This document shows, one piece after another, positions 1 through 51,579 of a stretch of DNA of 51,579 nucleotides; position 1 is the stretch's first letter; every line of letters starts with the position of its first letter. The stretch comes from a virus. The translations under genes were made by a program, and so were the position numbers. The stretch lies in the IMG/VR virus record IMGVR_UViG_3300042516_002999, positions 1 through 51,579 of that record. One strand, written 5' to 3'. The notes under the pieces were generated by a model, which saw only the letters and a list, made by a program, of their open reading frames with translations, was not told where the DNA came from and did not search any database.

Positions 1-159
1 GAGATTGTGCTTCAAGACATTCAAATGTTTCACCTGGAAAGTATGAATGAACGCACACTTTGGATTGGTGTGTATACCGAAGATGATAAAATCTATCACC
101 TGAACATTTCTGCTGATGGCGATAAACTACGTTATTATTGGAGCGATGAGACACCATGA
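1..159 (+). CDS. 3' end of a small phage protein (partial)
   Basis: An open frame enters from the left edge and ends at TGA 157-159, giving 52 residues that end YYWSDETP. The start lies outside the window. The next gene begins inside this stop codon (ATGA overlap), the usual linkage in this operon. The sequence is polar with alternating hydrophobic residues (LWIGVYTEDDKIYHLNI), suggesting a small beta-rich fold. The family is not recognised. Confidence 0.6.
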   Translation, partial: EIVLQDIQMFHLESMNERTLWIGVYTEDDKIYHLNISADGDKLRYYWSDETP

Positions 160-521
160 GGTTTGAAAATCCAACAAAACTTGAACTTTTTCTTGATGGT
201 TTCCATAACTTCTGGAACTGTCTGGATTGTTATAATGATGGTGATGAATGGGGATACGATGAGTTTTGGGAAGGTTTATCCCTAGGATGGTATATGGAAT
301 ATATCTATCCTTATGATGATGCTTACAACATCACTATTTCACCCGAACGAAAATTGAGGTTAGACCAAAAACCACCAGTCATTTATGTTTCAGAAGAAGC
401 ATATAATACTCTGATGGAAGCAATCAATAATCCACCAGACCCTAAGAAAGTAGAAAGGCTTAGGGAAATTATGAATAAACCAGCACCTTGGGATGAACTT
501 TGGGGGACAGAAAATGATTGA
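156..521 (+). CDS. Hypothetical protein with a DUF1778/TacA-antitoxin-like tail
   Basis: 121 residues. The first 60 are acidic and rich in Trp and Tyr (WNCLDCYNDGDEWGYDEFWE) with no recognised domain. From about residue 73 (PPVIYVSEEAYNTLMEAI, NNPPDP, then a helix and APWDE at 109-113) the pattern resembles the C-terminal part of DUF1778 antitoxins, where a phenylalanine- or leucine-rich helix is followed by NPPxPN and a short basic tail. No ribbon-helix-helix DNA-binding part is visible and no toxin gene follows, so this is more likely a borrowed protein-binding segment than an antitoxin. The start overlaps the upstream stop. Function is unknown. Confidence 0.75.
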   Translation: MRFENPTKLELFLDGFHNFWNCLDCYNDGDEWGYDEFWEGLSLGWYMEYIYPYDDAYNITISPERKLRLDQKPPVIYVSEEAYNTLMEAINNPPDPKKVERLREIMNKPAPWDELWGTEND

Positions 522-756
522 AGATGATAAAAAAGCACTTAGAGAGTTTATGCGTGGATTTGCATTTATCATTTCTACTGTTGGTATTATAATTCTTATC
601 ATATCTTTCATCTCATGGGGAGATAGTGTGCCAGATACTAAACAGGACACTAAACAGGATACTAAGGTGGTTGGAACCTATAAAGACTGTGATATAATTC
701 AGTGGCATTATGGAACACTTGCTGAATACAAATACTTCCTATATTGTCCCAAATGA
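514..756 (+). CDS. Single-pass membrane protein, hypothetical
   Basis: 80 residues from ATG 514, chosen because GGGGGA lies just upstream and the next in-frame ATG (493) would extend the overlap with the previous gene. Residues 14-35 (AFIISTVGIIILIISFISW) form one transmembrane helix after a charged N-terminus. A short imperfect repeat (DTKQ twice, then DTK) follows and is encoded by a 12-base tandem repeat. The C-terminal 30 residues are aromatic and contain two Cys. It may be an inner-membrane or thylakoid anchor. The family is not recognised. Confidence 0.65.
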   Translation: MIEDDKKALREFMRGFAFIISTVGIIILIISFISWGDSVPDTKQDTKQDTKVVGTYKDCDIIQWHYGTLAEYKYFLYCPK

Positions 757-926
757 ACGAGAAATCTAAAATCTACTATAATGTCTGGTGTAATGCTTAC
801 CAAAGACGAACCTTATACAAAGGCACAGATAGAGAACACAGAGAGCACGAAACTGTACGAATGTGTCTTGATATGAAAGACGCAAAGTGGTATGTTTTTG
901 ATTCAGAAAAACCGCATTACCTCTAA
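753..926 (+). CDS. Small hypothetical protein
   Basis: 57 residues from ATG 753, overlapping the upstream stop by four bases. A TTG at 744 would add three residues but is less likely. The protein is polar and basic in the middle (YQRRTLYKGTDREHREHE) and ends WYVFDSEKPHYL. No motif is recognised. The next gene begins on its stop codon (TAATG). Confidence 0.6.
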   Translation: MNEKSKIYYNVWCNAYQRRTLYKGTDREHREHETVRMCLDMKDAKWYVFDSEKPHYL

Positions 927-1279
927 TGACTTGGCTTGAATACATTTTCACATATTTAATTCCATCCTGGTTCCAAACAATCGGAGGTAATTTTCGCATC
1001 TGGCGGGACTTGATGACTGGAAACTATAAGGATTATGCTCTTATGTGGTATGATGACCCTTATGAAGAATGTTATGAATGGTTCTGGGGGTCACTGTGTT
1101 ATGATGATACCTTAGATAAAGGTTTTCTTGAACACATACGAAAACTTGCTGATGATGTGATGAGTGGTAAAGTGGAAACAGTTCCATTCACGCAAGATAT
1201 GATTGATAAACTTGATGACCTTGTTGGTGATATTGAAGTAGATTTGAATGAGAGGTTACCTGATGAAGACCTTACCTGA
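926..1279 (+). CDS. Hypothetical acidic protein
   Basis: 117 residues with a hydrophobic, Trp-rich N-terminus (MTWLEYIFTYLIPSWFQTI) that could be a membrane-associated or amphipathic helix. An acidic, aromatic middle (MWYDDPYEECYEWFWG) follows, then a helical acidic tail. It is part of the overlapping operon. The middle resembles the aromatic-acidic segment of the protein at 156-521 in character only. Function is not recognised. Confidence 0.65.
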   Translation: MTWLEYIFTYLIPSWFQTIGGNFRIWRDLMTGNYKDYALMWYDDPYEECYEWFWGSLCYDDTLDKGFLEHIRKLADDVMSGKVETVPFTQDMIDKLDDLVGDIEVDLNERLPDEDLT

Positions 1280-1421
1280 TAAGTTTCAGTTGAGGATTAT
1301 GTGGACTGTTGCCACATCTTCTGCGATTGAAACAAGGCAACCCGCATATGAAATCTTTGCTAAATTACTGCATGATGATTTGAGTGATGAAGAGTTTCCT
1401 GTTAAACTTGGAGAAAAATAA
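1263..1421 (+). CDS. Small hypothetical protein
   Basis: 52 residues from ATG 1263, overlapping the end of the previous gene by 17 bases. Its TAA shares a base with the next ATG at 1421. The sequence (IMWTVATSSAIETRQPAYEIFAKL) reads as one helix followed by an acidic helix. No family is recognised. Support comes from perfect start/stop coupling on both sides. Confidence 0.5.
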   Translation: MKTLPDKFQLRIMWTVATSSAIETRQPAYEIFAKLLHDDLSDEEFPVKLGEK

Positions 1422-1807
1422 TGGGACTATATGACGACATTCGTTCTTCTTATGATTTGGGAGAACAATTCACTAATGTACCAATGCAAACTAAAGGACT
1501 TGCTTGTGCAATGTGTAGTTATTGGATTGCACCTGATGGATGCTTGTATGAAATCACTCATAGAGAAACTCATACTTTTGAAGATATCAAAGAGGATGAT
1601 GAGCGTTATGAAACAGACCCAAAAAGAAAAATTTTTAACTTTGAGTGGATACCAACAGGAAAACATGGTAAGGTAGAACCCTGCTATGTGACTGATTATG
1701 TGGAAGTTTATCCAGCAACTTGGGATGGGGAGTGGGAAGATTGGCCTAGATGTATGATACATTTTAAGCACGGAAAAGTACAAGATTTTGAACACATAAC
1801 GCGATGA
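1421..1807 (+). CDS. Conserved phage protein (MGLYDDIR family)
   Basis: 128 residues. The N-terminus (MGLYDDIRSSYDLG, followed by MQTKGL) matches a small protein family widespread in tailed phages, where a MGxYDxI start is followed by an FQTK-like motif and a Cys-containing segment. Here Cys29 and Cys32 (CAMC) and Cys41 could bind metal. The middle is acidic (FEDIKEDDERYETD) and the C-terminus contains EWEDWPRCMIHF. The role is unknown in the family. It is in the overlapping operon and the next ATG sits inside its stop. Confidence 0.75.
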   Translation: MGLYDDIRSSYDLGEQFTNVPMQTKGLACAMCSYWIAPDGCLYEITHRETHTFEDIKEDDERYETDPKRKIFNFEWIPTGKHGKVEPCYVTDYVEVYPATWDGEWEDWPRCMIHFKHGKVQDFEHITR

Positions 1808-2121
1808 TTTCTACTGAACTATTTCCATATGAAAAGTTTGGATATAGACTTGAGTTTGGTGAAAAGAAAAACAGTACAGTCTGTTGGTTTGAGTGTCAGG
1901 AACACCTTGACAAATATCTAGAAAGGTATAAACTGGATAAGAGAACTCTTAAAATTGATTATCGTGATGGAAAACCCCCTGAGCCCAGTAAAAAACACAC
2001 GAGAAGTGTGGAACAAAAACCTAAACCAAAAAGTGACGGAAGTACAAGTGCAGTTCGCAAAAGAAAACCCAGCGTGGATTCCACTAGAAACACTGCTCGC
2101 TCTACAAAGTCTAAAAAATGA
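1804..2121 (+). CDS. Conserved cyanophage protein with a basic tail
   Basis: 105 residues. The first 60 (MISTELFPYEKFGYRLEFG, then WFECQEHLDKYLERYKLDKR) form a compact domain recognised from other cyanomyoviruses. Residues 60-105 are a low-complexity tail rich in Lys, Arg, Ser and Thr that ends RSTKSKK, which suggests nucleic-acid contact. It overlaps neighbours on both sides by ATGA. Exact function is unknown. Confidence 0.7.
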   Translation: MISTELFPYEKFGYRLEFGEKKNSTVCWFECQEHLDKYLERYKLDKRTLKIDYRDGKPPEPSKKHTRSVEQKPKPKSDGSTSAVRKRKPSVDSTRNTARSTKSKK

Positions 2122-2267
2122 TACAGGTAACTGAAAATGAAGACGGATCGCTCACTATCTCCTGGGATGAGAATTCTCCTGAGGAAAGTATTTTCAACGA
2201 CTGGACCGAAGAAGACTTTATTAACGCAATTGATGAATATATTCAAAAATTGAATAGCAATGGATAA
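2118..2267 (+). CDS. Small conserved cyanophage protein
   Basis: 49 residues, strongly acidic. It starts MIQVTENEDGSLTISWDEN and is followed by a helical segment (DWTEEDFINAIDEYIQKL). The pattern of a beta hairpin followed by a helix matches a small cyanophage family seen at the same operon position. It overlaps the upstream stop by four bases and the downstream start by eight. Function is unknown. Confidence 0.65.
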   Translation: MIQVTENEDGSLTISWDENSPEESIFNDWTEEDFINAIDEYIQKLNSNG

Positions 2268-2409
2268 TAAAACAAAACTCATTCTTGCTCTAATGCAGAT
2301 TGATAATCTTACAAAACTCTTGGAAGGTAATGAGTATCAAAAATTTTTATATAGAAATTTGATCAGCACAAAAGTAGAATTGCGGAGGCAACTAAGTCAT
2401 TATGAATAA
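2260..2409 (+). CDS. Small helical hypothetical protein
   Basis: 49 residues beginning MDNKTKLILALMQIDNL and predicted helical, with a basic C-terminal half (LISTKVELRRQLSHYE). It is the last gene of the left-end operon: a terminator hairpin follows 39 bases downstream. The stop codon lies inside an AATAAATA string that resembles a late promoter. No family is recognised. Confidence 0.55.
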   Translation: MDNKTKLILALMQIDNLTKLLEGNEYQKFLYRNLISTKVELRRQLSHYE

Positions 2410-2412
2410 ATA
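2405..2412 (+). promoter_or_regulatory. Possible T4-type late promoter
   Basis: AATAAATA matches the core of T4-type late promoters but overlaps the stop codon of the upstream gene and lies before a terminator hairpin. A transcript from here would be cut short. This may be a chance match. Confidence 0.25.
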
Positions 2413-2447
2413 ATGATGCCTGAAGTTGACTGCAATCTCTACAGGTT

Positions 2448-2470
2448 GGAGAGGAGAAATCCTCTCCTTT
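2448..2470 (+). terminator. Rho-independent terminator after the left-end operon
   Basis: Perfect 8-bp stem GGAGAGGA/TCCTCTCC (2448-2455 and 2460-2467) with a GAAA tetraloop, followed by a short T run. It ends the operon whose last gene stops at 2409. Confidence 0.75.
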
Positions 2471-2474
2471 GCAT

Positions 2475-2482
2475 TATAAATA
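2475..2482 (+). promoter_or_regulatory. T4-type late promoter for the GIY-YIG gene
   Basis: TATAAATA is the exact T4 late consensus. It lies 28 bases before the ATG at 2511 and just after a terminator, so the endonuclease-like gene would be transcribed separately from the operon on its left, late in infection. Confidence 0.7.
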
Positions 2483-2510
2483 TTAATGCAGTCAACTAAA
2501 GAGCAGAGTT

Positions 2511-3239
2511 ATGTATTCTCCAAGAATATACACATATAAAATTACCTTTGAAGAGGTTCCTTATTACTATTATGGAATACACGAAGAAAAAGTGTATGAT
2601 GAGGAATATTGGGGTTCTCCTATAACAAACAAATGGTGTTGGGAACTCTATACGCCAAAGAAACAGATATTAGAAACTTTTAGTAGTCGTGAGGATGCTT
2701 CTAAAATTGAGAGAAGATTGATAAAACCAGTTTATAATACTGATAAATGGTGTTTAAACGCAAATTGTGGCGGATTTTTTTCATTAGATACTTGTAGTAA
2801 AGCGGGAAAAATTGGAGGTAGTGTTACTGGAAAAAAACACCGTGAAAATAATACAGGAATATTTTCACTCACATCCGAACAAAGAAGTAAATTTGGAAAA
2901 ATGGGTGGAATTGTAAATGTGGAAACGGGACATATTCAACAGTTGGGCAAAAAAACATTAAGAGAAAATATTGAAAAGAGAAAAGGTATATTCGCATATA
3001 ATGCGGAGCAGAAAAGTGAAGTTGGAAGAAAAGGTGGAGAAAAATCGTATCTTTTAAAAAAAGGTTGTTTTTCTTTAACTGAAGAAGAAAGAAAAGAGGT
3101 CTCAAAAAAAGCAGGTAAAAAAGTTGCGGCACAAAGATGGAAATGTCTTGTGACTGGACATATATCAACTCCAGGTGGATTATCAAACTACCAAAATTAT
3201 AGAGGTATTGATACCTCTTTACGAATTAGAATTAACTAA
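2511..3239 (+). CDS. GIY-YIG homing-endonuclease-like protein with NUMOD-type repeats
   Basis: 242 residues. The N-terminal 75 fit a GIY-YIG nuclease: YTYKI at 7-11, YYYYGIH at 18-24, YWGS at 33-36, and the helix with the likely catalytic Glu (IERRLIKPVYN) at 66-76. A GIY-YIG enzyme cuts DNA next to a recognition site; free-standing phage versions spread by gene conversion. From about residue 97 the protein is basic and contains four short repeats ending GKIGG, GKMGG, GRKGG and AGKK, like the NUMOD DNA-binding segments of homing nucleases. It has its own late promoter and terminator-bounded position, and interrupts a series of closely packed genes. It is intact, with no stop or frameshift. 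Confidence 0.8.
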   Translation: MYSPRIYTYKITFEEVPYYYYGIHEEKVYDEEYWGSPITNKWCWELYTPKKQILETFSSREDASKIERRLIKPVYNTDKWCLNANCGGFFSLDTCSKAGKIGGSVTGKKHRENNTGIFSLTSEQRSKFGKMGGIVNVETGHIQQLGKKTLRENIEKRKGIFAYNAEQKSEVGRKGGEKSYLLKKGCFSLTEEERKEVSKKAGKKVAAQRWKCLVTGHISTPGGLSNYQNYRGIDTSLRIRIN

Positions 3240-3255
3240 ATTGCTATAAAAAAAT

Positions 3256-3465
3256 ATGAAAAAAAGTTATGATGAAAATGCTTTCTATATTGAGCAAAAA
3301 AGTTGGGGCACCTGGCAATCACATTATCCTGATGGAAAAGGTATTATCACATCACTAACTGAAGAAGAGTGCATCAGGGCTACAAGATATTACCTTAAAG
3401 GGTTGCAAGAAGGTTGGAGTGATGATATAATCACATATGAAGGAGAAGTTGGAGGAAAACTATGA
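3256..3465 (+). CDS. Small conserved cyanophage protein
   Basis: 69 residues starting MKKSYDENAFYIEQ. A WGTWQSHYPDGKG segment and a helical part (LTEEECIRATRYYLKGLQEGW) suggest a small alpha/beta fold. A TATAAA string at 3244-3249 just upstream could act as a promoter. It overlaps the next gene by four bases. Function is unknown. Confidence 0.6.
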   Translation: MKKSYDENAFYIEQKSWGTWQSHYPDGKGIITSLTEEECIRATRYYLKGLQEGWSDDIITYEGEVGGKL

Positions 3466-3629
3466 CTATTCGCAATTTTGTAGATAAAAATGGAAACTCG
3501 TGGGAATGGGTTGAGACAGAAGAGACTGTAAAAGCAGTTAAGGAACTTACAAACTTTGCTGGCAACTATCCTGGTCCTCTGTATGCTCCACATCCAGATC
3601 TGAAGAATGAAAATGCGTCTAACACCTAA
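3462..3629 (+). CDS. Small hypothetical protein
   Basis: 55 residues (starting MTIRNFVDKNGNSWEWVE). The start is coupled to the upstream stop, with GGAGG at 3451-3455 as the ribosome site. A helix (ETVKAVKELTNF) is followed by a Pro-rich tail. Its end overlaps the next gene by 17 bases. Function is not recognised. Confidence 0.6.
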   Translation: MTIRNFVDKNGNSWEWVETEETVKAVKELTNFAGNYPGPLYAPHPDLKNENASNT

Positions 3630-3780
3630 TCAACAGTTCTGGGCAAATATCTTTCGTTGTGCTGTAGAAAGGTCTAACATTTGCTTTCAAGATAAAGACC
3701 TCGAACGACACGCAAGAGAACATACAACTGTCGTATTAGCATTACAAAAAGGAGAGGAATTTTGGAAAGAACTACTGTAG
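3613..3780 (+). CDS. Small hypothetical protein
   Basis: 55 residues beginning MRLTPNQQFWANIFRCAVER, helical and mildly basic, ending EEFWKELL. Internal GGAGAGG near 3751 serves as the ribosome site of the following TTG-start gene. Overlap with both neighbours supports expression. The family is not recognised. Confidence 0.55.
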   Translation: MRLTPNQQFWANIFRCAVERSNICFQDKDLERHAREHTTVVLALQKGEEFWKELL

Positions 3781-3941
3781 AATATCCTTATCATGTTCTT
3801 GATAAGACTACTCCCTGGTACGAGTGGCTGTGTTATTGCGAGATTAGTCATCAACTAAATGCTCCAGGACAACCATCTTTGGGGCGTTTTATGTCATACA
3901 GGCGTTACTTGAAATCTGTTGGACTTCTTGATAATGATTAA
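3762..3941 (+). CDS. Small hypothetical protein with a TTG start
   Basis: 59 residues read from TTG 3762, chosen because GGAGAGG lies six to ten bases upstream and no ATG exists before residue 43. It contains TTPWYEWLCYCEISHQL and a basic C-terminal helix (RFMSYRRYLKSVGLL). The stop overlaps the next gene. Unusual-start genes are easily missed, so this call rests on the ribosome site and gene packing. Confidence 0.5.
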   Translation: MERTTVEYPYHVLDKTTPWYEWLCYCEISHQLNAPGQPSLGRFMSYRRYLKSVGLLDND

Positions 3942-4155
3942 AAAGTTTATTAAGTGGTTTGTTTCTCCTAATGAAAAACCAAATACTGAAGATGTTTATT
4001 CCAAACTAATTGAGTTGCAAGAGCGCATTGAAGCACTTGAAGCAGAGAGTGTGGAAAATAGTAATTGTTTCTATGAACTCTCCAATTCTATTGATGCAGT
4101 TGATGCCCGCATAGATATTCTAACTCTTGAGAACTGGAGTAAAAAAGATGTATGA
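3934..4155 (+). CDS. Small coiled-coil protein
   Basis: 73 residues from ATG 3934. The N-terminus (MIKKFIKWFVSPNE) is an amphipathic basic helix. Residues 25-70 form a heptad-like helix (KLIELQERIEALEAESVEN and IDAVDARIDILTLE), so the protein is probably a dimer or trimer. A TTG at 3919 is an alternative start. Function is unknown; the fold could be membrane-associated or structural. Confidence 0.6.
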   Translation: MIKKFIKWFVSPNEKPNTEDVYSKLIELQERIEALEAESVENSNCFYELSNSIDAVDARIDILTLENWSKKDV

Positions 4156-4327
4156 ACTTGACTCATTCGAACGCGCATTAGCACACTTTGGCACAAGAGT
4201 AGAAATTATCATTGCACTTGAACTTGGAGATAAGATTGATGCTGACACTGCTTACAAAAATATTAAGATGGAACTCAAAGAACTCAAGCGTATCCGAAAG
4301 TCCATCAAGAAAGACAAGGATTTGTGA
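4148..4327 (+). CDS. Small helical protein
   Basis: 59 residues starting MYELDSFERALAHFGTRVE, with GGAG twelve bases upstream and a start inside the previous gene's last codons. The second half is strongly charged (KMELKELKRIRKSIKKDKD). It is predicted all-helical. The next open frame, a zinc-ribbon protein, overlaps its 3' end in a different frame. Confidence 0.6.
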   Translation: MYELDSFERALAHFGTRVEIIIALELGDKIDADTAYKNIKMELKELKRIRKSIKKDKDL

Positions 4328-4445
4328 TAAATGTGGAGTGGAAAAACCACTTGACAAAGACCACTATCAAGTGGTAAAATACTTCCGAGATGGTTTCTCC
4401 TATTACTGTCACGACTGTTCTAAACCCAAACCAAGAAATGACTGA
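4239..4445 (+). CDS. Zinc-ribbon protein, start uncertain
   Basis: The supported part is the C-terminal 40 residues: CDKCG, then a Lys/Asp-rich loop, then YYCHDC. This is a four-cysteine zinc ribbon (two CxxC pairs) of a kind seen in other cyanophages, where the protein is only about 40 residues. The frame has no ATG close to the first CxxC. ATG 4239 is the nearest and would overlap the upstream gene by 89 bases; an ATT at 4320 is a possible rare start. The end couples to the next gene. It probably binds nucleic acid or protein. Confidence 0.5.
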   Translation: MLTLLTKILRWNSKNSSVSESPSRKTRICDKCGVEKPLDKDHYQVVKYFRDGFSYYCHDCSKPKPRND

Positions 4446-4989
4446 CTTTGATTACAAAAAGTATTCTCTTGAAAATCTTGAGAATTGGATGCACGATGCA
4501 ATGTCTGCAGGTGAAGCAACACCTAAGGAAATCTATGATGTGATTGTTGGTGTGGTAAAAGAAAACTACTACACATATAAACAGAAAACATCTGAAGCAT
4601 ATGAACTTCTTGCACTTTTGAATAGTGGTATTGACAGTAACAAATATCAGGATTATCTAAATGGAGTGTTGAGTTGTGATAAAGATGATCCATCACCAGA
4701 ATGTAAAGGTGCTTGGGATGATTTCTGGACTAAAACAGATGTCGAAGGTCCTCCAGTTTATGTAAGTGAGGATGGTGATGTCTTTGTTCATGATTACTGC
4801 AACACAAAAGAAGATAAAGTTGTAAAATGGCAACTTCCTGTTCAAGTTGATGGACTGACTGGAGAATGTTATATTGAATTGCCTGATGATTTGCTTGAAG
4901 TTGCTGAACTTAATGAAGGTGATACTGTAGAATGGATTGATCGTGGAGATGGTAGTTTTGAAATGAGGAAAGTAAATGGCCCTGAGTGA
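4438..4989 (+). CDS. Conserved cyanophage protein with an AbrB/SpoVT-like C-terminal domain
   Basis: 183 residues from ATG 4438, which overlaps the upstream stop. Residues 5-65 are helical (YSLENLENWMHDAMSAGEA onwards) and resemble a domain shared among cyanophages. The middle is acidic and contains PPVYVSEDGDVF. Residues 131-179 (LPVQVDG, IELPDDLLEVAEL, EGDTVEWID, DGSFEMRKV) fit the swapped-hairpin AbrB/MazE pattern, where a beta strand, a LPDDLL helix and GDTVEW follow in order. AbrB domains bind DNA as dimers, so a transcriptional or DNA-binding role is likely, but the target is unknown. It overlaps the downstream gene by 14 bases. Confidence 0.75.
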   Translation: MTDFDYKKYSLENLENWMHDAMSAGEATPKEIYDVIVGVVKENYYTYKQKTSEAYELLALLNSGIDSNKYQDYLNGVLSCDKDDPSPECKGAWDDFWTKTDVEGPPVYVSEDGDVFVHDYCNTKEDKVVKWQLPVQVDGLTGECYIELPDDLLEVAELNEGDTVEWIDRGDGSFEMRKVNGPE

Positions 4990-5209
4990 ATCTGTAGAAC
5001 AAAGTTTGAAGGAGGCAGAAGCAAATCTACGAAATGCTTTAGCATATTCTGCACGTCAAGAGAAACCTTTTGTTTCGCGTGAGATTTCTGAAATGATTTG
5101 TCGAATTGATACTCTAATTAAGACTGATCAACTTCTTGATAAATTGGAGGACAGAATGAAAGGTTTTGGAGATGAAAGAGGTGGATTTGGTACGTTTTTT
5201 AATTCGTAA
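4976..5209 (+). CDS. Conserved cyanophage helical protein
   Basis: 77 residues (MALSESVEQSLKEAEANLRN). The first 60 form a long helix pair known from many cyanomyoviruses. The last 17 (GFGDERGGFGTFFNS) are Gly- and Phe-rich. It follows the AbrB-like gene with a coupled start. The function is unknown, but the conserved pairing suggests a shared job. Confidence 0.7.
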   Translation: MALSESVEQSLKEAEANLRNALAYSARQEKPFVSREISEMICRIDTLIKTDQLLDKLEDRMKGFGDERGGFGTFFNS

Positions 5210-5259
5210 AGAACTGTTAATCAATCCCAAAGAGAATATTAAGAAACAGCACATCTCCC

Positions 5260-5287
5260 TTAAATACTGTTAGGATATGGACATAAT
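5260..5287 (+). promoter_or_regulatory. Possible host-type promoter
   Basis: TTAAAT (5260-5265) and CATAAT (5282-5287), 16 bases apart, precede the small gene at 5303. The preceding 50 bases are non-coding, which allows a new transcript here. The -35 match is weak. Confidence 0.35.
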
Positions 5288-5302
5288 CACGGGAGCAAAT
5301 TT

Positions 5303-5467
5303 ATGACTCTTTCATCGGGCAAACATCAAAAACTTACTGATGAAGAATGGAAAGAAATGACAGCACTCAAAAATGCAATCAATGAGCGACCTGCTGCTGT
5401 AGTTCCAGAAAAAATGGAAGAGTTTACTGAGTATCTTGTGCGTAGTTTGAGAGAAAAGGGTGGTTGA
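5303..5467 (+). CDS. Small conserved cyanophage protein
   Basis: 54 residues starting MTLSSGKHQKLTDEEWKEMT, a helical acidic/basic protein recognised from several cyanomyoviruses. GGGAG lies nine bases before the ATG. Its stop TGA overlaps the left edge of the first copy of the dispersed intergenic repeat. Function is unknown. Confidence 0.65.
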   Translation: MTLSSGKHQKLTDEEWKEMTALKNAINERPAAVVPEKMEEFTEYLVRSLREKGG

Positions 5468-5510
5468 ATTAAAATAGCTCACCTCCAAAGTGTTCTAGTA
5501 ATGTAAGCAC
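5466..5510 (+). repeat. Dispersed intergenic repeat, copy 1 (leader type)
   Basis: Contains GAATTAAAATAG, CTCACCTCCAAAGTG and TAGTAATGTAAGCAC. The start-codon position of other copies reads GTA here, and an ATG directly followed by TAA is created at 5500-5505. The gene starts downstream at 5520. TTGAGA at 5447-5452 is 17 bases before TAAAAT (5470-5475), a promoter-like pair. Confidence 0.9.
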
Positions 5511-5519
5511 AACACTCAA

Positions 5520-5930
5520 ATGGCAACCCGAGCACGAATTGGTCTTGAACTCAAAGATGGTTCTATTCTTTCTGCGTATCACCACTGGGATGGTTATCCC
5601 GAATGGTTGGGTCGTATTCTGAACACTCACTACAACTCACGTTCTCTTGCTGAAGAACTGATTGATGGTGGCGATATGAGTTCCTGCTGGACTGATGATC
5701 GCTGGGATGATAGTGCTGTAAAGGGTGTTTATGGACCCGAGTATTACTCTCAGCGTGGTGAAGATTGCCCTCCTCGCCATGATGCTAACCTGAATGAGTA
5801 TCTGTGTAATGGTGAAGAATATGCTTACCTCTTTACCAATGGTGAGTGGGTGTGTTATGATCTTCACGGTGATGTTCACCCCGATCTTGTAAAAGAAGTT
5901 GAAATCCCCTCTGCTGCTCTTGCTGTTTGA
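5520..5930 (+). CDS. Conserved phage protein (MATRARIGLEL family)
   Basis: 136 residues. The start (MATRARIGLELKDGSILSAY) and the HHWDGYPEWLG motif at 21-31 are typical of a small protein found in many large phages. The middle is acidic with Trp and Cys (SSCWTDDRWDD), and EYAYLFTNGEWVCYDLHG gives a second beta-rich part. The conserved His-His-Trp-Asp cluster looks like a binding or catalytic site, but no activity is established to my knowledge. It is the first gene of a repeat-delimited cassette and is followed at four bases by a membrane-protein gene. Confidence 0.75.
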   Translation: MATRARIGLELKDGSILSAYHHWDGYPEWLGRILNTHYNSRSLAEELIDGGDMSSCWTDDRWDDSAVKGVYGPEYYSQRGEDCPPRHDANLNEYLCNGEEYAYLFTNGEWVCYDLHGDVHPDLVKEVEIPSAALAV

Positions 5931-5933
5931 TCT

Positions 5934-6137
5934 ATGAAACCTACTACTGATATTCCTACTGCTCTTGGTGTTGTCTTTGGTGCTGTTATTATTGTAACAG
6001 TAAGTCTATTCTTTGAGGCATGGTTGCTTGGACTTATTTTGTCTTGGTTTAATGTATCTTTGACCTTCTGGCAGAACTTTGCTATCATCGCTCTTGCCAA
6101 TCTTATCTTTAAGAACTCTGGAGTATCTACAAAATGA
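5934..6137 (+). CDS. Two-helix membrane protein
   Basis: 67 residues. Residues 9-32 (ALGVVFGAVIIVTVSLFFEA) and 36-60 are hydrophobic, so two membrane helices joined by a short loop are likely. Its stop overlaps the start of the Band-7-like gene, suggesting the two act together at a membrane. No specific family is recognised. Confidence 0.65.
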   Translation: MKPTTDIPTALGVVFGAVIIVTVSLFFEAWLLGLILSWFNVSLTFWQNFAIIALANLIFKNSGVSTK

Positions 6138-6538
6138 AACAAAACGGATTTATTGACCCTCCTGCTATTCTCTTTATTGCTGGTGTGTTCTTCATTGGTG
6201 GTATCCTCTTTATTGGTGGTCCTCAATACAACGTATGGCAACAATCTCTTGCTGGTAAAGCAGAACTTCAGAAAGCAGAATATACCCGACAGGTAGCAGT
6301 GTTGGAAGCACAAGCAAAGAAAGATAGTGCTCAGCAACTTGCTGATGCTGAAATCATCCGTGCTACTGGTGTTGCCAAAGCAAACCAAATTATCGGTGAT
6401 AGTCTGAAAGATAACCGTGAGTATCTCCAGTATCTTTACATCACTGGTCTGGAAGAAGGATCTAATAAAGGTAACGTGACGATCTACGTTCCTACCGAAG
6501 GTGGTATGCCTGTCCCTACACTTCAAATGAACAAATGA
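6134..6538 (+). CDS. Band-7/prohibitin-like membrane protein, C-terminal half only
   Basis: 134 residues. Residues 11-29 (AILFIAGVFFIGGILFIGG) are a membrane anchor. Residues 40-92 are a charged coiled coil with the sequence AEIIRATGVAKANQII, the signature of the region after the SPFH domain in prohibitin/Band-7 proteins. The SPFH domain itself is missing: anchor and coiled coil are joined directly, at about half the usual length. Band-7 proteins assemble into rings that organise membranes and modulate proteases such as FtsH. A phage version without the core could insert into and disturb the host complex, for example around FtsH and photosystem II repair; that role is inference. It is linked by overlap to small membrane-protein genes on both sides. 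Confidence 0.7.
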   Translation: MKQNGFIDPPAILFIAGVFFIGGILFIGGPQYNVWQQSLAGKAELQKAEYTRQVAVLEAQAKKDSAQQLADAEIIRATGVAKANQIIGDSLKDNREYLQYLYITGLEEGSNKGNVTIYVPTEGGMPVPTLQMNK

Positions 6539-6693
6539 ACCGCAAATACATTGTTGCTGGATTGATTGGTTTTGCAGTCATTCTTGGTTGGAATATCTTT
6601 CTAATCCAGCGTGATGAAAGTCTTTATGATGCCTACTATCGTTCTAAAGCGATAGATAATCTAAAGAAACCTCCCTCTGCTGAGATTAAATGA
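6535..6693 (+). CDS. Small single-pass membrane protein
   Basis: 52 residues beginning MNRKYIVAGLIGFAVILGWN. Residues 5-24 form one transmembrane helix. The remaining soluble tail is charged (RDESLYDAYYRSKAIDNLKK). It is coupled by ATGA overlap to the Band-7-like gene upstream, so it may partner with it. Confidence 0.6.
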   Translation: MNRKYIVAGLIGFAVILGWNIFLIQRDESLYDAYYRSKAIDNLKKPPSAEIK

Positions 6694-6803
6694 CGCTTGC
6701 AGTTGGTGTCTTTACCTACCTTATGTTGGTAGTATTAGTATTATTGATACTTACCTACTATTTTAAGGTAATTCGACCAAAAAACGAATCGCATTTTAAC
6801 TAA
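6690..6803 (+). CDS. Very small membrane protein
   Basis: 37 residues, most of them one hydrophobic helix (FTYLMLVVLVLLILTYYF), with a short basic tail (KVIRPKNESHFN). It overlaps the upstream stop. It belongs to the cluster of tiny membrane proteins at 5.9-7.1 kb. Confidence 0.5.
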   Translation: MTLAVGVFTYLMLVVLVLLILTYYFKVIRPKNESHFN

Positions 6804-6804
6804 A

Positions 6805-6942
6805 ATGATTTCTAAAAAACTTCGTGATCTCATTAAACAAGCAGAAATGAACAAAGTAGCAGAAGAGTTCTGGAAAGAAGTTGAACGGGAAGCAGCTAAA
6901 CTTGAAGTTCCCGTTGACTACTACTTGGCGGAGTTTTATTGA
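6805..6942 (+). CDS. Small helical hypothetical protein
   Basis: 45 residues (MISKKLRDLIKQAEMNKVAE onwards), charged and helical, ending VDYYLAEFY. Its stop is coupled to the next ATG. No family is recognised. Confidence 0.5.
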   Translation: MISKKLRDLIKQAEMNKVAEEFWKEVEREAAKLEVPVDYYLAEFY

Positions 6943-7055
6943 TGACTTTTCTACTTGGAATGGGACTGGGTTCTCTACTTACAATCGGTGCAGCATTTAT
7001 CTTTGCTGCTGACCAAAATAATCTTGACGAAGGCGACGAAAACTACTACAATTAA
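6942..7055 (+). CDS. Very small membrane protein
   Basis: 37 residues. MTFLLGMGLGSLLTIGAAFI forms a Gly-rich membrane helix, followed by an acidic tail (DQNNLDEGDENYYN). The start overlaps the previous stop. Like its neighbours it is probably a small subunit or regulator at the host membrane. Confidence 0.5.
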   Translation: MTFLLGMGLGSLLTIGAAFIFAADQNNLDEGDENYYN

Positions 7056-7075
7056 GAGGTAATTTACGAATAAAA

Positions 7076-7318
7076 ATGGCACAAAAGTTTCTTTACATCG
7101 TTGACCATTACATCCCTTTTCCCTCCAGTGAATATGGTGGACTTTGGAATGTTATTGCTGAAAACGACAATGAGTGTTTCGATCTGATTTCTGCAGAAGA
7201 TGATGGGAACTTCTATGAGCAGCATTACACAACTCTTCGTGAAAATGTGTTAAGCGCAAGAACTTATGCTCTTGCCGAGGATGTAGAATCTGGCGTAGTC
7301 GAATCCTTTACAACCTGA
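7076..7318 (+). CDS. Conserved cyanophage protein
   Basis: 80 residues starting MAQKFLYIVDHYIPFPSSEY. GLWNVIAENDNECFDLISAED follows, an alternating pattern that suggests a small beta-alpha domain. AAGAGGT lies about 15 bases upstream as a ribosome site. It is coupled to the coiled-coil gene at 7318. Known only as a conserved cyanophage protein. Confidence 0.6.
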   Translation: MAQKFLYIVDHYIPFPSSEYGGLWNVIAENDNECFDLISAEDDGNFYEQHYTTLRENVLSARTYALAEDVESGVVESFTT

Positions 7319-7485
7319 TGACTAATCACGTTACTCACACCAATAAGATGGTGTTTGATTTGAAGAAACAGTATCAAGAACGTATCGAACAACTGCAAAG
7401 TAAAATTGCAGAACAAGAACACGAAATCTCACAACTGCAAAAACAAATTGAGTACATGTCGCGTGACAAGTTCTATGACTGTTGA
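7318..7485 (+). CDS. Small coiled-coil protein
   Basis: 55 residues. After a short N-terminus, residues 12-47 form a clear heptad helix (FDLKKQYQERIEQLQSKIAE and EISQLQKQIEYM), a likely dimeric coiled coil. It starts on the preceding stop and overlaps the next gene by 11 bases. The partner is unknown. Confidence 0.6.
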   Translation: MTNHVTHTNKMVFDLKKQYQERIEQLQSKIAEQEHEISQLQKQIEYMSRDKFYDC

Positions 7486-7765
7486 AGTTCCGCCTCTCCC
7501 CTATTCTGCCCCTGAAGGATACTATTATGAGTGTGAAGAGTTCAAGCGAAATGTTGTCAGTATTTGGTTATGCAACACTCGCAAGTTTGTCTATAATAAT
7601 GGTGTTCCAACCAGAACTATACACTCCTTCTACAATACCAAAACCAGAGAGTATTTCGCCCCCATCAATAGTAAAACCATTGGTGCTTGTGTAAATATCA
7701 AGGAAACGCGAAATTACACTACAATGCCCATCAAGCAGTCCCCATTAGATGCGTTCTTTGTATGA
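7475..7765 (+). CDS. Hypothetical protein
   Basis: 96 residues from ATG 7475; a longer reading back to 7406 would run through the coiled-coil gene and is unlikely. The sequence starts MTVEVPPLPYSAPEGYYYEC and has many Tyr, Asn and Thr residues (RKFVYNNGVPTRTIHSFYN, TREYFAPINSKT), suggesting a beta-rich domain. The next gene starts inside its stop. Confidence 0.55.
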   Translation: MTVEVPPLPYSAPEGYYYECEEFKRNVVSIWLCNTRKFVYNNGVPTRTIHSFYNTKTREYFAPINSKTIGACVNIKETRNYTTMPIKQSPLDAFFV

Positions 7766-8037
7766 CATACAAACCACAAGTCAATGATTATGTTGAATGG
7801 ACAAAAGGTGTTGAGGGTTGGGTTTATTTTAGGGATGATGAATACATAACGATTGAATATGTTGTTCGCCCTAAAGATGAAGAAAACTATGAATGTTGTC
7901 CTATTCATAAGAATGAAAGATTGCTTGTAGTTTGTTACAAAGAAGATTGGAAACAGTTGAAGTATGTTAGATCAAGAAAATCAAGATATGAAGAAGAACA
8001 AGAGTGCTTGGCGTTGGTGGGCGAAAGCATTAGGTGA
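7762..8037 (+). CDS. Conserved cyanophage protein
   Basis: 91 residues from ATG 7762. The pattern MTYKPQVNDYVEW, GVEGWVYF, YITIEYVVRPKDEENY, CCPIHKNERLLVVCY is known from many cyanomyoviruses and resembles a small SH3-like beta barrel. The Cys-Cys and His residues could bind metal. The C-terminus overlaps the following membrane-protein gene by 74 bases. Confidence 0.65.
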   Translation: MTYKPQVNDYVEWTKGVEGWVYFRDDEYITIEYVVRPKDEENYECCPIHKNERLLVVCYKEDWKQLKYVRSRKSRYEEEQECLALVGESIR

Positions 8038-8254
8038 AAAAGCAAGTAAATGTGATCGTGAATCGGATAAGGTTGCCCTTATCCGAACTTTTATTTTTGC
8101 AACGTATTTGATTACCAATGCTTTTATTGTCGCTGGTGTAATTCGTCACTGGAATGATGAGACGAAGATTGAAGTATTTGTGGAAACTTCTACTATTCCA
8201 GAGTATGAAACTCCATCAGTCAAATACTCAAATAAGACCCTTGAGTTTGAGTGA
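7964..8254 (+). CDS. Single-pass membrane protein, conserved in cyanophages
   Basis: 96 residues from ATG 7964; ATG 7988 (MKKNKSAWRWWAKALG) fits the start of relatives better. Both overlap the previous gene. The segment WRWWAKALGEKASKCDRESD is followed by a membrane helix (FIFATYLITNAFIVAGVI) and an acidic tail. It is the last gene before a late promoter at 8256. Confidence 0.6.
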   Translation: MLDQENQDMKKNKSAWRWWAKALGEKASKCDRESDKVALIRTFIFATYLITNAFIVAGVIRHWNDETKIEVFVETSTIPEYETPSVKYSNKTLEFE

Positions 8255-8255
8255 A

Positions 8256-8263
8256 TATAAATA
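8256..8263 (+). promoter_or_regulatory. T4-type late promoter
   Basis: Exact TATAAATA, 20 bases before the ATG at 8284. It marks a block of late genes inside the otherwise early small-gene region. Confidence 0.75.
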
Positions 8264-8283
8264 TCTAAAAAGTTATTCGTAAC

Positions 8284-8931
8284 ATGGACGCTCAAGACAT
8301 TCGCAATCTTCAAGAAGCATATTTGGAAGTTGTTAGTAATCAACTTGATGAAGTATTAGATACTCCACAAAAAACGCAATCTTATGCGGCAAAAAATGCT
8401 GCTTCTGCTGTGGGAGCATTTGTTAGAGGAGATAAAAAAACTCTATCTAAAAGATTTGAGGGTGCTAAACGAGGAATGAAAAAGATTGAAAAAAGAAAAG
8501 AGCAAAAAGAACAAGTAGATATTTACGACATCATCCTCTCACATCTTCTTGATGAAGGATATGCTGAAACTGAAGAGGCAGCATCTGCAATTATGGTGAA
8601 TATGAGTGAAGAGTGGAGAGAGAGTATTATGATTGCTGAAGGTATGACGATGAAAGATTTCAAGGCAAATCGTAAAAAAGCAAAAGCGTCTGCTACTCGT
8701 GCTGATGCTGTGAAGAGAGGTCATGTAGGTAAGGAATGGTATAACAGTGGTAGAAGATATTCTCCAGATGAAGCAAAGAGAATGCGTTCAAACCTGGATG
8801 ATGAAGAAAGACGCACGAGACATCGTAGTGCTGTAGATCCTGATAATGAGAATGATGATAACTTCTCTGCAGACAAGACGAAGAACCCCAAGAAACTTCG
8901 TAAGCAAAAAGCAATGGGAGAATTAGGATAA
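8284..8931 (+). CDS. Conserved cyanophage virion-associated protein (putative)
   Basis: 215 residues. The start MDAQDIRNLQEAYLEVV and the segment DIILSHLLDEGYAETEEAAS with MSEEWRESIM (about residues 78-117) match a family common in cyanomyovirus genomes, usually listed as structural or hypothetical. Residues 120-215 are highly charged and basic, ending KNPKKLRKQKAMGELG. A consensus late promoter precedes it and a similarly basic gene follows after one base, so it is likely made late and packaged or used in assembly. No enzyme motif is present. Confidence 0.7.
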   Translation: MDAQDIRNLQEAYLEVVSNQLDEVLDTPQKTQSYAAKNAASAVGAFVRGDKKTLSKRFEGAKRGMKKIEKRKEQKEQVDIYDIILSHLLDEGYAETEEAASAIMVNMSEEWRESIMIAEGMTMKDFKANRKKAKASATRADAVKRGHVGKEWYNSGRRYSPDEAKRMRSNLDDEERRTRHRSAVDPDNENDDNFSADKTKNPKKLRKQKAMGELG

Positions 8932-8932
8932 A

Positions 8933-9511
8933 ATGCTAACATTCAGAGAGTTTTATCAAATCTGCGAGGGTAAGAAACCTGATACTCCTCCACATGCAGT
9001 TCCTGGAACTTACAAGAGAGATAGTGAAGGGAATATTTCCTATACTCTTCAGCGTTATGATGGTCCAATGGGTAAACCGAAAAAGAAAGAAGTTGATAAG
9101 TTGATTGTGAAGCGTAGTGGAGGCAAGGCAGTAACTGATAGAATAAAGAAACTAGCAAAATCTGTCAAAAAGATTGATGAAGATCTAGAACAAAGAAGAC
9201 AAGATCTTCGACAAAGACAATTTGGGCAAATGCAAGCATATAAACAAAAAGTTGCAGACTATAAAGCATCTCAAAGAGAGAAGCAACAAGCATCTTCCGA
9301 AAGAGAAACTCTAAAAAGGGAAATTAAGAGAGAGTTGCAAACAGAGCAAACTCCGCATATGAAGCCAAATCTTTATAGTAAGCAAGTGGCAATGCGACAA
9401 GCAGCACAAAAAACTGCACAAATTAAACATGTTCATCAAGAACTTGGCGCGGAGGCAAGAGCACAACAAGCACAGAAAAGAGCAGAAATGAGAGCAATAC
9501 TTTCTCGTTGA
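8933..9511 (+). CDS. Putative internal head protein with a capsid-targeting N-terminus
   Basis: 192 residues. The N-terminus MLTFREFYQICEG has the pattern of the T4 internal-protein targeting peptide, which ends (I/L)xE before the cut made by the gp21 prohead protease; here the cut would follow E13. The rest is very basic and helical, rich in Gln, Lys and Arg (EDLEQRRQDLRQRQFGQMQA), as expected for a DNA-associated packaged protein. A related N-terminus occurs in the gene at 10152. It lies directly downstream of the late promoter and the gene at 8284. The same composition could also suit a scaffold-like protein. Confidence 0.6.
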   Translation: MLTFREFYQICEGKKPDTPPHAVPGTYKRDSEGNISYTLQRYDGPMGKPKKKEVDKLIVKRSGGKAVTDRIKKLAKSVKKIDEDLEQRRQDLRQRQFGQMQAYKQKVADYKASQREKQQASSERETLKREIKRELQTEQTPHMKPNLYSKQVAMRQAAQKTAQIKHVHQELGAEARAQQAQKRAEMRAILSR

Positions 9512-9550
9512 ATTAAAATAGCTCACCTTCAAAGTGTCCTAGTAATGTAG
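9510..9550 (+). repeat. Dispersed intergenic repeat, copy 2 (leader type)
   Basis: GAATTAAAATAGCTCACC followed by TTCAAAGTGTCCTAG and TAATGTAGGC. The anti-Shine-Dalgarno-like block has one change (ACCTTC). ATG directly followed by TAG lies at 9544-9549. The following gene begins at 9565. Confidence 0.88.
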
Positions 9551-9564
9551 GCAAGAAACAAATT

Positions 9565-9729
9565 ATGGACTGCTTCGACGACATTCAAATTGAAGACTTT
9601 TCTACCTTTGATTTTGTTGAAGAGATGAATGAGTTTCTCTCTGATGGGGAAGATGATGACCGACTTTTCCCCAATGTTCACACCAAGTTTGATGTGAATG
9701 AATACCTTAACGGAAACTATGATTATTGA
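9565..9729 (+). CDS. Small acidic protein
   Basis: 54 residues, extremely acidic: MDCFDDIQIEDFSTFDFVEE, then DGEDDDRLF. Such charge is typical of phage DNA mimics or inhibitors, but no family is recognised. It is the first gene of a repeat cassette, with a 15-base leader after the repeat. Confidence 0.55.
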   Translation: MDCFDDIQIEDFSTFDFVEEMNEFLSDGEDDDRLFPNVHTKFDVNEYLNGNYDY

Positions 9730-9731
9730 TT

Positions 9732-9917
9732 ATGCCTGAAACTTATACTTTTGGAGGCGATGCTGTTACCATCCTTGGTTTGGTTGGTGTTATTTCAGCG
9801 TTTGTTATTGTTGTTACTGCCTTCAAGCGGTTTTATTATTCTCCTTACAATGTTCGTGTGACACCTAAGCAAGTGTCTACAGAAACCCCCACCGATCACA
9901 ATTCTACTGTATCCTGA
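9732..9917 (+). CDS. Single-pass membrane protein
   Basis: 61 residues from ATG 9732; the TTG at 9726 is in frame but would overlap the preceding stop. Residues 10-32 (AVTILGLVGVISAFVIVVTAF) form a membrane helix with a basic patch after it (KRFYYS) and a Thr/Ser-rich tail. It is separated by two bases from the upstream gene. Confidence 0.55.
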   Translation: MPETYTFGGDAVTILGLVGVISAFVIVVTAFKRFYYSPYNVRVTPKQVSTETPTDHNSTVS

Positions 9918-9921
9918 ACAA

Positions 9922-10122
9922 ATGATTGAACAAATCCCTAACGTGCTTCCTCACATTCGTGAACTGAAAGATGCTTGGAGGAAGCAAGATTTTAAGTTCA
10001 CTAAACAGCAACAAGAAGAATATGATCTCCTACTTGCTACCCGACGTGAACGTGTGAAGCAATTTTATGCTGAAGGACGTGTATTCAAAGGTGCATATAA
10101 AGCAAAGGAAGAAGAGTTCTAA
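9922..10122 (+). CDS. Small helical hypothetical protein
   Basis: 66 residues beginning MIEQIPNVLPHIRELKDAWR, basic in the middle (RRERVKQFYAEGR) and ending KAKEEEF. It is charged and helical. Its stop lies within a CTAAATA box that probably starts transcription of the next gene. Confidence 0.55.
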   Translation: MIEQIPNVLPHIRELKDAWRKQDFKFTKQQQEEYDLLLATRRERVKQFYAEGRVFKGAYKAKEEEF

Positions 10123-10125
10123 ATA
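10119..10125 (+). promoter_or_regulatory. Probable late promoter (CTAAATA type)
   Basis: CTAAATA, the common cyanophage form of the T4 late box, 26 bases before ATG 10152. It overlaps the upstream stop codon. Confidence 0.5.
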
Positions 10126-10151
10126 CTAAAAAGTAGTGTTTAGATAGAACA

Positions 10152-10829
10152 ATGCGTAGTTTTCAGGAGTTTATGTCACTTTGCGAAGCATCTGATGCTG
10201 ATGCTGCTAGTAAACTTGGTTGGGGCGGTGGTGCTTCCATTATCAAAACTGGTGCAGGTGGTAGAATAGGTAAAGAGCGCAAAAAGACTGCTCCTGAAAG
10301 ACGCAGAGTAAAAGCAGTTGGTGGTGGTAAAACTGAACCAGTTGCTTATAAGACACGCAAAGATGTTGGTCAGCAAAGAGGATCTTCAGCACCTGCACCT
10401 GGAAGAGGAGCAGGTGCAACAGCATTGAAACCTGGAACTGCAGGAACTCAAGGAAGTGCTGCAATGACTGCTAAAGAGAGACAGCGTAAAGCATATCTTG
10501 AGCGTAAAGCAAAAGAAAGTGGTAAAGAACAACCAAAGACTGCATCACAAGCAATCGCTCAAGCTAAACCACAACAAGAAAAGAAACCAGCAGCAAAACC
10601 ACGCAGACAGTGGAAAACAGAAACTGGTGCTCCTATGACACGTCAGGAGAGAGATGCTGCTAGAAATAGAGAGAAAACTCAAGCAGCACAAAAAACTAAG
10701 AAATCTGCTACTGAGATTCTTGCACAAATGCGTAGAGAATACGAAGCAGATGGTGGAAAGTGGAGTAATGCTGTTGCTGTTCGTATGAGAGCAAAAGCAA
10801 AAGCAGCAGCACAAGCATCAGGGAGTTGA
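10152..10829 (+). CDS. Second putative internal head protein with a capsid-targeting N-terminus
   Basis: 225 residues. MRSFQEFMSLCEA matches the N-terminal pattern of the protein at 8933 and of T4 internal proteins; a gp21-type cut after E12 in LCE is expected. The remainder is low-complexity and highly basic, rich in Ala, Gly, Gln, Lys and Arg (PAPGRGAGATALKPGTAG and EKKPAAKPRRQW), ending KAKAAAQASGS. No enzyme motif is present. A late promoter precedes it and an intergenic repeat follows. A packaged DNA-binding or ejection role is inferred from composition and N-terminus. Confidence 0.6.
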   Translation: MRSFQEFMSLCEASDADAASKLGWGGGASIIKTGAGGRIGKERKKTAPERRRVKAVGGGKTEPVAYKTRKDVGQQRGSSAPAPGRGAGATALKPGTAGTQGSAAMTAKERQRKAYLERKAKESGKEQPKTASQAIAQAKPQQEKKPAAKPRRQWKTETGAPMTRQERDAARNREKTQAAQKTKKSATEILAQMRREYEADGGKWSNAVAVRMRAKAKAAAQASGS

Positions 10830-10833
10830 GACC

Positions 10834-10880
10834 AATTAAAGTTACTCACCTCCAAAGTGTCCTAGTAGTATAAGGACAAC
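10834..10880 (+). repeat. Dispersed intergenic repeat, copy 3 (leader type, with hairpin)
   Basis: Variant with AATTAAAGTTACTCACC, then TCCAAAGTGTCC and TAGTAGTATAAGGAC. ATG is replaced by ATA. TGTCCT (10858-10863) and AGGACA (10873-10878) can pair as a 6-bp stem. The following gene starts at 10893. Confidence 0.88.
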
Positions 10881-10892
10881 ACTCAAAACATT

Positions 10893-11051
10893 ATGCTTTG
10901 GCAAGACCGCAACGGTAACTGGTTCATGACCAAATCTGCCCTTGATATGAAGATTGAGCAAGCAATGATTGCTGAGAACGCTAACAAAGTATGGGAAGAA
11001 AAAGAGCGTTCTGGTGATTGGTTGTTTGATGAAATGTTCGCGGTTGATTAA
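10893..11051 (+). CDS. Small hypothetical protein
   Basis: 52 residues starting MLWQDRNGNWFMTKSALDMK. It contains a helical middle (IEQAMIAENANKVWEEKERS) and an acidic end. It is the only gene of its cassette and is followed within ten bases by a terminator-like hairpin. Confidence 0.6.
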   Translation: MLWQDRNGNWFMTKSALDMKIEQAMIAENANKVWEEKERSGDWLFDEMFAVD

Positions 11052-11060
11052 CTGCCCACC

Positions 11061-11101
11061 AGCACGCTCCACAGTCGCCTGTAAGCGTGCTATTTTGTCT
11101 T
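11061..11101 (+). terminator. Terminator-like hairpin
   Basis: AGCACGCT (11061-11068) pairs perfectly with AGCGTGCT (11084-11091) across a 15-base loop, followed by ATTTTGTCTTT. It ends the cassette of the gene at 10893. Confidence 0.6.
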
Positions 11102-11124
11102 TACCTATCAAACCACTGAAAGCA

Positions 11125-11322
11125 ATGAATTACATTCAAATCCCTGATTTTGTCTTTGATGATGTCATTCGCCTTCTCCAAGAGGGTGTTAATGTCTCCA
11201 AGAATGTTGATTTCAGTTCTAATCCTGAAACTGAGAGAAGTCCATCCTTTGCGAATGGGTACAATCGTGCTACAATGCAAGGTGTGATTGATAAACTGAA
11301 CTACTATAAGAAGGCGAATTAA
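11125..11322 (+). CDS. Small hypothetical protein
   Basis: 65 residues from ATG 11125; longer in-frame starts would run through the preceding gene and terminator. It starts MNYIQIPDFVFDDVIRLLQE and ends with a helix (QGVIDKLNYYKKAN). The stop TAA is part of the AATTAA at the left edge of repeat copy 4. Confidence 0.6.
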   Translation: MNYIQIPDFVFDDVIRLLQEGVNVSKNVDFSSNPETERSPSFANGYNRATMQGVIDKLNYYKKAN

Positions 11323-11357
11323 AGTTACTCACCTCTGAAGTGTCCTAATACTAGATG
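11316..11357 (+). repeat. Dispersed intergenic repeat, copy 4 (degenerate)
   Basis: GAATTAAAGTTACTCACC is intact, followed by TCTGAAGTGTCCTAATAC. The right end reads CTAGATGATG, so the helicase start codon falls just inside or after the repeat. Confidence 0.8.
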
Positions 11358-12599
11358 ATGATTCCAATGCAAATCCAACTTCGCCCACATCAGCAACGTG
11401 GTCTTGATGCTATGGCGAAGCATAATAAAGGACAGTTGATTAAACCAACTGGAGCGGGAAAAACTTTGACTATGATTTCAGATGCTCTGCGTGAGTTGCA
11501 GTCTGAAACTCCGCAGACCATTGTTGTTGTTGCTCCCCGCATCTTGCTCGCTGAGCAACTGTCTTCTGAGTTCCTGGAGTTTATTACCAACGCAAAGGTT
11601 TTCCATATCCACTCGGGAGAGACGCATCACGAGTCTTCTACTCGTCCCTATGAGATTCGTCGCTGGGTTGATGCCAATGCTGACAATCATCGCTTGATTG
11701 TAACCACTTACAACTCTCTGTCGCGTCTTCAAGTGGCAGGAATTGATGTGGATACGATCTACTTTGATGAGGCACATAACAGTGTTCAGCGTCACTTTTT
11801 CCCTGCAACTGAGCACTTTGCTGCTAACGCACGTCGCTGCTACTTCTTTACTGCAACTCCCAAACATTCCCTCGCTACTGGCAAACCTGGGATGAATGAT
11901 GCTGCTGTTTATGGTCAGGTAATCTGCAAAGTCCCAGCTCCTGAGTTAGTCGAAGGTGGGTACATTGTTCCTCCTAAAGTGATCGTCAAGCAACTGGAAA
12001 TGGTACAAGGTAAGCAGACTAACTTCGACCGCGATGCTGCTAACCTGCTGGAAACCATTGATGACAACAAGGTCGGTAAGATTCTGATTTGTGCTAAGGC
12101 AACCAAGCAAATCGTGTCTCTTGTGTCTGAAACTGATTTCTGCTTTGAACTAGAGCAACGTGGTTACTCTTGGATGTATATTACTGCCAAGACTGGTGCT
12201 GTGATTGATGGCAAGAAAGTGAACCGTGAAGTATTCTTCGACACCCTATCTGCCTGGGGTAAGGATAACGATAAGAAATTCGTTGTTCTACACCACAGTA
12301 TCCTCGCTGAAGGTATCAATGTGAGCGGTCTGGAAGCAGTTCTTTTCCTGCGTAACATGGACTTCATTGGCATCAGTCAGACGATCGGACGTTGCATCCG
12401 TTTGCATCACGATGATGCCAAAGGTCTGCGCGATGGCAGTATCCAACCTGGCAACCTGGGTCAGTATACCAAATCGTTCGGTCTGGTTTGCATCCCAGTC
12501 TACAGCAAGGTTGGTATCAGCACCGCACGCGCTGTGCAGTCTGTGGTTGATACGATCTTCCAGAAGGGCGAACCCGCTATCAGTGTGGTGCGGCGGTGA
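11355..12599 (+). CDS. Superfamily 2 DNA/RNA helicase
   Basis: 414 residues. Motif I (Walker A) is PTGAGKT at 31-37, motif II is DEAH at 138-141, motif III is TATP at 166-169 and motif VI is QTIGRCIR near 342-349, so both RecA-like lobes are present. LRPHQQRGLDAM at 9-20 is the Q-motif-like start of RecG/UvsW/type III restriction-like helicases. The enzyme would use ATP to unwind or remodel nucleic acid, probably in replication, recombination or R-loop removal. It lies downstream of a degenerate repeat, has a GC-richer codon use than the small genes around it, and is followed by a GGGGT/ACCCC terminator. It is shorter than T4 UvsW and lacks an obvious extra N-terminal domain. Confidence 0.88.
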   Translation: MMIPMQIQLRPHQQRGLDAMAKHNKGQLIKPTGAGKTLTMISDALRELQSETPQTIVVVAPRILLAEQLSSEFLEFITNAKVFHIHSGETHHESSTRPYEIRRWVDANADNHRLIVTTYNSLSRLQVAGIDVDTIYFDEAHNSVQRHFFPATEHFAANARRCYFFTATPKHSLATGKPGMNDAAVYGQVICKVPAPELVEGGYIVPPKVIVKQLEMVQGKQTNFDRDAANLLETIDDNKVGKILICAKATKQIVSLVSETDFCFELEQRGYSWMYITAKTGAVIDGKKVNREVFFDTLSAWGKDNDKKFVVLHHSILAEGINVSGLEAVLFLRNMDFIGISQTIGRCIRLHHDDAKGLRDGSIQPGNLGQYTKSFGLVCIPVYSKVGISTARAVQSVVDTIFQKGEPAISVVRR

Positions 12600-12613
12600 C
12601 GCCCCCACCAGGG

Positions 12614-12637
12614 ATAGGGGTCAAAACCCCGATTTTT
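12614..12637 (+). terminator. Terminator after the helicase gene
   Basis: GGGGT (12617-12621), loop CAAA, ACCCC (12626-12630), then GATTTTT. The helicase gene ends 15 bases upstream. Confidence 0.65.
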
Positions 12638-12707
12638 CTGCAATTCTATGTCACAGACCCTATGGGTCATCCGCTGCAATCAAAACCACTATTTTTTTGA
12701 AAGTATA

Positions 12708-12887
12708 ATGAAAGAAGCATTTACGATGTTCAAGGATACTTATGCTGCCATTCCTTATGGAAATCAGTATCTCATCATTCACAATGGTCAACAACTTGAT
12801 AAACTTTGTAGGACTGAAAGTTCAGCAAGAAAATATATCACCGATCACAAAAAAGGTAAGTCAATGGCAAAACTTCCTGTGAATTAA
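12708..12887 (+). CDS. Small hypothetical protein
   Basis: 59 residues from ATG 12708; ATG 12726 (MFKDTYAAIPYGNQYLIIHN) is an equally good start because a TATAAT box overlaps the first ATG (12704-12709). The sequence reads as a small beta domain followed by a basic helix (ESSARKYITDHKKGKS), like cyanophage proteins of this length. Its stop TAA comes from the left edge of repeat copy 5. Confidence 0.6.
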   Translation: MKEAFTMFKDTYAAIPYGNQYLIIHNGQQLDKLCRTESSARKYITDHKKGKSMAKLPVN

Positions 12888-12925
12888 AATAGATCACCTC
12901 CAAACTGTACTCATAGTATAAGCAT
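12881..12925 (+). repeat. Dispersed intergenic repeat, copy 5 (leader type, best 16S-tail match)
   Basis: GAATTAAAATAG then GATCACCTCC, which equals ten bases of the 3' end of 16S rRNA, then AAACTGTACTCATAGTATAA. The ATG is absent; the nuclease gene starts at 12933. Confidence 0.87.
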
Positions 12926-12932
12926 CCAACAA

Positions 12933-13493
12933 ATGACCTACCTAGAAGACAACCTGCTTCCGTTGGTTCTTTCTATCAAACCTAAGAAGACTGAATCTTA
13001 CATTCTTCAGGCACTTGGTCTTGATGATCGTGTTTCTCCGCAGTCTATTTTGATTGCTTTCGGTGAGCGAATTGAGCAATTCTGGAATACTGTTATTAGT
13101 GACAGTCTGGTGGCACAAAACCTCATTGAAGAAAGCAATCTGATTGATGTGAATGGTCGCACTCGTCAAATTGATCATCTGTTCCGAATTGATGAGACTT
13201 GGTATCTCGAAAGCAAGTGCAATCTCAACTTTGATAGTGAGAAAGTTCGTGCATCTAACGAGAAGATCAAGGACATTACCAGTGTTCTTGGTGTTGATGT
13301 AAAGTCGGGGTATTTTGTCCCCGTTGTTGCAGAAGTTAGCAAGAAAGAAAAAACCAAGTATAACAACAAGGGTGTGGAAGTTTATGGTGTAAATTGGATG
13401 ATTGAGACCATTCAAGCACCTTTCACTTCCGAAGAATACTTTACCTTCCTCCGTGAAGTTGTTGCTCCTATCCTTGAAGAAATGGGTCTTTGA
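12933..13493 (+). CDS. PD-(D/E)XK nuclease, putative restriction endonuclease
   Basis: 186 residues. RQIDHLFRIDETWYLESKCN at 78-97 supplies the fold's active site: D81, then E93-S-K95 (ExK), with E48 in an upstream helix as the usual extra acidic residue. The following helix (SEKVRASNEKIKDITSVL) fits restriction-enzyme-like members. It would cut double-stranded DNA with Mg2+. It lies 31 bases before a Dam-type methyltransferase, the layout of a type II restriction-modification pair, so it may cut unmethylated host or rival-phage DNA, perhaps at GATC. The exact family is not recognised, and a DNA-repair or host-genome-degradation nuclease is the alternative. Upstream lies a leader-type repeat. 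Confidence 0.7.
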   Translation: MTYLEDNLLPLVLSIKPKKTESYILQALGLDDRVSPQSILIAFGERIEQFWNTVISDSLVAQNLIEESNLIDVNGRTRQIDHLFRIDETWYLESKCNLNFDSEKVRASNEKIKDITSVLGVDVKSGYFVPVVAEVSKKEKTKYNNKGVEVYGVNWMIETIQAPFTSEEYFTFLREVVAPILEEMGL

Positions 13494-13502
13494 TGCTATA
13501 AT
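13474..13502 (+). promoter_or_regulatory. Host-type promoter for the methyltransferase
   Basis: TTGAAG (13474-13479), 17 bases, then TATAAT (13497-13502) preceded by TG, an extended -10. It lies across the last codons of the nuclease gene and 22 bases before the methyltransferase ATG, so the methyltransferase can be made without the nuclease. Confidence 0.7.
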
Positions 13503-13524
13503 TAAAAGAAAGATTGAGTAACCT

Positions 13525-14331
13525 ATGAAACCAATCGTAAAATACCAGGGTGGCAAGAGTAAAGAATTGCCACTCATCAAACAACTAGCACCTTCACAGT
13601 TTTCAAGGGTTGTAGAACCTTTCTGTGGAGGTGCTGCAGTATCATTTGGGCTGGGTTATCCTGCTCTGATGAGTGACATCAACCGCGATGTCATTAACTT
13701 ATACTCTGTGGTTGCAAATGAGGAACTTTATCCTCAACTGCAGGTGAAGGTTGACTGTATCAAAGGACTGGAGCATGATGATCTTGAGAAGGAGTTTTAT
13801 GCTGCACGAGAGGCAATCAATCAACCGTGGGATTGTGTAGATCCACTTCAGAGAGCATTATCATACATTATTGTGCGACAGTTGTGCTTTTCGGGAATGG
13901 AAAGATACAATGCCAAAGGTGAGTTTAATGTGCCCTTTGGTCACTATAAACGATTTTCTTGTAATTTGTCTCCTGATCATCACAATTTCTTGAGTAAGAG
14001 ATGTGTATTCAGATACGGGTCATTTGTGGATCTGTTTGGTGAAATCAATGCAGATGACTTTGTGTTCATTGATCCACCCTATCTTGAGCGACTTGGTTAC
14101 ACTCAGGGCGATGGTGGTTCAAGTCTACATGAAGACCTTTTAGGTTGCCTGAAAGCAACAAAAGCAAAATGGATGATTATTCATTCTGACCATGAGTTTT
14201 ATCGTGAGAGTTACAAAGACTTTAACATTATTGAAAAGGACTTTGCTTATGCCCAACGATTTGGTAAGGATAAGGATCACAGTGGAGCAAAAGTGAAGCA
14301 TCTTTACATTACAAACTACGAGACAAATTAA
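13525..14331 (+). CDS. dam: DNA adenine methyltransferase, D12 class (Dam-like)
   Basis: 268 residues, the usual size for Dam. KYQGGKSK at 6-13 and VVEPFCGGAAV at 29-39 form the S-adenosylmethionine site, DPPY at 183-186 is the catalytic motif IV, and FSGMERYNAKGEFNVPFG at 122-139 is the conserved target-contact region. The enzyme transfers a methyl group to adenine N6; Dam relatives act on GATC, but specificity cannot be read from sequence alone. It has its own promoter and sits behind a putative restriction nuclease. GATC is common in this window, so such methylation would matter for self-protection or for escaping host enzymes. It is intact. Confidence 0.9.
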   Translation: MKPIVKYQGGKSKELPLIKQLAPSQFSRVVEPFCGGAAVSFGLGYPALMSDINRDVINLYSVVANEELYPQLQVKVDCIKGLEHDDLEKEFYAAREAINQPWDCVDPLQRALSYIIVRQLCFSGMERYNAKGEFNVPFGHYKRFSCNLSPDHHNFLSKRCVFRYGSFVDLFGEINADDFVFIDPPYLERLGYTQGDGGSSLHEDLLGCLKATKAKWMIIHSDHEFYRESYKDFNIIEKDFAYAQRFGKDKDHSGAKVKHLYITNYETN

Positions 14332-14366
14332 AATAGCTCACCTCCAAAGTGTCCTAGTAGTGTGAG
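14326..14366 (+). repeat. Dispersed intergenic repeat, copy 6 (leader type)
   Basis: AAATTAAAATAGCTCACC, TCCAAAGTGTCC, TAGTAGTGTGAGG. The ATG is changed to GTG followed by TGA. Just to the right GTGAGG (14362-14367) and CCTCAC (14374-14379) form a hairpin. The following gene starts at 14400. Confidence 0.9.
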
Positions 14367-14399
14367 GGTCGCACCTCACAGAAGTTTCTAACCTAAACC

Positions 14400-14669
14400 A
14401 TGACTTTTTACTGGAAGTTCGTTGATACTCTCGTCCGCAACATTGCTACTATCGCTGCTGTTGTTGTCGGTGTATCTCAATTCTTCATTCGTTCCTTCAA
14501 TGAGAACAATGGAAGTGAGAAAGTTCGCTCTGCAACTCTTCAGTTTCTGAAGTTTGTTGACATGCTGATTGAGTTCAGTAAAGCACAACTTTCTCCTGCT
14601 GTTGTAGTGGATCAACCTCAAGTTGTACCTGCTACTGTTACCAAAACTCGCAAGCGTCGTTCCGCTTGA
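14400..14669 (+). CDS. Membrane-anchored hypothetical protein
   Basis: 89 residues. Residues 10-30 (TLVRNIATIAAVVVGVSQFF) form a membrane helix. A helical domain follows, then a Pro/Val linker (AVVVDQPQVVPATVTK), and the protein ends in a basic cluster TRKRRSA. It is the only gene of its cassette and is followed by a terminator-like hairpin. Confidence 0.6.
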   Translation: MTFYWKFVDTLVRNIATIAAVVVGVSQFFIRSFNENNGSEKVRSATLQFLKFVDMLIEFSKAQLSPAVVVDQPQVVPATVTKTRKRRSA

Positions 14670-14680
14670 TAAACTGCCAC

Positions 14681-14722
14681 AGGAGCACTTGCTTTTATGC
14701 TTGTGCTCCTTTATTGTACTTT
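14681..14722 (+). terminator. Terminator-like hairpin
   Basis: AGGAGCAC (14681-14688) pairs with GTGCTCCT (14703-14710), followed by TTTATTGTACTTTT. It lies 11 bases after the stop of the gene at 14400. Confidence 0.6.
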
Positions 14723-14738
14723 TGTTCGTGAAACTCCA

Positions 14739-14942
14739 ATGATTTTTGTTACTTCCACCAATCACGGTTGTGTCTACACTCTGTCACAAGAAGATGGCGA
14801 TGAGTTGTACTATGCCCCCATCTATTCTGATGGTAGTGTAAATCTAGAGGAGTTTGCACCTGTAGATTTAGATGCTGCAGATTTGGATGAAATGGAATTG
14901 TTTGACATTCGCAATCGCCTCATCAAACTGGCAGAAGTTTGA
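14739..14942 (+). CDS. Small acidic hypothetical protein
   Basis: 67 residues from ATG 14739, chosen because the longer in-frame start would overlap the terminator hairpin. The first half is beta-like (MIFVTSTNHGCVYTLSQEDG and ELYYAPIYSDGSVN), the second acidic and helical (VDLDAADLDEMELFDIRN). Repeat copy 7 follows directly. Confidence 0.6.
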   Translation: MIFVTSTNHGCVYTLSQEDGDELYYAPIYSDGSVNLEEFAPVDLDAADLDEMELFDIRNRLIKLAEV

Positions 14943-14944
14943 TC

Positions 14945-14985
14945 TAATAAAATAGCTCACCTCCAAACTGTCCTAGTAGTATGAG
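14945..14985 (+). repeat. Dispersed intergenic repeat, copy 7 (start-codon type)
   Basis: TAATAAAATAGCTCACC, TCCAAACTGTCC, TAGTAGTATGAG. The ATG of the ligase-like gene (14981) is part of the repeat. Confidence 0.92.
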
Positions 14986-15901
14986 TAAGAAACCAATGCA
15001 AAACAAACACATTGAACACCCCGAAGATTGTATCTTGAATGGTGATCTTTCTGTTCTTGATTGGTTCTCTGAAGTTGATAGTTTTATCAGCGTAAAGATG
15101 GATGGTGCTCCTGCTGTTGTGTGGGGCACTAATCCTGAGAATGGTAAGTTTTTTGTTTGCACCAAAGCAGCATTTAACAAGCAAAAGATTCGCCTTTGCT
15201 ATAATGAGGATGATGTATTTGAGCATTTTGGTGGTCAACCTCGCGTAGCACAAATCCTTATCTATTGCCTGGAGTTTCTGCCTCGCACTAAGAAAGTGTA
15301 TCAGGGTGATTGGATTGGTTTTGGTAAAGGGTTGGATACATTTACGCCCAATACGATTACCTACAAGTTCCCTGAGATTGTGCGGCAGGAGATTATCATT
15401 TGCCCTCATACTTACTACACTGGTGACAAACTGCCTGAGATGGTAGCACATCCTATCACTAGCAAGTTTGTGAGCACTAAGACTGTTCTGTTTGTGCAAC
15501 CTGAGGTGTCTCTGAACCCTTATCGTGAAGATTTGGAAGATGTGTGTAAGTTTGCCAAGCAAATGAGCACCCTATGTGAGTTTGTGTCTGATCGCAAGGC
15601 ATCACAAATCAAAAAAGAGTTAAATGCCTGCATCAGGGAGCAAAGGGTCATTGATGAAGATGAAATTGCAGAAAAATGTGATTGTGATAAGAACTTGATC
15701 CGTTTGTGGAAGTTGGTGAAGTCTATCAAGGATGATTTGTTCCTGTTCATTCACGAACTTGACGACATTGAATGTTCTATCAATGGTATTGATTCCTTCC
15801 ACGAAGGTTATGTCATCCACAACAAGTTTGGATCGTTCAAGGTAGTGGATCGTGAGACATTCTCTCATGCCAACTTCACGATGGCAAAGAGTTGGGGATG
15901 A
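14981..15901 (+). CDS. Putative ATP-dependent DNA/RNA ligase-like nucleotidyltransferase
   Basis: 306 residues. K39 in VKMDGAP (38-44) fits motif I (KxDG), where the nucleotide is bound covalently. GDWIGF (109-114) is placed like motif III, EGYVI (275-279) like motif IV and FKVV (286-289, K287) like motif V. Order and spacing match the covalent nucleotidyltransferase fold of ligases and capping enzymes, although the 160 residues between motifs III and IV are long and contain a helical insert (about 180-265). No OB-fold or motif VI follows, as in minimal ligases. It would seal nicks or adenylate a nucleic-acid end; substrate unknown. The start codon lies in repeat copy 7. An inactive or RNA-modifying relative is possible. 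Confidence 0.6.
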   Translation: MSKKPMQNKHIEHPEDCILNGDLSVLDWFSEVDSFISVKMDGAPAVVWGTNPENGKFFVCTKAAFNKQKIRLCYNEDDVFEHFGGQPRVAQILIYCLEFLPRTKKVYQGDWIGFGKGLDTFTPNTITYKFPEIVRQEIIICPHTYYTGDKLPEMVAHPITSKFVSTKTVLFVQPEVSLNPYREDLEDVCKFAKQMSTLCEFVSDRKASQIKKELNACIREQRVIDEDEIAEKCDCDKNLIRLWKLVKSIKDDLFLFIHELDDIECSINGIDSFHEGYVIHNKFGSFKVVDRETFSHANFTMAKSWG

Positions 15902-15940
15902 TTAAAATAGCTCACCTCCAAAGTGTCCTAGTAGTATGAG
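15901..15940 (+). repeat. Dispersed intergenic repeat, copy 8 (start-codon type)
   Basis: ATTAAAATAGCTCACC, TCCAAAGTGTCC, TAGTAGTATGAGCAC. It begins directly at the stop of the ligase-like gene and contains the next ATG (15936). Confidence 0.93.
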
Positions 15941-16367
15941 CACAACTACAATGCAAGCACAAGCAAAACAAACTATTGCAGAGAATGTACTCAAGTACAC
16001 TCACATGCTGATTGAAGCACTGAAAGACAACTATCGTCAGTATGCTATTCGTGGTCATCAGCGTTCTGTTGAACTTGGTGAAAGTGTAGAGCATCATCTT
16101 CTCAAGATTGATGAACTCAAGTCTGGTAAAACGGACATTGATTATACCATTGAGACTGGTAAAAAGTATCACAAAGTTGTGATGATTGATGGTGGTGGTA
16201 GCAGGTCAGTACACTGCTTCATCGACAAGAATACTGGTGAGATGTATAAGAGTTCCAGTTGGAAATCTCCTGCCAAAGGAGTTCGCTACGATTTGCGATT
16301 GATTAAAGATCGTGAATATGTTTTGGAGAATTGCGATTGGGCATCCGGATATATGTACGCAAAATGA
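15936..16367 (+). CDS. Conserved phage protein
   Basis: 143 residues. The leader MSTTT precedes a second Met (MQAQAKQ). After a helical part, residues 75-143 contain YHKVVMIDGGGSRSVHCFID, TGEMYKSSSWKSPAKGVRY and CDWASGYMYAK, a combination known from many T4-like and T7-like cyanophages. It looks like a small beta-rich domain with conserved Trp and His. Function is unknown. It is the first of three overlapping genes of this cassette. Confidence 0.7.
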   Translation: MSTTTMQAQAKQTIAENVLKYTHMLIEALKDNYRQYAIRGHQRSVELGESVEHHLLKIDELKSGKTDIDYTIETGKKYHKVVMIDGGGSRSVHCFIDKNTGEMYKSSSWKSPAKGVRYDLRLIKDREYVLENCDWASGYMYAK

Positions 16368-16624
16368 GTAACACAATGTACGACACTGAAATGACTTACG
16401 ATGAACAAATCAAAGAAATGACTGTCACAAAGTCGCTCAAACTTCTGCGTGATGGGTTCAAGAATGAACTTGCCACTGCTCTATTCACAGATGAGCGCAC
16501 AACTGAACTTTTTGCTCAACTGATTAGTGAGTTTGTAGAGACAAACATTCCCGTGGTTGATGATGAGAACCAGATGGAACTTTCGATGATGCTGTTGGAA
16601 ACTCTTGACATTGTAGCACGATGA
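16364..16624 (+). CDS. Conserved cyanophage helical protein
   Basis: 86 residues from ATG 16364, which overlaps the previous stop. MSNTMYDTEMTYDEQ opens it, then amphipathic helices (LKLLRDGFKNELATALF, ELFAQLISEFVETNI). Relatives occur in several cyanomyoviruses at a similar place. It is acidic and probably all-alpha. Function is unknown. Confidence 0.65.
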   Translation: MSNTMYDTEMTYDEQIKEMTVTKSLKLLRDGFKNELATALFTDERTTELFAQLISEFVETNIPVVDDENQMELSMMLLETLDIVAR

Positions 16625-16875
16625 CTAGCTCAAATCTCTCCAAGATCAAACCCAAACTGAGAACAACTGGGCGTGTGTCTGGTAACTTTGGCAAATCAAA
16701 AGTTGTCGCAGGTTCTTCACTCAATGAGATTGGTGGTGATGGTAACATAGGTGCCACACAAGATGAGTACCTCAATCGTCTTTATTATGCTTTTGATAAT
16801 ACTGACGACAACAAACTAAAACAGTTTATTTACAACGAAATCCGCAACATTCACGTCCAAAGAGGAACGTGGTAA
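16621..16875 (+). CDS. Small hypothetical protein
   Basis: 84 residues. The first 45 are basic and Ser/Gly-rich and look disordered (SKIKPKLRTTGRVSGNFGKS). The second half is a helical acidic domain (EYLNRLYYAFDNTDDNKLKQ). It is coupled to the upstream gene by ATGA. The nucleic-acid-binding tail is only a suggestion from charge. Confidence 0.6.
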   Translation: MTSSNLSKIKPKLRTTGRVSGNFGKSKVVAGSSLNEIGGDGNIGATQDEYLNRLYYAFDNTDDNKLKQFIYNEIRNIHVQRGTW

Positions 16876-16879
16876 CGGG

Positions 16880-16920
16880 CAATTAAAATAGCTCACCTCC
16901 AAAGTGTCCTAGTAGTATGA
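16880..16920 (+). repeat. Dispersed intergenic repeat, copy 9 (start-codon type)
   Basis: CAATTAAAATAGCTCACC, TCCAAAGTGTCC, TAGTAGTATGACC. Contains the ATG at 16917. Confidence 0.93.
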
Positions 16921-17165
16921 CCAACACTACCGACCGCAAGTTTCACAACATCTCCCTCGAAGATCGTGAAATGTTTGCCTACAACGCCGCTTATGAGCGT
17001 AAGCAACAACAACTCGCTAAAGTTACTCCTGAGCAGCGTATCAAATACTGCTTTGAGTTTCTGAAAGGTTACGTTGCTGAAGGTGATTCTGAAATGGCAA
17101 AGCGTTGCTATGATGGTATCGCTAAGTACAGCGAAGTTCTTGACACCTCTGAGGCACACTACTGA
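16917..17165 (+). CDS. Small hypothetical protein
   Basis: 82 residues starting MTNTTDRKFHNISLEDREMF. It is predicted helical (EQRIKYCFEFLKGYVAEGDS) with a mixed charge. It starts in repeat copy 9 and opens a six-gene cassette. No family is recognised. Confidence 0.6.
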   Translation: MTNTTDRKFHNISLEDREMFAYNAAYERKQQQLAKVTPEQRIKYCFEFLKGYVAEGDSEMAKRCYDGIAKYSEVLDTSEAHY

Positions 17166-17332
17166 TGAAAAACTATCGCCTTCTGATTGAGTATTGGGTT
17201 CCTGATGAAGATGAGAACCTGTATGAAGAAAAGATCATCCAATCTCGTTCATCTTGTGGTAAAATCGCTGATGATTATCTAGCACAAGATCGCACAAATC
17301 TTATCCGTTCTGTTGAAGTTACCCCTGTTTGA
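17165..17332 (+). CDS. Small hypothetical protein
   Basis: 55 residues beginning MKNYRLLIEYWVPDEDENLY, then KIIQSRSSCGKIADDYL and a C-terminal strand (LIRSVEVTPV). This beta-alpha-beta pattern is common among small cyanophage proteins. It starts on the previous stop. Confidence 0.55.
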   Translation: MKNYRLLIEYWVPDEDENLYEEKIIQSRSSCGKIADDYLAQDRTNLIRSVEVTPV

Positions 17333-17334
17333 TT

Positions 17335-17508
17335 ATGACTGAAGAACAAATCCTACAACTTGCCGAAAAGTTCAAATTCTGTCTTCGTGATGAAGATGAT
17401 ATTAGAAACTGGAAAGTAACTCCTTCTCTTATTCTTGAGTTTGCCCAAGCAATGTATGATGAAGGTTATGAGCAGTGTTGTTTTGATATGGGAGATGAAA
17501 ATGTATGA
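17335..17508 (+). CDS. Small acidic helical protein
   Basis: 57 residues starting MTEEQILQLAEKFKFCLRDE, acidic and helical, with a Cys pair near the end (EQCCFDMGDENV). It lies two bases after the previous gene and overlaps the next by four. Function is unknown. Confidence 0.55.
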   Translation: MTEEQILQLAEKFKFCLRDEDDIRNWKVTPSLILEFAQAMYDEGYEQCCFDMGDENV

Positions 17509-17699
17509 CTGACGGTTACACTTTCAATCGAGTTGAGTTCACTGCTAATGAGGAAACTTGCATCCTTAAGTTTCTCAATCAAGCACGAGAATGTGGATAC
17601 CCAAGTGCAAACGAGGAATGGTATCCTGTGATTGATTCTATCTTTCAAAAGTTTTTCAATTCTAACATCAAAGAAGCACAACCGTTTCAAACACTATGA
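17505..17699 (+). CDS. Small hypothetical protein
   Basis: 64 residues (MTDGYTFNRVEFTANEETCI). It is mixed alpha/beta with aromatic residues (EEWYPVIDSIFQKFFNSN). It is coupled to both neighbours by ATGA overlaps. No family is recognised. Confidence 0.55.
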   Translation: MTDGYTFNRVEFTANEETCILKFLNQARECGYPSANEEWYPVIDSIFQKFFNSNIKEAQPFQTL

Positions 17700-17839
17700 A
17701 GTACATTGTTGATCTATACGTTGGTGGTAAAGTCTTCAAGGAAGAAGTACAAGCAACCAACCCACAAGATGCCCGTGAAACTGCATTGGCACGAAATCCT
17801 AAGGCAAAAGTTGTTGGTGTCAACGTAAGTTTCAAGTGA
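17696..17839 (+). CDS. Small basic hypothetical protein
   Basis: 47 residues: MKYIVDLYVGGKVFKEEVQA, then a helix (PQDARETALARNPKA) and a last strand (VVGVNVSF). The beta-alpha-beta layout with a DARETAL helix is seen in small phage proteins of unknown role. Repeat copy 10 begins at its stop codon. Confidence 0.6.
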   Translation: MKYIVDLYVGGKVFKEEVQATNPQDARETALARNPKAKVVGVNVSFK

Positions 17840-17880
17840 TTAAAATAGCTCACCTCCAAAGTGTCCTAGTAGTATGAGCA
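17839..17880 (+). repeat. Dispersed intergenic repeat, copy 10 (start-codon type)
   Basis: ATTAAAATAGCTCACC, TCCAAAGTGTCC, TAGTAGTATGAGCAC. Contains ATG 17874. Confidence 0.93.
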
Positions 17881-18140
17881 CTTCACAAACCATGATCGAG
17901 TTTCCTACTCTCCAGTCTAAAGATGGTACAATGATTGTTGGTTTCTATCCCATTGAGGATTGTTCCAACTATACTCTCAAGGTTCTTTCTTGGAAGGGTA
18001 TTGATACCATCTCTCAAAAGTGTCTGACCAAAAAAGATGCACAACGCGAGATTGATGAGCGTCTTGCAATGGATTATGTGATCACTGGTGATAACATTAA
18101 CCTGGTGCAAGAATACAACTTTATGGCAGGTGCAGTTTGA
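17874..18140 (+). CDS. Small hypothetical protein
   Basis: 88 residues. The leader MSTSQT is followed by a second Met (MIEFPTLQSKDGTMIVGFYP). The protein continues with strands (NYTLKVLSWKGIDTI) and a helix (DAQREIDERLAMDYVI). It may be a small alpha/beta regulator. It overlaps the next gene by one base. Confidence 0.6.
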   Translation: MSTSQTMIEFPTLQSKDGTMIVGFYPIEDCSNYTLKVLSWKGIDTISQKCLTKKDAQREIDERLAMDYVITGDNINLVQEYNFMAGAV

Positions 18141-18274
18141 TGCGAATTGCTTTTTTGATTGCTACTCTAGCACTCGGTCTTCGCTTTGGTTTGATTGCAC
18201 ACGCAACGACCAATGAGTATCAAGAACAACAGGCAGATCAGTTCTGCCAAGTAAACCTTAACTACTGCAAATGA
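18140..18274 (+). CDS. Small exported or membrane-anchored protein
   Basis: 44 residues. MRIAFLIATLALGLRFGLIAH looks like a signal peptide or membrane anchor; HATTNEYQE follows and the tail has two Cys (FCQVNLNYCK) that could form a disulfide outside the cytoplasm. It is coupled to both neighbours. Confidence 0.5.
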   Translation: MRIAFLIATLALGLRFGLIAHATTNEYQEQQADQFCQVNLNYCK

Positions 18275-18471
18275 TGCTTTTCCAAGTTACTGCAATCGAG
18301 TTTGATTTTGATGAAGATGATGACTTTCCCGAGCATGAGTTTAGTAACATTACCGATGAAACTATCGGTATGATTTGGGAAGCAGATGATGAAGATGATC
18401 TAGTTGAAGAGATCACATGTGCAACAGGTTGGTGTATCAAATCCATTGATTATCGTCACGTTCTGAAATGA
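18271..18471 (+). CDS. Small acidic protein, paralogue of the one at 19642
   Basis: 66 residues from ATG 18271 (65 from 18274). VTAIEFDFDEDDDF and DLVEEITCATGWCIKSIDY align with ITEIEFDFDYEDL and DLVDCISDNTGWCVKSLKY of the protein at 19642, so the two are paralogues. The fold is probably beta-alpha-beta with a conserved GWC. It is highly acidic. Function is unknown. Confidence 0.65.
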   Translation: MMLFQVTAIEFDFDEDDDFPEHEFSNITDETIGMIWEADDEDDLVEEITCATGWCIKSIDYRHVLK

Positions 18472-18647
18472 TTGTTTACGGTGTTTATGCCCGTCTTGAT
18501 GAATACGAACCCGATGAACTTTATGGTTTGTATGCTAACGAAGAAGACGCAAATCGTCGCGCAGAGGAAATGAAACAAGAATACAATGAGGATTACAAAG
18601 ATTCTCAGTATTGCGACGTTCAAGTTCACCAACTCAAAGTTCAGTAA
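18468..18647 (+). CDS. Small acidic hypothetical protein
   Basis: 59 residues starting MIVYGVYARLDEYEPDELYG, then a charged helix (EEDANRRAEEMKQEYNEDY) and a last strand (VQVHQLKVQ). The beta-alpha-beta layout recalls small ferredoxin-like phage proteins. It starts on the preceding stop. About 55 non-coding bases follow before repeat copy 11. Confidence 0.6.
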   Translation: MIVYGVYARLDEYEPDELYGLYANEEDANRRAEEMKQEYNEDYKDSQYCDVQVHQLKVQ

Positions 18648-18703
18648 AACTAATGATTTCCCTTCCTAACTTCGCTCAAAAAAGTGTAACACAATAAACA
18701 CCC

Positions 18704-18748
18704 AATTAAAGTTACTCACCTCCAAAGTGTCCTAGTAGTATGAGCACT
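18704..18748 (+). repeat. Dispersed intergenic repeat, copy 11 (start-codon type)
   Basis: CAATTAAAGTTACTCACC, TCCAAAGTGTCC, TAGTAGTATGAGCAC. TAAAGT variant. Contains ATG 18740. Confidence 0.92.
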
Positions 18749-19102
18749 TCCACTGAAACCACTAAAATGTCTGTTCACTACGCAAATCTGTTCGCTCAGA
18801 ATATCAATCTCACTGCTGAGTCTATCGCTGATTTCGCCCGTACTTTCAAGAGCAATATGTTTGATAAGTACACACGATATGACGGTAAAGTGTATATCAA
18901 GCACAGTGTAGATTCTAAAACAAAGGGAGATGTATTCTCTGTAGAAGCAATGTTCTATGAGTACAAAGGTTGCTGGTGTGGTAATCAGAAAACCTTTGCA
19001 CAGTTTGATAACTTTGCTGATGCGATTGACTGTGCTCGGATTGTAGAACTGCCTGAGGGTAGCATCAGCGAGGATGAAGCACTTTCACTGATGCGTAACT
19101 GA
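18740..19102 (+). CDS. Hypothetical protein
   Basis: 120 residues. The leader MSTSTETTK precedes a second Met (MSVHYANLFAQNINLTAESI). The body holds KYTRYDGKVYIKHSVDSKTK and MFYEYKGCWCGNQKTFAQF, a mixed domain with a CWC motif, and an acidic helical end. It is the only gene between two repeats, a single-gene cassette. No family is recognised. Confidence 0.62.
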   Translation: MSTSTETTKMSVHYANLFAQNINLTAESIADFARTFKSNMFDKYTRYDGKVYIKHSVDSKTKGDVFSVEAMFYEYKGCWCGNQKTFAQFDNFADAIDCARIVELPEGSISEDEALSLMRN

Positions 19103-19112
19103 AACTGACTTT

Positions 19113-19155
19113 GAATTAAAATAGCTCACCTCCAAAGTGTCCTAGTAGTATGACC
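19113..19155 (+). repeat. Dispersed intergenic repeat, copy 12 (start-codon type)
   Basis: GAATTAAAATAGCTCACC, TCCAAAGTGTCC, TAGTAGTATGACC. Contains ATG 19150. Confidence 0.93.
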
Positions 19156-19332
19156 AACACCTCTTTCGACTTCCAAACCGACATCACTCCTGCACTTCTG
19201 GAGTTTATGTGCAACAATCACACAGATCTGAATGATTGTGTAGATTTTGTTTGCTGCCTTTTTGACCTTGATGCAACTGATGAACTAATTGATCAGATTG
19301 CAGACGAGTTTGATGCTTTCTTCGGTAACTGA
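19150..19332 (+). CDS. Small acidic helical protein
   Basis: 60 residues, strongly acidic: MTNTSFDFQTDITPALLEFM, then helices with three Cys (DCVDFVCCLFDLD) and DELIDQIADEFDAFFGN. It is probably all-helical. Nothing similar is recognised. It opens a three-gene cassette. Confidence 0.55.
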   Translation: MTNTSFDFQTDITPALLEFMCNNHTDLNDCVDFVCCLFDLDATDELIDQIADEFDAFFGN

Positions 19333-19339
19333 TAAAATT

Positions 19340-19426
19340 ATGCTAACGGGTATTCTTGTCCTTGTTGCTTATACTTTCGGAGCAGCAAATGTCCTTTTGA
19401 TTCAATACCTCAATAACAAAGAATGA
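19340..19426 (+). CDS. Very small membrane peptide
   Basis: 28 residues, MLTGILVLVAYTFGAANVLL and a short tail. It is a single membrane helix. The call rests mainly on its tight fit: seven bases after the previous stop, and the next gene's ATG inside its stop. Confidence 0.4.
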   Translation: MLTGILVLVAYTFGAANVLLIQYLNNKE

Positions 19427-19611
19427 CTGCATTTGTAACACCCAAAAGCAAGAAAGCACACAATCGTTTCTGTAACTTAATGAACCGCAATCAGGAGTGT
19501 ATTGTGGAACAACATTGTGGAGACAAAATGTTTCTAACCTCTGCCAACGGTAAGAATCACTTTTGGGTCAATCTTACTGCAGATGTTGACTGGAACATTG
19601 AGTTGAATTAA
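19423..19611 (+). CDS. Small basic protein, near-duplicate of the gene at 20691
   Basis: 62 residues: MTAFVTPKSKKAHNRFCNLM, then NQECIVEQHCGDKMFLTSAN and HFWVNLTADVDW. The first 69 nucleotides are identical to those of the gene at 20691, and the proteins match along nearly the whole length. The basic start, the Cys residues and the strand pattern suggest a small nucleic-acid- or protein-binding domain. The stop is provided by the left edge of repeat copy 13. Confidence 0.65.
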   Translation: MTAFVTPKSKKAHNRFCNLMNRNQECIVEQHCGDKMFLTSANGKNHFWVNLTADVDWNIELN

Positions 19612-19647
19612 AATAGCTCACCTCCAAAGTGTCCTAGTAGTATGAGC
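19604..19647 (+). repeat. Dispersed intergenic repeat, copy 13 (start-codon type, with a promoter-like pair)
   Basis: GAATTAAAATAGCTCACC, TCCAAAGTGTCC, TAGTAGTATGAGCAC. TTGACT (19586-19591) lies exactly 17 bases before TAAAAT (19609-19614). Contains ATG 19642. Confidence 0.93.
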
Positions 19648-19872
19648 ACCACTGAAACCCTGACTAACACTGAAACCATGAACTACTACAAAATCACTGA
19701 AATTGAGTTCGATTTCGACTACGAAGATCTCACTGAGTATGAGAAAAAAGAGATCGTAGATGATGCAAAATCTTGCCTTTGGGCACCTCCGAGTGAGGAA
19801 GATCTTGTTGATTGTATCTCTGATAACACTGGTTGGTGTGTCAAATCCCTGAAGTATGATGTCATTAACTGA
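19642..19872 (+). CDS. Small acidic protein, paralogue of the one at 18271
   Basis: 76 residues. The leader MSTTETLTNTET is followed by a second Met (MNYYKITEIEFDFDYEDL); the paralogue at 18271 starts at that second point, so the first 12 residues look like an added leader. NTGWCVKSLKY corresponds to ATGWCIKSIDY in the paralogue. It is acidic with a beta-alpha-beta pattern. Function is unknown. Confidence 0.65.
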   Translation: MSTTETLTNTETMNYYKITEIEFDFDYEDLTEYEKKEIVDDAKSCLWAPPSEEDLVDCISDNTGWCVKSLKYDVIN

Positions 19873-19881
19873 GTTAAAATT

Positions 19882-20097
19882 ATGAAATTGTTTATCATCA
19901 ACAACGTCCTCTCTGATTATACCTCTGGCATGGCAGTGATTGCTGCTGAAACTAAAGAACAATGCCGCGAGTTGTTTATCAAAGAGGTTGGAGATTACTA
20001 TGCTGATGAGTATGATAATTGTGCAAGGTTCACTGTTATCGAATCGGTAGGAGTTGAGGAAGCAGGTATAATCGAATATGTATACGGTGGAGGTTAA
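19882..20097 (+). CDS. Small hypothetical protein
   Basis: 71 residues beginning MKLFIINNVLSDYTSGMAVI, then a helix (ETKEQCRELFIKEVGDYYAD) and acidic strands, ending YVYGGG. The final GGTGGAGGT also serves as the ribosome site of the next gene, which starts with GTG. Confidence 0.6.
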   Translation: MKLFIINNVLSDYTSGMAVIAAETKEQCRELFIKEVGDYYADEYDNCARFTVIESVGVEEAGIIEYVYGGG

Positions 20098-20102
20098 TTA
20101 GA

Positions 20103-20255
20103 GTGGCAACTAAAAGACTCACTTTTAAGTCGCCTTGTAAAGTGAAGACAATTCTCCTGATCTTTGCTGTTGCGATGATCCTATCACCTGGAGTTCGTAA
20201 CATCACTGCCAACACATTGCACACTGTTGCTGACATTATTGCACCCAATGATTGA
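20103..20255 (+). CDS. Small membrane protein with a GTG start
   Basis: 50 residues from GTG 20103, with GGAGG nine bases upstream. The N-terminus is basic (ATKRLTFKSPCKVK), followed by a membrane helix (TILLIFAVAMILSPGV) and a short tail. Its stop overlaps the next gene by eight bases. Confidence 0.5.
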   Translation: MATKRLTFKSPCKVKTILLIFAVAMILSPGVRNITANTLHTVADIIAPND

Positions 20256-20394
20256 AACTGATTTCTACATTCTTTCCCAAGAACAATACGATGAAAATCT
20301 ACAGTTTGCAAATGAACTTGGCATCACAGTAGACTACTTTCTTTTAGAGTTTTGTGATGTTCAAGGACCGTACATTACGGTTGAATTAAAATAG
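20248..20394 (+). CDS. Small acidic protein whose end is encoded by a repeat
   Basis: 48 residues: MIETDFYILSQEQYDENLQF, then NELGITVDYFLLEFCDVQG. The last codons (GAA TTA AAA TAG) are the left part of repeat copy 14, so the repeat supplies the residues ELK and the stop. Function is not recognised. Confidence 0.55.
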   Translation: MIETDFYILSQEQYDENLQFANELGITVDYFLLEFCDVQGPYITVELK

Positions 20395-20425
20395 CTCACC
20401 TCCAAAGTGTCCTAGTAGTATGAGC
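20383..20425 (+). repeat. Dispersed intergenic repeat, copy 14 (start-codon type)
   Basis: GAATTAAAATAGCTCACC, TCCAAAGTGTCC, TAGTAGTATGAGCAC. Contains the stop of the upstream gene and ATG 20420. Confidence 0.93.
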
Positions 20426-20686
20426 ACAACCACTGAAACCATGACTAACACTGAAACCAAAATGACTCAAGTTTACGCTGAAGCACTCAACTTTCTGGTT
20501 AAGTACTTTGAAAAGTTTGATGATGAAGAACTTAATGCTCACCAAGGACTGTATGTGAGCGATATTGTCAATGTCCTTGGATATGCGACCTTCGATGATA
20601 GCATCTCTCCCGAAGTAGGGTACATTTCAAACTGGGAGACTCTGGATCGTCTCCGCAATGAGATTGCCAATCGTTTCTACAACTAA
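20420..20686 (+). CDS. Small acidic hypothetical protein
   Basis: 88 residues. The leader MSTTTETMTNTETK precedes MTQVYAEALNFLVKYFEKF. Like the gene at 19642 it has the TET-NTET pattern, so the two leaders share an origin. The body is acidic and helical (LYVSDIVNVLGYATF and TLDRLRNEIANRFYN) and could be a small helix-turn-helix-like fold. No family is recognised. Confidence 0.6.
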   Translation: MSTTTETMTNTETKMTQVYAEALNFLVKYFEKFDDEELNAHQGLYVSDIVNVLGYATFDDSISPEVGYISNWETLDRLRNEIANRFYN

Positions 20687-20690
20687 CTCA

Positions 20691-20885
20691 ATGACTGCAT
20701 TTGTAACACCCAAAAGCAAGAAAGCACACAATCGTTTCTGTAACTTAATGAACCGCAATACTGAATGTATTGTTGAGCAACGTTGCGGAGACAAAGTATT
20801 TCTAACCTCTGTCAACGGTAGGAATCACTTTTGGGTCAATCTCATTCATGACATTGATTGGTCGATTGTAGTTACTAACAAATAG
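20691..20885 (+). CDS. Small basic protein, near-duplicate of the gene at 19423
   Basis: 64 residues from ATG 20691. MTAFVTPKSKKAHNRFCNLM is shared with the gene at 19423, and differences are spread over the second half (TECIVEQRCGDKVFLTSVNG). The identity of the first 69 bases points to a recent duplication or gene conversion. It lies last in its cassette, like its twin. Confidence 0.65.
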   Translation: MTAFVTPKSKKAHNRFCNLMNRNTECIVEQRCGDKVFLTSVNGRNHFWVNLIHDIDWSIVVTNK

Positions 20886-20917
20886 TGGGCCACCCAAAGT
20901 GTCCTAGTAGTATGAGC
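20885..20917 (+). repeat. Dispersed intergenic repeat, copy 15 (left half lost)
   Basis: Only the right half is recognisable: CACCCAAAGTGTCC and TAGTAGTATGAGCAC. The left part (TAGTGGGC) has no TAAAAT and the CACCTCC block is reduced to CACCC. Contains ATG 20912. Confidence 0.85.
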
Positions 20918-21121
20918 ACTTCCCAAATGTCCCAAATGTCTAAAGTCTACGCTGTGATTGGTGGTTTTGATTATGAAGGTGAAAACTTCAAATCTCTCCG
21001 CTTGTTTGATTGTTTCTCATCTGCTGTTGCTTATCAAAAGCATCTAGAAGAAAATGAGGGTTATGATTATGCTATTCTGGATACCCGTGAGGTATGTCTA
21101 GAATCTGCAATCACTGCCTGA
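20912..21121 (+). CDS. Small hypothetical protein
   Basis: 69 residues from ATG 20912. The leader MSTSQMSQ precedes a third Met (MSKVYAVIGGFDYEGENFKS). The rest is a small alpha/beta domain (RLFDCFSSAVAYQKHLEENE, YAILDTREV), similar in layout to other small regulators here. A T-rich non-coding gap of 39 bases follows. Confidence 0.6.
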   Translation: MSTSQMSQMSKVYAVIGGFDYEGENFKSLRLFDCFSSAVAYQKHLEENEGYDYAILDTREVCLESAITA

Positions 21122-21160
21122 TTTCTCTCTTTTTTTTCCACACACACTTTTTCCAACAAA

Positions 21161-21436
21161 ATGACTCTTACTTCCGAACAAGTTTCTGATCTCCTGACCG
21201 CACATTGCAATCGTGTTATTGATAACATGGACATGGATGATTTAGTATCCTATGCTGTGCAGATGATGATGTCATCTTTTGACCAAAATCCTGGACAAGG
21301 TGATACTGATGTTGCAATGTTGATTGAAGATATTTGGGTTGCAGAAGGTGAGGATGATGATTCTACACAAGAGTTTATTGCTGGTGTTGTAGGTAATGAA
21401 CTTGCAGAGGAGATTGTTACAACTATTCAGTTCTGA
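21161..21436 (+). CDS. Acidic helical protein
   Basis: 91 residues, very acidic: MTLTSEQVSDLLTAHCNRVI, then DMDDLVSYAVQMMMSSF and DVAMLIEDIWVAEGEDDD. It is probably all-helical and a candidate DNA mimic or host-protein inhibitor by charge alone. The gene before it ends in a different cassette; no full repeat lies in between. Confidence 0.6.
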   Translation: MTLTSEQVSDLLTAHCNRVIDNMDMDDLVSYAVQMMMSSFDQNPGQGDTDVAMLIEDIWVAEGEDDDSTQEFIAGVVGNELAEEIVTTIQF

Positions 21437-21466
21437 ATTAAAGTTAGGATTTTCCACAAATGAGTA
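21434..21466 (+). repeat. Dispersed intergenic repeat, copy 16 (right half lost)
   Basis: GAATTAAAGTTA is kept, but CTCACCTCC and the TAGTAGT block are replaced by GGATTTTCCACAA before ATGAGTACAACC. Contains ATG 21460 and a Ser/Thr leader as in intact copies. Confidence 0.7.
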
Positions 21467-21672
21467 CAACCACAATGAACGAGAATCTTAAAACTGTGAC
21501 GATTTGGATTGTTACTTTTGGAGCGATTATTCTCCTTGCTATTGGATATAATACTGCGCTCACAAATGTTAATACTAAGATCGAAACAAATTGTCAATCA
21601 GCAGGTGGACAAGTTATTGTTACTCCTGGCGAAGTTACTCAATGCCTTCGCCCTGCAATCAATTTGAATTAA
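21460..21672 (+). CDS. Single-pass membrane protein
   Basis: 70 residues. The leader MSTTT precedes a second Met (MNENLKTVTIWIVTFGAI). Residues 13-33 are a membrane helix. The outer part has two Cys (TNCQSAGGQVIVTPGEVTQC) that could form a disulfide. The stop TAA belongs to repeat copy 17. Confidence 0.6.
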   Translation: MSTTTMNENLKTVTIWIVTFGAIILLAIGYNTALTNVNTKIETNCQSAGGQVIVTPGEVTQCLRPAINLN

Positions 21673-21710
21673 AGTTACTCACCTCCAAAGTGTCCTAGTA
21701 GTATAACCAC
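21666..21710 (+). repeat. Dispersed intergenic repeat, copy 17 (leader type)
   Basis: GAATTAAAGTTACTCACC, TCCAAAGTGTCC, TAGTAGTATAACCAC. ATG is changed to ATA; the gene starts at 21725. Confidence 0.9.
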
Positions 21711-21724
21711 TGAAACTTCCTACC

Positions 21725-22042
21725 ATGAGAAAGATTGAACTCCAAATGAACAAAGCAATTATTGATTGCAAAGACTGGAAAGATGCAAACACTAAAGTCA
21801 CCTATTCGCCCGAAAGAGATGCTTCTTATGTGTATCTGCACGGCAATCACATTGCAACGATTGGTGATACCTTCATTGAACTTTACACCTGTGGGTATAA
21901 AACTCTCACCACAAAATCACGTCTCAATGCTATTCTGAAAGAGCACGGAAATGATGCCCGTATCTTTCAATCAAACTTTGAATGGTTTGTGATTGATAAC
22001 GGCAACACAATTCCTTTCACTGAAGGTATGGTGCTTAACTGA
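21725..22042 (+). CDS. Conserved phage protein
   Basis: 105 residues. The body SNTxVxY-like start (ANTKVTYSPERDASYVYLHG), NHIATIG and CGYKTLTTKSRLNAIL match a family present in many cyanophages and other large phages; the TTKSRLNAIL helix is its most recognisable part. It is probably an alpha/beta domain of unknown function. It is the first of four closely spaced genes that end at a strong terminator. Confidence 0.7.
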   Translation: MRKIELQMNKAIIDCKDWKDANTKVTYSPERDASYVYLHGNHIATIGDTFIELYTCGYKTLTTKSRLNAILKEHGNDARIFQSNFEWFVIDNGNTIPFTEGMVLN

Positions 22043-22176
22043 TGTTCACAATCCGCTACTTTACGCCTTATCAACAACAATGGAGAACGCAAACATTCTC
22101 TACATTAGATGAAGCAAAACGTATGGTTGAGTTCTACAAATCATGTGGAAGTCCTGCTGAATTAGTCAACAACTAA
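22042..22176 (+). CDS. Small hypothetical protein
   Basis: 44 residues, MFTIRYFTPYQQQWRTQTFS then a helix (LDEAKRMVEFYKSCG) and a short end. Beta-alpha pattern. The start overlaps the previous stop by one base. Confidence 0.55.
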   Translation: MFTIRYFTPYQQQWRTQTFSTLDEAKRMVEFYKSCGSPAELVNN

Positions 22177-22188
22177 AACCAAGATAAA

Positions 22189-22383
22189 ATGATGAAAACC
22201 ATGGAACTTCCAAAGATCGGTGACACAAAAGTTGTCATCAAACATTATAACAATCAGTTCTCAGTTCAGGTTGATGAGTTCAAAGAAAACACTCTGCGAG
22301 GTGATGCTTACTGGGTGACTAAAGAGTTCAGGACTTATACAAAAGAAAAAGACGCACTTAAGTTTGCGTCACGATTCTCCTGA
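22189..22383 (+). CDS. Small basic hypothetical protein
   Basis: 64 residues from ATG 22189 (62 from ATG 22192 if the second Met is used). KVVIKHYNNQFSVQVDEF and YWVTKEFRTYTKEKDALKF suggest antiparallel strands followed by a helix. It is basic. No family is recognised. Confidence 0.55.
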   Translation: MMKTMELPKIGDTKVVIKHYNNQFSVQVDEFKENTLRGDAYWVTKEFRTYTKEKDALKFASRFS

Positions 22384-22406
22384 TAATCCTACACTCTTAA
22401 ATCGAA

Positions 22407-22643
22407 ATGTTACTCTCCAAACAGTCATTTAACAATCAACAAGTTCTTCCTTTCATAGTCAAGAAAGAGGAAGAAAGAACAGAGGAAGGTTGTTACTCTC
22501 TTCATCTATTCTCCCGAACTGTTATCACTAAGGAAGGTAAGAAATACCGATACTTACCTTTGCGATTTGAAGGTGAGTTAGCACGATTTAAGAAAAGATC
22601 AGATGCAGAGGATTATGCTCGGTACAGATTAGCTCTTGATTGA
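22407..22643 (+). CDS. Small basic hypothetical protein
   Basis: 78 residues starting MLLSKQSFNNQQVLPFIVKK, then charged strands (CYSLHLFSRTVITKEGKKYR) and a helix (RSDAEDYARYRLAL). It is the last gene of its operon; a strong terminator begins ten bases after its stop. Confidence 0.6.
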   Translation: MLLSKQSFNNQQVLPFIVKKEEERTEEGCYSLHLFSRTVITKEGKKYRYLPLRFEGELARFKKRSDAEDYARYRLALD

Positions 22644-22653
22644 TAACACATAG

Positions 22654-22679
22654 AGACCTCATTCGTGAGGTCTTTTTTT
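22654..22679 (+). terminator. Strong rho-independent terminator
   Basis: AGACCTCA (22654-22661), TTCG tetraloop, TGAGGTCT (22666-22673), then a run of T to 22679. It closes the early small-gene region. Confidence 0.9.
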
Positions 22680-23003
22680 ATGCGTTTTATGCTTTTTTAC
22701 GTTAAAAAAACAATAAAATCAATTAAAAATATCAATTTAAATATAAACGATCGAATGAAATGCCTGATAATTATTGTTATCAATGGGTGATAATGATATG
22801 AATTCGTATCAATTAAAGACCTTATTATACCCTTTTAATGTCTCAGGACCTTGCATTTATGTCCTTTTAATGTCTCCAGGTCTTGTGATCTTACCGTGCA
22901 TTGTATCACACTTCCGCCGAAATGTCAAGCACCCCAGCGTCACAAAATCCCCACAATCCCCCCGCATAAATCCACCAACCCCTCATAAATACTCCCCAGG
23001 ACC
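22680..23003. other. Non-coding AT-rich stretch with dyads and short repeats
   Basis: No credible gene. The left part (22690-22830) is very AT-rich and holds a dyad TGATAA-6-TTATCA (22765-22782) and a near-palindrome GATATGAATTCGTATC (22795-22810). The right part has two copies of CCTTTTAATGTCTC followed by CAGGACCTTG or CAGGTCTTG (22831-22853, 22863-22885), with a third CAGGACCTTG at 22997-23006 overlapping a -35 box. It could be regulatory or a replication start; the sequence alone does not decide. Confidence 0.5.
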
Positions 23004-23032
23004 TTGACATCTAGGCACACAAGTCTTATAGT
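23004..23032 (+). promoter_or_regulatory. Consensus host-type (sigma-70) promoter
   Basis: TTGACA (23004-23009), 17-base spacer, TATAGT (23027-23032). It stands 27 bases before the ATG at 23059 and after a strong terminator, so it should start the last early operon. Confidence 0.8.
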
Positions 23033-23058
23033 ACCCCTATACACACAGGAGCGCACTT

Positions 23059-23232
23059 ATGTCCGTAGCATACAGTCAAGCACAGAAGCAGCGTTATAGG
23101 ATTACTCTGGATCTATCAGTGTTCGGTGACTTCGACCCGCATCAGATTGACTGGGAGAAGTTATTCAAGCTAGAACCTGCAGAGAAGTGTGATGCTTACG
23201 TTGAAGACCTAAGTACACCTGATAGATGGTAA
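23059..23232 (+). CDS. Small conserved cyanophage protein
   Basis: 57 residues: MSVAYSQAQKQRYRITLDLS, then VFGDFDPHQIDWEKLFKLEP and a tail VEDLSTPDRW. It is closely similar in my memory to a short protein in many cyanomyoviruses. AGGAG lies seven bases upstream and a consensus promoter precedes it, so strong early expression is likely. Function is unknown. Confidence 0.72.
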   Translation: MSVAYSQAQKQRYRITLDLSVFGDFDPHQIDWEKLFKLEPAEKCDAYVEDLSTPDRW

Positions 23233-23266
23233 TTTGGTAGCAATTTATACCAAATAGTGGGTTTTT

Positions 23267-23315
23267 ATTTTGTTAACATAAAGCATAAATAATCGGGTCT
23301 TTATGTTAACAAAAT
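23267..23315 (+). repeat. 17-bp perfect inverted repeat with a late-promoter box in its loop
   Basis: ATTTTGTTAACATAAAG (23267-23283) and CTTTATGTTAACAAAAT (23299-23315) are exact reverse complements, each centred on GTTAAC. The 15-base loop starts with CATAAATA. The right arm runs into the ATG at 23314. This may be a protein operator or a hairpin that hides the start codon. Confidence 0.85.
23284..23291 (+). promoter_or_regulatory. Possible T4-type late promoter inside the inverted repeat
   Basis: CATAAATA matches the late box and lies 23 bases before the ATG at 23314. Its placement between the two arms suggests that access to it could be controlled. Confidence 0.45.
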
Positions 23316-23490
23316 GAGAACACTAAAATATAAGCATTTGGGCGATATGAGGATTATACGTGTTGCCCAATTAACCACCGCTATCCTACCCCAACTGCAA
23401 GACGTTATGCAACAGTTAGAGGAGAACGGTGAGGATAGTCGTGAGGTGATCTTACAGGTCCTCAGTGACATTCAGGATCGCATCAGATAA
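23314..23490 (+). CDS. Small hypothetical protein
   Basis: 58 residues: MRTLKYKHLGDMRIIRVAQL then helices (LPQLQDVMQQLEENGEDSRE and VILQVLSDIQDRI). It is a small helical protein with a basic N-terminus that could bind DNA, perhaps the inverted repeat its ATG overlaps; that is speculation. The stop TAA is part of repeat copy 18. Confidence 0.6.
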   Translation: MRTLKYKHLGDMRIIRVAQLTTAILPQLQDVMQQLEENGEDSREVILQVLSDIQDRIR

Positions 23491-23530
23491 AATAGCTCAC
23501 CTCCAAAGTGTCCCAGTAATGTAGGGGGGA
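23485..23530 (+). repeat. Dispersed intergenic repeat, copy 18 (leader type)
   Basis: GATAAAATAGCTCACC, TCCAAAGTGTCCC, AGTAATGTAGGGGGG. GTGACA (23465-23470) lies 17 bases before TAAAAT (23488-23493). ATG directly followed by TAG lies at 23519-23524. GTGTCCC (23508-23514) can pair with GGGACAC (23527-23533). The gene starts at 23568. Confidence 0.9.
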
Positions 23531-23545
23531 CACAAACGACCCCCC
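23524..23545 (+). promoter_or_regulatory. GGGGGG/CCCCCC hairpin in a leader
   Basis: GGGGGG (23524-23529) pairs with CCCCCC (23540-23545). The same G run also pairs with the upstream GTGTCCC of repeat copy 18, so two structures exclude each other, as in attenuators. It ends 22 bases before ATG 23568. Confidence 0.5.
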
Positions 23546-23567
23546 GCTAACACTCAAGACTTCCACA

Positions 23568-23813
23568 ATGACTACCACTTACCAGCGCAACATCCTCTCT
23601 ACTGAGTATAACGGTTGGGAGAATTATGAGACCTGGAATGTTGCTCTCTGGATCAACAATGATGAGGGTTTGTATAACCTTGCTATGGAGGCAGGTGATT
23701 ATGAAACCTTCGTAAAAGAGATCGGTGTTGGATACTCTACTCCCGATGGTGTTAAGTATGCTGACCCCAAGGTAAATGTGATCCAAATCAATAGCGATGT
23801 GTTCGACCTCTAA
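23568..23813 (+). CDS. Conserved phage protein (GWENYETWNVALWI family)
   Basis: 81 residues. NGWENYETWNVALWINNDEG at 15-34 is the hallmark of a family found in many cyanophages and other phages; the helix after it (LYNLAMEAGDYETFVKEIG) and an acidic end complete the domain. Activity is unknown. The leader has two alternative hairpins, suggesting controlled expression. Confidence 0.72.
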   Translation: MTTTYQRNILSTEYNGWENYETWNVALWINNDEGLYNLAMEAGDYETFVKEIGVGYSTPDGVKYADPKVNVIQINSDVFDL

Positions 23814-23882
23814 GTAACACCAACTCCTGTCGCATGAGTATAAACTAGGCACTTACAGTTCACAACACTTTTCTTCGTTATT

Positions 23883-24017
23883 ATGTCTAAGCAAGTTATC
23901 CTTTCCATGCTGGCACAAGGCAACACTGGTGACGAACTTCTGTCCATCCTGGATGTTATCGTCTCTGACATTGAGCAGGAGGGTATTGATAGTTGTGCTG
24001 AAGTCTTTGCCAACTGA
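23883..24017 (+). CDS. Small helical protein, tandem paralogue 1
   Basis: 44 residues, MSKQVILSMLAQGNTGDELL, then SILDVIVSDIEQEGID. It aligns with the next gene: LSMLA, a G-x-E/D-L/I-L and SILD are shared. It is helical and acidic. A 69-base gap follows the previous gene, with no repeat in it. Confidence 0.6.
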   Translation: MSKQVILSMLAQGNTGDELLSILDVIVSDIEQEGIDSCAEVFAN

Positions 24018-24062
24018 TCAACACTCACTCATTCACTCTTAACTAACACACAAGAACACAAC

Positions 24063-24203
24063 ATGTCTAAGTCCGTGATGCTTTCGATGCTTGCTGAATG
24101 TGATAACGGCAGCGAAATTCTGTCCATCCTGGATACACTCACCGCTGATAATGTTTCTGAGGGTTATGATAACGAACCCACTGCAGATGTGATCGAGTTC
24201 TGA
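24063..24203 (+). CDS. Small helical protein, tandem paralogue 2
   Basis: 46 residues, MSKSVMLSMLAECDNGSEIL, then SILDTLTADNVSEGYDN. It is a diverged tandem copy of the gene at 23883. Role unknown. A terminator-like hairpin follows ten bases after the stop. Confidence 0.6.
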   Translation: MSKSVMLSMLAECDNGSEILSILDTLTADNVSEGYDNEPTADVIEF

Positions 24204-24213
24204 TACTAACTGT

Positions 24214-24250
24214 GTGCCCTCTGGTTGACACTGGGGGGCACTTATGTTAT
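24214..24250 (+). terminator. Terminator-like hairpin
   Basis: GTGCCCTC (24214-24221) pairs with GGGGGCAC (24234-24241, one G-T pair), followed by TTATGTTAT. It would end the 23.0-24.2 kb early operon. The loop contains TTGACA, which could alternatively be a -35 box with TATGCT 17 bases downstream. Confidence 0.5.
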
Positions 24251-24300
24251 GCTTGGTGGTGATAGTGGTTCGGCAGTGTTTTGCGGTCGGTTTGTTATAG

Positions 24301-24318
24301 CGCGGCGCGGCGACGCGG
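24301..24318. other. GC-rich patch
   Basis: Eighteen bases made almost only of G and C, flanked by TTATAG and TTATAA, inside a 204-base gene-free gap in an AT-rich genome. It could be a protein or replication site; no known motif is recognised. Confidence 0.4.
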
Positions 24319-24366
24319 TTATAAAAATCGCAAACTACCCTAACCTACAGAGGTGACAAATCGACC

Positions 24367-24374
24367 GATAAATA
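24367..24374 (+). promoter_or_regulatory. T4-type late promoter
   Basis: GATAAATA, 33 bases before ATG 24408. It marks the switch from early genes to the late block. Confidence 0.65.
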
Positions 24375-24407
24375 TCACACTTTTAAAAATTTTCCGGAAG
24401 TAAAACA

Positions 24408-24545
24408 ATGGCTCCAAAGAAGAAAGCAACATGTCATGGATGGGGGATTTTCGGAGGAAAACATAAAAGAAATAAGAGTTGTGCAACGGGTATTTTCAGA
24501 ACTCCAGCGCAAAAGAGAGCATCATCAAAAAGAAAAAAGAAGTGA
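24408..24545 (+). CDS. Very basic small protein, probably late
   Basis: 45 residues with 15 Lys/Arg: MAPKKKATCHGWGIFGGKHK, then RNKSCATGIF and an end KRASSKRKKK. Two Cys and two His could bind zinc. GGAAG lies nine bases upstream. The charge and the late promoter suggest DNA binding during packaging or assembly. The next gene starts with GTG inside its stop. Confidence 0.6.
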   Translation: MAPKKKATCHGWGIFGGKHKRNKSCATGIFRTPAQKRASSKRKKK

Positions 24546-24670
24546 GACATAGACCATACTGGGGATTTTGGAAAGTTGTTTTAGCGGGATGGATGATACG
24601 TTATCCACGCCCCTTTTTTGTCGCACTAGGTTTTTGTGTTGTTGTGATATATAATGCAGTTACGAAATAA
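24542..24670 (+). CDS. Small membrane protein with a GTG start
   Basis: 42 residues from GTG 24542, which overlaps the upstream stop. The sequence RHRPYWGFWKVVLAGWMIRY is followed by a membrane helix (FFVALGFCVVVIYNAVTK). It is basic outside the membrane, aromatic, and may insert into the host membrane late. An ATG at 24590 is an alternative start. Confidence 0.5.
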   Translation: MRHRPYWGFWKVVLAGWMIRYPRPFFVALGFCVVVIYNAVTK

Positions 24671-24701
24671 AAACTGAAAGAAAAATTCCGGAGATATTTT
24701 T

Positions 24702-24902
24702 ATGACTGCAAATGAAAAAATATATCACATATATGCAAAGGATAAGTGTTTATTTCATTCATTAAAAGAGGAGGAGTTTAATAGTACTTGGAATACATTG
24801 AAGATGCTTGTCGATGTATTAGACACTCGTTATGAGAGTGTTGATTTAACGTATGAGGAACTTACAATGAACAAAAAGATTGTATTAGATTCTTCTCATT
24901 GA
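24702..24902 (+). CDS. Conserved cyanophage protein
   Basis: 66 residues: MTANEKIYHIYAKDKCLFHS, then a helix (EEFNSTWNTLKMLVDVL) and acidic YEELT. Relatives sit upstream of the baseplate cluster in other cyanomyoviruses. CCGGAG lies nine bases before the ATG. Function is unknown. Confidence 0.68.
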   Translation: MTANEKIYHIYAKDKCLFHSLKEEEFNSTWNTLKMLVDVLDTRYESVDLTYEELTMNKKIVLDSSH

Positions 24903-24908
24903 CAAATA

Positions 24909-24915
24909 CTAAATA
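24909..24915 (+). promoter_or_regulatory. Probable late promoter (CTAAATA type)
   Basis: CTAAATA 36 bases before ATG 24952 of the glycosyltransferase-like gene. Confidence 0.55.
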
Positions 24916-24951
24916 GACGGATAAAATTGATTTTGAAGGTTTATTCAACTT

Positions 24952-25719
24952 ATGGCAAAAGGATTTACTGTTAAAACTGTAGCACCAAAGAGTACCACTG
25001 AGGAGTGGAACTATGAAGATATTAAAAAAAGGATGAAAGGTAAGAGTATTGTTTTCTGTTTACCTGGTCGAGGATGTTCTTTTATTTTTCTAAAAGCATT
25101 TGTACAACTTTGCTTTGATCTAGTTCAAAATGGAATGAGTATTCAAATTTCACAAGATTACTCATCAATGGTGAACTTTGCACGTTGTAAGGTTCTTGGA
25201 GCAAATGTTCTTCGGGGTCCTAAGCAAGTACCTTGGGATGGAAAACTGGAGTATGATTATCAACTATGGATTGATAGTGATATTGTTTTTGATTCTCAAA
25301 AGTTCTGGCAACTCTGTGATGTAGCACTCAATCAGGAAGGAGAGGAGCGTGAAATTGTCGCTGGTTGGTACGCAACTGAGGATGGTCACACAACTTCTGT
25401 CGCACACTGGTTAGAGGAAGATGATTTCCGTAAGAATGGTGGAGTGATGAACCATGAAACTGTGGAATCGATCAGTAAGCGTCGTAAGCCATTTACTGTA
25501 GATTACACAGGTTTTGGGTGGGTGTTGATTAAGAAAGGAGTATTTGAAAATCTTGAGTACCCCTGGTTTGCTCCTAAGATGCAAGTCTTTGAATCTGGTG
25601 CAGTTCAAGATATGTGTGGTGAGGATGTTTCATTCTGTCTTGATGCCATTGAAAAAGGTTTTGAGATTTGGTGCGATCCTCGTATTCGTGTTGGACATGA
25701 AAAGACACGTATTATCTAA
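24952..25719 (+). CDS. GT-A-type glycosyltransferase-like protein, conserved in cyanophages
   Basis: 255 residues. SIVFCLPGRGCSFIFLKAFV at 32-51 is the nucleotide-sugar-binding start, LWIDSDIVF at 105-113 holds the DxD-type metal site (D108-S-D110), and GEDVSFCLDAIEKGFEIWCD near the C-terminus is the acceptor-side motif (EDxxFC), ending in VGHEKTRII. These fit GT-A glycosyltransferases, which transfer sugar from a nucleotide donor. The target could be a phage structural protein or host polysaccharide. It lies just left of the baseplate genes in related phages. It is intact, with a late promoter. Confidence 0.75.
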   Translation: MAKGFTVKTVAPKSTTEEWNYEDIKKRMKGKSIVFCLPGRGCSFIFLKAFVQLCFDLVQNGMSIQISQDYSSMVNFARCKVLGANVLRGPKQVPWDGKLEYDYQLWIDSDIVFDSQKFWQLCDVALNQEGEEREIVAGWYATEDGHTTSVAHWLEEDDFRKNGGVMNHETVESISKRRKPFTVDYTGFGWVLIKKGVFENLEYPWFAPKMQVFESGAVQDMCGEDVSFCLDAIEKGFEIWCDPRIRVGHEKTRII

Positions 25720-25877
25720 TGGAAAAAACTTACAATCTTTTATATAAAGGGCGTAAAATTTATACAAATCTCACTGCAGAAGATTGTAGTGAGATACTTC
25801 AAGACTTTTCTGAGCGTTATTTCTCGGGAGAGGACATTGATCCTAATCTAATTGAAATGGAGGAAACTTATGGCTAA
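25719..25877 (+). CDS. Small acidic protein
   Basis: 52 residues: MEKTYNLLYKGRKIYTNLTA then EDCSEILQDFSERYF and an acidic end. The start overlaps the glycosyltransferase stop and its end overlaps the next gene by eight bases, so the three are made together. Confidence 0.6.
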   Translation: MEKTYNLLYKGRKIYTNLTAEDCSEILQDFSERYFSGEDIDPNLIEMEETYG

Positions 25878-26010
25878 AGGTGGATCTAATAAGACTATAT
25901 TTGAACCCGGAGCACCAAAGAAAACTCGCCAGGGACGTTCTGCTCGTACATTGTTGAGTGCAACTTCTCGTAATGGACGTAAAAAAAGGTATCGGGGACA
26001 AGGAAAATAA
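25870..26010 (+). CDS. Small basic conserved cyanophage protein
   Basis: 46 residues, very basic: MAKGGSNKTIFEPGAPKKTR, then a helix (SARTLLSATSRNG) and the ending KKRYRGQGK, well conserved in cyanomyoviruses. It may bind nucleic acid or a ribosomal site. A terminator follows immediately. Confidence 0.68.
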   Translation: MAKGGSNKTIFEPGAPKKTRQGRSARTLLSATSRNGRKKRYRGQGK

Positions 26011-26017
26011 TATAGAT

Positions 26018-26045
26018 AAAGCAGGAAGAAATTCCTGCTTTTTTA
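26018..26045 (+). terminator. Rho-independent terminator
   Basis: AAAGCAGGAA, loop GAAA, TTCCTGCTTT, then T-rich: a perfect 10-bp stem directly after the stop of the basic protein gene. Ends may be off by one base. Confidence 0.85.
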
Positions 26046-26054
26046 TTAGAAATT

Positions 26055-26750
26055 ATGTCTTATCTAAATCACAATCTTCCGACAATTACTTGTTATATTC
26101 GCAATGAATTTCTTTATAATCACAAAAAAGGTCATGGTGAGGTAACTTTATGTGACGTACACTCCGTAGCGTCCTTAGAGAAGCACGTACCCCTCTTTGA
26201 GGCGTTTTTAGAGAATGGGGTTAATTGGACAAGAAGACCAATACATGCCTTTTGTTGGAAACCAGATGCACCTGTACCAGAATTAGAGGAGTGTATGTGG
26301 TGGGATTGTTTTTCTCCTTATATTGATGTACAAGTTCGATCGAGATTGTCTAATTTACGTGCAGAACTTATCAACTATCGCGGAGAAAAGAATGAAGGAA
26401 CATACTTATTCACGCTTGATTGGTCATGGGAATCAAAATCTACTTTGAATACTAATTTTAGTGAGACTCCAGAGCATAAATGTGCTCATTTTTTTAAGAT
26501 GGACAATGGAAATTTCTATGCATACCCCAATAATAAGATACTATGGTATGATGATGCATGGACAAAGAATAGAATTACTAAAAATCCAGGTTATGAGATT
26601 GATTTAACCGAATATTCTGTTGAAAATCGTCGCAAAATTGAAACATCTGACGATTTTATGTACGAAATTACAAAAATTCGGGATAGCAACCCCGTAAAAA
26701 GTTCTGATTTTAACGAATCAGGAGCACAAAATGGATCAAAAACTACTTAG
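26055..26750 (+). CDS. Conserved cyanophage protein upstream of gp25
   Basis: 231 residues. MSYLNHNLPTITCYIRNEFL opens it, followed by GHGEVTLCDVHSVASLEKHV and a Trp-rich middle (WWDCFSPYIDVQVRSRLSNL, YLFTLDWSWESKSTLN). HKCAHFFKMDNGNFYAYPNN with KILWYDDAW near 165-175 looks like a beta-rich domain. It is present at this place in related phages; enzymatic motifs are not visible. Its 3' end overlaps the next gene by 20 bases. Possibly an assembly factor; unproven. Confidence 0.68.
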   Translation: MSYLNHNLPTITCYIRNEFLYNHKKGHGEVTLCDVHSVASLEKHVPLFEAFLENGVNWTRRPIHAFCWKPDAPVPELEECMWWDCFSPYIDVQVRSRLSNLRAELINYRGEKNEGTYLFTLDWSWESKSTLNTNFSETPEHKCAHFFKMDNGNFYAYPNNKILWYDDAWTKNRITKNPGYEIDLTEYSVENRRKIETSDDFMYEITKIRDSNPVKSSDFNESGAQNGSKTT

Positions 26751-26892
26751 AGAGATTGCAAATGATGATTTGAACTCCAAAAAACATGATTTTGCTCATC
26801 AAAACGAAATTCATTCAAAAATTCGCAATGATGAAGACTATGATGATTGGGAATATGGAACAGAACCTCTTTATGAATCAAAAAATCCTTAA
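26731..26892 (+). CDS. Small acidic protein
   Basis: 53 residues: MDQKLLREIANDDLNSKKHD then RNDEDYDDWEYGTEPLYES. It is polar and acidic with no recognised motif. It overlaps the upstream gene, and its stop lies next to the gp25 late promoter. Confidence 0.6.
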   Translation: MDQKLLREIANDDLNSKKHDFAHQNEIHSKIRNDEDYDDWEYGTEPLYESKNP

Positions 26893-26898
26893 TAAATA
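26891..26898 (+). promoter_or_regulatory. T4-type late promoter for the baseplate cluster
   Basis: AATAAATA, 20 bases before the gp25 ATG. It should drive gp25, gp6 and gp7. Confidence 0.7.
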
Positions 26899-26918
26899 AG
26901 ATAGAATTATAATAATCA

Positions 26919-27320
26919 ATGCCTTTACAAAGGGTAAGTCAGGGATTTAAAGATATTAGTATGTCATTTCAGAGCAATCCTCTGACGAATGACCTGATTG
27001 CCCTTAAAAATGAAAACGCAATTGCTCGCTCTATTCGTAATATTGTGTTTACTTTACCTGGCGAAAAATTTTTTAATGATAACTTTGGTTCTAGAATTAG
27101 TGGTTCTCTTTTTGAGAACTTAGATAGTTCTTCAGCTCTCGTTATAAAAGATGAAATTGAGAATTCAATTCAAAACTATGAGCCAAGAGTTTCATTAATA
27201 GATGTTCAAGTGAACCCCGATTTTGACAACAGTGCTTTTGATGTGATCATAACCTATAGAATTGTTGGTATAGATGTTCCAGCGCAACAATTACAATTCG
27301 TTCTGCAACCTACTAGGTAA
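26919..27320 (+). CDS. gp25: gp25, baseplate wedge subunit
   Basis: 133 residues, matching T4 gp25 (132). It contains DISMSFQSNPLTNDLIALKN, then AIARSIRNIVFTLPGEKFFN with the conserved GxxxFN-GS pattern, and ISLIDVQV-like strands at the end (RVSLIDVQVNPDF). gp25 carries the conserved EPR motif, here ENYEPRVS-like at about 93-97 (YEPRV), which joins wedge proteins to the sheath. It acts in the baseplate wedge with gp6 and gp53. The stop TAA abuts the gp6 ATG. Confidence 0.9.
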   Translation: MPLQRVSQGFKDISMSFQSNPLTNDLIALKNENAIARSIRNIVFTLPGEKFFNDNFGSRISGSLFENLDSSSALVIKDEIENSIQNYEPRVSLIDVQVNPDFDNSAFDVIITYRIVGIDVPAQQLQFVLQPTR

Positions 27321-29249
27321 ATGCCATTAGTAAATCTTTCAAATCTGGATTTTGACCAGATTAAAACAAGTCTTAGAGATTATCTAAAGTCAAATTCAAA
27401 TTTTACTGATTATGACTTTGAGGGATCCAATCTCTCAACTATTCTTGATGTTCTGGCATATAACACTTACATCACTTCATATAACGCAAATATGATTGCA
27501 AATGAAGTGTTCATTGATAGTGCAACACTTAGGGAAAATGTTGTTTCTCTTGCCAGAAATATTGGATATGTTCCAAGATCAAGAAAAGCAGCAATCTCAA
27601 CAATAAGTTTTTTCGTAGATACTAGTAATATTACACCAGTTCCTTCATCACTAACCTTAAAAAAAGGTACTGTTGCTAGTACATCAGGAACTTTTGGAAA
27701 TCAATCATTTGTATTTTCAATTTTAGATGATATTACAGTTCCAGTTGTGGATAATATTGCATCTTTTAATGATATTCAAATTTATGAAGGGGTATTATTA
27801 GATAGTAATTTTACTTATAATTCAAATAATCCAAATCAGAGATTTATTCTCCCAAACGTCGGGGTCGATACTGCACTTATTTCAGTCAAGGTAAGAGATT
27901 CTATAACAGCAACGGCATCTACAAAGTATAGACTTCAAGATAATGTATTTGATGTAAACAAAGATTCAAAAGTTTATTATATTCAGGAAATAGAAGATGA
28001 AAGATATGAATTAATTTTTGGTGATGGAATTTTATTTGGTAAAAAACTAGAAAATAATAATTACATTGAAGTAAATTATATTGTATCAAATGGTGATAGT
28101 GGTAATGGAGTAAGTCAGTTTAGTTTTTCTGGAAGACTTACTTATACTAGGAATTCTGTAGAATACACAGTTACATCTGGAATATCTCTCTTAACAACTG
28201 GTATTATTTCTCAGGGTGGGGAAAACATTGAATCTGTAGAATCGATTAAAAGGTATGCTCCTAGAATTTATGCTTCTCAAAATAGAGCATTATCCGCAAA
28301 TGACTATGAAATCTTAATTCCAAACAAAATATATCCTGAAACTGAGTCAATTTCTGTATTTGGCGGAGAGGAGTTAATTCCTCCTCAGTATGGAAAAGTT
28401 TTTATTAGCATTAAACCAAGAAATGGCGACTTTCTTCCAAATTTAATCAAAGAAAATATTAAAAGAGATCTTAAAAAGTATGCAGTTGCTGGAATTATAC
28501 CAGAAATTTTAGATCTCAAATATCTCTACCTCGAAGTAATCTCAAACGTTTATTATAATACAAACCTTGCTCCCAGTTCTGCATATGTTTCGTCTTTAAT
28601 TCAATCTAACGCAAATAAGTATGCGGAGTCTACAGAACTGAATAAATATGGAGCAAGATTTAAGTATAGTAAATTCTTAAAAATTATAGATGATAGTCAC
28701 GAATCTGTGACCTCTAATATTACTACGATACAGATGAGAAGAGATTTGAGAGTTGCTTTAAATACTTTTGCGGAATATCAAATTGGTTTTGGGAATGAAT
28801 TTCATATCAAAAGTATGGATGGATATAATATAAAATCTTCTGCATTTAGAGTTTCAGATTTACAAGAAACTGTGTATCTTTCCGATATTCCAGATACTAA
28901 TAGAACAACAGGATCTATCTTTCTATTCACCGTTCCAAATGTAAATTCAACAACAGCAACAATCGTCAAAAGAAATGTTGGTAGAATTGATTACAAAAAA
29001 GGAATTATTACACTCAACCCAATTAATATTTTATCTGGAAAGGTAAAAGATGGACAAACGATTATTGAAATATCGGCAATTCCCCAATCCAATGATGTAA
29101 TTGGATTACAGGATCTTTATCTTCAACTAGATATTAATAAGAGTGTTTTTGAAATGGTTCCTGATGAAATCTCATCAGGACTTGATCCTTCAGCATCTAA
29201 CTATATTGTAAAATCAAGCTACAGCAACGGGAACCTAGTAAGATCATAA
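27321..29249 (+). CDS. gp6: gp6, baseplate wedge subunit
   Basis: 642 residues, close to T4 gp6 (660). The N-terminus (MPLVNLSNLDFDQIKTSLRD) and DFEGSNLSTILDVLAYNTYI are the gp6/J-like baseplate pattern, followed by NMIANEVFIDSATLRENVVS. Middle: GENIESVESIKRYAPRIYAS with NRALSANDYE, the conserved J-like core. gp6 forms the inner baseplate ring that couples wedge and sheath. It begins directly after gp25 and is followed by gp7 after four bases. It is full length with no break. Confidence 0.92.
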   Translation: MPLVNLSNLDFDQIKTSLRDYLKSNSNFTDYDFEGSNLSTILDVLAYNTYITSYNANMIANEVFIDSATLRENVVSLARNIGYVPRSRKAAISTISFFVDTSNITPVPSSLTLKKGTVASTSGTFGNQSFVFSILDDITVPVVDNIASFNDIQIYEGVLLDSNFTYNSNNPNQRFILPNVGVDTALISVKVRDSITATASTKYRLQDNVFDVNKDSKVYYIQEIEDERYELIFGDGILFGKKLENNNYIEVNYIVSNGDSGNGVSQFSFSGRLTYTRNSVEYTVTSGISLLTTGIISQGGENIESVESIKRYAPRIYASQNRALSANDYEILIPNKIYPETESISVFGGEELIPPQYGKVFISIKPRNGDFLPNLIKENIKRDLKKYAVAGIIPEILDLKYLYLEVISNVYYNTNLAPSSAYVSSLIQSNANKYAESTELNKYGARFKYSKFLKIIDDSHESVTSNITTIQMRRDLRVALNTFAEYQIGFGNEFHIKSMDGYNIKSSAFRVSDLQETVYLSDIPDTNRTTGSIFLFTVPNVNSTTATIVKRNVGRIDYKKGIITLNPINILSGKVKDGQTIIEISAIPQSNDVIGLQDLYLQLDINKSVFEMVPDEISSGLDPSASNYIVKSSYSNGNLVRS

Positions 29250-29253
29250 TAAA

Positions 29254-32200
29254 ATGACAGAAAAAAGAATTCAGTTTAATAACATCATCCAGAATCAACT
29301 TCCAGCATATGTTAGGGAGGAGTTTCCATTAGTTGCTGAGTTTTTAAAACAGTACTATATTTCTCAAGAATTTCAGAGTGCTTCAACTGATTTAATTCAG
29401 AATATTGATCAGTACTTAAAATTAGATACTATTAAGAATAATGCAGAATCAACAACTCTTACTGCAGACATTTCTTTTCTTGATGAAACAATATCAGTAT
29501 CAAGTACTGTAGGGTTTCCTGATTCTTATGGATTATTGCAAATAGATAATGAGATTATTACATATACAAGCAAAACTCCAACTTCTTTTACTGGATGTAT
29601 AAGAGGGTTTAGTGGAGTAACTTCATATAATACTCAAAATAAACCAGATCAACTTCTATTCAGTTCAACAGAATCTGTTGATCATAGTAATAAAAATACT
29701 GATGGAACTGCTAAAAGCGTCATTAATCTAAGTTCCCTTTTCTTAAAAGAATTTTTCAAAAAAATTAAATATCAATTAGCACCTGGATTTGAGCAAAGAG
29801 AGTTCTATAGTTCTTTAGATAAGTATCTTTTCTTAAAGCAATCAAAAGATTTTTACTCTACAAGAGGAACAGATCTTTCTTTCCAAATTCTATTTAAAGT
29901 ATTATATGGTGAAGATGTCAAAATTGTAAAACCACAAGATTATCTAACAAAACCATCAGATTCTCAGTACAAAATAACTAATGACCTAATTGTTGAAAGT
30001 ATTTCTGGAAGTCCATATGACCTAGAGAGATCTACTTTATATCAGGACGCATATAAGGATGTACCAAAGGGATATGCACCAATATCCAGAGTAGAAAAGA
30101 TTTTTGCTAAATCGGATAAAATATATTATAAATTGAGTTTTGACGCAGGATACAATAAAGATATTATTGTTGATGGGTCTCTTTATGGCAATTTTTCAAT
30201 TCACCCTAAAACAAAACTTATTGGAAATGTAGTCGCCGGAACCAATACCTTAGATGTAGATTCCACTGTAGGATTTCCATTAGAAGGTGAATTGTCCGTA
30301 ACTTATAATGACGGAACTCAAGGGACTATTACATATACTTCAAAGAGTTTAAATCAATTTTTTGGATGTCAAAATATAACAAAATCAATCTCAGATGCAA
30401 GTGATATTTGGTTGAATGTATATGCCTATGGAACTTCAAATAGGAATTCAAATGAAGTTATTAAGGTAAGAATTACTTCGGTCCTTAAAGATATAGAAAT
30501 TATTGGCGATACTTTCTATTATAATAATCAAGATAGTGGTATTATTAAAACTCTTGGGGTAAATCCAAAAGATACTGTAGTTTCTAATATCTGGATTTTT
30601 AATACATCTTCTTTAATTGATATATCTTCAATATCGTTAATCGATAGTGTCAGTGGCACATATCGATTAGTAACATCAATTGATCATAGTTTTAGGATTG
30701 GTGATGACATAAATGTCATCTCAAGTGATGGAATTTCAACACCATCATCTATCACTAACATAGTTTCTAATAATACTATCGAAATTAGTGGACAGGGATC
30801 TCTGAATTTAAATAAATCTTATTCGATTAAAAGAAATTTACTTAAAGTTAATTCTTCAAAATATCCATATCTAGCAAGTCAGACTACAGATGTTCAAAAT
30901 GTTTACAAAATTGATGATAGAACTCTTGTAGCATCTTCCTCTTTGCCACATTATAATAGCCAATCATTGAATGCTTTTGATAGAACTATAACTTTCTCGG
31001 GAACGTTTGTCGGAGATACATTTACTATTAGTCCCGGAGAAGATCATGGGTTTTACACCGGCGATTCTGTTTATTATAGTTCAAGCCAGGGGTCTTTGTT
31101 TGATAGTGGGGTATATTTTATAAAGAGAGTGAATTCAAACAGTGTAAAAATTGCCAAAAGTAGATCTAATCTTTATGGTTCAATTTTTATTAACATTACT
31201 AGTCCAATTACAGTATCGGGTAGTAAGTTTGAGGACTATGATTTTTATTTAAAAACATTAAAATCTCAAAAACTTTTAAGAGAAATTAATCCCCCAATTA
31301 ATGATGGAAAGAATTATGAAACAACTCCCGGACCTGTTGGTATTTTAATTAATGGCGTAGAAATACTAAACTATAAATCGAAGGATAAAATTTATTATAA
31401 TACAATTGAAGATATTGGCATCATAAATTCTGGTGATGGATATGATGTTATCAATCCACCAACATTGATAATATCAGATTCTGTTGGAACTGGAGCAACA
31501 GGATATTGTGCTGTTAGGGGTTCACTTCAAGAAATTAGAATTATTGACCCCGGTTTTGATTATTTGGAACCCCCAAAAATTAATATTAGTGGTGGAAACG
31601 GATCTGGTGCGAAAGCAAGTGCATCGATGAAATTAATTGATCATAAAGTATCATTTAGTTCAGAATCTAAGTCTGCATTTGTAAATATTACAAACAACAC
31701 AATTGGGTTCTCTACTTATCATAGATTTAGAAATGCTGAGAGAGTAGTATACAGAACTAACGCACAACAATCAGTTGGTGGTATTTCTACAAACTCCTCA
31801 TATTATGTTTCTGTTCAAGATTCTTTTGCAGTTAAATTACATAAAACTTTTGATGATGCTTTAGTGGGCGTTAATACGGTTGCACTTACATCATTTGGTA
31901 TTGGTAATCATGATTTAGAATCTTTTAACAAAAAATCCGTTATATCATCGATCAATATTGATGACTCCGGAGCAAATTATCAAAATAAAAAGAAAACTGT
32001 AAGTTCAAGTGGAATTAACACTTCCATTGGATATGTGACAATCGAAAGTCACGATTATCAGTCAGGGGAAATTATTAATTACACCACAAGTGGTTCTCCA
32101 ATTGGCGGTTTAACTAACAATACAAATTATTACGTAACAAAAGTCGATGATAATAATTTCAAACTTTCTTTAGTCGGTTTCGGTACTGATAATAAAGATT

Positions 32201-35200
32201 TTTATTATCAAACAAATCAATATATTCAATTAACTTCGATTGGATCTGGAATTCATTTCTTTAACTACCCACAAATAACAGTTGAAATTGTTGGAAACGT
32301 TGGCGTATCATCTTCATTTAAAGCGGTAGTTCAACCAATTTTTAGAGGTGAAATTGCTTCGGTTCATTTAGAAAATAATGGCGTTGGATACGGATCTTCA
32401 GAAATTATCAATTTCAACAGAATTCCAGATGTATCTTTAAGTAGTGGATCAGAGGCACAACTTGTTCCTATAATCAACAGTGGAAAGATTGTTGATGTTT
32501 TGATTAACAATCCAGGAAAAGATTATAATTCTCCCCCAAATTTAAATATTTTAACTAATGGAAATGGATTGGGTGCAGTTTTAACTCCTATATTGAATAA
32601 TGGACAAATTACTTCAATTAAAATTGTTGAAAGTGGTGCTGGATATGATCAAAATAATACTTTTATTACAGTATCGCCAGCGGGTGTTGGTGCTGAACTT
32701 AGTCCAAAATTAAAATCTTGGACTATTAATCTTTTTGCGAAGTATTTTAATAAAATAACCACTGATGACGGATCTATTTTCTATAATTCAAACTCAAAAT
32801 ATGAATTACAGTATACACATTTATATGCACCAAGAAAATTAAGAGAAACTACATACGCAAAAGAAGTTGGTGGAAAAATTCTTTATGGTACGCCAGATCT
32901 AATTAAACAAAATGGTATTGAAGTTTCTTCGACAAAACATTCGCCAATAATTGGATGGGCATATGATGGAAATCCAATATATGGTCCATATGGATTTTCA
33001 AATAAAGATGGAAAAGGAAATATATCTAGAATGAAATCCGGATATATTTCTAGCCCTTTACCAAACAGACCACCATTTCCAATTGGTTTCTTTGTTGAAG
33101 ACTTTGAATATAAAAATGTAACCGATGATACAGTTTTAGATGAGTACAATGGTAGATTTTGTGTTACTCCAGATTTTCCCAATGGAACATACGCATATTT
33201 TGCAACTATAGATGAAACAGCATCCAATTCTTTTGGAAATTATAGATTACCAATTTTTCCGTATATTATTGGAAATAAATTCAAATCTACTCCTAATGAT
33301 TTTAACTTTAGCAGATTTTCCAATCAAGATGATATTGATCTAAACAAAACCACTTGGGCAAGAAATACATTTCCATACAATTTACTTAAAAAGGGAACAT
33401 CATATCCTTACATATCTTTACCAAATAATTTAGATCAAACAATTGATATCAAATATGCATCTCCTGGTCCAATCGATAGTGTTGGTATAGTGACTGGAGG
33501 TTCTAATTACAAAGTAAATGATAAGATAATTTTTGACAACGATGAAACTGCTGGATTTGGATTCACTTCAAAAGTTTCTAGGATTGGCGGAAAAATTGTA
33601 AACTCAATTAGTGTTGCAAATACTACTATCTACGGTACAGAAATTTATCCATTTGAAGGCAGCAAAAATTTACTAATCATCCAATCAGTCTCTCCGCATA
33701 ACCTTATAAATACCGATCTTGTTACTATTTCGGGATTAAACACAACATCATCCTTGATAAAAGGATCGTATACTATAGGTGTTTCTACAAATATATTATC
33801 TCTCGCAAATCCTTCTGGTATTGGGACAGTTGGGGTAACCGGTATAGTTACGTTTATTTCTGTTGCAGGTAATCTTTCATATTCTTCTATAAAAGAAAAT
33901 GACATTTACCAAATTGGAAATGAAAAAATTAAAGTACTAAACGTAGACAGAAGTTCTTCTAGAATTAGAGTTCTAAGATCTGTTGATGGTAGTGTTGGAT
34001 CTGCACATAGTTATACTGATGCTTTATATGAATCTTCTAGAAGATTTTCTATAAATGCAGGTGATACTGTTTCATATGGATATAAGGCAAATAAAGAAAT
34101 TTATTTCAATCCAAAAGAATCTATTGGTGTTGGTACGATTTCTGGAGTAGGAATTGGGTCCACATTATCTTTCGCAAATCCGGGAGTAGGAATTACTCAA
34201 ATCTTTATTCCAACAAGAACAGTTTATATTCCAGACCACAATTTACAAACTGGCGATTCTTTAGTTTATTCAACTAATAGTGGTGGTTCTATTTCTGTTT
34301 CAAATAATGGAACATCTTCTTGGTCTCTTAGTGACCAATCAACAATTTATGTTGCTAAAATCACAAATGATTTAATAGGAATATCAACGGTAAAAGTTGG
34401 ACTTGGATCTACAGGAACTTTTGTGGGAATTGCAACAACTACTGCTTCAATTAGTACCTTGTATTTTACTGGGATTGGAACAGGTGTATACCATAGTTTC
34501 AAAACATATTATCCAAAACTTTCTGGACAAGTATCAAAAAATACTGTAACAGTTTCTACTGCACAAACACATGGACTTACAAACAATGATGAAGTATTTG
34601 TAAGTGTAAATCCTGGAATTTCTACTTCAATCACAATAAAATATAATGATGATAATAGAAAAGTTTTAGTAAATCCAAGATCTTTTGTTTCTGGAGATGT
34701 TGACATTGCTTCAAATATAATAACAATTCCAGATCACAATTTTGAAAATGGACAAAAAATTGTCTATACCTCGGCGTCTCCTTCTGGGGGATTAAGTAAC
34801 AATAAAATTTACTATATTGTTACTTTTGATAGAAATTCTGTGAAATTATCCCCTTCGTATTATAGTGCAATAAGTTTAAATCCTGAAATTATTAATATAA
34901 CTTCAGCGTCAAGTGGAACTTTATCTCCAGTAAATCCACCAATTAAAGTTTATAGAAACTCCAGCGTAACATTTGATCTATCAGATTCTTCTCTTTCATA
35001 TCTTAATGGATCAGTTAGATATTCTGCATTTGAATTAAACTTCTACACCGATTCAAATTATACTCAAATTTTTGATAAATCCAAACTCAGTAATACATTT
35101 GAAGTTATAAGATCTGGAAACACAGGTATAGATACGAATGCAAAGGTTACACTAAACGTAACTAAAGATATTCCAGAAAAGTTATATTATAAATTAGATC

Positions 35201-38200
35201 CCGTTTACGAAAATACACTCCCCTCAATAAAGGAAGAAGTTAGTATTGATTCTTCTGTAATTGGAAATAATGAGATACAAGTCACTTCTAGTGGATATAA
35301 TGGAAAACACAAAGTAATATCAATTTCCTCTACTTCATTCACATACAATTTAGAAAAAATCCCAGAATCTTATTCTTATGATTCTTCATCGAAATTAGAA
35401 TATGAAACTACTTCATTAAGTGCGTTTGGCCCTATTTCCAAAGTCAACATATTATCAAAAGGACAGAGTTACACAAATCTTCCAAAGTTTTCATCGGTTA
35501 ATTCATCTTATGGAACTGGTGCTATTTTAGAAGCATCCAGTAACTCAATAGGAAAAGTTGAAAAAACAAAACTTAATAATATTGGATTTGATTTTTCCTG
35601 CGATTTTACCTTAAGACCTAATGTAGTTCTTCCCCAAATTTTAAAAATTGAACCACTTAATTCTTTCGATTCAATAGGAATAACTTCGGTGGGAAGAGGA
35701 TATATATCTTCACCAAAACTTGTTGTTTTGGATGGATATTCAAAGCAAGTTTTATCTGAGGTAGATCTTCGCTACTCACTTGGAGATAATTATGTTACAA
35801 TTTTAAACAATACTTATAGACTTAATGATACAGATCCGATCATTATTCCAACTCAAAATTCAAATGGTGTTGGAATTTCTTCAATTTCATACAATTCGAC
35901 TACTAAAAACGTTACAGTCTTTTTAGCAGTTGGATTTAGTACTGCAAGTGCTTTTCCATTTGCAATAAATGATAAGGTATTAATTGAAAATATTAGTGTA
36001 GGAGTTAATTCTACTGGAAAAGGATATAATTCCGAAAATTACAACTATCAATTATTTACTATTACTGCAATTGATGCAAATATTGGTGGAAATGGAAGTG
36101 TAACTTATCAACTAGGAGATTTCTTAAGTGGTGGAGAAAATCCAGGAACTTATAATAATGTAAATTCTTCTGGTAGAATTATTCCAGAAAAATATTTCCC
36201 ACAATTTAATGTAACCTTAAGACCAAACAACTTCTTAAAAAATGAAGAAGTTAGGTATTCAAATCAACTAAACTCTTTAGGATTTGTAGAAAATTGGGAC
36301 GAACGGGTCAAATATTTGAAAGTTTCTTCAAGAGAAACTTTAACGTCCGGAAGTATTATTGAAGGAGTTTCGTCAAAAACTCAAGGAAGAATTTCATCTA
36401 CAATTGAAACAAATGGATTTATTAATGTTGGATCATATTCAAAATCAGAAAATGGTTGGATAACAGAAACTGGTATTCTAAACAATAACTTACAAAGACT
36501 TCAAGATAATTTTTACTATCAAAATTTCTCATATTCGATAAAATCTAAAGTTCCTTACGATACTTGGGAAAATGCTGTTGGATCTTTAAATCATACTGCA
36601 GGATTTAAAAAATTTAGTGATTATCAATTAGAAACTTTTGGATACTCTGGAATTAGTACTGAAGCTGTTTCCGTTGTAGATGCAACTGCAGATATTTTTG
36701 GTGTTGCAAATTTAAATTGTGTATATGATTTTGATCTAGCAAAAGAAAATGTACTAAATGTAGGAACAAAAACTTTTTCAGATGAAATATCATTTTCAAG
36801 TAGAGTACTAACTGACTACTATGAATCCTTTGGCAACAGAGTATTATCTATTGATAATATCAGTGGCGAATTCAGTAGCAATCCACGACCTTCAAAATTT
36901 TCAATTGTTAGTAGATTTTTATTGTCTGATGCTAGAGCTCAAAAGTATATCGCATATGTAAAAGATAGGAGATATACTTCACAAAGGCAGTTAATGCTTC
37001 TTACCTTGCTACAAGACAATAATGTAGGATATTTAAATCAGTATGGTAGAGTAGAGTCAGTTTATGACTTAGGTTCTTTTGATTTTACTATTGAGGGAAA
37101 TGAAGGATTAATTCTTTTCTATCCAACAAAATATGAAATTAATGACTATAATATCTCCATGTTATCATACAATTTAAAAGATAATTTTGCAGGAGTGGGA
37201 AGCACAACTCTTGGTAATATTGTAAAGATTGATACAAACACTACATTTGTCTCATCTGGATCAACCACTATTGTTGGACTCGGTACTACTTACACCTCTG
37301 CCAAAGTATTAGTTGAAATTACAGGATCCAATGGACAATATCAATTTAACGAATTGAGTTTGGTTCATGATGGCACAAATGTCGAATTCATTGATTATGG
37401 TCAGTTGACAAGCCATTCTTCAGATGTATATTCAAGTTCTGGATTGGGAACTTATTATGCGTATATTTCTGGATCCGATTTAAATATTGATTTTACTCCA
37501 AATGTTGGGTTAGCAGCTTCTATTAGCACTATTCAAGTATCTATTGCAAATACATCATCGTCCGGAATAGGTACATTTGATATTAAGTATGTTCGATTTG
37601 GTGCAACATCAACTTCAATTACATCGACATCATCACCAACAGCAAATGTAATATCAGAATATCCCGATAATTATCATGCAGCGTACTATATCATTCAAGT
37701 ATCCGATATTACAAATAATAGACATCAATTATCAGAGGCAGTAGTTGTCAATGATGATAGCGGCAACACTTATATTACAGAATTTGCAAACATCGAAACA
37801 CATTCTGGTCTTGGTACGGTTGGTGTGGTTACTACTACAAATTCTACCAGATTGACATTTACTCCTCTTCCAAATATTGAAACTAATGTTAAAGTATATT
37901 TTAACTCTTTAGTAGACTTTGATGAGATCAATTCATTAACAGAATACAATAATAATACTGCGTCTACAGATCATGGCATTTATTATGGTACAGAAATAGA
38001 TGTAAAACGTGCTTTTAATTTAACACATGGCGGTATTCCAGTTTTCCAAAAATATTTTAACGGAAGTGATCCTTCCATAGTAAGTATAGCATCTAGTACC
38101 ATTAGAATTCAAAATCACTTCTTCGTAACTGGAGAAAAGATTACATATTCTCCAGGAAATCCCGCAGCAACTTCTGTTGCCATTGGAATAGGATCTACCG

Positions 38201-41200
38201 ATTTTGGAGTTGGGATTGGAACAACTGACAAACTACCATCTTCAATTTATGTTATTAAGGTTGATGAAAATAATATTAAACTTGCCAGAAGTGCAGAAGA
38301 TGCATTAAAACTTGTTCCAAATGCACTCAACATAACCTCAGTTGGTATTGGTACTAATCACGTATTTACTTCAGTCAAACAGAATACAAAGGCTCTTATT
38401 TCTATTGATAATGTTATTCAATCTCCTATCGTATCTACGGCATTAACAACACATCTATTGTCAGAATTTCCAGAAAGCGAAGATATACTATATTCAAATT
38501 CTTCTATTGGATTATTTGCAGGTGATTTAATTAAGATTGATAATGAAATCATGAAAATTGAATCTGTTAATAGTCCCACTATGAATTCCATTCGTGTTTT
38601 AAGACCATGGCTTGGAACAGAAGTAGAAACTCATACAAGTGGAACTTTAATTACTAAAGTTGAAGGAAATTACAACATTGTAGATAATACACTCAATTTT
38701 GTTTATGCTCCATATGGAAATATTCCTCTTAGCACAACAACAAATCCTCCAAGTGAAAGGGATTGGACTGGAATTACAACCTCATCTTCTTTCCATGGAA
38801 GAGTGTTTATGAAATCTGGAACTGTGGATTCTTCCAACGAATCTTATTACAAAAATTATGTTTTTGATGATATTTCCTCTTCATTTACAGGATCCCAAAA
38901 AGTCTTCACATTAACTTCAGATGGCAATAACGTATCTGATATTTTTGAAGATAATGCAGTAATACTCGTTAATGAAATATTCCAAGAACCTGGATTATTG
39001 AATAATTATACTTTATCAGAGACTTCTGGTATAACTTCAATTACATTTGTTGGAACTGCGACTTCTCTTACTTCTGACATTAATACGTCAAATCTTCCTA
39101 CTGGCGGTATAATTGTTTCTGTTGGTTCTACAGAAGGTTTTGGATATCAACCTTTAGTTTCTGCTGGAGCGACTGCAACGGTATCTATTGCCGGAACAAT
39201 ATCTGCTATTAGCATTGGAAATAGTGGATCTGGATATAGGTCCGCAATTCAAACACCTACTGGCATTTCCACTGTCACTGTAAGAGTTGGAGTTGCAACT
39301 CCAACGACAGGAATTCCAAATATTCAATTTATTGGAACTGCAGCAGTCAGTAATGGGAATATTGTAAGTATTGCCATTACTAATCCAGGTTTTGGATACA
39401 CTTCATCAAATCCACCTTACGTAATTATTGATTCGCCAATTTCATATTCAGATATTCCGCTAATTTACAGTTCTACTTCATCTGGAATTGGAACCAGAGC
39501 AACGATTGATGTTGTAGTTGGGCAGGGATCTAGTGTAATTGAATTTGAAATTAAAAATACAGGTTATGGATATGTAGTTGGCGATATTTTAACACTTCCT
39601 ATTGGAGGTTCTACGGGAATTCCAACAACATCAAATTATTCTAGTGCAAAAGAATTTCGTATTTCTGTTCAAAACGTAGAGAGAGATAAATTCTCCGGGT
39701 GGTCTATTGGCGAGTTACAAGTATTTGATGCAATCCAAAACTTATTTGATGGAAAAAGAGTTATTTTTCCACTTTCCTACAATGGAACAATAATTTCAGT
39801 GTATTCTAAAAATGGATCATTCGTTAATATTCAGGATACGCTTTTAGTCTTTATAAATGATATATTACAAGTTCCCGGAGAAGGTTACATTTTCGCTGGG
39901 GGAAGTAAGATTCAATTTACTGAACCACCAAAGCAAGAGGATACTTGTAAGATCATATTCTATAAAGGAAGCGGAGATGATGTTGACGTTATATTCAGGG
40001 ATGTTGTCGATAATGTAAAAGTTGGAGATGATTTGCAATTAACATATGACTCTTTCGTGGGTCAATCGGCAAGTCTTCTTGAAGATCAGAGAAAAGTTTT
40101 AGATGTAGTATCTATAGAAACTGTAGATACAAATCCATATTTTGGTCCAGGAAATGTTACTGACACAACTTTGTCTAGACCAATAAACTGGTGTCGTCAA
40201 ACTGAGGATTTAGTTACTGGTGAAAAAACTGTCAGTAAAGATAGAGAATTTTATGAGCCACTCATTTATCCAACGACTTACTTAATACAACCAGTTGGAG
40301 TTGGTTCAACAATTGTTTACGTAGAGAGTTTAAGAACATTTTTCAATCCCACGAATGAAAATAATATTTCATTAACTTTCCAAAACAACGTTACTTTTGT
40401 TTCCCAAGACTCTAAAGTTTCTGCGAGTGCAACTTCCATCGTATCTGTTGCAGGAACTATTTCATCAATCAATATATTAGATGGTGGTTCTGGATATGAA
40501 ACTGCTCCCAAAGTTTCAATCCAAAATCCAATTGGAATAGGAACAACAACTTCTACTGCTATTTCCAGTGTAACATCTGGAATTGTCACATCAATTTCTA
40601 TCGTTAGTTCTGTTACTGGTTATTCAGCATCCAATCCACCATTAGTATTAATTGAACCACCAACTATTGATACGGAAAGTAATAAAGTTGTATCTTATGA
40701 GGGAGACTTTGGAATCATTAGTGGAATTTCCATAACTTCTGTTGGAGTTGCCTCGACGGGAATTGTGTTTGACTTCTTCATTCCGAAAAACTCTTCACTA
40801 AGAGAGGGTTTAATTACCGGAGTTACAACTGTAAGTGGAATACAGACCGGATATTATTTTGTCATATCCAATTCAAACGTGGGAAATGGGGTAACTTCAA
40901 TAAATTCGGATGGATCTATAGTTGGATCTGGAACGAGTTTCCTTGATGGAGTTTATAGAGTTGCCTCAGTTTCAATCGCACAAACTTCTGCAGTCGGGGT
41001 TGGCGTAACTTATGTTGCTAAAGTAACAGTTAGTGTTTCTAGTTATAATGGATTGACTGGCATTGGATATAGTAGTTACTATGGTAACTTTAGTTGGGGT
41101 AAAATTTCTTTAAGATCCAGAACAAAATCAGAGTCTTATAATTCATATACAAACAATGGATACTTGGGAATTTCAACTGGAACGATTATAACTAGAACAT

Positions 41201-41229
41201 TACCTCTAAAATACTTTAATTACCTTTAA
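29254..41229 (+). CDS. gp7: gp7-like giant baseplate wedge protein with a YHYH-type domain
   Basis: 3991 residues, almost four times T4 gp7 (1032). Residues 1-60 (KRIQFNNIIQNQLPAYVREE, FPLVAEFLKQYYISQEF) and 160-230 (FKKIKYQLAPGFEQREFYSS, FYSTRGTDLSFQILFKVLYG) match the cyanophage gp7 start. Early repeats of the type STVGFP-IITYTS occur near 80 and 345. From about 720 to 3800 there are around fourteen short repeats of the form I-x-I-x-x-x-G-x-G-Y-x-x-x-P-P. Residues about 1225-1320 hold a YHYH-like domain: IIGWAYDGNPIYGPYG, LDEYNGRFCVTPDFPNG. It is rich in Gly, Ser, Thr and Ile and is probably a long beta-structured fibre or arm at the baseplate rim. It is one open frame without interruption. 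Confidence 0.82.
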   Translation: MTEKRIQFNNIIQNQLPAYVREEFPLVAEFLKQYYISQEFQSASTDLIQNIDQYLKLDTIKNNAESTTLTADISFLDETISVSSTVGFPDSYGLLQIDNEIITYTSKTPTSFTGCIRGFSGVTSYNTQNKPDQLLFSSTESVDHSNKNTDGTAKSVINLSSLFLKEFFKKIKYQLAPGFEQREFYSSLDKYLFLKQSKDFYSTRGTDLSFQILFKVLYGEDVKIVKPQDYLTKPSDSQYKITNDLIVESISGSPYDLERSTLYQDAYKDVPKGYAPISRVEKIFAKSDKIYYKLSFDAGYNKDIIVDGSLYGNFSIHPKTKLIGNVVAGTNTLDVDSTVGFPLEGELSVTYNDGTQGTITYTSKSLNQFFGCQNITKSISDASDIWLNVYAYGTSNRNSNEVIKVRITSVLKDIEIIGDTFYYNNQDSGIIKTLGVNPKDTVVSNIWIFNTSSLIDISSISLIDSVSGTYRLVTSIDHSFRIGDDINVISSDGISTPSSITNIVSNNTIEISGQGSLNLNKSYSIKRNLLKVNSSKYPYLASQTTDVQNVYKIDDRTLVASSSLPHYNSQSLNAFDRTITFSGTFVGDTFTISPGEDHGFYTGDSVYYSSSQGSLFDSGVYFIKRVNSNSVKIAKSRSNLYGSIFINITSPITVSGSKFEDYDFYLKTLKSQKLLREINPPINDGKNYETTPGPVGILINGVEILNYKSKDKIYYNTIEDIGIINSGDGYDVINPPTLIISDSVGTGATGYCAVRGSLQEIRIIDPGFDYLEPPKINISGGNGSGAKASASMKLIDHKVSFSSESKSAFVNITNNTIGFSTYHRFRNAERVVYRTNAQQSVGGISTNSSYYVSVQDSFAVKLHKTFDDALVGVNTVALTSFGIGNHDLESFNKKSVISSINIDDSGANYQNKKKTVSSSGINTSIGYVTIESHDYQSGEIINYTTSGSPIGGLTNNTNYYVTKVDDNNFKLSLVGFGTDNKDFYYQTNQYIQLTSIGSGIHFFNYPQITVEIVGNVGVSSSFKAVVQPIFRGEIASVHLENNGVGYGSSEIINFNRIPDVSLSSGSEAQLVPIINSGKIVDVLINNPGKDYNSPPNLNILTNGNGLGAVLTPILNNGQITSIKIVESGAGYDQNNTFITVSPAGVGAELSPKLKSWTINLFAKYFNKITTDDGSIFYNSNSKYELQYTHLYAPRKLRETTYAKEVGGKILYGTPDLIKQNGIEVSSTKHSPIIGWAYDGNPIYGPYGFSNKDGKGNISRMKSGYISSPLPNRPPFPIGFFVEDFEYKNVTDDTVLDEYNGRFCVTPDFPNGTYAYFATIDETASNSFGNYRLPIFPYIIGNKFKSTPNDFNFSRFSNQDDIDLNKTTWARNTFPYNLLKKGTSYPYISLPNNLDQTIDIKYASPGPIDSVGIVTGGSNYKVNDKIIFDNDETAGFGFTSKVSRIGGKIVNSISVANTTIYGTEIYPFEGSKNLLIIQSVSPHNLINTDLVTISGLNTTSSLIKGSYTIGVSTNILSLANPSGIGTVGVTGIVTFISVAGNLSYSSIKENDIYQIGNEKIKVLNVDRSSSRIRVLRSVDGSVGSAHSYTDALYESSRRFSINAGDTVSYGYKANKEIYFNPKESIGVGTISGVGIGSTLSFANPGVGITQIFIPTRTVYIPDHNLQTGDSLVYSTNSGGSISVSNNGTSSWSLSDQSTIYVAKITNDLIGISTVKVGLGSTGTFVGIATTTASISTLYFTGIGTGVYHSFKTYYPKLSGQVSKNTVTVSTAQTHGLTNNDEVFVSVNPGISTSITIKYNDDNRKVLVNPRSFVSGDVDIASNIITIPDHNFENGQKIVYTSASPSGGLSNNKIYYIVTFDRNSVKLSPSYYSAISLNPEIINITSASSGTLSPVNPPIKVYRNSSVTFDLSDSSLSYLNGSVRYSAFELNFYTDSNYTQIFDKSKLSNTFEVIRSGNTGIDTNAKVTLNVTKDIPEKLYYKLDPVYENTLPSIKEEVSIDSSVIGNNEIQVTSSGYNGKHKVISISSTSFTYNLEKIPESYSYDSSSKLEYETTSLSAFGPISKVNILSKGQSYTNLPKFSSVNSSYGTGAILEASSNSIGKVEKTKLNNIGFDFSCDFTLRPNVVLPQILKIEPLNSFDSIGITSVGRGYISSPKLVVLDGYSKQVLSEVDLRYSLGDNYVTILNNTYRLNDTDPIIIPTQNSNGVGISSISYNSTTKNVTVFLAVGFSTASAFPFAINDKVLIENISVGVNSTGKGYNSENYNYQLFTITAIDANIGGNGSVTYQLGDFLSGGENPGTYNNVNSSGRIIPEKYFPQFNVTLRPNNFLKNEEVRYSNQLNSLGFVENWDERVKYLKVSSRETLTSGSIIEGVSSKTQGRISSTIETNGFINVGSYSKSENGWITETGILNNNLQRLQDNFYYQNFSYSIKSKVPYDTWENAVGSLNHTAGFKKFSDYQLETFGYSGISTEAVSVVDATADIFGVANLNCVYDFDLAKENVLNVGTKTFSDEISFSSRVLTDYYESFGNRVLSIDNISGEFSSNPRPSKFSIVSRFLLSDARAQKYIAYVKDRRYTSQRQLMLLTLLQDNNVGYLNQYGRVESVYDLGSFDFTIEGNEGLILFYPTKYEINDYNISMLSYNLKDNFAGVGSTTLGNIVKIDTNTTFVSSGSTTIVGLGTTYTSAKVLVEITGSNGQYQFNELSLVHDGTNVEFIDYGQLTSHSSDVYSSSGLGTYYAYISGSDLNIDFTPNVGLAASISTIQVSIANTSSSGIGTFDIKYVRFGATSTSITSTSSPTANVISEYPDNYHAAYYIIQVSDITNNRHQLSEAVVVNDDSGNTYITEFANIETHSGLGTVGVVTTTNSTRLTFTPLPNIETNVKVYFNSLVDFDEINSLTEYNNNTASTDHGIYYGTEIDVKRAFNLTHGGIPVFQKYFNGSDPSIVSIASSTIRIQNHFFVTGEKITYSPGNPAATSVAIGIGSTDFGVGIGTTDKLPSSIYVIKVDENNIKLARSAEDALKLVPNALNITSVGIGTNHVFTSVKQNTKALISIDNVIQSPIVSTALTTHLLSEFPESEDILYSNSSIGLFAGDLIKIDNEIMKIESVNSPTMNSIRVLRPWLGTEVETHTSGTLITKVEGNYNIVDNTLNFVYAPYGNIPLSTTTNPPSERDWTGITTSSSFHGRVFMKSGTVDSSNESYYKNYVFDDISSSFTGSQKVFTLTSDGNNVSDIFEDNAVILVNEIFQEPGLLNNYTLSETSGITSITFVGTATSLTSDINTSNLPTGGIIVSVGSTEGFGYQPLVSAGATATVSIAGTISAISIGNSGSGYRSAIQTPTGISTVTVRVGVATPTTGIPNIQFIGTAAVSNGNIVSIAITNPGFGYTSSNPPYVIIDSPISYSDIPLIYSSTSSGIGTRATIDVVVGQGSSVIEFEIKNTGYGYVVGDILTLPIGGSTGIPTTSNYSSAKEFRISVQNVERDKFSGWSIGELQVFDAIQNLFDGKRVIFPLSYNGTIISVYSKNGSFVNIQDTLLVFINDILQVPGEGYIFAGGSKIQFTEPPKQEDTCKIIFYKGSGDDVDVIFRDVVDNVKVGDDLQLTYDSFVGQSASLLEDQRKVLDVVSIETVDTNPYFGPGNVTDTTLSRPINWCRQTEDLVTGEKTVSKDREFYEPLIYPTTYLIQPVGVGSTIVYVESLRTFFNPTNENNISLTFQNNVTFVSQDSKVSASATSIVSVAGTISSINILDGGSGYETAPKVSIQNPIGIGTTTSTAISSVTSGIVTSISIVSSVTGYSASNPPLVLIEPPTIDTESNKVVSYEGDFGIISGISITSVGVASTGIVFDFFIPKNSSLREGLITGVTTVSGIQTGYYFVISNSNVGNGVTSINSDGSIVGSGTSFLDGVYRVASVSIAQTSAVGVGVTYVAKVTVSVSSYNGLTGIGYSSYYGNFSWGKISLRSRTKSESYNSYTNNGYLGISTGTIITRTLPLKYFNYL

Positions 41230-41235
41230 TAAATA
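41228..41235 (+). promoter_or_regulatory. T4-type late promoter
   Basis: AATAAATA directly at the stop of gp7 and 17 bases before the gp8 ATG, allowing separate expression of gp8 and the following large gene. Confidence 0.65.
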
Positions 41236-41252
41236 GATAAAAAACTGCACAA

Positions 41253-42806
41253 ATGTCTGCAATTATAACTGATCAGATTAGAATATTAAATGCAAAAAAC
41301 TTTGTTGCCGGAGTAACTACTTCCTCCAATTCATATTATACTTTTGTTGGCCTTCCAAATCCAACATCTATTCAAAGTGATTGGGATACTAATCCTCCGG
41401 CACCAAAAGATAATTTTGATGAAGAAAATAACTATTGGGATACCATGATCGCTATGAAGAAGATTACTTCTTCCGATGCTCGTCAGGTAGTCCAAAAAAG
41501 AGTATGGTCTTCTGGAACAACTTATGATTATTATAGACATGATTATAGCAGATCTAATGTTGCCCCAGTTTCTAGAGCAACAAGTCTATATTCTTCATCA
41601 TATTATGTTTTAAACAGTGATTATAGAGTTTATATTTGTCTTCAAAATGGCACTAGTCCCGACTATCCAAATGGAAGACCATCCTTAGACGAACCAACGT
41701 TTGTGGATTTAGAGCCAAGAGTAGCGGGAACAAGTGGTGATGGGTATATATGGAAATACTTATACACAATTAAACCAAGTGAAATTGTAAAATTTGAGTC
41801 TACAAATTTTATGCCAGTTCCTTTAAACTGGGAAGAAAGTGCAGACAACTCCGCAGTCAGAAATAATGCTGTAGACGGATCAATAAAAATTGTCGTTATC
41901 AAAAATAGAGGTGTTAGTATAGGAACTGCAAATAGAACTTATACTAAAGTTCCCATTAGGGGTGATGGCACTGGAGCAGAATGCACAATTGTTGTTAATA
42001 ACAATCAACAAGTAGAATCAGTAACAATATCAAATCAAGGATCTGGATATACTTATGGAAATGTTGACTTAGTTGCAGGAAATGTTCCTACGGGATTTGT
42101 TAGACCAACATTTGATGTGATTATTTCTCCAAAAGGAGGCCATGGAGCAGATATTTATAGGGAATTGGGCGCGTATAATGTTTTATTGTATTCTAGAATT
42201 GAAAATGATGTAGAAAATCCAGATTTTATTACGGGCAATCAAATTGCAAGAGTTGGTATAATCGAAAATCCAAATCAATTTGGATCGTCTCAAGTTTTAA
42301 CTACGGATAAAGCAAGTACTGCGTATGCAATAAGATTGACGGGTGCGGGATATAGTTCTGCAGTATTTACTCCAGATTCATTAATTACACAAACTGTTGG
42401 TACAGGAGTAACCGCATCTGGTAGAGTTATTAGCTATGATTCGGTTACAGGGGTAATTAAATATTGGCAAGATAGAACTCTTGTAGGTTTCAATACTGTA
42501 GGTACTGCACAAACAAACCCATCATATGGATTTGATCTTGTGGAATTTACTAGCAATCCAACAGTAGGAGGAAGTTTAGTTATTAATGGCAATATTGGTG
42601 GAACTTTATCAATTAGTACATCGTTTACAGGTATATCTACCGTAATAAATAGTAGGACCTATTATCTTGGTCAGTCTTTTGTTAATGGGTTATCGAATCC
42701 GGAAGTTAAAAAACACTCTGGAAACATCATTTATGTCGATAATCGTCCGGCAATTACTAGATCATCAAACCAAAAAGAAGATATCAAAGTCATTTTGCAG
42801 TTCTAA
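41253..42806 (+). CDS. gp8: gp8, baseplate wedge subunit
   Basis: 517 residues (T4 gp8: 334). The N-terminus (SAIITDQIRILNAKNFVAGV, YYTFVGLPNPTSIQSDWD) and the middle (VDLEPRVAGTSGDGYIWKYL, YTIKPSEIVKFESTNFMPVP) are typical of phage gp8. Residues 245-275 carry one copy of the repeat found in gp7 (QQVESVTISNQGSGYTYG), so part of the extra length is shared with neighbours. gp8 forms the wedge dimer that joins gp7, gp10 and gp6. Six bases separate it from the next gene. Confidence 0.88.
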   Translation: MSAIITDQIRILNAKNFVAGVTTSSNSYYTFVGLPNPTSIQSDWDTNPPAPKDNFDEENNYWDTMIAMKKITSSDARQVVQKRVWSSGTTYDYYRHDYSRSNVAPVSRATSLYSSSYYVLNSDYRVYICLQNGTSPDYPNGRPSLDEPTFVDLEPRVAGTSGDGYIWKYLYTIKPSEIVKFESTNFMPVPLNWEESADNSAVRNNAVDGSIKIVVIKNRGVSIGTANRTYTKVPIRGDGTGAECTIVVNNNQQVESVTISNQGSGYTYGNVDLVAGNVPTGFVRPTFDVIISPKGGHGADIYRELGAYNVLLYSRIENDVENPDFITGNQIARVGIIENPNQFGSSQVLTTDKASTAYAIRLTGAGYSSAVFTPDSLITQTVGTGVTASGRVISYDSVTGVIKYWQDRTLVGFNTVGTAQTNPSYGFDLVEFTSNPTVGGSLVINGNIGGTLSISTSFTGISTVINSRTYYLGQSFVNGLSNPEVKKHSGNIIYVDNRPAITRSSNQKEDIKVILQF

Positions 42807-42812
42807 AGAATT

Positions 42813-45800
42813 ATGTCTCAAGTAACAAACCTCAATGTATCGCCATATTTTGACGATTTTGATGCAAACAATGACTATTATAAAGTTCTTTTTAAGCCTG
42901 GGTATCCAATTCAAGCAAGAGAACTGACAACGTTACAAACTATTTTACAAAATCAAGTTGAAAAGTTTGGTCAACACTTCTTTAAAGAGGGTGCAAAAGT
43001 TATTCCGGGAAATACGACGTATAATCAATTTTATTACGCCGTAGAATTAAATAATAATTATCTTGGAGTTCCATTAGATGCTTATATTGAGCAACTTGTG
43101 GGGGCAAAAATTACAGGACAAACTTCGGGAATTACTGCAGTTGTCGAAAAAGTATTACTTTCTACAGATTCTGAGAGAGGAAATGTTACCTTATATGTAA
43201 ATTATTTGAGTTCTAGTACTCAAAATAATTCTACTGTTCAGTTTTTGGATGGGGAAAGTCTTTCTTCAAATACAACTATTACTTCCGGTCTTTTAGGAAA
43301 TACTTCTATTTCTGCCGAAACACCTTTTGGTATAACAATTGCAAGCAATGCAACTTCAATTGGATCTGCATTTTCAATCACTGAAGGTGTTTATTTTATA
43401 AGAGGTCACTTCGTAAAAGTAAATACAGAAACTCTTATTCTAGATCAATATTCAAATAATTCAAATTACAGGGTTGGTTTATTTGTAAATGAAGAAATTA
43501 TTAATTCTGATATTGATGAGACGTTAAATGACAATTCTCAGGGATTTAATAATTATGCTGCACCTGGGGCAGATAGATTAAAAATTTCAACATCATTATT
43601 TAAGAAAGATTTAACTGATTTTAATGATAATAATTTTGTAGAGTTAGCAACAATTATAGATGGAGTAATAACAACAAATAGAACTGCCAAAGAATATAAC
43701 ATAATTCAAGATGAATTGGCAAGAAGAACATATTCGGAATCTGGAGACTACTACGTCACTCCTTTTGATTTGAGCATTAAGGAGTCTTTAAATGACAGAT
43801 TAGGAAACAGAGGAATATTTAATCCAGGACAATTTACATATGGAGGGTCAACTCCATCAGAAAATCTTACAGTTTATCAGATTTCTCCAGGAAAAGCATT
43901 TGTAAGAGGATACGAAGTTGAAACTGTTTCTCCAGTATTTTTAGATGCAGAAAAACCAAGAACTACAGCAACTCTCAACAATCTTTCAATTAATTATAAT
44001 ACCGGATCATCTTTAACTTTAAACAGAGTATATGGATCCCCAACGGTTGGTATTGGAAATACATATGTATTAAGTTTAAGAGATTCGAGAGTAGGTTCTG
44101 CATCAACAATAGCAGCAGGAAAGGAAATTGGTGTTGCTAGAGTTTATGATTTTAGATTGGAATCCGGATCATATGCCACAACAAATTCTAATATAAATCA
44201 ATGGAATATTTCTCTATATGATGTTCAAACAACTACAGAAATTACACTAAACGAACCAATTACGCTCACTATTCCAACTTTTATTAAAGGAAAAAACAGT
44301 GGTGCAACTGCATTTCTAAAAAATTCCGTAACAAATAGTAAATCTATTGTTCTATATCAAAAGAACGGAGAGTTTATACTCAATGAATCGTTTATTATTG
44401 ATGGCATTGGGAATAATAGGGTCGCGACAGCAATAACTTCATATGGAATTTCTGATGTTAAGTCTGTTTATGGTATTGTAGGATCCGCAAAAACTTTTAA
44501 TGCAGATACTATTCAATCGGACTTTTATAACGTAGGTATTGCTACTATTAGTGCTTCTACTGGAGGTATTAGCACTATTACTAGCACCAATGCAAATTTC
44601 CCAGGAAAATTAGTTAAAGTAGGTAACTTAGTTAAATTTAGCAATAACTCATCATCTATACCAGTATACGCTAGCGTCGTCAGTGTTGGAAAAACAACTA
44701 TATCGATTTCTGGAGTTACTGCGGTATCTGGTATTAATCAGGGAAGTCTTCCAACATCTGTTCTTAGTGTCTCGGACTTGAAGATCCTTACAACTAATCA
44801 ATCTCGTTCAACTGACGATACTCTTTATACAGTTCTACCAAGACCAAATATAGCATCTGTCAATTTAACTGATGCATCATTAACAATTAGAAAAACCTTT
44901 AATGTAACTATTTCGGGAAATCAATTATCAACTCCCGTTACCGCAGGAGAAAATGAAACATTTTTACCTTTTGATGAAGAGAGATATTCGTTAATTAGAT
45001 CTGATGGAAGCACTGAAATTCTTACCTCCGATAAATTTGATTTTATTAATGGTTCTACTCAAATTCAAATTTACAATTTAGGTACAAATGATACTGCAAC
45101 ATTAGTTGCGACTTTGAAAAAAATTAAACCGAAATCAAAAATTAAATTAAAAAATAGAGTTTCTTCATTACTTATTGATAAATCAAAATATGAAGGATCT
45201 GGAATTGGCGCAACTACATTAGATGATGGTTTGGTTTATGGAAATTATCCTTATGGAACTAGAGTTCAAGATGAAAACATTTCATTAAATGTTCCCGATA
45301 TAATTAATGTTTATGGCGTTTACGAATCAAAAACAACTGCAAACCCATCCGCACCAACTCTTGTACTCTCTGCTATAAGTGGTCCAACAACAAAAACTGC
45401 AGATTTATTAATTGGTGAGCAGTTTGTTGGGCAATTAAGTGGTGCAATTGGTGTGTGTGCAGAAAAAATAACTGACTCTCAAATTTCATTTATTCCTTTG
45501 AATGAAAACACTTTTAAGGAAGAAGAAACAGTTACTTTTTTGGAATCAAATATTTCTGCAATTATAACAACTATTGATGCTTCAAGTTCAAATATTTCAT
45601 CAAACTTTAAGTTTGATAATGGACAGAAAGGATCTTTCTATGGGTATGGGGCAATTAACCGCGTTCCTTTATCACCAGAACCATCTAAAAAAATAAAAGT
45701 ATATTTTGCAAGTGGATATTATCAAAGTTCTGATAATGGAGATATAACGACAGTAGAATCATATCGTGGGTTTGATTATAAGAAAGAAATTCAAATTGTA

Positions 45801-48800
45801 AATTCTGTTAGAAACTCTGATGTGATTGATATCAGACCAAGAGTTTCTTCTTATACGGTCGCAGAGAATTCAAGATCTCCACTTGAATTTTATGGTAGAC
45901 TTTTCAACGGATCCGGAAATTCTGCAGCGAATATTTTAGCATCTGATGAATCTATTGTTACTACATTTTCATATTATCTTGGAAGAGTTGATAGGATTTA
46001 TATTCGAAAAGATGGAACTTTCCAAGTTAAGTATGGTGTTCCTTCAGAAAAACCAGAAAAACCAATTTCCGTTGATGATGCATTAGAAATTGCTACAGTA
46101 ACTTTGCCTCCATATCTTTTTGATATTTCTCAAGCTTCTGTTCAGTTCCTTGAACATAAGAGATATCGTATGGTGGATATCAAGCAACTTGAAAACAGGA
46201 TTAAAAATCTTGAGTACCACACTGCATTATCAATGCTTGAATCAAATACTGCTAATTTGTTTATTCCGGATTCAGATGGATTAGATAGATTTAAATCTGG
46301 ATTTTTTGTCGATAACTTTAGTTCATCAAATTCCCAAGAAAGTGGTCTTCCTTTTGAAAACAGTATTGATCTTAAAAATAAAGAACTGAGACCAAAACAT
46401 TATACTACTGCAGTTGATTTAATTCAAGGTCCTGTTGAAGGATTGGATCCACAATCAGATTTAGCGTTTGAAATTCCAGAAGGAAATAACATAAGAAAAA
46501 CCGGTGATTTAATTACCCTTGATTATGCGGAAGTTGAATGGTTGAAGCAGTCTTTTGCAACTAGGACGGAAAATGTCACACCATTTGTTATTAGTTTCTG
46601 GCAGGGAACAATTGAACTTACTCCAGCAACAGATACTTGGGTCGATACTGTTAGATTAAATGCTAAAATTATTAATGTTGAGGGTAATTATGCCCAAACA
46701 ATGGCTCTTGCTCAACAACAATTTAATGTAGATCCACAAACTGGTTATTCACCAACCGTATGGAGTGCTTGGGAAACTAATTGGACCGGCAAAGAAGTTA
46801 TTGAAACTGTACAAACACAGACAAATTCTTCATACAATTATGGATATGGATGGTGGGGTTCTCCATATGGTTATTGGGGATTGAATAGAGGTTATGCAAC
46901 AACTACTGTTACTCAGGACACATTTGGGGAGACAAAGCAAACTGGGATCCAGTCAAGAACTGCTGCAACAACTTTTGTTACTGAACAATTCGATAGACAA
47001 TCAGTTGGAGACAAAGTTGTAAGTAGAGACTTAGTTCAATACTTAAGATCTAGAAACATTCAATTTGCTGCCAAAAATGTTAAACCATTAACACAGATTT
47101 ATGCATTTTTTGATGGTGTTGACGTAACAAAATACTGTATTCCTAAATTGCTGGAAATCACCATGATTTCAGGCGTGTTTGAAGTTGGCGAAACCGTTAT
47201 TGGTATAATTAAAAAGACTGGTCTTAATGAAACAACCATAGATGAAAGTAATCCAAAAATTACATTCAGAGTGGCACAATTAAATCATAAAGAGGGTCCA
47301 TACAATATCCCAACTTCAACATATCAACTAAATCCATATACAAGTCAAACTCTTGCCGCAACTTATTCATCTACAAGTAGTACTTTAAATATTGACGTAT
47401 TTTCCTTGTGTACACAAAACCAGGGTCAATATGGTGGTTGGGTGCAGTCTGGGATGACCCTTGTAGGCAAAACAAGTGGTGCTCAAGCAACAATTTCAAA
47501 CGTAAGATTAATTTCTGATGTTTACGCATCATTGATTGGAAGCTTTTATATTCCAAATCCAAATATTTCGATTAATCCAAGATTTGAAAATGGTTTGAAA
47601 ACTTTCACTTTAATAAACAATCCAATTAATGATAGAAATCTCGCTGCAACTGTTGCTGAGGAGAAATTTATTTCCAGTGGAACTTTAGAAACAGTCCAAG
47701 AAAATATTATTTCTACCAGAAGTGCAAGAATAGAACAAAAACAAAATACCCAAAAAGAAAATGTTTCTAGAACAAGTGGTACACAAATAGTTGCAAGCAA
47801 TGTTGTTTCATCATCAACAAATTGGTATGGATGTCCTTGGTGGGATCCTCTAGCGCAATCATTCTTGGTTCAGGATGAAAGTGGTATTTTCCTCACAAAA
47901 TGTGACATATTCTTTAAATCAAAAGATGATACTGATATTCCAGTATTGTTCCAAATTAGAACGATGCAAGGAGGATACCCAACACAAACTGTTATTCCAT
48001 TCTCTGAAGTTACGCTAAATCCAGATCAAGTTAATGTTTCAAATGATGGATCTGTTGCAACTTCATTTGTACTGAAGTCTCCGGTTTACCTAGAGGGTGG
48101 AAAAGAATATTCTATTGTTATTAAGTCAAATTCTAACAAATACAACGTCTTTATTTCTAGAGTTGGTGAAGTTGATCTTCTGACACAATCAAACATTTCG
48201 AATCAACCCTATCTTGGATCTCTATTCAAACCACAAAATGCCTCAACCCGTGAAGCAAGTCAATGGGAAGACTTGAAGTTTACTCTTTATAGAGCAGATT
48301 TCTTAAGTTCCGGTAACGTTGAATTCTATAGTCCAGAACTTTCTCCAGGCAATTCTCAAGTTCCTACACTTTTACCAAATTCATTAGGTCTTAATTCTAG
48401 AAAAGTTAGAATTGGATTGTCAAGTGCTGTACAAGATAGTGGTTTAACCTTTGGTAACACTGTTTTGCAGCAAGGAACAGACGCAACTGGTAATTATGTA
48501 GGAAATGCTGGAATTGCCACAGGAACACTTCAGGTTATCAACTCAGGAATTGGTTATACTCCATCTTCAGGAAGTTTTACTTATAATAATGTCAATTTAG
48601 TGACAATCACTGGAAATGGAAGAAACGCAACAGCTAATATCACAATCTCAAGCGGTGTTGCAATAGCTGCCACTGTTGCTACTTCGGGTAATGGATATCA
48701 AGTGGGCGATGTTCTTGGTATTTCTACTTTAGGATCTACTTCCGTAGGCAGAAACGCATTGTTCTCTCTTGTTTCTATTGCAAGTACTAATGAACTTATT

Positions 48801-50312
48801 TTAGATAATGTTCAGGGGGATTTTTCAATTGCGGGAACTGGAAAAACTGTACAGTATATTAATGGTTCTGGATTAACAACTGCTTTGAATTCATCTTCAG
48901 GTGGAAATGTTAAAATTTCCGATATTAATGTTGAAAGTGATGGATTACATATTTTAGTAAATCACAAAAATCATGGAATGTATTTTGACGATAATTATGT
49001 AAGGATTTCAGGCGCAGAAACTGATGTTCCACCAACAAAACTTACATCAGATTATGCATTTAATTCTGTAGGATCTATTCTAGTTGCAGATTCTTCTAAA
49101 TTCTCGACTTTTGAAAATATTGGCGTAGGAACAACAAGCCCAGGTTATGCATTAATTGGAAATGAATTGTTTAGATATTCATCAGTTTCCACGGGATCTT
49201 TAGATAATATTACTAGATTGGGTTATATTGATCCAACATTCTTCAATACTCTCCCCCAAACAGCAGTAACTCACCCAACAGGAACTCCTGTATACAAATA
49301 TGAGTTAGGTGGAGTTTCTCTTAGGAGAATTAATACTACTCACTATCTAGAAGATGTCAGTGTTGCTGATCCATTATCATTCGATTCATATAATATTAAG
49401 ATCCAAATGAGCGAAAATGGAATAGATCGCACTGATGATACTAGTTTCCCCAAATTATATCTAAATCAAACAAAATCTGCTGGCGGGGTTAATGTGAAAG
49501 CAACTCAAAATATTCCTTTTGAGATTATCACTCCATCTGTACAAAATATTACTGTCCAAGGAACGTCAATTAACGCAGAAGTGAGAACTATAACAGGTTC
49601 TAGTATTAGTGGCAATGAAATACCTTTTGTTGACAGTGGATTTGAACCAATTGCGTTAAATAGATCTAATTATTTTACAACTCCAAAAATTATTTTATCC
49701 AAAATAAATGAAGATGCAAAATTGGGAGCATTGATGGGCAAAAAATCTATGAATTTAAGATTGTTCTTAAATTCCGTAGATTCTAGAGTAAGTCCTGTTA
49801 TTGATACTCAAAGAGTTAGTACAATACTAACATCGAATAGGGTCAATAAAGCGATTGATAATTATGCGACTGATAACAGGGTTAATACAATTGGAACAGA
49901 TCCATCTGCATTCCAATATATTTCCAAAGAAATTTCTTTGGAAAATCCAGCTACCTCTATTAAGATTCTGTTAGACGCCCATGTTAATAATTATTGCGAT
50001 GTTAGGGCATTCTATGCTATTGGAGAAAATCAAAACTTCATACCCATTTTTACGCCTTTCCCAGGTTACAACAATCTTGATGATAAGAAACAAATTATAA
50101 ATTTTGAAGATAGCGATGGATTACCTGATAGGTTTATTCAACCATCACTTTCCCTTGGATTTGATTCTAGGACTATCGATTTTAGAGAGTATAGTTTTAC
50201 CGCTGATGGATTACCCTCATTTAGATCATATAGAATTAAATTAGTTCTTACCTCAACAAATCAAGTCTACCCACCAAGAGTTAGAAATCTAAGAGTAATC
50301 GCCCTTGCATAA
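42813..50312 (+). CDS. DUF4815-type giant baseplate/tail protein (gp9/gp10 position)
   Basis: 2499 residues. The N-terminus (NVSPYFDDFDANNDYYKVLF, KPGYPIQARELTTLQTILQN, then FGQHFFKEG) is the DUF4815 signature of large cyanophage tail proteins. In order: repeated beta segments, a helical stretch with LENRIKNLEYHTALSMLE near 1130, an aromatic Gly-rich patch NYGYGWWGSPYGYWGLNRGY near 1340, and beta domains at the end, with two copies of the GxGY repeat near 1900-1970. It occupies the place of T4 genes 9 and 10 and probably forms the pin, adaptor or fibre-attachment part of the baseplate. No break in the frame. Confidence 0.78.
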   Translation: MSQVTNLNVSPYFDDFDANNDYYKVLFKPGYPIQARELTTLQTILQNQVEKFGQHFFKEGAKVIPGNTTYNQFYYAVELNNNYLGVPLDAYIEQLVGAKITGQTSGITAVVEKVLLSTDSERGNVTLYVNYLSSSTQNNSTVQFLDGESLSSNTTITSGLLGNTSISAETPFGITIASNATSIGSAFSITEGVYFIRGHFVKVNTETLILDQYSNNSNYRVGLFVNEEIINSDIDETLNDNSQGFNNYAAPGADRLKISTSLFKKDLTDFNDNNFVELATIIDGVITTNRTAKEYNIIQDELARRTYSESGDYYVTPFDLSIKESLNDRLGNRGIFNPGQFTYGGSTPSENLTVYQISPGKAFVRGYEVETVSPVFLDAEKPRTTATLNNLSINYNTGSSLTLNRVYGSPTVGIGNTYVLSLRDSRVGSASTIAAGKEIGVARVYDFRLESGSYATTNSNINQWNISLYDVQTTTEITLNEPITLTIPTFIKGKNSGATAFLKNSVTNSKSIVLYQKNGEFILNESFIIDGIGNNRVATAITSYGISDVKSVYGIVGSAKTFNADTIQSDFYNVGIATISASTGGISTITSTNANFPGKLVKVGNLVKFSNNSSSIPVYASVVSVGKTTISISGVTAVSGINQGSLPTSVLSVSDLKILTTNQSRSTDDTLYTVLPRPNIASVNLTDASLTIRKTFNVTISGNQLSTPVTAGENETFLPFDEERYSLIRSDGSTEILTSDKFDFINGSTQIQIYNLGTNDTATLVATLKKIKPKSKIKLKNRVSSLLIDKSKYEGSGIGATTLDDGLVYGNYPYGTRVQDENISLNVPDIINVYGVYESKTTANPSAPTLVLSAISGPTTKTADLLIGEQFVGQLSGAIGVCAEKITDSQISFIPLNENTFKEEETVTFLESNISAIITTIDASSSNISSNFKFDNGQKGSFYGYGAINRVPLSPEPSKKIKVYFASGYYQSSDNGDITTVESYRGFDYKKEIQIVNSVRNSDVIDIRPRVSSYTVAENSRSPLEFYGRLFNGSGNSAANILASDESIVTTFSYYLGRVDRIYIRKDGTFQVKYGVPSEKPEKPISVDDALEIATVTLPPYLFDISQASVQFLEHKRYRMVDIKQLENRIKNLEYHTALSMLESNTANLFIPDSDGLDRFKSGFFVDNFSSSNSQESGLPFENSIDLKNKELRPKHYTTAVDLIQGPVEGLDPQSDLAFEIPEGNNIRKTGDLITLDYAEVEWLKQSFATRTENVTPFVISFWQGTIELTPATDTWVDTVRLNAKIINVEGNYAQTMALAQQQFNVDPQTGYSPTVWSAWETNWTGKEVIETVQTQTNSSYNYGYGWWGSPYGYWGLNRGYATTTVTQDTFGETKQTGIQSRTAATTFVTEQFDRQSVGDKVVSRDLVQYLRSRNIQFAAKNVKPLTQIYAFFDGVDVTKYCIPKLLEITMISGVFEVGETVIGIIKKTGLNETTIDESNPKITFRVAQLNHKEGPYNIPTSTYQLNPYTSQTLAATYSSTSSTLNIDVFSLCTQNQGQYGGWVQSGMTLVGKTSGAQATISNVRLISDVYASLIGSFYIPNPNISINPRFENGLKTFTLINNPINDRNLAATVAEEKFISSGTLETVQENIISTRSARIEQKQNTQKENVSRTSGTQIVASNVVSSSTNWYGCPWWDPLAQSFLVQDESGIFLTKCDIFFKSKDDTDIPVLFQIRTMQGGYPTQTVIPFSEVTLNPDQVNVSNDGSVATSFVLKSPVYLEGGKEYSIVIKSNSNKYNVFISRVGEVDLLTQSNISNQPYLGSLFKPQNASTREASQWEDLKFTLYRADFLSSGNVEFYSPELSPGNSQVPTLLPNSLGLNSRKVRIGLSSAVQDSGLTFGNTVLQQGTDATGNYVGNAGIATGTLQVINSGIGYTPSSGSFTYNNVNLVTITGNGRNATANITISSGVAIAATVATSGNGYQVGDVLGISTLGSTSVGRNALFSLVSIASTNELILDNVQGDFSIAGTGKTVQYINGSGLTTALNSSSGGNVKISDINVESDGLHILVNHKNHGMYFDDNYVRISGAETDVPPTKLTSDYAFNSVGSILVADSSKFSTFENIGVGTTSPGYALIGNELFRYSSVSTGSLDNITRLGYIDPTFFNTLPQTAVTHPTGTPVYKYELGGVSLRRINTTHYLEDVSVADPLSFDSYNIKIQMSENGIDRTDDTSFPKLYLNQTKSAGGVNVKATQNIPFEIITPSVQNITVQGTSINAEVRTITGSSISGNEIPFVDSGFEPIALNRSNYFTTPKIILSKINEDAKLGALMGKKSMNLRLFLNSVDSRVSPVIDTQRVSTILTSNRVNKAIDNYATDNRVNTIGTDPSAFQYISKEISLENPATSIKILLDAHVNNYCDVRAFYAIGENQNFIPIFTPFPGYNNLDDKKQIINFEDSDGLPDRFIQPSLSLGFDSRTIDFREYSFTADGLPSFRSYRIKLVLTSTNQVYPPRVRNLRVIALA

Positions 50313-50317
50313 TTGAA

Positions 50318-50545
50318 ATGGATTATTTAAAAGTCGAAGGTTATAACAATCTCGTTAGAGATCCAAATACAAACTCCATTATCAACACAAATATGACAGA
50401 ATATCAACAATATGTTGCAAGACGTAACATAAAAAACGAAGAAAATAAAAAATTAGATATTTTAGAGAGTGATGTGACTAATATGAAAAATGACTTAAAT
50501 GAAATTAAGACGTTACTTCGGAGTTTAATTAATGGATCCAAATAG
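50318..50545 (+). CDS. Small conserved coiled-coil protein
   Basis: 75 residues. MDYLKVEGYNNLVRDPNTNS, then a polar helix (NTNMTEYQQYVARRNIKNEE) and a coiled coil (ILESDVTNMKNDLNEIKTLL). It is found at this position in other cyanomyoviruses. Five bases follow the large gene and the next gene overlaps it by 14. A chaperone or small tail component is possible. Confidence 0.65.
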   Translation: MDYLKVEGYNNLVRDPNTNSIINTNMTEYQQYVARRNIKNEENKKLDILESDVTNMKNDLNEIKTLLRSLINGSK

Positions 50546-50711
50546 TATAGAACTTGAAAATTTAACAAAAAGTTTTGAATATTTTAAAGTAGCATCTGAA
50601 ATTGATAACATATCAGATTTAGATCAAATTAAAAATATTGCAAAATGCTACTTTAAATTATATTTGAAGCAGCAAGAAGTTGTCACACAACTCATAACAT
50701 CCAAATCATAA
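50532..50711 (+). CDS. Small helical protein before gp13
   Basis: 59 residues: MDPNSIELENLTKSFEYFKV, then ASEIDNISDLDQIKNIAKCY and LYLKQQEVVTQLI. It is all-helical and acidic. The stop overlaps the late promoter box of gp13. Not assigned to a known T4 gene. Confidence 0.62.
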   Translation: MDPNSIELENLTKSFEYFKVASEIDNISDLDQIKNIAKCYFKLYLKQQEVVTQLITSKS

Positions 50712-50714
50712 ATA
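50707..50714 (+). promoter_or_regulatory. T4-type late promoter for gp13
   Basis: CATAAATA, 19 bases before ATG 50734, overlapping the stop of the upstream gene. Confidence 0.7.
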
Positions 50715-50733
50715 TTTCAAAGAGTGTGGATAA

Positions 50734-51579
50734 ATGGCGCAACCATCTACTAGACAAGAACTAATAGATTACTGTAAAAGAAAACTGGGAGCGCCAGTTT
50801 TGGAAATTAATGTTGCGGATGAACAAATTGAAGACTTAGTAGATGATGCTGTTCAATTCTTTCAAGAACGTCATTTTGATGGGGTATATCCAACATTCTA
50901 TAAGTATAAAGTAACTCAAGCGGATATTGATAGGGGAAGAGCAAAAGGATTAAGTCAAAATAGTGTTGGAATTGCAACAACGTCAGTAACTACAAATATA
51001 GTAGGAACGGCAACTACGTTCAATTATTATGAAAACAGCAATTATCTTCAAGTCCCACCCAATGTTATTGGTGTAAATAAAATTTTTACTTTTGATGGCG
51101 CAAACACTATTACACATAATATGTTTAGTGTGAAGTATCAATTATTTTTAAATGATATTTACTATTGGGGAACAACCGAACTTTTAAGTTACGCAATGGT
51201 TAAGACTTATTTGGAAGATTTGGATTTTCTCTTAAACACCCAAAAGCAAATTAGATTTAACAAAAGACAAGATAGATTATATTTGGATATTGATTGGGGA
51301 TCAGTTACAGAAAATCACTTTTTTGTTATTGATTGCTACTCAACTTTAGATCCAAATGATTATTCAAGGGTTTGGAACGATTCTTTCATAAAACCATATT
51401 TAACCGCATTGATCAAGAGGCAATGGGGACAAAATATGATGAAATTTACTGGAGTTAAACTTCCTGGCGGAGTCGAGTTAAATGGCAGACAAATGTATGA
51501 TGACGCTCAAAGAGAGATAGACGTTTTAATGGAAAAAATGTCTAATACATATGAACTTCCTCCTTTAGATATGATTGGT
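50734..51579 (+). CDS. gp13: gp13, head-completion/neck protein (3' end outside the window)
   Basis: 282 residues are visible and the frame is open to the right edge; T4 gp13 has 309. The start (MAQPSTRQELIDYCKRKLGA) and VADEQIEDLVDDAVQFFQER with HFDGVYPTFYKYKVT are characteristic. LFLNDIYYWGTTELLSYAMV and WNDSFIKPYLTALIKRQWGQ follow, then DDAQREIDVLMEKM. gp13 closes the filled head and forms the neck with gp14, connecting portal and tail. A late promoter lies directly upstream. Confidence 0.9.
   Translation, partial: MAQPSTRQELIDYCKRKLGAPVLEINVADEQIEDLVDDAVQFFQERHFDGVYPTFYKYKVTQADIDRGRAKGLSQNSVGIATTSVTTNIVGTATTFNYYENSNYLQVPPNVIGVNKIFTFDGANTITHNMFSVKYQLFLNDIYYWGTTELLSYAMVKTYLEDLDFLLNTQKQIRFNKRQDRLYLDIDWGSVTENHFFVIDCYSTLDPNDYSRVWNDSFIKPYLTALIKRQWGQNMMKFTGVKLPGGVELNGRQMYDDAQREIDVLMEKMSNTYELPPLDMIG

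Follow-up and report, generated by a model that had tools for sequence, protein, structure and literature searches.

Two adjacent genes of a T4-like cyanophage, encoding a PD-(D/E)XK nuclease and a Dam-family DNA methyltransferase, probably form a phage-encoded Type II-like restriction-modification (RM) module with an interchangeable nuclease, which probably protects GATC; cleavage, specificity, and use are inferred. The genes were found in a fragment of 51,579 nucleotides (IMG/VR record IMGVR_UViG_3300042516_002999), here called the window. For both genes, the closest isolates are the Synechococcus phages S-CAM8 and S-WAM2 (Kyanoviridae), and one IMG/VR contig has nuclease and methyltransferase at 100% identity to the window. 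An earlier note made from the sequence alone had proposed a possible RM pair, and this reading is supported by the conserved pairing of the genes, by unrelated nuclease-like genes in the same slot, and by a nuclease relative in locus L067 which lies between two methyltransferases. No paper describing the pair was found in a literature search, the scope of which left out most subscription journals.

The two genes and their products

Both open reading frames are on the plus strand, the nuclease gene at 12933..13493 (186 aa, presumed restriction component) and the methyltransferase gene at 13525..14331 (268 aa, presumed modification component), with a gap of exactly 31 bp (13494-13524). This agrees with the earlier note, which had also numbered the catalytic residues D81, E93, and K95 correctly. 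None of the three varies in 24 close and 37 divergent relatives, some of the latter at 23-30% identity, and seven residues in total are invariant in the 37-relative alignment (G44, E48, D81, E93, K95, D101, and K104). The nuclease is under purifying selection (dN 0.016-0.053, dS 0.37-0.75), as is the methyltransferase (dN 0.04-0.09, dS 0.44-0.91).

The only family matched by the window nuclease is phrog_26553, annotated as “unknown function”. Its AlphaFold2 model is confident (pLDDT 95.5, pTM 0.90) and has the PD-(D/E)XK core fold with the D...E-x-K residues at the expected strands. PD-(D/E)XK nucleases were on top in a Foldseek search with this model, namely Card1/Cdn1, EcoO109I, EndoMS/NucS, and XisH. 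EcoO109I is a Type II enzyme (E 0.0085, probability 0.95), but the closest structural neighbors are the CRISPR ancillary nucleases Card1 and Cdn1 and not restriction enzymes, which counts against the RM reading.

A relationship to restriction-enzyme families, which the earlier note had left to be searched for, was found only for members of the nuclease family, weakly, and not for the window protein itself. The HinfI profile was the commonest NCBIfam match (14 of 37 members, best E 8e-4), and the PADLOC family REase_II of Type II restriction enzymes was matched by nine of the 37 (best E 1e-5). Because these matches are weak and the Pfam profile Phage_connect_2, which looks unrelated and is of doubtful relevance, reaches E-values similar to those of HinfI in nine members, they can only be regarded as leads. 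No curated restriction-enzyme family exceeded its cut-off in those scans that show cut-offs, and the window nuclease, when queried directly, had no relative in Pfam, NCBIfam, PADLOC, PDB sequences, or plasmids. Nor was a cellular relative found when bacterial and archaeal genomes were scanned twice with few peptide patterns, a limited approach that does not exclude distant ones. The note held that a match to a non-restriction family would refute its reading; no such match appeared, the weak matches being mostly to Type II enzymes and the fold PD-(D/E)XK.

The likeness to the HinfI/HpyAIV family is thus limited to weak profile similarity, which spans the active-site region in L067 (residues 56-118), the only member for which match coordinates are known. 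The match is far below the cut-off (18 versus 175 bits), and the partner of HinfI belongs to a methyltransferase class different from that of the window. HinfI cuts GANTC, a site left unprotected by a GATC methylase, and this counts against the RM reading as well.

The classification of the second gene as a D12-class (alpha) N6-adenine methyltransferase with a DPPY motif was borne out, as its product passes the cut-offs at full length with 135.8 bits for PF02086 (curated cut-off 22) and 173.1 bits for TIGR00571 “dam” (114.85). DPPY is found at residues 183-186 and is invariant in relatives, and an N-terminal FxGG-type SAM motif is present. The top PDB relative is M.DpnII-1 (2dpm, E 2e-28), followed by E. 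coli Dam (EcoDam). Residues K6, R127, and P137 align with the identical K9, R124, and P134 of EcoDam, while EcoDam L122 is replaced by M; these four EcoDam positions contact the GATC bases. Because the residues at K9, R124, and P134 are conserved, GATC is the likely target, which remains a prediction without any measurement.

GATC had been described as frequent in the window, which is true of the absolute number (192 sites), but the site is neither enriched nor specially avoided. Dinucleotide shuffles gave 197.9 +/- 13 sites, the observed number is 0.76 of a stricter Markov expectation, and GANTC is at 0.61 of expectation. Neither is GATC avoided in 40-kb stretches of the cyanophages S-CAM8 and S-RIM12 (L134-L139 set). 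Cyanophages thus keep an ordinary number of GATC sites, so that a GATC-cutting nuclease would require methylation of their own DNA. As a discriminating test, GATC avoidance was rejected, since T4-like phages of Klebsiella and Salmonella avoid the site with or without the pair (approximately six-fold in 40-kb stretches from the same set of KP179 and STML-198, which have it, and of JD18 and S16, which do not). A separate observation concerns CCGG, which does not occur once in the 40-kb stretches of S-CAM8 (0 of 24 expected) and S-RIM12 (0 of 30) and is not avoided in the window.

Conserved pairing across relatives

The nuclease was found in six of 50,697 phage records, and this methyltransferase is adjacent in all six. 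Twelve phage records contain the methyltransferase at a minimum of 47% identity, each with a nuclease-like gene directly upstream, which belongs to the window nuclease family in six and encodes an unrelated Hjc-like PD-(D/E)XK protein in the other six. The six non-cyanophage records are from T4-like phages of Klebsiella (KP179, KP182, and AShe-2020a) and Salmonella (STML-198). Their partner protein has 205-210 aa, contains VDI...(I/V)DVKSSG, is weakly similar to Hjc nucleases, and is absent from all other phage records of the 50,697. The fold search with the window nuclease also lists a 205-aa protein of STML-198, i.e. one of this partner's length, although weakly (E 0.013).

Methyltransferases from IMG/VR and isolates were grouped into 54 lineages at 95% identity, and their neighbors were assigned to types, where type A is the window nuclease family, A* a very divergent form of it, and B an apparently unrelated protein. 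Thirty-one lineages have type A, six A*, five B, two D, and one C; no neighbor was found in seven, and two end at a contig edge. Among the 52 lineages with the upstream side sequenced, 44 therefore have a nuclease-like gene in the slot. Types B and C were assigned from position and motif only. Three of the five type B proteins weakly match the UpaP162 restriction enzyme, and structure prediction for this type was poor (pLDDT 69), so that neither a confident model nor a meaningful fold match was obtained. The 160-aa type C protein, encoded ahead of the L110 and L111 methyltransferase genes, was not counted and may not be a nuclease; in L111 and L112, a type A gene is instead found downstream of the methyltransferase, at a distance of 343-344 bp.

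Adjacency of the two genes is seen in S-CAM8, S-WAM2, and dozens of IMG/VR contigs, and it persists in a TGA-recoded T4-like phage at approximately 26-27% nuclease identity (27% relative to the S-CAM8 relative) and 32-33% identity to the methyltransferase of the window. In this phage (L125:5388-6795, also L124 and L126), the methyltransferase is readable only with TGA as Trp (W7 and W53), and TGA codons also occur in the tail genes of the L125 contig, among which, on the minus strand, the pair forms a plus-strand cassette. In L067:858-3343, a nuclease relative (approximately 42% identical) is directly flanked by two DNA methyltransferases of the N6_N4 type, which differ from each other. Such an arrangement is known for restriction enzymes with asymmetric sites. 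Directly upstream of two Dam genes outside the methyltransferase clade, those of S-RIM12 and the second one of S-WAM2, no neighbor is annotated or sized like the nuclease.

The earlier note would have considered its reading refuted by relatives having the nuclease without the methyltransferase. This is partly the case, as the genes are separated by 8-10 kb in two phages (approximately 8.4 kb in L017, and 9.5 kb in the 176.7-kb record L058 if this is circular), and no methyltransferase was seen on several incomplete contigs (L027, L028, L032, L045, L061, and others, covering 6-74 kb of approximately 170-kb genomes). All five nuclease records above 150 kb have both genes (S-CAM8, S-WAM2, G015, G023, and G024), and the sole larger nuclease contig without a Dam gene is the 123.5-kb contig of L067 with its two N6_N4-type enzymes. 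In L111, L112, and L115, the nuclease lies 0.3-1.4 kb downstream of the methyltransferase, and L025:1241-2752 contains two tandem paralogous nucleases of the family on a short contig where no methyltransferase is visible. The missing methyltransferase in L039-L042 was discounted, as only 1.3-5.1 kb of upstream sequence is available and the similarly placed L017 has one approximately 8.4 kb upstream. As judged from these comparisons, the pairing is conserved far beyond chance, and the genes are paired and co-inherited, with the exceptions on partial contigs.

The surroundings of the pair are partly conserved. A small plus-strand ORF of approximately 59 aa (12708..12887, with the ATG at 12708 and the longest ORF from 12648) precedes the nuclease gene. 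In many relatives, including those with other nuclease types, its product (YAAIPYG...HNGQQL...CRTESSARKYI) is conserved and encoded just ahead of the pair or of the methyltransferase gene, and its membership of the module is uncertain. A DUF6267/phrog_455 protein of 306 aa (14981-15901) is encoded near the pair in many relatives, and some loci that show no methyltransferase still have it close to the nuclease. A 30-nt leader, CTCACCTCCAAAGTGTCCTAGTAGTATGAG, occurs in twelve copies (0 expected) at window positions 5478-21707, e.g. 14329-14366, 14948-14985, and 15903-15940. Several copies end at the ATG of the next ORF, and a diverged version lies before the nuclease gene (12885-12938). Its core, (G)ATCACCTCC, has the letters of the 16S rRNA 3' end, so that the leader contains an anti-Shine-Dalgarno sequence. 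Among the other compared loci, exact copies occur in L001, L069, and L116 only.

Exchange of the nuclease beside a persistent methyltransferase

On the methyltransferase tree, the distribution of type A requires 17 changes, 13 of which are forced by well-supported branches, and that of type B requires four, three of them forced. The methyltransferases of L024 (type A) and L120 (type B) share 97.7% identity, with unrelated nucleases upstream of them. Identity between the two loci at the DNA level is 93% up to a point 3 bp ahead of the nuclease start, and it resumes at 89% where the nuclease gene ends. The same breakpoint pattern is seen between L018 (A) and L118 (A*). Because identity breaks at the ends of the nuclease ORF in both comparisons, the nuclease gene alone was exchanged beside a persisting methyltransferase. 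Such nuclease-only exchange next to a 98%-identical methylase is unusual and suggests either a protected site shared by non-homologous nucleases or strong diversifying pressure on the nuclease.

Exchange as a unit with sharp breakpoints would also be expected of a free-standing, homing-type (selfish) endonuclease occupying the slot before an ordinary orphan anti-restriction Dam gene. Nucleases of the family elsewhere among tail genes or in tandem copies fit this explanation, and there is a cyanophage precedent in the free-standing homing enzyme F-CphI (PMC6083498). We nevertheless consider it unlikely, as the nuclease gives way to other nuclease-like genes in the slot instead of disappearing, and a family member is placed between two unrelated DNA methyltransferases. 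The association furthermore survives very large divergence (26% nuclease and 32% methyltransferase identity), and the weak profile matches point to Type II restriction enzymes. No homing family was matched in profile scans, and in near-identical backgrounds another gene stands in for the nuclease, but the slot lacks a nuclease in a few lineages.

A promoter-like site (TTGAAG-17-TATAAT with TG before the -10) at 13474..13502 on the plus strand overlaps the nuclease stop codon and is a candidate for a separate methyltransferase promoter. Of 25 non-identical relatives whose spacer measures 27-35 nt, 21 have an exact TATAAT at the nuclease stop, and both types A and A* are represented. Because this promoter-like extended -10 is kept across both types, expression of the methyltransferase may be possible in the absence of the nuclease. 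In other lineages, a few bases are shared by the two genes (overlap of the ATGA type).

Proposed function and comparison with known systems

In the RM module that we propose, the Dam-family enzyme would methylate adenine on phage DNA, most likely in GATC, and the PD-(D/E)XK nuclease would cut the same or an overlapping site when unmethylated, thereby attacking DNA that the phage has not marked. The target would most likely be the host chromosome, whose degradation would supply nucleotides and bring about shut-off. Rival phages may also be attacked, and the data do not distinguish between the two uses. The activity of the nuclease, its blocking by methylation, and its biological target, host or competitor, are thus inferred, as is the GATC specificity. 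The nuclease gene is the exchangeable part, with unrelated or highly divergent ones swapping in precisely upstream of a persistent methyltransferase that often may have its own promoter. Because the GATC methylase gene dmtA is near-universal only outside the group containing the picocyanobacteria, being present in almost all other cyanobacteria (PMC4390886), host DNA is probably unmarked at GATC and could be a target.

Alternatively, the methyltransferase could serve anti-restriction, and the neighboring nuclease could act separately in phage DNA metabolism, i.e. recombination, repair, resolution of junctions, or non-specific degradation of host DNA. The repair nucleases NucS/EndoMS among the fold neighbors, the weak resemblance of the Klebsiella and Salmonella partner to Hjc resolvases, the UvsW-like helicase encoded by the next large gene upstream of the pair, and the two members with the genes 8-10 kb apart can all be cited for this. 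It is difficult, however, to explain without a functional link why unrelated nucleases accompany the same methyltransferase and a related nuclease accompanies others, and the S-RIM12 and second S-WAM2 Dam genes lack such a neighbor directly upstream; we therefore regard a separate nuclease as improbable. It is very improbable that the nuclease is modification-dependent and cuts methylated host or rival DNA instead of unmethylated DNA, since recognition of methylated GATC would lead to self-cutting given the adjacent adenine methyltransferase and the ordinary GATC number, and picocyanobacterial hosts mostly lack a GATC methylase, even though there are no direct data on the specificity of the nuclease and an archaeal virus encodes such an enzyme, HHPV4I (PMC10101028).

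Among known systems, the proposed RM module resembles the GATC-specific DpnII/MboI-type Type II systems in having two adjacent same-strand genes for a PD-(D/E)XK nuclease and a Dam-family methyltransferase, the latter with M.DpnII-1 as best PDB relative. It differs in that the window nuclease is no recognizable member of the DpnII/MboI/Sau3AI family, and in that the pair is located in a lytic T4-like phage whose relatives keep the methyltransferase constant while the nuclease gene changes. Orphan phage Dams such as T4 Dam and P1 Dmt are likewise D12-class adenine methyltransferases, approximately 23-35% identical, and the two cyanophage examples that were checked have no such nuclease gene directly upstream. 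The precedent is given by chloroviruses, which encode methyltransferases with an adjacent small site-specific endonuclease (CviJI and others); these restriction enzymes are believed to break down host DNA at an early stage of infection (PMC7019647). Chloroviruses are eukaryotic viruses, however, no sequence relation to them was found, and no activity has been shown for the window pair. In jumbo phages, REase-fold domains fused to Mom enzymes are predicted to attack the DNA of the host or of superinfecting phages (PMC7824862); here, phage-encoded modification and a REase-fold nuclease are also combined, but the modification chemistry is different and the two parts are fused rather than encoded by separate genes.

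A more far-reaching idea, which we offer only tentatively and which could well prove wrong, is that one conserved GATC methylase acts as a common shield for rotating unrelated nucleases in T4-like cyanophages without the T4-type modified cytosine, and so allows host DNA to be told from phage DNA during degradation of the host genome. If the RM reading is correct, a function can be assigned to phrog_26553 and to the partner gene of the Klebsiella and Salmonella phages, which are all annotated as hypothetical. T4-like cyanophages, which are among the commonest marine viruses, would then carry their own restriction-modification system, and this would suggest how they separate their own DNA from that of the host.

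Follow-up and report, generated by a model that had tools for sequence, protein, structure and literature searches.

In bacteriophage T4, an operator for the product of I-TevI overlaps the late promoter of the gene, whose start region is hidden by an RNA structure when it is transcribed early or at middle times, according to the parts of the account that treat this gene (PMC2988022). A related arrangement is outlined for T4 genes e, soc and 49 as well as I-TevI, where the start is hidden in early RNA and the late RNA lacks the 5' arm (PMC3014915). Late-release hairpins are also attributed to free-standing homing endonucleases, namely Aeh1 mobE and T4 segB, in the pertinent sections of the former source (PMC2988022).

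Here, we describe a candidate for such an element in front of a gene encoding 58 amino acids (aa) in a T4-like cyanophage. Like I-TevI as presented in those sections, it combines a late promoter and a putative operator for the gene's own product with an RNA structure that would hide the start. It differs in that the box lies between two mirror-image candidate sites, with the arms that contain them also forming the predicted hairpin, and in that the product is a cyanophage protein of 58 aa without a nuclease domain. With T4 genes e, soc and 49 it shares the predicted hiding of the start in early RNA and a late RNA without 5' arm, whereas the arms of the T4 hairpins are not described as operators in the relevant part of the source (PMC3014915). 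The likeness to mobE and segB, as far as the sections on them go, lies in a mobile-type gene under a hairpin and a late promoter, with HNH relatives at the locus; most alleles found here, however, carry no HNH part. The principle is already known from T4, and what is new is the protein family together with a natural swap of specificity. A search of open-licence PMC papers by title and beginning of the abstract, covering cyanophage late promoters, homing-endonuclease hairpins and domesticated repressors, found no description of the element.

The stretch of DNA analysed, which we call the window, is a record of 51,579 bases that is assigned to a T4-like cyanophage by its baseplate-wedge genes and its nearest matches to Synechococcus phages. 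The element, the 58-aa gene and the upstream gene with its promoter lie on its plus strand. The first-pass annotation had reported a perfect 17-bp inverted repeat around a late-promoter box, and this is borne out: the left arm ATTTTGTTAACATAAAG (23267–23283) and the right arm CTTTATGTTAACAAAAT (23299–23315) are complementary at 17/17 positions, each contains GTTAAC, and they are separated by a gap of 15 nt. The loop holds the box CATAAATA at 23284–23291, 22 nt before the ATG (23314–23316), whose first two bases end the right arm. Candidate operator site 1, the 14-mer TTTTGTTAACATAA, occupies 23268–23281, and candidate operator site 2 occupies 23301–23314. When G-U pairs are allowed, the arms grow to 23 bp (23261–23283 and 23299–23321), giving a predicted RNA stem-loop from 23261 to 23321 whose extended stem includes two G-U pairs. 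The annotation had also stated that the window holds no other copy. This is correct for the exact sequence, as the 14-mer matches exactly at the two arms only, but not for the layout, since the same arrangement in other letters occurs at 2424–2497 before a homing-endonuclease-like gene.

Among the perfect inverted repeats of the window whose loops do not exceed 40 nt, this is the longest; first-order Markov controls (n = 10) reach 10–12 bp. RNA folding z-scores amount to −8.1 and −7.4 for segments of 151 and 71 nt, respectively, and 0/200 shuffles fold equally well. Controls and z-scores together rule out a chance origin of the repeat. Two further candidates were rejected, and a third lacks support. 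An intrinsic terminator does not apply: the terminator scan is empty at the hairpin, and the stem is AT-rich and has no T run. Concerning a repeated genomic regulatory motif, judged by exact matches, 10 of 12 records, namely 10/10 with the short form of the gene, have the site solely as the arm pair, while the remaining two, both HNH-fused, have none. A transposon end is not supported, given that the same upstream gene is found in 35 of 40 relatives.

This upstream gene (23059–23232) encodes 57 aa ending in STPDRW and is preceded by a sigma-70-like promoter, TTGACA-17-TATAGT (23004–23032), which is a consensus match only. The scan found no terminator-like site between this promoter and the hairpin, and read-through RNA is therefore expected. 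Before the ATG of the 58-aa gene there is no Shine-Dalgarno-like sequence. The interval that separates the upstream gene from the hairpin contains a small inverted repeat, ATTTGGTA / TACCAAAT (23232–23255), of which several relatives show traces.

The late promoter of cyanophages is given as NATAAATA in the part of the source that concerns it (PMC2984593). ATAAATA occurs in the window in 12 copies on the plus strand and one on the minus strand, and stands 17–28 nt before five gene starts, including those at 26919 and 41253 with matches to baseplate-wedge families. A dinucleotide shuffle leads to an expectation of 20.8 copies, above the 13 observed, and hence the argument for a late box rests on placement and strand rather than on copy number.

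Relatives were collected from IMG/VR by a protein scan (41 loci) and a profile scan (61 loci). Of the latter, one is cut by a contig end, 51 encode the short form and nine are HNH-fused. A hairpin stands directly before the ATG in 51/51 short-form loci, and 9/9 HNH-fused loci have an imperfect one. Removal of duplicates left 33 counted short forms plus L196, that is, 34 distinct upstream regions, and seven HNH-fused forms; the truncated duplicates L131 and L133 (below 50 aa) and the contig-cut L039/L201 were left out of the 33, as was L196, which the search expression did not match. The relatives sit at one locus, because 35/40 have the same small upstream gene (the exceptions being L033, L035, L118, L136, and L137); the same downstream gene follows in 31/39. 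Isolate S-SM2 has the upstream gene but neither the cassette nor the repeat. Among isolated phages, the 58-aa protein of the window has no match and that of L014 chance matches only, and 112 pattern stretches in bacterial and archaeal genomes included no relative of the gene.

The first-pass annotation had tied its proposal to conservation of both arms, and both are indeed retained, with compensating substitutions, by each intact short-form relative found in IMG/VR. Each arm forms a near-palindromic site TTxTGnTAnCAxAA, in which 5 to 7 of 7 positions are symmetric. Variation in the 14-mer TTTTGnTAnCATAA and in its mirror copy is confined to the two n positions; the exceptions are L202 and L205, which differ at one more position, and L196, which has a double change. 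In the 33 short forms, the core reads GTTAAC (16), GATAGC with GCTATC (15), GCTAGC (1) or GATATC (1), and the two arms are complementary in each. Core pairing is Watson-Crick in 460/462 cells, with two mismatches and not a single G-U. Across 19 aligned rows, 99.4% of the cells pair and 5/17 pairs vary on both sides; the covariation score is 0.246 versus 0.077 in shuffled rows (0/500 shuffles as high) and drops to at most 0.036 once the partners are slid by 1–3 columns. A mirror asymmetry, with TTTTG on the outer and TTATG on the inner side, is seen in 31/33 short forms.

The distance from arm start to arm start is 33 (18 loci), 34 (14) or 44 bp (1) in the short forms and 44 bp in 7/7 HNH-fused forms, such that the classes differ by 10–11 bp, one turn of B-DNA. 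The single short form with 44-bp spacing, L202, has a loop resembling those of the HNH-fused forms, and the 44-bp class may thus go back to one event. The loops of the 33 short forms contain TAAATA (26), CAAATA (3) or neither (4), while 0.3% of shuffled loops contain TAAATA. Where AAATA is present (29/33), the late box is 22–24 nt from the ATG; AAATA is missing in the remaining four and in L196.

The arms follow the protein. Arm type and residues 11–14 of the gene product correspond without exception in 33/33 short forms: GTTAAC arms accompany the motif E/D-M-x-I in 16/16 loci, and the other arms accompany x-G-x-M in 17/17. The window belongs to the former group, with D-M-R-I encoded by codons 11–14 (23344–23355). 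Inclusion of L196 brings the GTTAAC loci with M at residue 12 to 16 of 17. At the level of half-sites, the base beside the TG is T in 64/64 cases with E/D-M-x-I, and A or C in 68/68 cases with x-G-x-M. The corrected normalised mutual information with arm type amounts to 0.80, 0.98, and 0.98 at residues 11, 12, and 14, respectively. It does not exceed 0.26 at any site in codons 1–10, which separate the motif from the arm, or 0.18 beyond codon 20. Codons 15–20 show intermediate values, about 0.5 at most, which would be expected from hitchhiking or from secondary contacts.

Arm types are interleaved on the trees of both flanks. On the tree of downstream DNA, in which 13/36 inner branches are starred and several end branches are long, the arm type changes 10 times, and 6/6 pairs that are independent and lie on well-supported branches are concordant (p = 0.031); on the tree of the upstream flank it changes 12 times, and 4/4 available independent pairs agree (p = 0.125). 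L040 and L128 have identical loops, two substitutions per arm and different residue motifs. The weak association of codons 1–10, the interleaving of arm types and the pair L040/L128 do not fit linkage alone, but fit recognition of the arms by the protein. Because the arms co-vary with residues 11–14, the product of the same gene is the likely binder.

The short gene (P0001, 23314–23490) is under purifying selection, with a median dN/dS of 0.24 (402 pairs, 32 sequences). In relatives, HNH ORFs that occupy this locus are homologous in their C-terminal part to its product, which itself has no nuclease or HNH catalytic domain. An AlphaFold monomer model of moderate quality (pLDDT 75, pTM 0.47) contains two helices and is weakest at residues 1–10; it matched no known DNA-binding fold and no PDB entry at E 0.001, and a further structure comparison gave weak histone-fold-like rows at Z 4.9, below the meaningful level. 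A sequence search of the PDB returned weak, partial helical matches only (best E 0.0077). Among 28 members no convincing Pfam family was found; the scattered weak hits to PADR1_N (8.9e-5, 5/28) and HAMP (0.0028, 1/28) we read as helical similarity. The pattern IRVPxxV...DSxEVI presumably resembles that of ribbon-helix-helix proteins. The Pfam model RHH_1 matched none of the 28 members and nothing in one relative of 205 kb, and in the moderate monomer model two helices are present while the strand is not formed.

Seven distinct alleles at the same locus carry an HNH-like part, in which Cys and D-H residues are conserved, fused in frame before the same C-terminal part. One such relative reaches E 0.00073 and 20.1 bits against PF01844, under the cut-off of 21.4 bits; the structure model of the fused form was poor (pLDDT 51) and was not used. 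The HNH part appears or disappears 7 times across the downstream tree and 6 times across the upstream one. The arms of these alleles are imperfect and obey the base-residue rule loosely. The HNH-fused alleles might cleave a homing site. A tentative and on the whole unlikely extension sees in the 58-aa gene a nuclease-less allele that descends from an HNH homing endonuclease, or gave rise to one, and that persists as a repressor, selfish or domesticated. Arms and residues 11–14 would then act as a lock and key that diversify, and the short protein may, in addition, bind and guard the site that HNH alleles of other specificity would use for invading the locus. In L130 (1437–1499), an HNH-fused allele, the loop contains no late box but a TATAAT-like sequence, and the right arm by itself forms a hairpin.

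In read-through RNA, the predicted stem buries the start region, at −25.7 kcal/mol for 71 nt of the window and a median of −27.5 kcal/mol over 33 read-through leaders. T4 late transcripts start about 6 nt after the late box. By this analogy, late RNA of the 58-aa gene would start at 23297 and hold the right arm only, as the box lies in the loop in the T4 manner. The window RNA 23297–23340 folds at −1.1 kcal/mol, and the 33 RNAs from the right arm on have a median of −2.4 kcal/mol.

For comparison, the gene at 2511–3239 of the window matches the homing-endonuclease family phrog_314 and is preceded by an 11-bp inverted repeat around TATAAATA within 2424–2510. Its IMG/VR relatives were evaluated at 69 of 72 loci (L278, L304, and L308 have incomplete starts). 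As at the 58-aa gene, an ATAAATA box lies between inverted arms before the ATG: it is present in 57/58 distinct upstream regions, and arms of at least 9 bp enclose it in 43 of the 57, compared to 6/285 shuffled controls. Unlike those of the 58-aa gene, these arms vary freely (33 distinct right arms among 43, with a gap of 46–67 nt), the loop usually holds a T-run or terminator-like stretch, and there is no sign of an operator. A hairpin for which pairing suffices thus drifts in sequence; the constancy of the one at the 58-aa gene is as an added operator role predicts. Before the gene at 2511–3239, an GGAGAGGA/TCCTCTCC hairpin is found inside the loop.

We favour, with a probability of roughly 0.6, a self-control in two layers of the I-TevI kind, DNA operator and RNA hairpin, exerted by a new protein family. 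On the DNA, the 58-aa product, most likely as dimers, would bind both mirror-orientation sites flanking the late box, with residues 11–14 choosing the base beside the TG, and would thereby shut its own late promoter. On the RNA, transcripts reading through from upstream would contain both arms and form a stem of 17–23 bp over the AUG. The gene would therefore be silent early, since the stem buries the AUG, whereas late transcripts, starting in the loop without the left arm, would be translatable. The first-pass annotation had offered operator and RNA structure as alternatives; the comparative evidence favours both at once, and from it we infer the dimer, the repression and the translational block. 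Within this reading, the link between protein and arms has the stronger support.

Each layer might act without the other. An operator alone, with mirror-image sites for the gene's product and the RNA hairpin as a by-product, would account for all protein-linked evidence, i.e., co-variation, half-site rule, and spacing, and for L202 and L205, in which one RNA pair is broken while the right arm of L202 becomes a perfect 14-bp palindrome. It leaves unexplained, however, that pairing in the window continues to the AUG and beyond with G-U pairs of the RNA type, and that the mirror asymmetry is so widely kept; we regard it as unlikely. Still less probable is an RNA switch alone, a late-release hairpin of the T4 gene e or mobE type with protein-free arms. 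The stem over the AUG, the late box in the loop, the upstream promoter with no intervening terminator-like site and the same layout at the phrog_314-type genes of related phages would all be expected of it, but arms that are nearly fixed and palindromic, lack G-U in the core, keep helical-turn spacing and track protein residues would not, given that the phrog_314-type arms are free. Pairing of the right arm with codons 11–15 in late RNA is rare, too, with no pair in 30/33.

We give little credence to two further explanations. Inverted repeats can become perfect through template-switch correction without selection on pairing, and the association of arms and protein might be hitchhiking, with hairpin and N-terminal codons passed on as a linked block whose arms are made identical in this way. 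Arm and motif lie within about 90 bp, and the locus recombines, as the 10–12 arm-type changes on the flank trees indicate; yet the codons between arm and motif barely associate with arm type, and loop alleles are common to both arm types (CCCCCCTAAATACCCCCA in 3 and 3 loci, ACGCTAAATATCCAGGA in 1 and 1). Alternatively, the HNH endonuclease may use the repeat for recognition or homing, and the short forms would then carry an unoccupied target. This would be in agreement with the in-frame HNH fusions at the same locus and their repeated gain or loss, but neither perfection nor a match to the product of the short form is required of a mere target, and S-SM2, which has no cassette, has no repeat either.

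If the two-layer reading holds, a single stretch of 61 bp would combine the roles of a two-site DNA operator and an RNA timing switch, and the DNA-binding part of a homing endonuclease would have survived without its nuclease. L040 and L128 would then constitute a natural specificity-swap experiment, and an uncharacterised family would become testable with short oligonucleotides. It would further suggest that mobile genes of cyanophages commonly have late-release hairpins of the kind known from T4.

Some variants of the locus deserve mention in their own right. In L118, upstream of the gene at 3373 (minus strand), the left arm and the late box are tandemly duplicated, resulting in three operator-like copies. 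The hairpin of L196, upstream of position 286, shows the further double change TTTCG / CGAAA, and its protein has K at residue 12 together with GTTAAC arms. Behind the cassette, a conserved stretch like AAAGTGTcccAGTaaTGTAgg occurs at 23505–23525 of the window and at about 1450–1475 of L214, and it is also found in the cassette-less S-SM2.
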